Assembly: GCA_024642145.1 (NCBI GenBank)
Contig: JAHEBS010000002.1
Span: forward strand, 1 to 43,231
From: Marivivens sp.
Lineage (GTDB): Bacteria > Pseudomonadota > Alphaproteobacteria > Rhodobacterales > Rhodobacteraceae
DNA: 43,231 nucleotides
Reading direction: 5' to 3'
The position numbers and the translations under genes are program-made. Below the pieces are notes generated by a model, which worked only from the letters and a program-made list of their open reading frames with translations, was not told the DNA's origin and made no database searches. Below, in pieces: positions 1-43,231 of the stretch (within the stretch, counting starts at the first letter, position 1; every line of letters begins with the position of its first letter).

Positions 1-43
1 AGGTCAGGACGGGCGCTTGGCCACGGGTCGAGACATAGCGCAT
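1..43 (-). CDS. thrC: Threonine synthase, N-terminal fragment (runs off the window)
   Basis: Reverse complement of 43..1 reads ATGCGCTATGTCTCGACCCGTGGCCAAGCGCCCGTCCTGACC = MRYVSTRGQAPVLT, typical of the ThrC N-terminus; follows SURF1 in the cox block. Confidence 0.55.
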   Translation of the reverse strand, partial: MRYVSTRGQAPVLT

Positions 44-47
44 CGGG

Positions 48-719
48 CTACTCCTTGCGTCGGATGGTCTTGATCACAAGGTAGCCGGTCATGCCCGCCC
101 ATGCGGCGGCCATGAGAAACCATGTGATCGCGTAATTGAGGTGGTTATTGGGTATCGCCGCCGTATCGACCGGATGCTGGGTCAGACCCAGATCATTGGC
201 CGAAACCGCCCGCGCCACGACCAGAACCGGCTCGGTGCCCAAGGCTTGGGCCATCTGGTCCACATCGCGCGCATACCAGATGTTCGCGGGGTCGGGCGCT
301 GCGGTCCATTTGTCGGTCTCGCGCGGCCAGAACAGATTTCCGGTGACGGTCAGCGCGGTCGCGGGGCGCGGGTCGCCCTTGGCGGTGTCGGGGATCTGGC
401 CCAACTCGACCATGATCTTGCGCCCGTCATCGGTGACAAAACCCGCGACGATGCGATAGGCGGCTCCACCCTCGTCGCCCGGCGTCAGAACGTCCAGTTC
501 CTGCCCCGTGGTCGTCCCGCTGACATTGACCGACAGATAGTCGTCCCGCGGCGTTTCGGGGGCCGCGGGCAAGGCTGCAGGATCGGCGGCAATGGCGCTG
601 GCAATCTCGGCCAGCATCACCTCTTTCCACGCCAGACGCCGCACCTGCCATGCCCCGAGGTTGAGCAGGATGGCCAGGCCCACAAAGCCCATCACAAGCG
701 GAAAGATCAAACGACGCAT
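48..719 (-). CDS. SURF1 family cytochrome oxidase biogenesis protein
   Basis: 223 aa; N-terminal TM then LGAWQVRRLAWKEVMLAEI, C-terminal NNHLNYAITWFLMAAAWAGM typical of SURF1; downstream of ctaE. Confidence 0.9.
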   Translation of the reverse strand: MRRLIFPLVMGFVGLAILLNLGAWQVRRLAWKEVMLAEIASAIAADPAALPAAPETPRDDYLSVNVSGTTTGQELDVLTPGDEGGAAYRIVAGFVTDDGRKIMVELGQIPDTAKGDPRPATALTVTGNLFWPRETDKWTAAPDPANIWYARDVDQMAQALGTEPVLVVARAVSANDLGLTQHPVDTAAIPNNHLNYAITWFLMAAAWAGMTGYLVIKTIRRKE

Positions 720-809
720 CGTGGTTTTCCCAAAAGGAAACGCGCGAGAAGCCCCGCGCGTTCCAAGCCGTTCAAGGCGGGGACACCGGCCCCCGGTCCT
801 TGCAGAGCC

Positions 810-1610
810 TTACTGGCCCCAGACGTAGATGGCGGCAAAGAGGAACAGCCAGACCACGTCCACGAAGTGCCAGTACCAAGCGGCAGCTTCAAAGCCCACA
901 TGGGCCTCTTGGGTGAACTGGCCCTTAAGGACCCGCATCAGGCAGACAAAGAGAAAGATCGTGCCGATGATAACGTGGAACCCGTGGAAGCCCGTCGCGA
1001 AGAAGAACGAGGCGCCATAGATATTGCCGGCAAGGCCGAAGGCCGCGTGGCTGTATTCGTAGACCTGGAACACGGTAAACAGCATCCCCAGACCGATCGC
1101 CAGGATCAGACCCTGCCGGATGTCCTTGCGGTTGTTTTCCGCGGTCAGGGCGTGGTGGGCCCAAGTCGCGGCAGCGCCCGAGCAAAGAAGGATCAGCGTG
1201 TTGATGATCGGCAGGTGCCAAGGATCGAAAGTCTCGATACCTGCGGGCGGCCAGACGCCATCCTTGATGGGCGAAAGCGGCCCCATCGGGTAAAGCGCAT
1301 GTTTGAAGAAGGTCCAGAACCACGCGAGGAAGAACATCACTTCGGACATGATGAACAGCACAAAGCCGTAACGCAGGCCGATGCGCACCACGGGGGTGTG
1401 ATCGCCGGTTTCGCCTTCATGCACGACGTCCGACCACCAGGCAAACATCGTATAGGCCACCATGGCCAGACCGATCAGGAACATGTAGGGGCCATGGGCC
1501 TGCATCCACATGACCGCGCCAAACAGCATGACAAAGGCGCCTACGGCACCGGTCAGCGGCCAGATCGAGGGCTTGAGGATGTGGTAGTCGTGATTCTTCT
1601 CATGGGCCAT
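810..1610 (-). CDS. ctaE: Cytochrome c oxidase subunit III
   Basis: 266 aa; [47 protein letters not shown] signatures. Confidence 0.97.
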
Positions 1611-1635
1611 GATTCAGGTTCCCTGCGGCTATTCG

Positions 1636-2235
1636 TTAGTTCGTCTCTATGGCGTCAGATGACGGGCTTGTCAAAGCGGCGGATTGATCTTGCGGCAGAT
1701 CAATCCGGAAAAAAGTGTAGCTGAGCGTGATCTCTTGCACGAATTTCGCGTCCGGGTCGTCCACGATGGACGGATCGACGAAAAAGCTGACCGGCATCTG
1801 CACGGTTTCACCCGGTTGCAGCACTTGTTCGGTGAAGCAGAAACACTGGATCTTGTCGAAATAGCCACCAGCGATATCGGGCGTCACGTTATAGGCGGCC
1901 TGACCGGCGATGGGTTGGTCAGAGATGTTGGTGGCTTCGAAGAAGGCCAGACCCGTCTCGCCGATATGCAGCGTCATCTCGCGGGCGACGGGCTTGAAAG
2001 TCCAAGGCAGGCTCGAGTCGACGGTGCCGTCAAAGCGGATGGTGATGGTGCGATCCAGCACCACGTCCGACGATTTTTCAGCGACCGAAACGGTCCCGCC
2101 ATAGCCCGTGACCTTGCAAAACCAGCTATAGAACGGCACCGCGGCCCAAGTCAGCGCGCCCATCAACACGATGATGGACACAAGCATCGCGACGGTCTTC
2201 TGCGGACCCGTCAGGCGCGCAAGAAAAGCCTTCAC
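1636..2235 (-). CDS. ctaG: Cytochrome c oxidase assembly protein CtaG/Cox11 (CuB insertion)
   Basis: 199 aa; N-terminal TM, VPFYSWFCKVTGYGGT, KIQCFCFTEQVLQPGETVQMPVSFFVDP (Cox11 CFCF motif). Confidence 0.96.
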   Translation of the reverse strand: MKAFLARLTGPQKTVAMLVSIIVLMGALTWAAVPFYSWFCKVTGYGGTVSVAEKSSDVVLDRTITIRFDGTVDSSLPWTFKPVAREMTLHIGETGLAFFEATNISDQPIAGQAAYNVTPDIAGGYFDKIQCFCFTEQVLQPGETVQMPVSFFVDPSIVDDPDAKFVQEITLSYTFFRIDLPQDQSAALTSPSSDAIETN

Positions 2236-2459
2236 TGGGCGGGCTCCGTCGTGGTTTCACCATCAGTTGCCGGCGCGGGTTCAAGCGTGACCTGAACCGC
2301 GTGGTCATAGCCCTGCAGCGCAGCGCCCTGCCCGTTCTGGACCTTGACCACAGTCAGGCCGAAAACCATGGCCACGAAGGCCAGCAAGATCGCGCCAAGC
2401 CAGAGATTGCGGCCGCGACGGCGCCCATGCAGTTCGTGTTCGACCTTGATCGCCATCAC
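2232..2459 (-). CDS. Small single-pass membrane protein of the cox operon, function unknown
   Basis: 75 aa with one TM ([20 protein letters not shown]); 4-nt overlaps with both ctaB and ctaG, so translationally coupled. Confidence 0.8.
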
Positions 2460-3403
2460 AGGCTCCCGAAACCATTGGCATGCAGCGCGGCTTCGACCAG
2501 AAGCGCGCCGAAATGCAGAAAGAGGTAATAGAGCGAGATCTTGAACACCCGCCGTTCGGCCAGATAGGCATCCGCCGCGGCCGCATCTTCATCACGGCGC
2601 GACAGTTTGATCACTGCGGCAAGAAACCACAGGTTCATCGCAACCGAGACCGCCAGATAGATCGGCCCTCCGATCGAGGTAAAGCCCAGCGCCAGCGCCA
2701 CGGGGATCAGCACCAGCGTATAGACAAAGATGTGGCGGCGCGTGGCGGGGCGGCCATGCGTCTCGGTCAGCATCGGCACGCCGGCATCGCCGTAATCCGA
2801 TTTGACAAACAGCGCCAAGGCCCAGAAATGCGGCGGCGTCCACATGAAGATCAGCGCAAACATCAACGCGCTTTCGACCGAGATGGCCCCCGTCGCCGCG
2901 GCCCAGCCGACCATGGGCGGGAAGGCCCCCGCCGCTCCGCCGATGACGATGTTCTGCGGCGTCGACCGCTTGAGCCACATCGAATAGATCACGGCGTAAA
3001 AGAAGATGGTAAAGGCCAACAGCCCTGCCGCCAGCAGGTTGGTGGCCAACCCGAGCATCACCACCGAAAAGGCCGACAGCGCCAGACCAAGGCCAAGGGC
3101 CTCGCCCGGCTGGACGCGGCCCGAGGGGATGGGACGGTTGCGGGTGCGGCGCATCACACGGTCGATATCGGCGTCCCACCACATGTTCAGCGCGCCCGAG
3201 GCGCCTGCGCCCACGGCGATGCAGAGGATCGCGACAAAGGCGATAAAGGGATGGGTCGGCACCGGCGCCACAACAAGGCCCACCAGTGCGGTAAAGACCA
3301 CCAGCGACATTACGCGGGGCTTGAGGAGCGAAAAGTAATCGCCCATCTCCGCTTCGTGCGGGGTCTCGGTCACGTCTAGATCGCTCATTTTCTTGTCAGT
3401 CAT
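2456..3403 (-). CDS. ctaB: Protoheme IX farnesyltransferase (heme O synthase)
   Basis: 315 aa UbiA-superfamily protein: [38 protein letters not shown]. Confidence 0.96.
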
Positions 3404-3515
3404 CTCCGGTCCCGCGCCTCATGCCCGGTGCCTTTTTGAAAGACCTACGCCCGGGGTGCGGCCCGGGCGCAGTGTGGCGCGGCCCGTTGGACGGGGCGCG
3501 CAATGCATTGGCCTA

Positions 3516-4376
3516 TCAGGCCGGGAAATCGACCTTCGCCTGCGCCAGCCAGGCGTCATAGGCCTCTTGGCTGACAACCTTGAGCGTGATCGGCATATAG
3601 GCGTGGTCCTTGCCGCAAAGCTCCGAGCACTGGCCAAAATAGATGCCTTCCTCGGTGGGCTGGAACCACAGTTGGGCCAGACGACCGGGAACGCCGTCTT
3701 GCTTGACGCCCATCGCGGGCATCGCCCACGAGTGGATCACGTCGGCGGCGGTGACCTGCATCAAAATGACGGCGCCAACCGGCACCACCACGGCCTGATC
3801 GGTGGCCAAGCGGAACTCGGCGTCCGAATAACCGGCAGCGGCCAGTTCGCCACTGATCGTCTCGTTGAGGTTGCCCTCGCCCGAGCCGATCATGAAGGCA
3901 TCAAAGGCCACGGCCTGATCGACGTATTCATAGGACCAATACCACTGGTGGCCGGTCACCTTGATAACGATGTCACCCGTGGGCATTTCCTGCTGCTTGA
4001 ACAGTGCGGGCAGCGAATAGGACCCGATAAACACCAGAATGATGATCGGGATCACCGTCCATGCAACTTCCAGCGGCGAGTTATGGGTGAACTTGGCCGG
4101 ATTGGGATTGGCGCGACGGTTGAAACGCACAATGACGATCAGCATCAGCAGAACGACAAAAGCGGTGATAACACCCACGATCCACAGGAGCATCGTGTCC
4201 AGACGATGCACGTCCGAGGCCAGTTCCGAGGCGGCGGGCTGGAAGCCCATCAGCCCGTCAACGGGCGCGCCTTTGATCGTAAGGTTGTCGGTCGCGGCCT
4301 GTGCAAAGGCTGCGGTCGCTGCAAAGGTAGCGGCGGCGGTCGCGGCGATACCGGAGAAAAGGTTGGTCAGTCGCAT
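3516..4376 (-). CDS. ctaC: Cytochrome c oxidase subunit II
   Basis: 286 aa; signal peptide, two TMs, CuA site HSW...[16 protein letters not shown]. Confidence 0.97.
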
Positions 4377-4581
4377 GTCTTACCCTGTGTAGCTGACGCT
4401 GATGCGCCGAATGCGGCATCCCGCGCCCAAACTGGCCGGAATCCCGTTGTATCCGGGGTCCCCAAGACCATATTCTGACCCAAAGAGCAAGCGCGCGCTG
4501 CGTGCGAAATGCCGCATGGCGCGAATGGATCGCATCTGGGGCGAACACAGCCGCGATCGGACCCGAGAGACAGGAAATTCA

Positions 4582-6003
4582 ATGACCACATCCACCTTCC
4601 GCCCGTTCGAGACACTGCTCGACCGCGACCAAGCCACGGCCCGCCTGCGCGAGGCTGTGGCGGGTGCCGATGATGGCGAACTTTTCCTTGAAAGCCGCCG
4701 ATCCGAGGTGCTGAGCTTCGACGACGGGCGGCTCAAGACCGCCAGTTTCGATGCCGCCGAAGGCTTTGGCCTGCGCGCCGTGCGGGGCGAAACGACCGGC
4801 TACGCGCATTCGACGGTGATCGATGATGCGGCAATTGCGCGCGCCGTGGCGACGACCCGTCTGGCCGTGGGCGCGGGCGGCGGCACCATGGCCGAGCCAC
4901 CGCTGGCGACGAATCGCAGGCTTTACACGGATGCAGACCCGATGGCCGGCGCGGCCTTTGCCGCCAAGGTCGATCTGCTGCGCGAAATCGACGCCTTTGC
5001 GCGCGCGCTGGACCCGCGTGTGGTGCAGGTCACGGTCACCTTGGCCGCAGCCCTGCAGGAAGTGGCGATCTTGCGGCCCGAAGGCGGTCTGGTGACCGAC
5101 ATCCGCCCCATGGCGCGGCTGAATGTGGGCGTGATTATGGAACGCGACGGTCGGCGCGAAAGCGGCGGCGCCGGTGGCGGCGGGCGCGTGGGTCTGGACG
5201 GGATCATCGCCCGCGACAACTGGGAACGCATGGTGCGCGAGGCGGCGCGTATCGCCAGCGTCAATCTAGAGGCCGAACCCGCCCCAGCGGGTGTTCTGGA
5301 CGTCGTCTTGGGTCCGGGCTGGCCGGGGATCTTGCTGCACGAGGCGGTCGGGCATGGTCTGGAAGGCGATTTCAACCGCAAGGGCAGCTCGGCCTTTGCC
5401 GGCAAGCTGGGCCAGCGCGTGGCGGCAGCGGGCGTCACGGTTCTGGACGATGGCACAATCCCTGACCGGCGCGGCTCGATCACAGTGGATGACGAAGGCA
5501 CGCCTTCGGCACGCAATGTGCTGATCGAGGACGGGATCTTGGTGGGCTATATGCAGGACCGCCAGAACGCGCGGCTGATGGGCGTGGCGCCCACAGGCAA
5601 CGGGCGGCGCGAAAGCTATGCGCACCAACCCATGCCACGCATGACCAATACCTATATGCTGGGCGGCAACGACGACCCCGCATCGCTTGTCGCGGACCTC
5701 AAGGACGGGATTTACGCCGTGGGCTTTGGCGGCGGGCAGGTCGATATCACCAATGGCAAGTTCGTCTTTTCCTGCACCGAGGCCTATCGCGTGAAAAACG
5801 GCAAGGTCGGCGCGCCGATCAAGGGCGCGACGCTGATCGGGGATGGCGCCACCGCGCTGACCCGTATCAGGGGTATCGGGCATGACATGGCGCTGGACCC
5901 CGGCATGGGATCATGTGGCAAGGCGGGACAATGGGTGCCGGTTGGCGTGGGCCAGCCCACGCTATTGATTGGCGGGCTGACGGTGGGTGGCGCGGGCGGT
6001 TGA
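4582..6003 (+). CDS. tldD: TldD family metalloprotease
   Basis: ORF opens at 4402 but the likely start is ATG 4582 (MTTSTFRPFETLLDRDQA); HEAVGHGLEGDFNRKGSSAF is the TldD metal-binding motif. Confidence 0.93.
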   Translation: MTTSTFRPFETLLDRDQATARLREAVAGADDGELFLESRRSEVLSFDDGRLKTASFDAAEGFGLRAVRGETTGYAHSTVIDDAAIARAVATTRLAVGAGGGTMAEPPLATNRRLYTDADPMAGAAFAAKVDLLREIDAFARALDPRVVQVTVTLAAALQEVAILRPEGGLVTDIRPMARLNVGVIMERDGRRESGGAGGGGRVGLDGIIARDNWERMVREAARIASVNLEAEPAPAGVLDVVLGPGWPGILLHEAVGHGLEGDFNRKGSSAFAGKLGQRVAAAGVTVLDDGTIPDRRGSITVDDEGTPSARNVLIEDGILVGYMQDRQNARLMGVAPTGNGRRESYAHQPMPRMTNTYMLGGNDDPASLVADLKDGIYAVGFGGGQVDITNGKFVFSCTEAYRVKNGKVGAPIKGATLIGDGATALTRIRGIGHDMALDPGMGSCGKAGQWVPVGVGQPTLLIGGLTVGGAGG

Positions 6004-6066
6004 GGCGATTCAGAGGCTGTTAACCTTGAACCGTTAAACCTGATTCTGCAGCAGACGGAGCGGCAG

Positions 6067-7206
6067 ATGAACGGTCACACCCCTTCTTCCACTCACCCCC
6101 CACTCCCACCCACCACGGAAGAAGACCGCTTTGCATGGCTTCGTCTGCTGCGCTCGCGGCGGGTTGGTCCGGCAACCTTTTGGCGGCTGATGGCGGAACA
6201 CGGCACAGCGCGGTCGGCACTGGCGGCGCTGCCGGAAATGGCCGCCGCCGCTGGCGTGACCGGCTACGAGATTTGCCCCGAGGGCGTGGTTGCGGCCGAG
6301 GTCCGTGCCGCCCGCACCTTGGGCGCACGTGCGCTGTTTTACGGCGAACCCGCCTACCCTGCCCTTTTGGCCGCCATGCCCGACGCCCCGCCGATGCTTT
6401 GGACGATGGGCAGGCTTGACCTTCTGGCGCGGCCCGCGGTGGCGCTGGTGGGGGCGCGCAACGCCTCGTCCCTTGCGCTGCGCATGGCGCGTGCCTTGGC
6501 GCATGATCTGTCGGACGCGGGGCATCTGGTTGTGTCTGGTCTGGCGCGCGGCGTGGATGCAGCGGCACATGAGGGTGCCTTGGCCGCAGGCACGCTTGCG
6601 GTGCAGGCGGGCGGGGTCGATGTGATCTACCCCGCCGAAAACGCTGGGTTGGCGGCCGCGATCGCCGCCAAGGGGTTGCGCGTCTCGGAACAACCGATGG
6701 GACTGGAACCGCAAGCGCGCCATTTCCCGATCCGCAATCGCCTGATTGCGGGGCTGGCGGCCGCCACCGTCGTGATCGAGGCCGCACCGAAATCCGGCAG
6801 TCTGATCACCGCGCAACTGGCGCTGGGCTTGGGACGAGAGGTCATGGCCGTGCCGGGCCACCCGATGGACCCGCGCGCGGGGGGCTGTCTGAACCTGATC
6901 CGCGACGGGGCGATCCTGGTGCGCGGGGCGCAAGATGTGCTGGCAGCCTTGGCCCCGACCCCGACCCGACGACGTCCTGCCGCACCGAACGCCGCGCCCC
7001 ACCGCCCCGCCCCACGGCCCCTGCGCGAGGCCGCAGCCCTGCATCGCCAGATCCTTGATCGGCTTGGACCCTCGCCTGTGGCCGAGGACCAGTTGATCCG
7101 CGATCTGGCGCTGAGCGCGGCGCAGGCAGGGCCACTGTTGGCGGATCTGGAACTGGAGGGCCGCATTGCCCGATCCGAGGGTGGCATGGTGGCGCTGGTC
7201 GCCTGA
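6067..7206 (+). CDS. dprA: DNA-processing protein DprA
   Basis: 379 aa; VALVGARNASSLALRMA, VSGLARGVDAAAHEGAL, PKSGSLITAQLALGLGREVMAVPG Rossmann signatures. Confidence 0.95.
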   Translation: MNGHTPSSTHPPLPPTTEEDRFAWLRLLRSRRVGPATFWRLMAEHGTARSALAALPEMAAAAGVTGYEICPEGVVAAEVRAARTLGARALFYGEPAYPALLAAMPDAPPMLWTMGRLDLLARPAVALVGARNASSLALRMARALAHDLSDAGHLVVSGLARGVDAAAHEGALAAGTLAVQAGGVDVIYPAENAGLAAAIAAKGLRVSEQPMGLEPQARHFPIRNRLIAGLAAATVVIEAAPKSGSLITAQLALGLGREVMAVPGHPMDPRAGGCLNLIRDGAILVRGAQDVLAALAPTPTRRRPAAPNAAPHRPAPRPLREAAALHRQILDRLGPSPVAEDQLIRDLALSAAQAGPLLADLELEGRIARSEGGMVALVA

Positions 7207-7418
7207 CGGGATGTGCCGCACCAGCGGGTCGCGGCAGGATCTGGGTATTTTTGGTCAGAAGAACCTGGGCGGGCGGGACGACGCCGCTGCTTTTGGGCAG
7301 GCCTGATCATCTGCGCATAAGCGAAAAATTGCGCTGCGCGCTAAGCGGATTGACATTCATCTTGCCGCACCAGCATCTTGCGCGCCCATGAATTGCCGCA
7401 GCCGAGCAAGGATCGCAC

Positions 7419-10049
7419 ATGCCCGTCGTCGTCGTTGAATCTCCGGCTAAAGCCAAGACAATCAACAAATATCTAGGCGCTGACTATACGGTTCTGGCCT
7501 CTTACGGCCACGTCCGTGACCTGCCCGCCAAAGACGGTTCGGTTGATACCGAACAGGGATTCGAGATGACGTGGGAGGTCGATTCCGACGCCAAGAAGCA
7601 CGTCAAGGCGATCGCCGACGCGCTGAAAGACGATCCGGTTTTGATCCTTGCCACCGACCCTGATCGCGAAGGCGAGGCGATCTCTTGGCACCTGCGCGAG
7701 GCCCTGACCGCGCGCAAGGCGATCAAGAAAGACACCGCCGTGAGCCGCGTTACCTTTAACGCCATCACCAAATCCGCCGTGACCGAAGCCATGGCCCATC
7801 CGCGCGAAATCGACACGCCGCTGGTGGACGCCTATCTGGCACGTCGCGCGCTGGATTACCTTGTGGGCTTCAACCTCTCGCCGGTTTTGTGGCGCAAACT
7901 GCCCGGGGCAAGGTCGGCGGGTCGCGTGCAGTCGGTCTGCCTGCGCCTGATCGTTGACCGCGAGATGGAGATCGAGGCCTTTCGGGCCCGCGAATACTGG
8001 TCGGTTTCGGCCGATCTGGTGACGCCGCGCGGGCAGGTCTTCGAGGCGCGGCTGGTCAGCCTCGCCGGCAAGAAACTCGACCGCTACGACATCGCCACCG
8101 GCACAGAGGCCGACCTTGCCGCCCATGCGGTCCAGAGCCGCGATCTGACGGTGCTGAATGTCGAGGCCAAGCCCGCCAACCGCAACCCTGCCCCACCCTT
8201 CATGACCTCGACCCTGCAGCAAGAGGCCAGCCGCAAATACGGGCTGGGCGCCAAGGCCACGATGAGCGCGGCCCAGCGGCTTTATGAGGCCGGTCTCATT
8301 ACCTATATGCGGACCGACGGCATCGATATGGCGCCCGAGGCGGTGATGGCCGCGCGCGACGCGATCCGTGATCGGTTTGGCGCCGATTACCTGCCCGCCA
8401 GCCCGCGCATGTACAAGAACAAGGCCAAGAACGCGCAAGAGGCGCATGAATGTATCCGCCCCACGGATATGGCGCGTTCGACCGAAACCCTGCGCATCAC
8501 CGATGCCGACCAGCGGCGTCTGTATGATCTGATCTACAAACGCACGATTGCCAGCCAGATGGCGGCCGCGCGGCTGGAACGCACGACGGTCGATCTGGGA
8601 TCGGATGATGGTCAGGTCGGTCTGCGCGCCACCGGTCAGGTCGTTCTGTTCGACGGATTCATCGCGATCTACGAAGAAGGCCGCGATGACAGCGCCGACG
8701 AGGACGAAGGCCGCCTGCCGCAGATGCTGGCGGGCGAACCGCTCAAGAAAGAGGCGATCCGCCCCGAACAGCATTTCACCCAAGCGCCGCCGCGCTATAC
8801 CGAGGCAACCTTGGTCAAGCGGATGGAAGAACTGGGTATCGGGCGACCATCGACCTATGCCTCGATTGTCACCACCATTCAGGAACGCGACTATGTGTCC
8901 AAGGACAAGGGTCGCCTGATTCCGCAGGACAAGGGGCGGCTGGTCACGGCATTTCTGGCCACCTATTTCCCCCGCTACGTCGAATACGGCTTCACGGCGG
9001 GTCTGGAAGACGAACTGGACGAGATCAGCGCGGGTTCGGCTGACTACAAGGCCGTTCTGAAACGGTTCTGGCGTGATTTCGCGGCGGCGCTGGCGGAAAC
9101 TGCCGATCTGCGCATCAGCGAGGTTCTGGAAAAGATCGACGAGGTTCTGGCCCCGCATCTTTATCCCCCACGCGAGGATGGCGGCGATCCGCGCGGTTGC
9201 CCCAATTGCAACGCGGGCCGGCTGTCGATGCGCACCTCGCGCACGGGCGGCGCTTTTATCGGCTGCTCGAACTACCCCGAATGTCGCTATACGCGCCCGC
9301 TTGGCCCACCCGGCGCCGAAGGATCCGAAATCGGACCCGACGGGCGGCTCTTGGGTCATGACAAGGACGATGCGATCACGCTCCGCGACGGACGGTTCGG
9401 GCCCTATGTGCAGCGCGGCGACGCCAGCGAAGAACAGCCCAAGCCGCCACGATCCAGCCTGCCAAAAGGCTGGGAAGCGGCTGATATGACGCTGGAAAAG
9501 GCGCTGGCGCTGTTGTCATTGCCGCGCGAGGTGGGCCCCCACCCCGAAGACGGCGTGATGATCGAGGCCGGCATTGGCCGCTTTGGCCCGTTTGTCAAAC
9601 ATGGCGCGCTCTATGCCAACCTCAAAGAGGCAGGCGAGGTTTTCGACATCGGCATCAACCGTGCGGTCGATGTTCTGGCACAGAAGCTCTTGACCCGCGG
9701 CGGTGGCCGCGGTGCGGCCGTCAAGGCGATCAAGGAACTGGGCGCACACCCCGATGGCGGCGCGATTTCCGTGATGCCGGGCCGTTACGGGCCTTATGTG
9801 AAATGGGAAAAAGTGAACGCGACCTTGCCCAAGGGCACCGAGCCCGAGGACATGACGCTGGAGGCGGCGGTCGAGCTGGTCAATGCCAAGTCCGCCGGCA
9901 AAGGCGGGCGCAAAAAGGCCGCGGCCAAACCCAAGGCCGCCACAAAGCCCAAGGCCGCAGCAAAGCCCAAGGCCAAAGCCGCTGCCAAGCCCAAAGCCAA
10001 GGCGGCCGCCAAGCCCAAGGCCACCAAAAAGGCTGCAAGCCCCGCGTGA
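7419..10049 (+). CDS. topA: DNA topoisomerase I (type IA)
   Basis: 876 aa; MPVVVVESPAKAKTINKYLG, LATDPDREGEAISWHL, YMRTDGIDMAPEA, C-terminal zinc motif CPNC...CSNYPEC, Lys/Ala/Pro-rich tail. Confidence 0.98.
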   Translation: MPVVVVESPAKAKTINKYLGADYTVLASYGHVRDLPAKDGSVDTEQGFEMTWEVDSDAKKHVKAIADALKDDPVLILATDPDREGEAISWHLREALTARKAIKKDTAVSRVTFNAITKSAVTEAMAHPREIDTPLVDAYLARRALDYLVGFNLSPVLWRKLPGARSAGRVQSVCLRLIVDREMEIEAFRAREYWSVSADLVTPRGQVFEARLVSLAGKKLDRYDIATGTEADLAAHAVQSRDLTVLNVEAKPANRNPAPPFMTSTLQQEASRKYGLGAKATMSAAQRLYEAGLITYMRTDGIDMAPEAVMAARDAIRDRFGADYLPASPRMYKNKAKNAQEAHECIRPTDMARSTETLRITDADQRRLYDLIYKRTIASQMAAARLERTTVDLGSDDGQVGLRATGQVVLFDGFIAIYEEGRDDSADEDEGRLPQMLAGEPLKKEAIRPEQHFTQAPPRYTEATLVKRMEELGIGRPSTYASIVTTIQERDYVSKDKGRLIPQDKGRLVTAFLATYFPRYVEYGFTAGLEDELDEISAGSADYKAVLKRFWRDFAAALAETADLRISEVLEKIDEVLAPHLYPPREDGGDPRGCPNCNAGRLSMRTSRTGGAFIGCSNYPECRYTRPLGPPGAEGSEIGPDGRLLGHDKDDAITLRDGRFGPYVQRGDASEEQPKPPRSSLPKGWEAADMTLEKALALLSLPREVGPHPEDGVMIEAGIGRFGPFVKHGALYANLKEAGEVFDIGINRAVDVLAQKLLTRGGGRGAAVKAIKELGAHPDGGAISVMPGRYGPYVKWEKVNATLPKGTEPEDMTLEAAVELVNAKSAGKGGRKKAAAKPKAATKPKAAAKPKAKAAAKPKAKAAAKPKATKKAASPA
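9910..10046 (+). repeat. Lys/Ala/Pro low-complexity repeat at the 3' end of topA
   Basis: Repeated gcc-aag-ccc-aag units encoding KAAAKPKAATKPKAAAKPKAKAAAKPKAKAAAKPKATKKAA. Confidence 0.85.
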
Positions 10050-10140
10050 GGACACGATAGCTCAGCGCTGCGTTGCGGCGCGGCGTTGACACTCCCTTTG
10101 CGCGGGGCGACAAATCGTCCAGTTCAAAGGGGGACCCCAC

Positions 10141-10845
10141 ATGAAGAAAGTCTACGGTTCCGCCAGCGAGGCCCTTGAGGGGCTCTTGCATGACGGGATG
10201 CTGGTTGCCGCGGGCGGCTTTGGCCTTTGCGGCATCCCCGAGCTTTTGATCAGCGCGATCAAGGATGCGGGCACCAAGGATCTGACGTTTGCCTCGAACA
10301 ACGCGGGCGTTGATGACTTCGGCATCGGCATCTTGCTGAAAACGCGGCAGGTGAAAAAGATGATCTCGTCCTATGTGGGCGAGAATGCCGAGTTCATGCG
10401 CCAATATCTGTCGGGCGAGTTGGAGCTGGAGTTCAACCCGCAAGGCACGCTGGCCGAACGCATGCGCGCGGGCGGTGCCGGCATCCCCGGCTTCTACACC
10501 AAGACCGGCGTTGGCACCGTGATCGCCGACGGCAAGGAACATAAGGATTTCGACGGCCAGACCTATATCCTCGAACGCGGGATCTTGGCCGATCTGGCAA
10601 TCGTCAAGGCATGGAAGGCCGACGAGACCGGCAACCTCGTTTTCCGCAAGACGGCGCGCAACTTCAACGTGCCTGCCGCCATGTGTGGCAAGGTCTGTGT
10701 GGTCGAGGTCGAGGACATCGTGCCCGCTGGCAGTCTCGAGCCCGACGCGATCCACCTGCCGGGGATCTATGTGCATCGCATCATCAAGGGCGAGCATGAA
10801 AAGCGCATCGAACAACGCACCGTCCGCAAGAAGGAGACCGCGTGA
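10141..10845 (+). CDS. scoA: 3-oxoacid CoA-transferase subunit A
   Basis: 234 aa; [16 protein letters not shown] and [21 protein letters not shown] typical of the alpha subunit. Confidence 0.93.
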
Positions 10846-11486
10846 TGTCCGCCGAACAAAAGGGCTGGGACCGCAACCAGATGGCGGCGCGGGCCGCCAA
10901 GGAACTTGAAGACGGCATGTATGTGAACCTTGGCATCGGCATTCCGACGCTGGTGTCGAACTACATCCCCGCAGGCATTCACGTGACGCTGCAATCGGAA
11001 AACGGCATGCTGGGCATGGGTCCGTTTCCGGTAGAGGGTGACGAGGACGCCGACCTGATCAATGCGGGCAAGCAGACCATCACCGAGCTGCCGCATTCGG
11101 CCTATTTCGATTCTGCGACCTCTTTTGCCATGATCCGTGGCGGCAAGATCGCCATGGCGATCCTTGGCGCGATGGAGGTCAGCGAAAAGGGTGATCTTGC
11201 CAACTGGATGATCCCCGGCAAGCTGGTCAAGGGCATGGGCGGCGCCATGGATCTGGTCGCGGGCGTGGGCCGTGTGGTGGTGGTGATGGACCACACCAGC
11301 AAACACGGCGAGTCCAAGGTGTTGAAGGAATGCACCCTGCCGCTGACCGGCAAGGCCGTTGTGGACCGCATCATCACCAACCTTGGTGTGCTGGATGTAA
11401 CCCACAAGGGTCTGCATATCGTCGAACTGGCCGATGGCGTCACCCGCGACGAGATGATCGCCGCGACCGAGGCGAATATCGTCTAG
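10845..11486 (+). CDS. scoB: 3-oxoacid CoA-transferase subunit B
   Basis: [15 protein letters not shown] and [12 protein letters not shown] (catalytic Glu motif); ATG at 10845 overlaps the scoA stop (GTG at 10842 also possible). Confidence 0.93.
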
Positions 11487-11507
11487 GACTGCCCTTTCGG
11501 GCCAACG

Positions 11508-11542
11508 GGGCGTGGCGTTTTGCGCCGCGCCCTTTCGTTTCC
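11508..11542 (+). terminator. Rho-independent terminator-like hairpin after scoAB
   Basis: GGGCGTGGCG (11508-11517), loop TTTTG, CGCCGCGCCC (11523-11532): 10-bp stem with one G-T wobble, then TTTCGTTTCC. Confidence 0.6.
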
Positions 11543-11595
11543 AGATTGGAAACAGCATCATATTGATGCCGTAATTGTCGCCTAACAGGCGCTAG

Positions 11596-12555
11596 ATGAT
11601 GACCCGCAGCGACCCCGCCCCCGCCACGCCGCGTTTCGAGCGTTGGCTGACCATCGGCCTTCTGGCCGCGATGGCGTTCGGCATTTGGGGTCTGGTGGCG
11701 CGCACGGGCTGGGCCGAGATGCTGGCCCCCCTGACGCGGCTGGGTGCGGGATCGGTTTTGGCGCTCTTGGCGCTGTCGCTTTGCAATTACCTTTTGCGCG
11801 GTCTGCGCTGGCATCTTTTCCAACGTGCGCTGGGCCTGCCGGTCAGTCTTGGCCAGTCCATGGGCCATTTCATTGCCGGTCTGGCGATGAGCGTGACCCC
11901 TGCACGGCTGGGCGAGTTGGTGCGTATGCGCTGGCTGCGCCGCGAGACGGGGTGGAGCGCGGAACGCACCGCGCCCCTGATGCTTTTGGACCGTGCCGCC
12001 GATCTGGCGGCGGTGGCGGCCATGGTGGGGCTGGGCCTTTGGGCCGCGGGCGGGCAGATCGCGCTGGCGGGTCCGGTCATCGCCCTTGCCTTTGTCGTGG
12101 CAGCCTTGGCCACAAGGCCGCAGCCGCTGATGTGGCTGGCGGCGCTGACCTTTCCCCGCTTTCCACGCGCCGCCGCCCGTATCCGCCGCGCGGGCCGGTC
12201 GCTGGCCGCGCTGTCGGGCGGCTTTGGGGTGGTCGCGGGGCTTGTTCTGGGCCTGATCGGCTGGGCGGCCGAGGGCTACGCCTTTGCGCTGACGCTCGCT
12301 TGGTTGGGGGCGCCGCTGCATCCGGGCATGGCCATGGCGATCTTTGGCTTTGCGACTATCGCTGGCGGTCTGACGGGCGCGCCTGGCGGTCTTGGCGGGG
12401 CCGAAGGGGCTATGGTGGCCCTGTTGCTGGCACAAGACGTGCCCTTGGTCGAAGCCGTCGCGGCAACCGCGGTGATCCGCCTGACAACGCTGTGGTTTGC
12501 GGTCGTTCTGGGCCTTGGGGCCTATCCTTTTGTCGAGCGGCGGTCCAAGGCATGA
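11596..12555 (+). CDS. YbhN/AglD-type (UPF0104, LPG-synthase TM region) integral membrane protein, candidate lipid-linked sugar flippase
   Basis: 319 aa, multiple TMs; LRGLRWHLFQRALG and MSVTPARLGELVRMRWL, GLTGAPGGLGGAEGAMVALL typical of the family; overlaps the DprE1-like ORF. Confidence 0.8.
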   Translation: MMTRSDPAPATPRFERWLTIGLLAAMAFGIWGLVARTGWAEMLAPLTRLGAGSVLALLALSLCNYLLRGLRWHLFQRALGLPVSLGQSMGHFIAGLAMSVTPARLGELVRMRWLRRETGWSAERTAPLMLLDRAADLAAVAAMVGLGLWAAGGQIALAGPVIALAFVVAALATRPQPLMWLAALTFPRFPRAAARIRRAGRSLAALSGGFGVVAGLVLGLIGWAAEGYAFALTLAWLGAPLHPGMAMAIFGFATIAGGLTGAPGGLGGAEGAMVALLLAQDVPLVEAVAATAVIRLTTLWFAVVLGLGAYPFVERRSKA

Positions 12556-13850
12556 CGGGCGGGGCCGAAATCCGCTATAGCGGCTGGGGTCGCGCGCTCA
12601 GTGCCAAGGCCACGCTTGCACGGCCGGAACGGCTGAGCGACATCGTGGCCCTAGGGCCTGCGGTCGGCGGGCGGCGGTCTTATGGTGATGCCGCGCTGAA
12701 CGATGGCGGGATGGCCGTCGATATGCGCAGGCTGGATCGCATCATCGCCTTTGATATTGAAAAGGGTGAAATCGAGTCCGAGGCCGGTATCACGCTGGGC
12801 GATCTGGCGCGTGTCACGATCGCGCGTGGCTGGCTGCCTGCGGTTTTGCCGGGCACGGGTCACGCGACGCTTGGCGGCGCAATCGCCATGGATGTGCATG
12901 GCAAAAACCACCATGGCGCGGGGTCTTTTGGCCAGCATGTGTTGGGTTTTGATCTGATCTCGCCCACAGGCGGCCAGCGGCGGGTCAAACCGGGTCAGCC
13001 GCTTTTCGCCGCGACCATGGGCGGGCTTGGCCAGACGGGCATTGTCACCTCGGCGCGGATCAAGCTGACCCATGCCCCGGGGGCGGTCGTGGCGCTGCGC
13101 GAGCGGCGCGTGGCGGATTGGGCGGCCCATGTCGCCGCCCTGACCGAGGCGGGCGACAGCTACGCCGTGGGCTGGATCGACGCCACAGCGCAGGGTCGTG
13201 ATCTGGGGCGTGGGATCGTCGAGACGGCAGAACTGTCGGCAGGCGAAGCGCGCAGGCGCGGCGGGCGGCCCAATCTGCCCTTTGACGCACCGCGGCTGGC
13301 CCTGTCTGCGCCGATCGTGCGCGCCTTCAATGCGGCCTATTTCCATCGCGTGCCCCTCGCTGGCCGCGACCGCATTGTGCCCTATGAGGCCTTCTTTTTC
13401 CCGCTCGATGCCATCGGCGCGTGGAACAGGCTTTATGGCCATGCGGGATTTCACCAGTTCCAATGCGTGGTGCCGCCAGCGGCGGCAGACGGCCTGCGTG
13501 ACATGCTGGCCGAGATTGCGGCGGGCGGCTTTGCCTCGCCTCTGGCGGTTCTCAAACGGATGGGGCCTGGTCGCGCAGGCATGATGTCCTTCCCGATGGA
13601 GGGGTTGACGCTGGCCGTCGATATGCCCAACCGCACCGGCGTTGTCGCGCTGATCGCGCGCCTGTCGCAGCAGGCGGCGGATCTGGGCGGGCGCGTTTAT
13701 CTGGCCAAGGATTCCGCGGCCGAACCGGCGGCGCTCGACACGATGTATCCCGAGGCGGCCAAATGGCGGCAGGCCGTGGCCAAGGCCGACCCCGCGGGGC
13801 GCATGGTCACCGATCTGGTGCGCCGCCTGAAATTGAGAGAGACAGCATGA
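12552..13850 (+). CDS. FAD-linked oxidase similar to DprE1 (decaprenylphosphoryl-beta-D-ribose 2-oxidase)
   Basis: ORF opens at 11643 but likely starts at ATG 12552 (MTGGAEIRYSGWG). GGRRSYGDAALNDGG; PGTGHATLGGAIAMDVHGKNHHGAGSFGQHV; VLKRMGPG...SFPMEGLTLAVDMP; GGRVYLAKD. Confidence 0.85.
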   Translation: MTGGAEIRYSGWGRALSAKATLARPERLSDIVALGPAVGGRRSYGDAALNDGGMAVDMRRLDRIIAFDIEKGEIESEAGITLGDLARVTIARGWLPAVLPGTGHATLGGAIAMDVHGKNHHGAGSFGQHVLGFDLISPTGGQRRVKPGQPLFAATMGGLGQTGIVTSARIKLTHAPGAVVALRERRVADWAAHVAALTEAGDSYAVGWIDATAQGRDLGRGIVETAELSAGEARRRGGRPNLPFDAPRLALSAPIVRAFNAAYFHRVPLAGRDRIVPYEAFFFPLDAIGAWNRLYGHAGFHQFQCVVPPAAADGLRDMLAEIAAGGFASPLAVLKRMGPGRAGMMSFPMEGLTLAVDMPNRTGVVALIARLSQQAADLGGRVYLAKDSAAEPAALDTMYPEAAKWRQAVAKADPAGRMVTDLVRRLKLRETA

Positions 13851-14584
13851 CCGAGACATGGATGATCCTTGGTGCCACCTCTGGCATGGCGCAGGCCCTG
13901 ACGCGCGATCTGGCGACACGGGGCGCGGGGTTGATCCTTGCGGGCCGCAAGACCGCCGATATGCAGGCCATCGCCGCCGATGCAACCGCGCGGGGCGCGC
14001 AGGCGGTGCAGGTCTTGACCTATGACGCGCGCGACAACGCCACCTGCGACGCGCTGGTCGCGGCGGCAGAGGCGGCAGCGGGGACGTTTAACCTTGCGGT
14101 CTTTGTGGGCTCGATGCCGCAGCAATCGGCCATCGACGCCGATCCCGACCTGATCGCCGGCACCATCACCGACAGCCTGTCCGGTCCGGCCCACCTGATC
14201 CACCGCCTTGCCCCCTTGATGGAGGCGCGCGGCACGGGCGTGATCGTGGGCGTGGGATCGGTTGCGGGCGACCGTGGGCGCCTGTCGAACTATGTCTACG
14301 GGGCCGCCAAGGCGGGATTTGCCGCCTATCTATCGGGCTTGCGTAACCGCATGGCGCGAAAGGGCGTCCATGTCATGACGGTCAAGCCGGGTCCGGTTGA
14401 CACGCCCATGACCTATGGCCTGCCCCCGATGCCGTTTCAGACCTCGCCCGAAAAAGTTTCGGCCGCGATCTTGCACGGCGTCGCGCGTCGGCGCGACGTG
14501 ATCTACGTGGCGCCAATCTGGCGGTTGATCATGATGGTAATCCGCGCCCTGCCCGAAGCCCTGTTCAAGCGCACCCGTTTCTGA
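13847..14584 (+). CDS. SDR oxidoreductase similar to DprE2 (decaprenylphosphoryl-2-keto-erythro-pentose reductase)
   Basis: Start ATG 13847 overlaps the upstream stop (ATGA). MILGATSGMAQALTRDLATRG; GSVAGDRGRLSNYVYGAAKAG; C-terminal WRLIMMVIRALPEALFKR. Confidence 0.85.
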   Translation: MTETWMILGATSGMAQALTRDLATRGAGLILAGRKTADMQAIAADATARGAQAVQVLTYDARDNATCDALVAAAEAAAGTFNLAVFVGSMPQQSAIDADPDLIAGTITDSLSGPAHLIHRLAPLMEARGTGVIVGVGSVAGDRGRLSNYVYGAAKAGFAAYLSGLRNRMARKGVHVMTVKPGPVDTPMTYGLPPMPFQTSPEKVSAAILHGVARRRDVIYVAPIWRLIMMVIRALPEALFKRTRF

Positions 14585-14588
14585 CGGC

Positions 14589-16022
14589 TCAGAACCCGAA
14601 CCATTGTTGCCAGAGGCCTGCGGCGTAGAACATCAGCGACAGCGTGATGAACAACAGCCCGATGCCGCGCTTGTCGGTCATGGCAAAGACGATCGGGTCG
14701 TAATCCTGCTTGCCCTGATAGCCAAGCCTGATCATCCGCAAAAGCCACGCGGCCATGGGCACCATCGCCACCCACAAAAGCCAGCGGTCGGGGTAGAGCG
14801 CCAGCGCCTGTGGCGTGGTGCTGTAAAGGGCAAAGATCACCAAGGCGCCTACCGCACCGACCGAGGCCACATTGACCAGATCCCCACGGTCGCGGCGTCC
14901 GTAACCCCGACCCGGCAGGGGCGCGTCATCTTCGGCCAAGGCCAGTTCGGTCATACGTTTGACCGCGCCCAGCGCCGCAAAGACGGGAAAGATGAAGATC
15001 AGCATATAGATCGTGGCATCGACCCCACCTGCTGCCGCACCGGCAACGACGCGCAGGGTATAAAGGGCGGCAAGGGTGGCAATATCGACCCAGCGCAGCC
15101 GCTTGAGCCGCAGCGAATAGGCAAGGCTCAGCCCCATATAGGCAGCCAGAACCGCCGCAAATGCCCAGCCCAACCCCGCGCCGATCGTAAAAGCGGCAAG
15201 GGTCAGGACCAGAACCGCAGGCAAGCCCAGCCAGAGCGGCACAAGACCCGAGGCAAAGGGACGCTGGTGTTTGGTCTTGTGCTGGCGGTCAGCCTCGAGG
15301 TCCAGAAGATCGTTGACCAGATAGATGGCCGAGGCGGCGGCGGAAAATGCCACGGCCCCCAGCAGCACCTGCAAGAAAACCTCGAGCGTAAAGGCATGGG
15401 CCGCAATCATCGGCAGGAACAGCAGCGCGTTCTTGACCCATTGATGCGGGCGCAGCGCCTTCCATAGCCGCGCGGACCGGTGCGGATCGGCAATTTCGGT
15501 CACACCGGTCCGCGCCGCCTTGAGCCGCGTCGGGGCGTCACCCACCTGCCCGACCAAGATCACATGCGCCGCACGGTTCATCACTGCCAGATCGCCGCGC
15601 GATCCGGTCGCATAGTAAAAGCCACGCTCGCCAAAGGCCTCGACCAGCGCCGTGGCCTTGTCGGCACCCACCAAGATGCGCTCGCCGTCCGAAGCCAGAG
15701 AGCCATCCAGCCCATGCGCCTCGGCCACGGGCTGCACCAGCCGCGAATCCGCGCCCGAGGCCAAGAATACCTCTTGGCCCTCGGCCCGCGCTGCTGCGGC
15801 CATCGCGGCGACATCGGGATTTACCGGCAACAGATCGGAGCGCAACGTGACGGCCTGTGCCAGCCGTGCCCGCAGGCGGCGGCGCGCAAAGACCGATCGC
15901 GCGACGATGCCCAATGTCCGCAAGGGCGCCTGACCCATGCCCGCCCAAAAGCTTTCCCAACCCAGATCGGTCAGAAGGAAGGCGCCCTCGGCCTCGATCA
16001 CAAGCGGTTTGCGGTCAGCCAC
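14589..16022 (-). CDS. HAD-like domain fused to UbiA-family prenyltransferase (similar to decaprenyl-phosphate phosphoribosyltransferase)
   Basis: 477 aa, GTG start. C-terminal half LRPHQWVKNALLFLPMIAAH, YLVNDLLDLEADRQHKTKHQRPFASG is typical of the DPPR-synthase-like UbiA group; N-terminal ~180 aa resembles a HAD fold. Confidence 0.85.
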   Translation of the reverse strand: MADRKPLVIEAEGAFLLTDLGWESFWAGMGQAPLRTLGIVARSVFARRRLRARLAQAVTLRSDLLPVNPDVAAMAAAARAEGQEVFLASGADSRLVQPVAEAHGLDGSLASDGERILVGADKATALVEAFGERGFYYATGSRGDLAVMNRAAHVILVGQVGDAPTRLKAARTGVTEIADPHRSARLWKALRPHQWVKNALLFLPMIAAHAFTLEVFLQVLLGAVAFSAAASAIYLVNDLLDLEADRQHKTKHQRPFASGLVPLWLGLPAVLVLTLAAFTIGAGLGWAFAAVLAAYMGLSLAYSLRLKRLRWVDIATLAALYTLRVVAGAAAGGVDATIYMLIFIFPVFAALGAVKRMTELALAEDDAPLPGRGYGRRDRGDLVNVASVGAVGALVIFALYSTTPQALALYPDRWLLWVAMVPMAAWLLRMIRLGYQGKQDYDPIVFAMTDKRGIGLLFITLSLMFYAAGLWQQWFGF

Positions 16023-16025
16023 GGG

Positions 16026-16901
16026 TTATCCTCCGGCCAGATTGAACACACAGCCATCCGTCATCAGTTCGGGCGGCGTCATACAAAGCGATCGCGCGAC
16101 GTTCCACGCGGCGAGAACCTTGGGCACATAGGCGCGGGTTTCGGCATAGGGCGGCACGCCCGCATTGTCACGCACCGCGCCTTCGCCCGCATTATATCCC
16201 GCCAGCACCAATATGGGATCGCGGGCAAATCGGTTCATCAACCAGTCAAGATAGGCCACCCCGCCCGCGATATTGTCGTTGGCCACCAGCGAGTCGCTGA
16301 CCCCGAACCGCGCGGCGGTGGCGGGCATGAGCTGCATCAACCCTTGCGCGCCCGCGTGGCTGACCGCATCGGCGCGCCCGCCGCTTTCGACTGCAATCAT
16401 GGCCAGAACCAGCGCTGGCGAGACATTGGTGCCCACCGTGGCGCTGAGAATCTCGCGCCCATAGGTCGAGGCGATCTGTTGCAGGGTCTGCAGGCGCGGT
16501 GGATCAGGGGCTTCGCCAGCGGGGGCCTGCTGCAACTCGGCCAGCGCCTGTGTAAGCCGGCCCGGGCCGCTGTCGGCCAGACGCGGCGACACCGCCATCC
16601 AGAACCATTCGGTGCCGGTTACCACGGTCGACGCCGGATCCGCATGATTTTCGGCGGGTGTATAGGGTGTGGGCACAGCGGGGTTGGGGCGCGGCGCGAT
16701 TTGCACGGTAATCAGGTTCCCGACAGATCCGGCCTCGGGCACGCCGATACGCTTGAAGGTAAAATCAGGCTGCATGCGTGCGGGCTCTGCGCCCGCGCCC
16801 ATGGCGATGGCGGCCAATCCCGTAGCGGCAATGATGCGCACGATTCTCTGCATCGAGGTTACTGCTCTGCCTCGCCTTTCCACCTTTATCGCAAAATTCA
16901 C
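16026..16901 (-). CDS. Lytic transglycosylase domain protein (SLT family), secreted
   Basis: AMIAVESGGRADAVSHAGAQGLMQLMPATAARFGV, LDWLMNRFARDPILVLAGYNAGEGAV. Alternative start at 16853 (MQRIVRIIAATGLAAIAMGAGAEPA signal peptide). Confidence 0.92.
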   Translation of the reverse strand: MNFAIKVERRGRAVTSMQRIVRIIAATGLAAIAMGAGAEPARMQPDFTFKRIGVPEAGSVGNLITVQIAPRPNPAVPTPYTPAENHADPASTVVTGTEWFWMAVSPRLADSGPGRLTQALAELQQAPAGEAPDPPRLQTLQQIASTYGREILSATVGTNVSPALVLAMIAVESGGRADAVSHAGAQGLMQLMPATAARFGVSDSLVANDNIAGGVAYLDWLMNRFARDPILVLAGYNAGEGAVRDNAGVPPYAETRAYVPKVLAAWNVARSLCMTPPELMTDGCVFNLAGG

Positions 16902-17194
16902 GACTCAGGGCCAGTCTCGGCGAAAATCATCGCTGATTCTGGGGTTTTGACGCCGAAACCGGAGCCAATAAACACCCTATGCGAGAATTTTTGAAAGTTT
17001 CTTTCATTTATTATCAATGATTTAGGCAGGTATGACGTGGTTTTTTGCGCTGCACCAAATTTGAACCGTTCTGGCCAAAGTCTCGCCCCAATCTCAGAGC
17101 TTTATAGCACCATCCAAGCTGACAAGCTGACCCGGGAATAGGGGATGAGCCAGCAAGGAAGTGCAACTGACCTAAACCCCCAGGAGGGACTGAC

Positions 17195-17368
17195 ATGCTG
17201 AACTTCATCAAAAACTTCCGTCGTGACGAAGACGGCGCCGTGACCGTTGACTGGGTCGTTCTGACCGCTGCGATCGTGGGCCTCGGCGTTGCGGTTCTCG
17301 CCTCGGTTTCGGGCGGCGTGAACAACCTGTCGGGCGATATCGCCACGAGCCTCTCGGGCCAGATGTAA
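17195..17368 (+). CDS. Flp/type IVb-like pilin, copy 1
   Basis: 57 aa, absent from the ORF track: MLNFIKNFRRDEDGAVTVDWVVLTAAIVGLGVAVLASVSGGVNNLSGDIATSLSGQM; short charged leader, Gly14, hydrophobic helix; AGGAGG-like RBS (caggagggac) upstream. Confidence 0.88.
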   Translation: MLNFIKNFRRDEDGAVTVDWVVLTAAIVGLGVAVLASVSGGVNNLSGDIATSLSGQM

Positions 17369-17416
17369 TCTGACCGATCAAACCAACCTAATCTATCAAA
17401 CCAAAGGATCAATCAA

Positions 17417-17590
17417 ATGCTGAACTTCATCAAAAACTTCCGTCGTGACGAAGATGGTGCCGTGACCGTTGACTGGGTCGTTCTGACCGCTGCCATCGTT
17501 GGCCTCGGCGTTGCGGTTCTCGCCTCGGTTTCGGGCGGCGTGAACAACCTTTCGGGCGACATCGCCACGAGCCTCTCGGGCCAGATGTAA
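17417..17590 (+). CDS. Flp/type IVb-like pilin, copy 2 (protein identical to copy 1)
   Basis: 57 aa, same translation as 17195..17368; six synonymous nucleotide differences. Confidence 0.88.
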   Translation: MLNFIKNFRRDEDGAVTVDWVVLTAAIVGLGVAVLASVSGGVNNLSGDIATSLSGQM

Positions 17591-17610
17591 TCTGATCTGA
17601 GCGACTACTG

Positions 17611-17650
17611 GGGCCGTCCCGCAAGGGGCGGCCCTAAACTTTTGTAATTT
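17611..17650 (+). terminator. Hairpin terminator downstream of pilin copy 2
   Basis: GGGCCGTCCC (17611-17620) GCAA GGGGCGGCCC (17625-17634): 10-bp stem with one wobble, GNRA tetraloop, then TAAACTTTTGTAATTTT. Confidence 0.65.
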
Positions 17651-17775
17651 TATCCGTAGTTTGTTTCCAACAGTCGAAGATGCCGCCCGGATTCAACCCT
17701 TGCTGCACCTTTTTCTTGCCACATTGGCTTTGGATTATGGGACCTGGTTCTGGCCCGCGCCGTGAAGGAGAAATC

Positions 17776-17958
17776 ATGCGCCGCCTTTTGAAAAAATTCC
17801 GCGCCGACGAAGCTGGCGCTGTGACCGTTGACTGGGTTGTACTGACGGCTGCCCTCGTTGGCCTCGGCGTTGCCGTGGCATCAACGATCGGCGCCGGCGC
17901 TATGAACAAGTCTTCCGGCCTCGGCGCGACCCTTTCCAACATGGATGGCGGCAGCTGA
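17776..17958 (+). CDS. Third Flp-like pilin (divergent)
   Basis: Within ORF 17680..17958; likely start ATG 17776 after GAAGGAG: MRRLLKKFRADEAGAVTVDWVVLTAALVGLGVAVASTIGAGAMNKSSGLGATLSNMDGGS (60 aa). Confidence 0.85.
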   Translation: MRRLLKKFRADEAGAVTVDWVVLTAALVGLGVAVASTIGAGAMNKSSGLGATLSNMDGGS

Positions 17959-17967
17959 CGCTGGCTG

Positions 17968-17981
17968 TTCCCGCAAGGGAA
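17968..17981 (+). terminator. Short GCAA-tetraloop hairpin between pilin 3 and cpaB (attenuator-like)
   Basis: TTCCC GCAA GGGAA; no clear U-tract. Confidence 0.35.
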
Positions 17982-18079
17982 TGGAAAGTCCGCTTGGCGT
18001 TTTGGCGCCGACGTGGCAAGAATTGCACACAAACAATGAGCGTGGCCGCCAAGAGCCGCGACAATGAGGGTTTCGAGAT

Positions 18080-18934
18080 ATGCGTGCGGTCTTTGGGATA
18101 GTGTTAGTTATCGGCCTCGGGCTTGCCGGCTTTGCCGTGTATATGGTCCAGGGCTATTTCCAGCAGCAGCAAGTGGCCTTGGCCCGCGAACGCGCGGTCT
18201 TGGCCCAGCAGGTCCCCACGGTCGAGGTCATCGCCGTCAACCGCGCGATTGGCTATGGCGAACAGATCACCAAAGACGACGTCAAGGCGATCCGCTACGC
18301 GGAACCCTTCCTGCCTGAGGGCGTGTTCCGCACCATGGAAGACCTCTTTAGCGAGGGCGATGACACCTACCGCGTCGTTCTGCGCCCGATGGAAAACAAC
18401 GAACCCATTCTGGCAATCAAAGTGACCGAGCCCGGTGCTGACGCTGGTCTGACCACCCGTCTGGCGCCTGGTATGCGCGCCTTTGCGATCCGCGTGGACG
18501 TGGCCAGCGGCGTTTCCGGCTTCTTGCGCCCCGGCGACCGTGTCGATGTGTATTGGACCGGCTCGCTCAATGGTTCCTCGCGAGAGGTCACCAAGCTGAT
18601 CGAAACCGGTATCAAACTGGTTGCGGTTGACCAGACCGACGAAATGAATCTGGCCTCGGCGGCCATCGCGCGCACCGTAACGGTCGAGGTTTCGCCCCAG
18701 CAGGTCGCCAATCTCGCTCAGGCGCAATCGACGGGCTCGCTTTCGCTGGCCCTTGTCGGCGCCACGGATGAGACCACACCCACCGCGATCGAGGTCGATC
18801 TGAACACGCTTCTGGGCATCACCCCCGAGGCCGCGCCGACCCCCGAAGCCGTGGCCCCCGCCGAGCGTGTTTGCACGATCAAGACCCGCCGCGGCGCCGA
18901 TGTCGTGGAGATCCCGATCCCCTGCTCGAACTGA
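18080..18934 (+). CDS. cpaB: Flp pilus assembly protein CpaB/RcpC
   Basis: 284 aa; N-terminal TM, SAF-like VIAVNRAIGYGEQITKDDVKAIRY, FLRPGDRVDVYWTG. Confidence 0.92.
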   Translation: MRAVFGIVLVIGLGLAGFAVYMVQGYFQQQQVALARERAVLAQQVPTVEVIAVNRAIGYGEQITKDDVKAIRYAEPFLPEGVFRTMEDLFSEGDDTYRVVLRPMENNEPILAIKVTEPGADAGLTTRLAPGMRAFAIRVDVASGVSGFLRPGDRVDVYWTGSLNGSSREVTKLIETGIKLVAVDQTDEMNLASAAIARTVTVEVSPQQVANLAQAQSTGSLSLALVGATDETTPTAIEVDLNTLLGITPEAAPTPEAVAPAERVCTIKTRRGADVVEIPIPCSN

Positions 18935-19091
18935 CGACGGGGGACCGGATCATGGCGATGTTGCAACCAACCCACATGCGATTCGCCTCGGAACACTTTG
19001 ATTCTTGCAAAAAATGCGCATTGCGGGCAGTGTGGCGGAAACGACGGGTAAACAAGGCCCGCGGGCAGGCGTGATCGGAGAGGCAGGTCAC

Positions 19092-20519
19092 ATGAGCAGA
19101 ATGCGATTTCTTAGGACCGTGGCCGTCGGGGTATTCCTCGGCGCTGCACTGGTTGGTAGCGGCAGCTTTGCCCAGACCCTTCATGTCATGGAGGGGGCAA
19201 CATCAAGCACGTTGAACGTGCCGATGAACCGCGCCGTCGTGGTCGAAAGCGACACACCCTTTACCGAACTCTCGATTGCCAACCCGGGCATCGCGGATAT
19301 CTCGTCCCTTTCAGACCGCACCATCTATGTGCTGGGCAAGGAACCGGGGCGCACGACGCTGACGCTTTTGGGCGCCGACGGACGGTTGATCACCAATGTC
19401 GAGGTGCAGGTCACCCCTGACATCGCCGAGTTCAAAGAACGCCTGCAGGAAATCCTGCCGGGCGAAAACATCGAGGTCCGCACCGCCAACGACGGTATCG
19501 TTCTTTCGGGGTCTGTCAGTTCGATCGCCAAGCTTGATCGCGCGCTTGAACTGGCCCAGCGTTATGCGCCGGACCGGATTTCCAACCTGATGACCGTTTC
19601 GGGCACCCAGCAGGTGATGCTCAAGGTCCGTTTCGCCGAGATGCAGCGTTCGGTTTCCAAATCGCTTAGCTCGTCGCTGGCCATTCAGGGCAGCACGCTG
19701 GGGGGCAACCTCGGGCTATCGGGTGGCACCAACAGCACGAATACCGCCAACACAATCGCCAGCGCGCTGACCGGCAACCTGCCGGGCACGGGCGCCAATA
19801 ATGGTGCAATGCTGTTCGGTTTCGGCGCGGGCGGTCTGGAAATGACCGTTTTGCTTGAGGCGCTTGAGGCGCGCGGCGTTGTCCGCACGCTGGCCGAACC
19901 CAACCTGACCGCACTGAGCGGCCAAGAGGCCCGTTTCCTCGCAGGTGGCGAGTACCCGGTGCCCGTGAGCCAGGATTCCGGCTCGGTCACGATCCAGTAC
20001 AAGCCCTTCGGCGTCGAATTGAACTTTATTCCCCGCGTCGTGGATGGCGATCTGATCAACATCGAACTCGATGCGGCGGTCAGCTCGATCGACCCGTCGA
20101 ACGGATTTAGCCAGAACGGCTTTACGGTCGATGCCTTCAAGCGCCGCGAAACCTCGACCACGGTCGAAATGCGCGACGGCGAAAGCTTTGCCATCGCGGG
20201 CCTGCTGTCGGACGACTTTACCGACCTCAACGGTCAGGTGCCGTGGCTTGGTGACATTCCGATCCTCGGCGCGCTGTTCCGGTCGGCGGAATATCAGCGC
20301 AAGCAGACAGAACTGGTGATCATCATCACCCCGCATCTGGTCACGCCGATGCGCGGCGATGCGCTGGCCCTGCCCACCGACCGCGTGCGTCCGCCAACCG
20401 AAAGCGACCTGTTCCTGTTTGGCCGCGTGTCGGGCGCCAACGCCAACACGCCCACGGGCGAGGTCGCGCGTCAGGACTTTAGCGGCTCCTACGGTTATGT
20501 GATGGGAGACGATCAATGA
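19092..20519 (+). CDS. cpaC: Outer-membrane secretin CpaC/RcpA
   Basis: Likely start ATG 19092 (signal peptide MSRMRFLRTVAVGVFLGAALVGSGSFAQ); BON-like region, secretin motifs LAEPNLTALSGQEARFLAGGEYPVPV, VPWLGDIPILGALFRS, ELVIIITPHLV. Confidence 0.95.
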   Translation: MSRMRFLRTVAVGVFLGAALVGSGSFAQTLHVMEGATSSTLNVPMNRAVVVESDTPFTELSIANPGIADISSLSDRTIYVLGKEPGRTTLTLLGADGRLITNVEVQVTPDIAEFKERLQEILPGENIEVRTANDGIVLSGSVSSIAKLDRALELAQRYAPDRISNLMTVSGTQQVMLKVRFAEMQRSVSKSLSSSLAIQGSTLGGNLGLSGGTNSTNTANTIASALTGNLPGTGANNGAMLFGFGAGGLEMTVLLEALEARGVVRTLAEPNLTALSGQEARFLAGGEYPVPVSQDSGSVTIQYKPFGVELNFIPRVVDGDLINIELDAAVSSIDPSNGFSQNGFTVDAFKRRETSTTVEMRDGESFAIAGLLSDDFTDLNGQVPWLGDIPILGALFRSAEYQRKQTELVIIITPHLVTPMRGDALALPTDRVRPPTESDLFLFGRVSGANANTPTGEVARQDFSGSYGYVMGDDQ

Positions 20520-21202
20520 AAAAGCTCGTCGCCACCACGGCAATCCTTGCGGCCCTGACCGCTTGCAGCAGCGATGATCCGGTTTTCGGCTCGTTCTACC
20601 GCGAGGCCGGTTCCTCAATCGACAACGGCACCTTCGGCCAAGCGACGATCAACAATATCGGCGTGCAGTCGGGCGAGATCGAATACACCTTGGCGCTGGC
20701 CCATCGTTTTGCCGACGAAGTGCCCACCGTCATCAATTTCGAGTTCAACAGCGCCACTATCGACGCGGCCGCGCAAACGGTCCTGCTGCAGCAAGCCGAT
20801 TGGATCAAGCAATTCCCCGAGGTCCGGTTCAAGGTCTATGGCCACACCGATCTGGTGGGTTCGAACGCCTATAACCAGTCGCTTGGCCTGCGTCGCGCCA
20901 ATGCGGTGGTGCAGTTCTTTGTGGCTCAAGGCATCAGCCGCGATCGTCTAGAAGCTGTCGTATCCTTTGGCGAGACCCAGCCCTTGATCGTGACCGAGGG
21001 CCGCGAGCGCGCGAACCGCCGCACCGTGACCGAAGTGACGGGCTTTGTCGAAACCGACGCGGGCATCATGAACGGCAAATATGCCGAGGTGGTGTTCCGT
21101 GAATATATCAACAGCGGCATTCCCAAAACCGGCCTCTCGCCGCTTCTGGGTGCCGGCGGTGGCGGTGGCGGCAGCAGCAGCGCACCGTCTACGGGCGGCT
21201 GA
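20516..21202 (+). CDS. OmpA-family lipoprotein in the position usually held by cpaD
   Basis: 228 aa; lipobox LTAC; OmpA domain INFEFNSATID...YGHTDLVGSNAYNQSLGLRRANAV; Gly/Ser-rich C-terminus; 4-nt overlap with cpaC. Confidence 0.9.
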   Translation: MKKLVATTAILAALTACSSDDPVFGSFYREAGSSIDNGTFGQATINNIGVQSGEIEYTLALAHRFADEVPTVINFEFNSATIDAAAQTVLLQQADWIKQFPEVRFKVYGHTDLVGSNAYNQSLGLRRANAVVQFFVAQGISRDRLEAVVSFGETQPLIVTEGRERANRRTVTEVTGFVETDAGIMNGKYAEVVFREYINSGIPKTGLSPLLGAGGGGGGSSSAPSTGG

Positions 21203-21209
21203 GCCAGCC

Positions 21210-21240
21210 GACGCGACCGGATTGTTTCGCCGGTCGCGTC
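21210..21240 (+). promoter_or_regulatory. Perfect 11-bp inverted repeat in the ompA-cpaE gap
   Basis: GACGCGACCGG (21210-21220) ATTGTTTCG CCGGTCGCGTC (21230-21240). Confidence 0.6.
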
Positions 21241-21284
21241 AACAAACACCCCATCGTCGATCAATCGTCTTTCGATTTCGCACA

Positions 21285-21306
21285 ATTGGGGTTTTTTAGC
21301 CCCAAT
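21285..21306 (+). promoter_or_regulatory. Second inverted repeat in the same gap, with a T-rich loop
   Basis: ATTGGGG (21285-21291) TTTTTTAG CCCCAAT (21300-21306). Confidence 0.5.
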
Positions 21307-21441
21307 CTCGTCAAACTTGCCCCCCACATTCAAACGGTAAACGAAGCTCCCGGGCATCACGTCCGCGGGTTTTCGGGACCGAAGATGCAAAGCGATTTGC
21401 ATCCAACCGTCTGATTTGAATTGTTTTTTGGGGAAACGGGC

Positions 21442-22689
21442 ATGGCAACGAACGCCGCTATCAAGACAGATCCGCAGGCCATTGTGGCCTGCACGGTGAG
21501 TCGGGACGTCCAGAATTTCGATCTTCTGATCGAAGACATGGAAGGCCTGATGGGCGAAAAATGGGGTGACCTCGGGTTTGAGGACGCTCTGGCATTTCTG
21601 GGACAACCCGAGGCCCATTACCTCGAGTTTATCGCCATTGCCCTTGACCAAGAGGACGAGGACGACCTTTCGCTTGTCCTGCAGGTGATTACCGCCGCCA
21701 AGCTGCGCGACATCAAGGCAATCATCATCGCCGAAGATGTCTCGCCCGCTGCATTGCACCGCCTGCTGCGCGAGGGCGGCGACGAATTCATCCCCTATCC
21801 CCTGCCCGAGCACGAATTGGCCAAGGCAATCGAACGCCTGCGCCATGTGCCCGAAGAACCGCCGGTCCAGCCGCAGCACACCAACAAGCTCAAGGCCACG
21901 GGTGACCGCAACGGCGTTGTGATCCCCGTGCAGGGTCTGGCGGGTGGCACAGGCGCCTCGACTTTTGCGGTCAACCTTGCCTGGGAATTGGCGAATATCG
22001 AAAAGGAAGACGGGCCGCGCGTTTGCATCCTTGATCTGGACCTGCAGTCGGGTTCGGTTTCGACCTACCTCGATCTGCCCCGCCGCGAAGCGGTGATGGA
22101 GATGCTTGCCGACACCGAATCCATGGACAACGAAAGCTTCATGCATTCGCTCTTGTCCTATAACAACAAGTTGCACGTGCTGACCGCGCCCACAGATCTG
22201 GTGCCGCTGGAAGTCGTGACCCCCGCCGATGTGCAGCGCCTGATTTCGACGGCGCAGGCCAATTTTGACTATGTTATCATCGACATGCCCAAGGTGATGG
22301 TCGAATGGACCGAAACCGTGCTGAACGCCGCGCATATCTATTTCGCGATGCTCGAGCTGGACATGCGTTCGGCGCAGAATGCGCTGCGGCTCAAGCGTGC
22401 GCTGCAGGGCGAGGAACTGCCCTTCGAAAAGCTGCGCTTCATCCTCAACCGCGCGCCCAAGTTCACTGACCTGAGCGGCAAGGCCCGCGTCAAACGTCTG
22501 GGTGAAAGCCTGAGCATCTCGATCGAGGTGCAATTCCCCGACGGCGGCCCGCAGGTCACCCAGACCAATGACCATGGCATTCCGATGCTGGAAAACATGG
22601 CCAAGAACCCGCTGCGCAAGGCGATCGCCGCGCTTGCCAAATCCGTTCACGAGGTCAACGCGTCTGAAATCGCCAAAGCGGGGCACTGA
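21442..22689 (+). CDS. cpaE: CpaE/TadZ-like pilus assembly ATPase
   Basis: Receiver-like N-terminus and MinD-like domain VIPVQGLAGGTGASTFAVNLAWELA...VCILDLDLQSG; start ATG 21442. Confidence 0.9.
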   Translation: MATNAAIKTDPQAIVACTVSRDVQNFDLLIEDMEGLMGEKWGDLGFEDALAFLGQPEAHYLEFIAIALDQEDEDDLSLVLQVITAAKLRDIKAIIIAEDVSPAALHRLLREGGDEFIPYPLPEHELAKAIERLRHVPEEPPVQPQHTNKLKATGDRNGVVIPVQGLAGGTGASTFAVNLAWELANIEKEDGPRVCILDLDLQSGSVSTYLDLPRREAVMEMLADTESMDNESFMHSLLSYNNKLHVLTAPTDLVPLEVVTPADVQRLISTAQANFDYVIIDMPKVMVEWTETVLNAAHIYFAMLELDMRSAQNALRLKRALQGEELPFEKLRFILNRAPKFTDLSGKARVKRLGESLSISIEVQFPDGGPQVTQTNDHGIPMLENMAKNPLRKAIAALAKSVHEVNASEIAKAGH

Positions 22690-22693
22690 ATAA

Positions 22694-24154
22694 ATGTCGA
22701 TGTTCGCCAAATACAAAAAGCCGGGCGCAGCACCTGTCGGCGCGGGAAAACCCGCCTTGGCTCCGGCTGCGCGCGGCACCACCACAACCGCCGTCGCCCC
22801 AGAGGTCGAGCGCAAATCGCTGATGCGCGCCATGCCGGCAAAGCCGGCAGAGCCGTCGGCAGCGGACAAGGAGCGCAAGCGCAAGGAACGGCTTGGCGAG
22901 ATCAAACTGGAACTGCACAAGGCGCTGTTGGACAACCTGAACCTTGCGGCGCTGGAAAAGGCGTCCGAGCAGGAATTGCGTCAGGAAATCAACGCCATCT
23001 CTGGTGAAACGCTGGAATTGATGGGCGTGGTCCTGAACCGCGAGGAACGCCAGACCCTGACCCAGGACCTCTATGACGAGGTGACGGGCCTTGGCCCGCT
23101 GGAAACCCTGCTCAAAGACGACTCGGTCAACGATATTCTCGTCAACGGCCCGCGCCAGATCTTTGTCGAACGCGCGGGCAAGCTGCAGCTGACGGATGTG
23201 ACCTTCAAAGACGAACGCCACCTCTTGCGGATCATCGACAAGATCGTGTCCGCCGTGGGTCGTCGCGTCGATGAATCGAACCCCTATGTCGACGCCCGCC
23301 TTGCCGACGGTTCGCGTTTCAACGCCATGGTGCCCCCCGTTGCGGTCGATGGCTCCTTGGTCTCGATCCGTAAGTTCAAAAAGGACAAGCTCGCCATCGA
23401 AGATCTGGTGCGCTTTGGTGCCTTTACCGAGGAAATGGCCGCCTATTTGCAGGCAGCCGTTGCCACGCGTCTTAACGTGATCGTGTCGGGCGGTACGGGT
23501 TCGGGTAAAACAACGACGCTCAACGCGCTGTCGTCCTTTATCGACAACAGCGAACGCATCCTGACCATCGAGGACACGGCGGAACTTCAACTGCAGCAGA
23601 CCCACGTCGGCCGCATGGAAAGCCGCCCCGCCAACGTCGAAGGCCGTGGCGCGGTGACCCAGCGCGACTGTCTGCGCAACGCGCTGCGTATGCGTCCTGA
23701 CCGGATTATCGTCGGTGAAACGCGCGGCGAGGAAGTGATCGACATGTTGCAGGCCATGAACACGGGCCACGACGGGTCGATGACCACAATCCACGCCAAC
23801 TCGGCCCGCGACGGTGTGAGCCGTCTGGAAAACATGGTGGCCATGGCCGGCATCGAAATGCCGATCAAGGCTGTCCGCAGCCAGATCGCCAGCGCTGTGA
23901 ACCTGATCGTGCAGGCAAGCCGCCTGCAGGACGGCTCGCGCCGCATGACCTCGATCACCGAGATCACCGGCATGGAAGGCGACGTTATCTCGATGCAAGA
24001 GGTCTTCCGCTATCAGCGTGTCGGCCTTTCACCCGACAACAAGATCATCGGCCATTTCACCGCCACGGGCGTACGTTCGCACTTTTCCGAACGGTTCCGC
24101 CTGTGGGGCTATGATCTGCCGCCCGCGATCTTTGAACCCTATAACGGGAACTGA
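22694..24154 (+). CDS. cpaF: CpaF/TadA secretion ATPase
   Basis: 486 aa; Walker [59 protein letters not shown]. Confidence 0.97.
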
Positions 24155-24157
24155 GTT

Positions 24158-25126
24158 ATGGTCATCTCTGCCGAACCAATCATCTATGGCATTGTCTTTA
24201 TTGCCGTTCTCGTGCTGGTCGAAGGCATCTACCTGACGGTTTTCGGCAAATCGATCAGCCTCAACCGCAAGGTAAACCGTCGTCTCGAGCTTTTGGAAAA
24301 AGGTCAGGGCCGCGAGCAGGTGCTGGAACAACTCCGCAAGGAGATGACCCAGCACATGAAGTCCTCGTCGATCCCGATCTACGCGATCCTCGCGGCCAAG
24401 GCGCAAAAGGCCAATATCGCGTTTTCGCCCAACAAGCTGATCATGATGATGGGCGTCATGGCGGTCATCGCCTTTATCGGCCTGACCGTGGGCACCGAAA
24501 CCAGCCCGATGATCCGCTTTGCGGTGTCGATCGGAATGGGCGTGGGCGGCATCTATGTCTGGGTGAACAACAAGGCCAAAAAGCGTATCGGCCTGATCGA
24601 AGAACAGTTGCCGGACGCCGTGGAACTGATGGTGCGCAGCCTGCGGGTGGGTCACCCGTTCTCGTCCGCCATCGCGATCGTCGCCAAAGAAGTCGCAGAC
24701 CCGCTGGGTTCGGAAATGGGCGTGATCTCGGACGAAAGCGCCTATGGCCGCGACCTGAGCGAAAGCCTCAAGGATCTGTCCGAACGCATGGATATGCAGG
24801 ATTTGCGCTTCCTTGCCGTGGCCGTAACCATCCAGCAGCAATCGGGTGGTAACCTTGCCGAGATCCTTGACGGTCTGGCCAAGGTTATCCGCGCCCGTTT
24901 CCGCCTGTTCCGCAGGGTCAAGGCCATCACGGCCGAGGCCAAGTGGTCTGGCATGTTCCTGTCGGGCTTTCCGCTGCTGGCGCTTGTCGCCATCAACGTG
25001 ATCCAGCCCAACTATTACGATGAAGTCAAAGAGACCTCGGTGTTTATCCCGGCCTGTCTCGTCGTCGCGGGCTTTCTCATCACGAATATCTTCGTGATGC
25101 GCTCGCTGACCAATATCAAAGTGTGA
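24158..25126 (+). CDS. tadB: TadB inner-membrane protein (GspF family)
   Basis: 322 aa; EEQLPDAVELMVRSLRVGHPFSSAIAIVAKEVADPLGSEM typical T2SSF domain. Confidence 0.94.
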   Translation: MVISAEPIIYGIVFIAVLVLVEGIYLTVFGKSISLNRKVNRRLELLEKGQGREQVLEQLRKEMTQHMKSSSIPIYAILAAKAQKANIAFSPNKLIMMMGVMAVIAFIGLTVGTETSPMIRFAVSIGMGVGGIYVWVNNKAKKRIGLIEEQLPDAVELMVRSLRVGHPFSSAIAIVAKEVADPLGSEMGVISDESAYGRDLSESLKDLSERMDMQDLRFLAVAVTIQQQSGGNLAEILDGLAKVIRARFRLFRRVKAITAEAKWSGMFLSGFPLLALVAINVIQPNYYDEVKETSVFIPACLVVAGFLITNIFVMRSLTNIKV

Positions 25127-25133
25127 GGCACAA

Positions 25134-26123
25134 ATGGGCATTCTGTCGAACATCAACGCATTCCTGATCGACAAGATCGGCCCCTTTGGCCCTCTGGTGG
25201 TCGTGGGTCTTCTGGGTGTGGCGCTCATTCTGATCACCCTGCCCGTCATGTTGACGAAAAAGGCCGACCCGCTGGACAAGCTCAAGGCCCAGAGCCAGCC
25301 CAAGTCCGCTCTGCAAGGCAAGGGCAAGCCCGACGCCCTGCGGACCGCAAATTCCAAGGACAAGCTCGAGAAATATTCGCATTTCCTCGAACCCCAGAAC
25401 GTCGAGGAATATTCGGCCATCAAGCTCAAGCTGCTGCAGGCGGGCTATCGTTCCAAGAACGCGGTGCGGATCTATCACTTCTTGCAGTTCACGCTTGGCG
25501 TTGCCCTGCTGGTTGTGGGTATCGCCTACGCGATCTTGAAATCGCACAACGGCGATCCCTCGACCCAAAACACGATCCTGTCGATCATTCTGCCCGGAGC
25601 GGTAGGCTATATGGGCCCCAAATACTGGGTCAACAAACGCCAGCAAGAGCGTCAAAAGGAAATCATCAACGGCTTTCCCGACGCGCTTGACATGCTTTTG
25701 GTCTGTGTCGAGGCCGGTCAGTCGCTGGACCAGTCGATCATCCGTGTGAGCCGCGAATTGCGCGCGGGCTTTCCTGCCCTCGCTTGGGAATTCGAGGTCG
25801 TCGCCCACGAAATGAAAGCGGGTAAGGACAAGGCCTCGGTGCTGCGCGATCTGGGTGAACGCTGTGGTGTGGCGGACGTGTCGTCCTTTGTGACCGTGCT
25901 GATCCAGAGCCAGCAGTTCGGCACCTCGATCGCCGAGGCGCTGCGCGTCTACGCCGGTGAAATGCGCGATAAACGCGTGATGCGTGCCGAGGAAAAGGCA
26001 AATACCTTGCCCACCAAGATGACGCTTGCCACCATGATGTTGACGGTGCCGCCGCTTCTGATCATCCTGATCGGGCCGTCGATCTACAGCATCTACACCA
26101 CGCTCGGTGGCGGAGGCGGCTAA
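25134..26123 (+). CDS. tadC: TadC inner-membrane protein (GspF family)
   Basis: 329 aa; GFPDALDMLLVCVEAGQSLDQSIIRVSRELRAGFPALAWEF, RAEEKANTLPTKMTLATMM. Confidence 0.94.
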   Translation: MGILSNINAFLIDKIGPFGPLVVVGLLGVALILITLPVMLTKKADPLDKLKAQSQPKSALQGKGKPDALRTANSKDKLEKYSHFLEPQNVEEYSAIKLKLLQAGYRSKNAVRIYHFLQFTLGVALLVVGIAYAILKSHNGDPSTQNTILSIILPGAVGYMGPKYWVNKRQQERQKEIINGFPDALDMLLVCVEAGQSLDQSIIRVSRELRAGFPALAWEFEVVAHEMKAGKDKASVLRDLGERCGVADVSSFVTVLIQSQQFGTSIAEALRVYAGEMRDKRVMRAEEKANTLPTKMTLATMMLTVPPLLIILIGPSIYSIYTTLGGGGG

Positions 26124-26144
26124 CAACAGGAGCAGGCGGAACAA

Positions 26145-26702
26145 ATGCTGGCAAGATTTCTATGTGTCGGCCTTGTTCTCTTGCCCTTGGGCGCCTGCAC
26201 CGAAGGTGGTCTGAACAAGGGCGATGGCGTCTACGCCCCCGGCCCCGCCGGTGAAGCCGACATTGACGGGCTGTTGATTGGCCACCGGCTCATGGCTGCG
26301 GGCGAGTATGAACTGGCGCTGACCGCCTATCTGCGCGCGGCGGGCCAGCAAGGGCTGAACGCGGACACGCTATCGGCCATCGGCTCGGCCAATCTGATGC
26401 TGGGCCGTCTGGGACAGGCCGAGGCCGAATTGCGCCGCGCCACCGACATCGACCCGACCTTTGCGGCTGCATGGAACAATCTGGGCGTTGTCTTGATGAA
26501 CGAAGGCAAAATCCCCGAAGCCGCCGAAGTATTCCGGCTGGCCTACGGGCTGGACGATGGCAATTCCGATAGTATCCGTGACAACCTGCGCTTGGCTCTC
26601 GCAAAACTCGCCGATCCCGCGTATGTTGGCGACAACGAGAACGAACAGTTCCAATTGGTGCGGCGCGGGCCGGGCGATTACCTGCTCTTAACCGCGCTCT
26701 GA
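26145..26702 (+). CDS. TPR lipoprotein, TadD-like (first)
   Basis: 185 aa; lipobox LGAC; TPR repeats AEAELRRATDIDPTFAAAWNNLGVVLMNEGKIPEAAEVFRLAYGLD. Confidence 0.88.
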   Translation: MLARFLCVGLVLLPLGACTEGGLNKGDGVYAPGPAGEADIDGLLIGHRLMAAGEYELALTAYLRAAGQQGLNADTLSAIGSANLMLGRLGQAEAELRRATDIDPTFAAAWNNLGVVLMNEGKIPEAAEVFRLAYGLDDGNSDSIRDNLRLALAKLADPAYVGDNENEQFQLVRRGPGDYLLLTAL

Positions 26703-26729
26703 GGCAAAGCAGGACGGGACCATAGGCCC

Positions 26730-27587
26730 ATGCGGCAGGCAATTCATTTGACAGTGGCGATGGCGGCTTTGATGTCGCTTGGCGCTTGTATGAACAATGG
26801 CGACGCAGCGGTTCGCGACGCGATGAAAGAGGTCAATGTGGTCGATGCCACGGACCTCAACGATGTGATGCTGACGGTGGCGGACCCCAATGAGGCCGTG
26901 GCCTATTTCACCCGCGCCACGACCCAAGACCCCGGCCGGATCGATCTGATGCGTGGTCTGGCCAAGTCCTTGGTGCGCGCCAATCGCGCAACCGAGGCCG
27001 TGACCGCATGGAAGGGTGTCATCGCCCACCCCGAGTCGACAAGCGACGACCATATCGATTTCGCCGACGCCCTGATCCGCGCGAATATGTGGGACGAGGC
27101 CGAGGTCGAACTGGATGCGATCCCGCCCACGGTCGAAACCTTTGACCGCTATCGGCTGGAGGCCATGGTGGCCGACGCCAACAAGGAATGGTCGCGCGCT
27201 GACAGTTTCTATGAAACCGCCGTTGGCCTGACCGTGCGCCCCGCGCCGGTCCTGAACAACTGGGGCTTTTCCAAGCTGACCCGCGGCGATTACGCAGGCG
27301 CCGAGCGGCTGTTCTATGACGCGATCCGGCATGATCCGCAGATGTTCACCGCCAAGAACAACCTGATGTTGGCCCGTGGCGCACAACGAAAATACGATAT
27401 GCCCGTGATCCCGATGACGCAGGTCGAGCGGGCCGAGCTGCTCTATACGCTGGCGCTCACGGCCATCAAGCAAAACGACATCGCCATCGGCAAGACACTG
27501 CTGCAAGAGGCCATCGACAGCCATCCGCAGTATTTCGAAGAGGCCGTTCGTTCGCTGGCGGCCCTTGAACAGAATGTGTCCCATTGA
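26730..27587 (+). CDS. TPR lipoprotein, TadD-like (second)
   Basis: 285 aa; lipobox LGAC; VNNWGFSKLTRGDYAGAERLFYDAIRHDPQMFTAKNNL-type repeats (LNNWGFSKLTRGDYAGAE). Confidence 0.85.
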   Translation: MRQAIHLTVAMAALMSLGACMNNGDAAVRDAMKEVNVVDATDLNDVMLTVADPNEAVAYFTRATTQDPGRIDLMRGLAKSLVRANRATEAVTAWKGVIAHPESTSDDHIDFADALIRANMWDEAEVELDAIPPTVETFDRYRLEAMVADANKEWSRADSFYETAVGLTVRPAPVLNNWGFSKLTRGDYAGAERLFYDAIRHDPQMFTAKNNLMLARGAQRKYDMPVIPMTQVERAELLYTLALTAIKQNDIAIGKTLLQEAIDSHPQYFEEAVRSLAALEQNVSH

Positions 27588-28084
27588 TGCTGCAGATCAC
27601 CGCCTACGAAGCCATCTGGTTCCTGCCCTTCTTGTTGCCGGTCATCATCTACGTGGCATGGTCCGACATGCGGGCCATGAAGATCCCGAATCTGGCGGTC
27701 GGCACCATGGTGGTGATCTTTGCCGTGATCGGGCTGATCGCCCTCTCGCCCGTCGATTACGGCTGGCGCTGGCTGCATCTGGTGGTCGTGCTGGGCATCG
27801 GCATCGTGATGAACGCCATGGGGCTGGTCGGCGCGGGCGACGCTAAATTCGCCGCTGCCGCCGCGCCATTCGTCGCCTTGGGCGATGTGATTACGCTGTG
27901 CTACATTCTGGCGGGCTGCATTCTGGCCGCCTATGTCTCGCACCGGATCGTCAAGAATACCGCGCTGCGCAAACTCGCCCCCGACTGGCAGAGCTGGCAG
28001 ACGGGTAGACGGTTCCCGATGGGCTTTCCTTTGGCGGGCACCTTGGGCGTCTATCTGGCGATCGGCGCCTATTTCGGCGCCTGA
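27584..28084 (+). CDS. cpaA: Prepilin peptidase, CpaA/TadV type
   Basis: 166 aa; YVAWSDMRAMKIPNLAV and GAGDAKFAAA (two catalytic Asp motifs); 4-nt overlap with upstream TPR gene. Confidence 0.93.
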   Translation: MMLQITAYEAIWFLPFLLPVIIYVAWSDMRAMKIPNLAVGTMVVIFAVIGLIALSPVDYGWRWLHLVVVLGIGIVMNAMGLVGAGDAKFAAAAAPFVALGDVITLCYILAGCILAAYVSHRIVKNTALRKLAPDWQSWQTGRRFPMGFPLAGTLGVYLAIGAYFGA

Positions 28085-28087
28085 CCT

Positions 28088-29689
28088 CTAACGCAGACTG
28101 TAAAGCCGGTAGAAATCGGTCTCACGCATGAGATCGGTCGTGATACCGCGTGCCGCAACCGCCGCAAGCACCGAGGCCCGCGCCGCGCTCTGGAAGGGGC
28201 AGAGCGGCACCAACAGATGCGTGGCCGCCCCCAGTCCGGGCGCGCCGTCATAGTACCAGGGCGCGGCCCCCGGCACCGGCTGACCCACGCCGAAAAGCCA
28301 CAGGGGCTCGACCGCATCGGCCACATAGACGCGTGCGGTTTGCAGTTCGGGCAATGCCGCCAGATCGCCCGCGATAGCGCCAAAGATCGCCGTCATCCCC
28401 ACATCGGCGCGGCAATCCGGCAGATCCGCGCCCGCAAAGGCTAGCGGCGCGGCGCGGCCAAAAAGACCGGGTCCGCCACCAGCCATGGCCTCGGCACTGG
28501 CCAAGGGACGGGTGACATCGACGCGGCGCGCGCGAAGCTCGTAGGTCAGAAAGTCCGCCGAGGCAGGGTTGCCGGTGATGATGGGCACATAGTCCGCCAA
28601 TGGCGTGCCCAGCGCCCGCAGCGGGCTGGTCAACAAGTTGAACCCCTGCGGCGCGATCAACACCAAGGCCGCCAGCGCCACCGCCCCCAGTTCGCGCCCG
28701 CCGCCCCGCGCATCGACACCGGTGCGGCAGGCCAGAAAAACGATGCCCAGCAACAAGAGCCAGAGCGGATCGTTATCCGCGTTCTGATAGGCCACGTAGA
28801 TCCAGCCCGGCAACATGAACAGCAGCGCCGCACCCAGCGCGGGGCGGCTGCGCCGCGCCACCACAATGGCGGCAAGCCCCGTAAGCGTTGCCCCGATAAA
28901 GGCCGGCCCTGTCAGCATCACCGTCAGCGGCGCGCCGGGGCGCGCGCGGGTGGCCGAACCTGCGACCAACCGCAGATCGTCGATATAGGCCAGCCAATAA
29001 TCGACCCCCAAAACCAAGCTTAGCCCCGCCGCCGCCGCTACGCCGAACACCAGCGCCGCCAGCAGCGCGCGATATTGCCGGTTCAACAGCAGCGCCACCA
29101 CCAGACCCGGCAGGAACGCCACCAGATAGGTGAGTTTGATCATCAACAGCGCCGTGGCCCCCAGCGCGAGGATCAGGCCATCGACAGCGGCGTTCTTGGG
29201 ATGCACCGGCGGCAGAACCGCAACGACGGTCATGACAAAGGCGATGGCCCATGCCCATCGGTTGTAATGCATCGACAGGGTCAGTTTGGCATCAGTGCCG
29301 CCCGGCACCAGCGCCAGCGTCAACCCCAGCACCGTCAGCGCCAAAAGCCCGGCAAGCCCGCGCGGCAGCCGCCCGATACCCACCCACCAAACAGCGGGGG
29401 CCAAGGCCAGCGCGACCGCAAGCTGACCCAACAGCACGGAATGCCCGAGCCCGATTCCGCGGCCTGCGAAAAAGGCGAAGGGCGCAAAGGCCCAGCCGCC
29501 AATCGGCGTCATGAAGTCGACATGCGCCCGCGCACCCGCGGCCATGCGCAGCGTGATATCGGCCAGATGCACCAGATCGCCTTCCTGCTTGGCCATGGGC
29601 AGGCCCTGCAAGACCAATGGAGGCAACCCCAGCACCAGAAGAATGCCCAGAATAACAGCAAGAAAAACGACGGGATTGGGGCGGATCAT
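28088..29689 (-). CDS. Polytopic membrane protein resembling GT-C glycosyltransferases, function unknown
   Basis: 533 aa, about 10 or more hydrophobic helices; acidic first loop KQEGDLVHLADITLRMAAGARAHVDFMTPIGGWAFAP, C-terminal soluble domain. Convergent with cpaA (3-bp gap). Confidence 0.6.
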   Translation of the reverse strand: MIRPNPVVFLAVILGILLVLGLPPLVLQGLPMAKQEGDLVHLADITLRMAAGARAHVDFMTPIGGWAFAPFAFFAGRGIGLGHSVLLGQLAVALALAPAVWWVGIGRLPRGLAGLLALTVLGLTLALVPGGTDAKLTLSMHYNRWAWAIAFVMTVVAVLPPVHPKNAAVDGLILALGATALLMIKLTYLVAFLPGLVVALLLNRQYRALLAALVFGVAAAAGLSLVLGVDYWLAYIDDLRLVAGSATRARPGAPLTVMLTGPAFIGATLTGLAAIVVARRSRPALGAALLFMLPGWIYVAYQNADNDPLWLLLLGIVFLACRTGVDARGGGRELGAVALAALVLIAPQGFNLLTSPLRALGTPLADYVPIITGNPASADFLTYELRARRVDVTRPLASAEAMAGGGPGLFGRAAPLAFAGADLPDCRADVGMTAIFGAIAGDLAALPELQTARVYVADAVEPLWLFGVGQPVPGAAPWYYDGAPGLGAATHLLVPLCPFQSAARASVLAAVAARGITTDLMRETDFYRLYSLR

Positions 29690-29768
29690 GCGGGCTGGAC
29701 CTTTGGTTTATCCATCATTTCGCCACATTAACCTGCCATGCCACTTGGGCAAGGAATGATCCGGGACA

Positions 29769-31106
29769 ATGTCCCGCAACGAACAGGTCGTAGCGATGAA
29801 TATGCAGGCAACCGGGGTGATCGCGCCCCCCGCACCGAAAACGCTTGAAGGCATGGCTCTGCCTGTCGTGATGATGCGTGACATCCTGCTCAAGACCATG
29901 TTCCGCAAGAACCTCGATCTGGTGACCGAACTTTCGCGGGCGATCTGCCTGCCTATTCCTGTCACGCAGGAACTGGTGGACATGGCCCGCGCGCAAAAAC
30001 TGGTCGAGGCGACCGGCACGCTCAATGCCAACAACGGCAGCGAAATGGCGTTCCAGTTGACCGATAACGGCAAGGCGCGCGCGCTGGACGCGCTGGCGCA
30101 GTCCGAATATTTCGGCGCCATGCCCGTGCCCCTTTCGGTTTATGCCGAACAGGTCAAACGCCAGTCGATCCGCAATATTCAGGTTACGCGTGACCAGTTG
30201 CAATCGGCGATGGGGCATCTGATTTTGCCGCCCACCTTGATGGGCGAACTTGGGCCCGCGGTCTCGGCGGGCCGTTCGATCCTGATGTATGGCCCCCCAG
30301 GCAACGGTAAGTCCTCGATCTCGAACGGGATTCGCGACGCGCTGGGTGACAAGATCTATGTGCCGCGCGCCATCGAATACGCGGGCCAGGTCATCACCGT
30401 CTATGACCCGATCGTGCATTCGGCCGCCGAAGAGGATCTGGACGACCCCTCATCGCTGCGCCGCACGGCGGGCCGCTACGACATGCGCTATGTCCGCTGT
30501 GAACGCCCGACCGTGATCACAGGTGGTGAACTGTCGCTGTCGATGCTGGATCTGGTTTATAACCCCGTGGCGCGCACCTATCAGGCACCGCTGCAGTTGA
30601 AATCGACCGGCGGCGTGTTCATCGTTGACGACCTTGGCCGTCAGGAAGAACCCCCGCAAAAGCTCGTGAACCGCTGGATCGTGCCTTTGGAAGAGGGCCG
30701 CGACATCCTGACCCTGCAATCGGGCGAAAAATTCACCGTGCCATTTGACACGCTGGTGATCTTTTCCACCAACTTCCATCCCAACAAGATCTTCGACAAG
30801 GCAGCGCTGCGGCGGATTTTCTTCAAGATCAAAGTGGATGGCCCGTCCAAGGAAAACTTTATCCGTATCTTCGCAATGGTTGCCCGCAAGAAAAAGGTGC
30901 CGCTGGACGAAGAAACGCTGATGTATCTGTTGAAGGTCAAATTCCCGACCATCGACAACATCTATGCCAACTACATGCCAGGGTTCCTTGTCGATCAGAT
31001 CATGGCGATCTGCGAATTCGAAGGCATCCCTTACCAGATGACCCCCGAGTTGATGGACCGCGCGTGGAACAACATGTTCGTGCGCGATGAGGAGATTACG
31101 CGCTAG
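29769..31106 (+). CDS. AAA-family ATPase
   Basis: 445 aa; Walker A LMYGPPGNGKSSIS, VFIVDDLGRQE, LVIFSTNFHPNKIFDKAALRRIFFKI. Internal start at 29796 possible. Confidence 0.85.
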   Translation: MSRNEQVVAMNMQATGVIAPPAPKTLEGMALPVVMMRDILLKTMFRKNLDLVTELSRAICLPIPVTQELVDMARAQKLVEATGTLNANNGSEMAFQLTDNGKARALDALAQSEYFGAMPVPLSVYAEQVKRQSIRNIQVTRDQLQSAMGHLILPPTLMGELGPAVSAGRSILMYGPPGNGKSSISNGIRDALGDKIYVPRAIEYAGQVITVYDPIVHSAAEEDLDDPSSLRRTAGRYDMRYVRCERPTVITGGELSLSMLDLVYNPVARTYQAPLQLKSTGGVFIVDDLGRQEEPPQKLVNRWIVPLEEGRDILTLQSGEKFTVPFDTLVIFSTNFHPNKIFDKAALRRIFFKIKVDGPSKENFIRIFAMVARKKKVPLDEETLMYLLKVKFPTIDNIYANYMPGFLVDQIMAICEFEGIPYQMTPELMDRAWNNMFVRDEEITR

Positions 31107-31171
31107 GTCGCGACGGCTTGCCGAGGATGGCCGCATTTGTTAGGCGGGGCCCTACCTTGGTGGAGCCTGCC

Positions 31172-31900
31172 ATGCCTGACGTTACCTGCGCCGAGCCCAA
31201 GTTCGACCGTTACAGCCTTGCCTTGGGTGTGGTGCGTGCGCGCATGGCGTTGCATTTCCGCCTCTCGCCCAAAGACAGCCCCGATGCGCGCAAGATCTTC
31301 GTGATTGGGCACCCGCGTTGCGGCACGACCTCGCATCACCAACTGTTCGAGGCCAACGGCCTGCGCAGCCAGCATTCGTCGGGCGATTGGGACACCCATA
31401 AATACGACTGCTTTTCCGATTTTGGCCAGATGCGCCCGATTGCGGCCTATGAGCGCGCCTATCCAAAGGCGATGTTCGTCCTCAACACCCGACCCGTAAT
31501 GCATTACCTGGTCAGCCTTGCGGACCAGATTTATCCCGGTTGGACCTTTACCACGCAGCATTTCATCACCGAAATCCACCGCCGCGCGGCCTTTCACAGC
31601 TGGGCGCTGCGCCATTTTGCGGGCAAACCGAACCTGATCGTTGTCAACATCGAGGCGCCGGGATCCATCGACTGGGTGGCAGGCCAACTGGGGCTGAAAG
31701 CCCCGGAGTCAGAGCGCCAACACGCCAACAAAGGCGCCAAAGAACTGACCTCGACGACGCGCAAAACCGCCGAGGCGGCATGTGCCGCATGTGGGCTGGA
31801 CCGTTTTGAACAGACCGCCTTTTTCACGGCCGAAGAACTGCGCGGCCAGATCGCGCCCGGTCAGGCGCTGGCGCAATCGGGCCTGCCCTATCTGATCTGA
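31172..31900 (+). CDS. Sulfotransferase-like P-loop protein
   Basis: IFVIGHPRCGTTSHHQLFEANG resembles the 5'-PSB PAPS-binding loop; ORF opens at 31118, likely ATG 31172 (MPDVTCAEPKF). Confidence 0.65.
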   Translation: MPDVTCAEPKFDRYSLALGVVRARMALHFRLSPKDSPDARKIFVIGHPRCGTTSHHQLFEANGLRSQHSSGDWDTHKYDCFSDFGQMRPIAAYERAYPKAMFVLNTRPVMHYLVSLADQIYPGWTFTTQHFITEIHRRAAFHSWALRHFAGKPNLIVVNIEAPGSIDWVAGQLGLKAPESERQHANKGAKELTSTTRKTAEAACAACGLDRFEQTAFFTAEELRGQIAPGQALAQSGLPYLI

Positions 31901-31937
31901 TTTGACGGCGGGTGGTTCTGGCCGATAGTGCAATGCC

Positions 31938-34337
31938 ATGGCTACCCTGCCCCCCGCCCTCTCTGACTGGATCGCCCGCAAGGGCTGGACCCTGCACCCC
32001 CATCAGTCAGACCTGTTGGCGCGCGCGGACGAACCCGCTCTGTTGCTGATTGCACCAACGGGCGGCGGCAAGACACTTGCCGGTTTTTTACCAACACTGG
32101 CCGAACTGGCGGATGGCGCGCACAGGGGGTTGCATACGCTCTATGTCTCGCCGCTCAAGGCACTGGCGACCGATATCCGCCGCAACCTCATGCGCCCGAT
32201 TGACGAGGCGGGCCTGCCCATCAGGGTCGAGGACCGGACGGGTGACACCTCGGCACTGGCCAAAAAGCGGCAACGCGCCGACCCGCCACATATATTGCTG
32301 ACGACGCCAGAAAGCCTTGCGTTATTAACATCTTATGAGGATGCGCCACATATGTTCGCGGGGCTGCAACGCGTGGTGATCGACGAAATTCACGCCATGG
32401 CTGAATCAAAGCGCGGCGATCAGCTGATGTTGGCCCTGTCGCGGATCGAGGCGATGGCCCCCGGTCTGCGGCGCGTTGGCCTATCGGCCACGGTCGAAGA
32501 TCCGCCCGCCTTGGCCCGACTGATCGCGCGCGCGCCTGCACCCTGCGCGATCCTGACCGCCGACCCCGGACCTGACCCCGACATCGCGATGCTGGTCACG
32601 CAAGAACGCCCGCCATGGTCGGGCGGCGGCGGGACCTATGCGATCCCCGAAATCCTCGCGCAGATCCGCGCGCACCGCACCACGCTGATCTTTCACAACA
32701 CGCGCGCGCAGGCGGAAATCTTTTTTCACCAACTCTGGCTGGCCAATAGCGAGGATCTGCCCATCGGCATTCACCACGGCAGTCTTGCCCGCGAAAGACG
32801 ATTGGCGGTCGAGGCCGCCATGGCCGATGGGCGTTTGCGGGCCGTGGTCTGCACCGGCAGTCTGGACCTCGGCATCGACTGGGGCGATGTCGATCTGGTG
32901 ATACAGGTCGGCGCGCCCAAGAACGTCAAACGCCTGATCCAACGCATCGGGCGCGCGAACCACCGCTACAACGCCCCCTCCAAGGCGCGTCTGGTGCCCG
33001 CAAACCGTTGGGAAGTCGTCGAATGCGCGGCCGCGCTGCAGGCCGCTGCCGACCATGATCTGGATGGCGAGCCACGCGGTGCCGGCCCGCGCGATGTGCT
33101 GTGCCAACACATCCTGATCCGCGCCGCCGCAGGTCCCTTTGATGCCGAACACCTTTTGGCCGAAATCCGTGGGGTTGGTGGATATGCCGACCTCAGCCGC
33201 GCCGCCTTCGACGATTGCCTCGATTTCTGCGCGACAGGGGGCTACGCGCTGCGCGCCTATGACCGCTGGCAACGGATCATGCAGCGGTCAGACGGGCTAT
33301 GGCAGTTGCGCGACCCGCGCGCGGCGCAGCGTATCCGCATGAATATTGGCACGATTCAGGACACCGAGGTGTTGAAGGTCAGAATGCGTGGTGCAGGTGC
33401 TGCTTTGGGCGAGGTCGAAGAGGGCTTTGCCGCCTCGTTGCAGGCAGGCGACACCTTTTTGATCGGCGGCCAGATTGTCCGCTATGAGGGCCTGAAGGAA
33501 ATGGTGGTCGAGGTCAGCCGAGCGCAGGCGCGCAGGCCACGGATCGCTGTTTTCTCTGGCACCAAATTCGCAACATCCACAGTGCTTTGCGACCGTATCC
33601 TCAGCCTTGTCGCGCACGACGACTGGCCCGACCTACCCGCCCATACCGCAAGCTGGCTGGCGCTGCAGCGCGCGGTTTCGCGTATGCCCGAGCGCGACCG
33701 GATCTTGGTCGAGAGTTTTGTGCATGACGGCCTGCACCATAGCTGTTTTTACAGCTTTGCGGGCCGCAATGCACAGCAGACACTGGGCGTCTTGCTGACC
33801 AAACAGATGGAAAACGCAGGCCTGAAACCTTTGGGTTTTGTCGCCACCGACTATGCGACCCTGATCTGGGGGCTAGAGCCGCTGCGCAATCCCGCTGCCC
33901 TGTTCGATCTGGCGACCATGCGCGAGGGGCTAGACCAGTGGTTTCAGGATAACGCCTTGATGAAACGCACTTTTCGCGCTGCGGCGACCATCGCTGGGCT
34001 GATCGAAAAGAACCTTCCGCAAGCCCGCAAAAGCGGGCGACAGGCGACGTTTTCATCAGACATCATCTACGACACTCTGGTCAAATACGATCCCGACCAC
34101 CTGATGCTGCGTATCACGCGCGAAGAGGCCATGCGCGGCATGGTCGATTTTGGCCGCATCGAGGAGATGATCGCCCGCACAGGCGGCGAGGTCGATCATG
34201 TGGTTCTGGATCGCGTCACCCCCTTTGCGGCCCCGATGCTTTTGGAACATGGGCGCGTGCCAATCCATGGCGAGGGCCGCGCGCGGCTGATGGAGGACGA
34301 GGCCGCGCGGCTGATGGCCGAGGCAGGGCTTGACTGA
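31938..34337 (+). CDS. Ligase-associated DEXH-box helicase (Lhr-like)
   Basis: 799 aa; LIAPTGGGKTLAGFLP, VVIDEIHAMAESKRGDQL, GSLDLGIDWGDVDLVIQVGAPKNVKRLIQRIGRANH. Confidence 0.94.
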   Translation: MATLPPALSDWIARKGWTLHPHQSDLLARADEPALLLIAPTGGGKTLAGFLPTLAELADGAHRGLHTLYVSPLKALATDIRRNLMRPIDEAGLPIRVEDRTGDTSALAKKRQRADPPHILLTTPESLALLTSYEDAPHMFAGLQRVVIDEIHAMAESKRGDQLMLALSRIEAMAPGLRRVGLSATVEDPPALARLIARAPAPCAILTADPGPDPDIAMLVTQERPPWSGGGGTYAIPEILAQIRAHRTTLIFHNTRAQAEIFFHQLWLANSEDLPIGIHHGSLARERRLAVEAAMADGRLRAVVCTGSLDLGIDWGDVDLVIQVGAPKNVKRLIQRIGRANHRYNAPSKARLVPANRWEVVECAAALQAAADHDLDGEPRGAGPRDVLCQHILIRAAAGPFDAEHLLAEIRGVGGYADLSRAAFDDCLDFCATGGYALRAYDRWQRIMQRSDGLWQLRDPRAAQRIRMNIGTIQDTEVLKVRMRGAGAALGEVEEGFAASLQAGDTFLIGGQIVRYEGLKEMVVEVSRAQARRPRIAVFSGTKFATSTVLCDRILSLVAHDDWPDLPAHTASWLALQRAVSRMPERDRILVESFVHDGLHHSCFYSFAGRNAQQTLGVLLTKQMENAGLKPLGFVATDYATLIWGLEPLRNPAALFDLATMREGLDQWFQDNALMKRTFRAAATIAGLIEKNLPQARKSGRQATFSSDIIYDTLVKYDPDHLMLRITREEAMRGMVDFGRIEEMIARTGGEVDHVVLDRVTPFAAPMLLEHGRVPIHGEGRARLMEDEAARLMAEAGLD

Positions 34338-34366
34338 TTTCAACTTGAAGGACCATTTTTAGCGTC

Positions 34367-35017
34367 ATGCTGGGCCATTCCTTTACCTTTTGCGATCAGC
34401 AGCTGGTTGCGATGCCTTCGGGCGCGCTCTGGCTGCCTGCTGGGCGCGTGTTGACGGTTTCGGACCTGCATCTGGGCAAACCCGATCGCATATTGCGTGC
34501 GGGCGGCGCGTTGATCCCGCCCTATGACATCGCGGAAACGCTGGGGCGGCTGAGCCTTGATATTGCAACCACCAATCCTCTGGTGGTCATTTGTCTGGGG
34601 GACAGTTTCGACGACCTGACCGCCGCCGGTTCGCTGAGCGAGAATGAACGCCTGAGCCTTTTGGGGCTGCAGGCTGGGCGCCGCTGGGTCTGGATCGAGG
34701 GTAACCATGACCCCGGCCCTGTCGATCTGGGGGGCAGTCATCTGTCGGAATATCGCGCGGCAGGTCTGGTCTGGCGACATATTGCGACAAGCCCTGAAAA
34801 GGGCGAGATTTCAGGGCATTACCACCCGAAATATGCGCTCGCCGGTCAATCACGGCCCGCGTTTCTCTATGACAACCAGCGCGTTATTCTGCCCGCCTAT
34901 GGTGCCTATACGGGCGGCATGCATGCAGGCCGCGCACCATTGGCCCAACTGATGGGACCCGAGGCGCGGGTGGTTCTGACGGGTCCCAAAGCCTTGGTGG
35001 TGCCGCTCAGGCGGTAA
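34367..35017 (+). CDS. pdeM: Ligase-associated metallophosphoesterase/endonuclease PdeM
   Basis: 216 aa; [50 protein letters not shown]. Confidence 0.92.
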
Positions 35018-35897
35018 GGCCCTGCGGCTCTGGCAGGTCCTTGGCGCGACAGAACGCGGTCAGCGTATTGGCCAGAAGGCAGGCAATGGTCATGGGTCCA
35101 ACCCCACCCGGCACTGGCGTGATGGCCCCTGCCACGGCAGCGCAACTGTCGAAATCGGCGTCGCCCACCAAAATACCTTTGCCGTCGCGTTCAATACGGT
35201 TGATGCCCACATCAATCACCGTGGCGCCGGGCTTGATCCAGTCGCCTTTCACCATTTCGGGGCGGCCAACAGCGGCCACAACGATATCGGCCTGACGCAC
35301 GACAGAAGGCAGGTCTTTGGTGCGGCTATGGGCGATGGTCACCGTGCAACTGTCACCCAACAAAAGGTTCGCCATCGGCTTGCCCACGATATTGGAACGG
35401 CCCACCACCACCGCATTCATCCCCGACAAATCACCGTGATAGTCGCGCAGCATCATCAGGCAGCCCAGAGGCGTGCAGGGGACCATGGATTTTTGCCCCG
35501 TGCCCAACAGCCCCACATTCGAGATGTGGAATCCGTCCACATCCTTGGCAGGATCGATCGAATTGATCACCAGATCGCTGTCCAGATGCTTGGGCAACGG
35601 CAGCTGCACCAGAATACCGTGAACCGAGGTATCGGCGTTCAATTTCGCAATCAAAGCAAGCAGTTCCGCCTCGGACGTATCGGCGGGCAGTTTGTGTTCG
35701 TATGAATTCATGCCGACTTCGATGGTCTGTTTGGCCTTGGACCGCACATAGACGTGGCTTGCCGGATCCTCGCCCACGATCACCACCGCCAGACCGGGGT
35801 GTTCGCCGAACTCTTCCTTCAACCGCGCCACATGCGCCGCAACCTTGGCGCGGACCGTGGCCGCAAAGGCCTTGCCGTCGATGATCTGTGCCGTCAT
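35007..35897 (-). CDS. folD: Bifunctional methylenetetrahydrofolate dehydrogenase/cyclohydrolase
   Basis: 296 aa; [62 protein letters not shown]. Confidence 0.98.
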
Positions 35898-35975
35898 GTG
35901 CTTGTCCTTTCATGGATCGGGCCGCCCGCCATCTGCCATGGCGCGGGGCGGCCCGCCTTGATTTATGTCAAGACC

Positions 35976-37658
35976 TTAGAACAGGCCTTCGATCTGGCCA
36001 TCGGTGTTGAGGCGAATGGTTTCCGCCGCAGGCACTTTGGGCAGACCAGGCATGGTCATGATCTCACCGCAGATCACCACCACGAAACCCGCACCTGCAG
36101 ACAGGCGCACTTCGCGGATCGGCACGGTGTGGCCTGTCGGCGCGCCGCGCAGGTTGGGATCGGTCGAGAAACTATACTGGGTTTTGGCCATGCAGATCGG
36201 CAGGTTGCCGTAACCTGCGGCCTCCCATGTCTTCAACTGGTCGCGGATAGACTTGTCCGCGATCACCTCGTCGGCGTGGTAGATACGCTTGGCGATCGTG
36301 TCGATCTTCTGGAACAGCCCCATTTCGTCGGGGTAGAGCGGCGCAAAGTTCGACGCACCGGACTCGGCCAGTTGCACGACCTTGTGGGCCAGATCCTCGA
36401 TGCCGGCCGAACCATGGGCCCAGTGCTTGCACAGGATCGCTTCGGAGCCTTGACCAGCCACGTAATCCTTGACCGCCTGCACCTCGGCGTCGGTGTCGGT
36501 GAAGAAGTGGTTGATGGCAACCACGACCGGCACGCCAAAACCTTTGACGTTGGCGATGTGGCGGCCAAGGTTGGCGCAGCCCTTTTTTACCGCTTCGACG
36601 TTTTCGGCGCCAAGATCGGCCTTGGCCACGCCGCCGTTCATCTTCATGGCACGCACAGTCGCCACGATCACGGCAGCGGCGGGCTTGAGTTCAGCCTTGC
36701 GGCACTTGATATCAAAGAACTTTTCCGCGCCAAGGTCGGCGCCGAAACCGGCCTCGGTCACCACGTAATCAGCGATCTTCAGCGCGGTTGTGGTGGCCGT
36801 GACCGAGTTACAGCCATGCGCGATATTGGCGAAGGGGCCGCCGTGGACGAAGGCGGGGTTGTTTTCCAAGGTCTGCACGAGGTTGGGCTGCATCGCGTCC
36901 TTGAGCAGGACGGTCATCGCGCCATCGGCCTTGATATCGCGGCAATAGACCGCCGATTTGTCACGACGATAGGCCACGATCATGTCGCCCAGACGCTTTT
37001 GCAGGTCTTCGAGGTTCCGCGCGAGGCAGAGGATCGCCATGACCTCGGAGGCCACGGTGATGTCAAAACCGGTTTCGCGCGGAAACCCGTTGGCAACACC
37101 GCCGAGCGAGACGTTGATCTGGCGCAGGGCGCGGTCGTTCATGTCCATCACGCGGCGCCAGACGACGCGGCGGATGTCGATTTCCAACTCGTTACCCCAG
37201 TAGATGTGGTTGTCGATCATGGCGCTGAGCAGGTTGTGCGCCGAGGTGATCGCGTGGAAGTCGCCGGTGAAATGGAGGTTCATATCCTCCATCGGCACGA
37301 CTTGGGCATAGCCACCACCAGCGGCGCCGCCCTTCATGCCAAAGTTCGGGCCAAGCGAGGCTTCGCGGATGCAGATCGCCGCCTTCTTGCCGATGCGGTT
37401 CAGACCATCGCCCAGACCCACGGTGGTGGTGGTCTTGCCCTCGCCCGCAGGCGTCGGGTTGATGGCGGTCACAAGGATCAGCTTGCCATTTTTGCGGTCC
37501 TGCACCGAGTTGATGAAGGCCTGACTGACCTTGGCCTTGTCATGGCCATAGGGCAGCAAGTCATCCGACGGGATGCCCAGCTTGGCGCCGATTTCCTGAA
37601 TGGGGCGCTTTTGCGCTTCGCGGGCAATCTGGATGTCTGATTTATGGCTCATGTTCAA
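35976..37658 (-). CDS. fhs: Formate-tetrahydrofolate ligase
   Basis: 560 aa; [60 protein letters not shown]. Confidence 0.98.
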
Positions 37659-37807
37659 TCCTTGTCATAAGGCGGGCGGGCCTTGGGAACGATGCTTACC
37701 CAAGGTCTATACGCGCCGAAAGCGACCGCGCGGAATGTTTGCGACATTTTCGCCGCTGGAATCGGCGGCGCGAACAAACTGGGTTTCTGATGGGAAACCA
37801 ATGTCCC

Positions 37808-38389
37808 TCAGGGCTGCCACCCACGTTGATCGGGAACAAAGAGTTTGAGGGCCTGACCCAGCGTCAGCATGCCCGCTTTTTCGACCCAAGCGGTCACACC
37901 GCGGCGGCCCATCGCGGCGGCCTTAAAGGCCTTGCCATGGCCCGGTCGCGCGATCTCGATGGTCTTGGCGGGAAAGTTGCAGGGACCGTTTTCCAGATCA
38001 ATCGTGATGGTCGTGCCATTGTCGGCCTGTAACCGTGCGGCGGGCGGCAAATGGGTAAAGTCAGGTATCCCCTCGACCACAATCGAGGCCCCGAGCCAAG
38101 CCGGATCGATCTCGGGCAGATCAAGCTCTTGGGCAATCGCGGCAAGCTCTTCGGTCGAGACGATGGTCAACTGGCGTGTATTGGCGATTTCGGTATCACG
38201 GGCATAAAGGTTGGCGACACGTGAACATGACGGACGCGTCAGACCGCCGTGGAACTCGCCCGCGAGGCCGGCAAGTGTCAGGTCCATGTGATCCAGCGAC
38301 TCGCCCGCGATTTCAGGGCGATCACGGTGGATCACGCGGCCAAGCCAGACGATGCGACCGGCATGGGGGCTGAGGGTCAATCCGGCCAT
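37808..38389 (-). CDS. MOSC domain protein
   Basis: 193 aa; HGGLTRPSCSRVANLY, GASIVVEGIPDFTHLPPAARL, ENGPCNFPAK pattern. Confidence 0.85.
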   Translation of the reverse strand: MAGLTLSPHAGRIVWLGRVIHRDRPEIAGESLDHMDLTLAGLAGEFHGGLTRPSCSRVANLYARDTEIANTRQLTIVSTEELAAIAQELDLPEIDPAWLGASIVVEGIPDFTHLPPAARLQADNGTTITIDLENGPCNFPAKTIEIARPGHGKAFKAAAMGRRGVTAWVEKAGMLTLGQALKLFVPDQRGWQP

Positions 38390-38455
38390 GGTGAGTTCCT
38401 TTGGACTATGCGGGGCCGAACCTATGGCCCAAAGTGCCGCGGGGCAACAGCCACC

Positions 38456-39228
38456 TCAGGCGCGGGTGAGCGTGAAGAACAGCCGCCGAAAGGCAAAAAG
38501 CACCGAACCGTCCGCCTCGGGCGGATAGTGACGGGCCAATTCCGCCTCGTATGCCGCGACAAAACGGGCCGCCTCGGACGCGCTCAGTTTTTCGGCAAAG
38601 GGGCGCATGGCGGTGGATTGGGTAAAATGGCGCACAGGGTGGCCCTCGGCCACGGGATCAAGCCGCTGCAGGTATTCGCTTTCCCAGACGCTGACCGCAC
38701 CCAGCGGCGCCAACAGGCGGTGATAAAAGGCCGGCGCCGCGACCTGTGGCTGCCAACCGGCGAAATCGAACCGGTCAGGAAACATCGCGGCGCCAATCTC
38801 GCGCATCAGTGCATGGCTCGGAGCCATCTGCTGGCGCGGCATCTGCACGGCCAAAGTTCCGAAACGCGGCAAGAAACCCGCAAGGCGCGGCATCAGCGTG
38901 GCATGGTCAGCCAACCAATGCAGGGTCGCGTTGGAAAAGATCAGCGCGGGCGCGGAATCGGGCGCCCATGTCGCGATGTCGGCTTCGACGGTTTGATCGT
39001 AGCCCCGCGCTTTGGCCAGCATGGCGGGCGAGCCATCAATGCCGATCAACTTGCGTTTGGGGAACCGCGTCCCGAGCGAGCCTGCCGCCGCCCCGTCACC
39101 GCAGCCCAGATCGATAATTTCCCCGCCGGTCAGACCGGCAGGGACAGCCATCAACAGATCAAGTGCGGGACGCAGGCGCAGCGAACGGAACGCCGCATAG
39201 GCATCAGGGTTCCAATCCGCTTTGGCGC

Positions 39229-39232
<4 letters not shown>
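38456..39232 (-). CDS. Trans-aconitate 2-methyltransferase-like SAM methyltransferase
   Basis: 258 aa; [65 protein letters not shown]. Confidence 0.85.
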
Positions 39233-41142
<1,910 letters not shown>

Positions 41143-41224
41143 GGAGAACTCCGATCCGAAAGACTTGATGCCGCCCTCGGCGGGGCGGCTTTGCCCACCT
41201 AAGATAGGGATCGTGGGGACGGGT

Positions 41225-42466
41225 TCAATGTGAATCGAGCCAACTGGCGAAATCGGTGGCAAGTTCTAGCCGCCAACCCTCATCAAACCCCGCAAAAGGG
41301 GCAGAAACGAGGTTTTGGTCGCGCCAGATTGACGGGAGCGTGATGACGTTGGCCCGCTTGCGGCCAGACTGTCGCCATTGTGGCAACTGCGCGAGCCCCA
41401 ATTCGCCCAGCGCGCGGATGCTATGGGCCGCCCTATCGGGCCCAAAGGCCCGCCAGCGGCCGTCCCAGACCGCATCGGCGGGGCATTGCAGCGCGGCGAT
41501 GGCGGCGGGCTCGCGGCCAAAACGCCAGCGCCCCTTTTCGGGCGTTGCCCGCACACCCGATAACGTGCGACCGCGCCCCTGTGTGGCGATGGCCGCCAGC
41601 AGGGACGCCACAGGCGCGGCCCGTGGCGGATAGCCGCCCTGCCCCAGATAACCAAGCATCGCCACCAAAAGCCGCCGTTGCGCCTCGGGCGGGGCTGCAA
41701 CAAAGGGCGCGGGATCAAGGATCAGATCGCCGTCCTCCATATGCAGCGCCACCTGCGCAAGATCAGCGCGCTGCCGGTCCAGAGCCACGCGCACGGCACC
41801 CAGATGGACGGCCACATCGGCCAGCGTTTCGGCACCGATCCCCAAGGGCGCAAGGGCCGCCAATGCGGCGCGCGCGCGGGTCCGGCCATAGGCGGGGTCG
41901 GCATTGGTCGGATCGTCGATCCAGCCCTGCCCCCGCGCGGTCAGAAAGCGGCGCAGATCGGCGCGGCCAAGCCCCAGATAGGGCCGCAACCACCGCATCC
42001 CGTCCCGTGTGAAATCGGCCTGCATCGCAGCCAGCCCGTCAACCCCTGCCGCGCGCGACAGGCGCATCAAAAACGTCTCGGCCTGATCGTCGCGGCTATG
42101 GGCCAGCGCAACGGCCTGCACAGCCGCACCCTGCGCCCATGCGGCGATCAGCCGATAACGGGCGGCGCGGGCCTGATCCATCAAATTGCCTTGGGACGTG
42201 CGTCCATCCCAGTGCAAGACCTGATGCGGCACCGCCAGCCGCGCGGCAAGCGCGGCAACGGCGGCGGCCTCGGCGGCGGCCTCGGCGCGCAGCCCGTGGT
42301 CCAGCGTCACCGCCGAAAGCCGCAGGTTTGTCGCGCGGGCCAGATCGGCGGCGGCCAGCAAAAGTGCGGTGGAATCGCTGCCGCCCGACACGGCGAGGCC
42401 CAGATGCGTGATCCCCGCCGCGGCCAGTGCCGTGGCGAGGTGTTGCACCGGCAGGTCTTGGGTCAC
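41225..42466 (-). CDS. tilS: tRNA(Ile)-lysidine synthetase
   Basis: 413 aa, GTG start overlapping the cpoB stop (GTGA); [18 protein letters not shown]-loop, [33 protein letters not shown]. Confidence 0.95.
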
Positions 42467-43231
42467 TGGCAGCCGTAGGTCGCCATCGCCGCGCGCGCGT
42501 CGGCGACCGCGGGGCTGGTGGCGAAACGCACGCCGACTTCGTTCAGCGTGATGCAGGCGTCCTGCTGCTGGCCCAGTGCGCCAAGGGCCGCACCAAGGCG
42601 GTAAAGCGCGTTGGGCGCGATCTCGCCCGTGGGGGCGGTCGAAAACGCCTCGAGATAGGCGCGCGCAGCCCCCGTCATATCCCCCAGATTTTCCAGTGCC
42701 GTGCCGCGAATGTAATTGGCTTTGGGGCTAAGGGGGCTACCGGGGTAATTGTTGAGAAAGCTCGCAAACCGGTCCGCAGATCCGGCAAAGTCACCGCTGT
42801 CAAAAGCGGCCTGCGCCAGATCGAAATCGGTTTTTTCACCCACGGCCAACTCTGGTCCGGGTGTGGCCGCAATCACCGAACCCACCCCCGCCAGAGGTGT
42901 CTCGCCGCCGCCCAGCACGCTGGTCTGGCCAAGCGTCGAGATATCGCAGCCCGGTTCCAACTCGCAAAGGCGGAATTCGATGTCACCGATGCGGTTCGTG
43001 CCATCAGCCACGATGCGGTTGATGCGGTTTTCCAGTTCCTCGGTGCGCGAGGTCAGATCGGCCAGTTGCGACTCGATCGAGTTCAACCGGTCAAGCGGGG
43101 TCGATCCGGCAATGCCGGCGCCAAGCCCGCCCGTGGCGGTCAGTTCGGCCCGAAGCCCCTCGACCGTTTGGGCAAGCTGCTGCAACTCGGCGCGGATATC
43201 GGCCAACGTGCCATCCTGCGCGAGGGCGGGC
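42463..43231 (-). CDS. cpoB: Tol-Pal system protein CpoB/YbgF (5' end beyond the window)
   Basis: Coiled-coil N-terminus and TPR domain (ALENLGDMTGAARAYLEAFSTAP, ALGQQQDACITLNEVG). Upstream codons read PALAQDGTLADIRAEL, a signal-peptide end, so the ORF-track start (TTG at 43206) is internal. Confidence 0.88.
   Translation of the reverse strand, partial: PALAQDGTLADIRAELQQLAQTVEGLRAELTATGGLGAGIAGSTPLDRLNSIESQLADLTSRTEELENRINRIVADGTNRIGDIEFRLCELEPGCDISTLGQTSVLGGGETPLAGVGSVIAATPGPELAVGEKTDFDLAQAAFDSGDFAGSADRFASFLNNYPGSPLSPKANYIRGTALENLGDMTGAARAYLEAFSTAPTGEIAPNALYRLGAALGALGQQQDACITLNEVGVRFATSPAVADARAAMATYGCQ

Follow-up and report, generated by a model that had tools for sequence, protein, structure and literature searches.

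Gene content of the locus

The window, a 43,231-nucleotide stretch of Marivivens sp. DNA, encodes on its minus strand a fusion of an N-terminal HAD domain to a UbiA transferase (Table 1), in an uninterrupted reading frame with no internal stops. The protein is assigned to the PRK08238 family on the basis of NCBIfam PRK08238/NF006088, which matches almost its whole length (446.8 bits, cut-off 351); PRK12324 models also match, below their cut-off. In Pfam, the UbiA domain scores 69 bits and the HAD domain (PF12710) 22.5 bits, the latter below its gathering score of 27. The N-D-x-x-D-x-x-x-D motif and the loop IV R..E pair (R356/E359) that mark a UbiA phosphoribosyltransferase are present, and all of these residues are invariant. 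Foldseek gave the DPPR synthase 8j8j as the best match to the UbiA part, at 28% identity, and matched the N-terminus to SerB-type HAD phosphatases, with hits to SerB and 3fvv. In the AF2 model of the protein (pLDDT 91.4), the N-terminus appears as a Rossmann-like core with a helical cap, which indicates compatibility with the HAD fold rather than proof of it, because the underlying alignment consists mostly of intact relatives. A PDB sequence search with the window HAD domain found no real relative.

Table 1. Coordinates of the HAD-UbiA gene, its domains and motifs, and the adjoining genes of the window.
Feature	Position	Strand	Details
LPG_synthase_TM/flippase-like membrane protein, candidate lipid-sugar flippase	11596..12555	+	PF03706 138.7 bits; TIGR00374
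DprE1-like FAD oxidase, start codon approximate	12513..13850	+	PF01565; NF053785 360 bits, below cut-off 500
DprE2-like SDR reductase	13847..14584	+	NF053786 157 bits (cut-off 250); NF005489 260.5 bits (cut-off 267); both below
HAD-UbiA fusion, polyprenyl-phosphate 5-phosphoribosyltransferase, PRK08238 family	14589..16022	-	477 aa, GTG start at 16022
UbiA transferase domain, intact	14592..15455	-	Pfam, conserved columns, Foldseek 8j8j TMt 0.85
UbiA metal/substrate motif NDLLDLEAD (N237, D238, D241, D245), kept	15288..15314	-	equivalent to ORF15 N247/D248/D251/D255
N-terminal HAD (phosphoribose phosphatase, PRP) domain, residues 1-189	15456..16022	-	predicted non-catalytic
Motif IV region YATGSRGDLAVM, residues 137-148; G139>T and W148>M, Asp144 kept	15579..15614	-	alignment
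Motif III Lys122, kept	15657..15659	-	alignment
Motif II Ser89, kept	15756..15758	-	alignment
Motif I EAEGA, residues 10-14, replacing DVDGT/DADGT	15981..15995	-	alignment

The genes run topA, scoA, scoB, flippase-like, dprE1 and dprE2, followed by ubiA and a lytic transglycosylase on the opposite strand and then by a Tad pilus cluster, an order common to many loci, intact and degenerate alike. With dprE1 and dprE2 adjoining ubiA, the locus has the arrangement of a DPA (lipid-arabinose) locus, an assignment that rests on gene order and homology because the NF053785 and NF053786 matches fall below cut-off.

The Tad pilus cluster also has ubiA, usually accompanied by dprE1/dprE2, beside it in most relatives, as it does in the window (11596-28084), and this neighbourhood suggests that arabinosylation is tied to the Tad pilus. 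Arabinosylation of type IV pili has been proposed for Pseudomonas aeruginosa (as cited in PMC11127046). Directly after the Tad prepilin peptidase lies a gene for a 533-aa multi-span membrane protein without a Pfam match (28088-29689, minus strand), which looks GT-C glycosyltransferase-like by eye and could be the pentosyltransferase for which the lipid sugar serves as substrate, the pilus being one possible target. Identical 57-aa products are encoded by two neighbouring Flp-type pilin genes (17195-17368 and 17417-17590, plus strand), and a third pilin-like ORF at 17680-17958 differs from both.

Catalytic motifs of the HAD half

The initial annotation placed EAEGA at HAD motif I, with both Asp replaced by Glu and Thr by Ala, and this is borne out by alignment. 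The protein begins V/M-ADRKPLVIEAEGAFLLTDLGWESFW, with motif I as E10-A-E12-G-A14, and homologues carry LVLDVDGTFLRTD, with DxDGT, at the aligned place, which identifies the site as the true motif I position. That annotation had allowed that the true motif might lie elsewhere; we looked for one and found no other DxDGT-like motif in the window HAD domain. Across 95 intact Rhodobacteraceae homologues, the alignment has Asp at both positions in 100% and Thr in 99%. The minus-strand codons are GAG GCC GAG GGC GCC, the three altered ones each lying one base away from codons for the usual D, D and T. The window protein lacks the nucleophilic Asp of the DxDGT/V motif that defines a catalytic HAD enzyme, and it has the motif II Ser/Thr and motif III Lys.

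Damage extends to motif IV, which was missed by the initial annotation. Here YATGSRGDLAVM stands against the consensus YAG[N/D]xxxDxxVW, and of the family form G(D/N)xxxD the window keeps the Asp, with Thr in place of the Gly and Gly at position 140. Changes at columns at least 97% conserved comprise L21>G, K51>R, N116>I, G139>T and W148>M. Four of the 15 absolutely conserved columns of the HAD half are broken and none of the 50 of the UbiA half, the intact homologues breaking 0-1 HAD invariant columns when each is left out in turn; the invariance of the two Asp columns is in part a consequence of selecting the intact set on the presence of motif I. Free of that selection are the motif IV, N116, L21 and K51 changes and an overall rate test, in which the identity of the window HAD half to its relatives falls short of the level expected from UbiA identity (mean z -2.34, against a minimum of -1.87 among the 95 intact proteins). 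Judged from these comparisons, the window HAD half is evolving faster than expected from its UbiA half. Phosphatase activity of the domain appears very unlikely, because the domain has lost its nucleophile and its general acid as well as portions of motifs I and IV.

Motif I loss across the Rhodobacteraceae

We sampled 397 Rhodobacteraceae genomes, each representing a different genus, together with genome contigs, and accepted as orthologues full-length proteins with a UbiA part at least 58% identical, for which 66 genera qualify. Motif I is lost in 10 of these 66. The initial annotation had left it to an alignment to say whether EAEGA is clade-wide or strain-specific; EAEGA itself was private to the window genome among those sampled, its genus being represented by that one genome, and motif I loss as such recurs in the family. 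The other degenerate genera are G171 (ALPA, in a sequence identical to Profundibacterium L044), G349 (EAPA), G231, G074, G052, G378, G070, G293 (DADAA) and G178 (DAERD), the last two retaining the first Asp and losing the remainder of the motif. In several of them the HAD domain is cut to approximately 100-135 residues, some 50-90 residues shorter, and which parts are missing varies from lineage to lineage. Some of the domain persists in all ten affected proteins, as does the transferase half. A further loss is found outside the Rhodobacteraceae, in a Rhodospirillaceae HAD-UbiA homologue (L060) with VDLENALV at motif I.

A single origin of the loss was not rejected with UbiA sequences alone (p-AU 0.139) and is contradicted by the concatenated neighbouring syntenic genes (2221 columns), with which grouping all ten degenerate genera is rejected at p-AU 5e-6. 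Grouping the window with only the largest degenerate clade, a test picked after the tree was seen, is rejected at p-AU 1.4e-5. Instead, the window groups as sister to the DVDGT-bearing G322 with support of 100/100. The neighbour-gene tree needs five changes, at least four of them forced by supported branches, and is also compatible with the gene block having moved as a unit from one lineage to another. As read from these trees, the distribution implies that the phosphatase motif was lost repeatedly, at least four independent times, in the Rhodobacteraceae.

In the closest degenerate group (G052/G378/G070; L109/L151/L156), dN/dS of the HAD remnants is 0.16-0.34, compared with 0.13-0.17 for UbiA of the same genera and 0.03-0.30 for intact HAD domains, and the remnants are therefore under relaxed selection yet not drifting freely. 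Distant degenerate pairs give 0.57-0.64, and the window against G322 gives 0.36 for HAD and 0.30 for UbiA; these wider comparisons are weak because synonymous sites are near saturation. The degenerate HAD domain may thus keep some non-catalytic role, for which a structural one is plausible.

Removal of the 5'-phosphate and comparison with known systems

The order dprE1-dprE2-ubiA is retained in eight of the ten degenerate loci, and a DprE1 relative was found in 40 of 40 genomes tested, so the other steps of lipid-arabinose synthesis are generally kept despite the phosphatase loss. In G171 (L195, G171:C11), the degenerate gene has no dprE1/dprE2 beside it, and the sole DprE1-like protein is a distant one (best match 42%) on another contig.

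Candidates for a replacement phosphatase were sought in the affected genomes. A second PRP-type HAD is absent from eight of the ten, the window genome included, and G070 and G378 each have a second HAD-UbiA. PAP2 phosphatases of the Rv3807c type were rejected as the replacement, as they are not enriched in affected genomes and have no match in five of the ten; the one PAP2 of the window genome lies within a 699-aa protein whose N-terminus is DedA-like by eye. No neighbourhood gene tracked HAD loss convincingly. A metallophosphatase at 34367-35017 resembles a DNA-repair-associated phosphoesterase beside a helicase and was set aside as unlinked.

Our preferred reading, to which we give a probability of roughly 0.7, is that the protein is a UbiA polyprenyl-phosphate phosphoribosyltransferase whose fused HAD domain has turned into a pseudophosphatase, with the 5'-phosphate removed in trans and the domain dispensable and repeatedly lost. 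The window protein would make the 5-phosphate lipid; its HAD half, the 5'-phosphate remover in relatives, would be unable to form the aspartyl-phosphate intermediate for want of the necessary residues; and an unrelated phosphatase would remove the 5'-phosphate before DprE1/DprE2 turn ribose into arabinose. The recurrence of the loss would be explained if background phosphatase activity pre-exists, making the fused domain dispensable. The window would represent an early stage, full-length yet catalytically dead, and the shortened domains of other genera later ones. Both suggestions of the initial annotation find support here: a non-catalytic HAD domain agrees with the missing catalytic residues and damaged motifs described above and with the D18A variant of ORF15 described below, and dephosphorylation from elsewhere fits the kept UbiA active site and dprE1/dprE2, the genome's lack of a second PRP-type HAD and the HAD-less NoeC. 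We hold more tentatively, at somewhat less than even odds, that the HAD domain is repeatedly and independently becoming a smaller, selected non-catalytic module while a widespread phosphatase takes over 5'-dephosphorylation in lipid-arabinose synthesis.

Compatible with the loss of catalysis, and adding a positive function to it, is the proposal that the domain has been repurposed under selection, either as a scaffold (for oligomerisation, membrane placement or DprE1 recruitment) or as a PRPP/phosphate sensor. The constrained remnants of the closest degenerate group, the absence of any complete deletion and the full-length, confidently modelled window fold speak for it, but the remnants shrink by losing different parts in each lineage, unlike one preserved binding site, distant degenerate pairs give higher dN/dS and the model draws mostly on intact relatives; on balance we consider it less likely than not. 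An altered pathway, in which DprE1/DprE2 take the 5'-phosphorylated lipid as substrate or the final donor is a 5-phosphopentofuranosyl lipid, would account for the lack of a dedicated phosphatase gene near the locus and of a second PRP copy. We know of no precedent for either, and the dprE1/dprE2 orthologues and gene order match those of intact relatives with no sign of alteration in the partner genes, which makes this improbable. It is very improbable that the HAD domain remains a phosphatase with Glu10 acting as the nucleophile and Glu12 as the acid/base: the swaps at both Asp are conservative and Ser89, Lys122 and Asp144 are kept, but Glu occurs there in 0 of 95 intact relatives, Thr14, G139 and W148 are altered as well, these positions hold Ala or Arg or are deleted in other degenerate lineages, and in HAD enzymes replacing the nucleophilic Asp with Glu normally leaves little or no turnover. 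Sequencing or assembly error is hardly credible, for although the draft is the single genome of its genus, in 235 contigs, and differs from the usual motif by three single bases, it also departs at residues 21, 51, 116, 139 and 148 with almost no departures in UbiA, and nine other genera show similar loss.

The identity of the 5'-phosphatase in lipid-arabinofuranose synthesis is not well established, even in mycobacteria, where the pathway is a drug target (at the DprE1 step). Ten genera that lack the fused phosphatase and keep the rest of the pathway constitute a natural experiment, and the replacement enzyme may be among the features common to them. They also provide a clean case of a bifunctional enzyme in which one activity is repeatedly lost while the other half is conserved. 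The window protein represents an unusual form of a fusion enzyme already known, and the repeated independent loss adds to its interest; a narrow literature search turned up no account of a pseudophosphatase HAD domain in the HAD-UbiA family.

Like ORF15 of Citrobacter youngae O1, a PRP-PPPRS fusion that makes lipid-Ribf with motif I Asp18 as nucleophile (PMC11127046), the window protein combines an N-terminal HAD phosphoribose phosphatase domain with a UbiA phosphoribosyltransferase and shares its conserved UbiA motifs. Membranes with ORF15 D18A form mainly prenyl-P-ribose-5-phosphate and a little dephosphorylated product, while Ribf on LPS persists in vivo (PMC11127046). Unlike ORF15, the window protein has Glu in place of the catalytic Asp18 and its gene adjoins dprE1/dprE2, pointing to lipid-Araf as the probable end product. 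The DPPR synthase Rv3806c of Mycobacterium tuberculosis (8j8j) has the same UbiA fold and, by homology, probably the same reaction, but is without a HAD domain; the separate PAP2 protein Rv3807c is the proposed mycobacterial phosphatase (PMC3229680; PMC11127046). The rhizobial NoeC, from the noeCNHOP operon on an Agrobacterium pusense IRBG74 plasmid, likewise has DprE1-/DprE2-like neighbours, but its N-terminus of approximately 100 aa lacks a HAD match and its operon serves the arabinosylation of Nod factors (PMC5080398). The five noeCNHOP genes encode a UbiA protein, a GtrA protein, an FAD oxidase, an SDR and an unannotated protein, with no recognisable phosphatase. By gene order, noeN of IRBG74 (L194:5855-6277) appears to encode a GtrA-family membrane protein, more likely a flippase component; noeN was therefore rejected as the DPPR phosphatase proposed in PMC5080398, and its deletion was not used as phosphatase evidence. 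That this operon arabinosylates without a fused HAD or recognisable phosphatase fits supply of the phosphatase in trans. Also close are the orthologous intact HAD-UbiA proteins of the Rhodobacteraceae (among them G322/L177 and Marivivens L004), in which motif I is an intact DVDGT/DADGT, and G322 has the gene order of the window, topA-scoAB-flippase-dprE1-dprE2-ubiA-slt.
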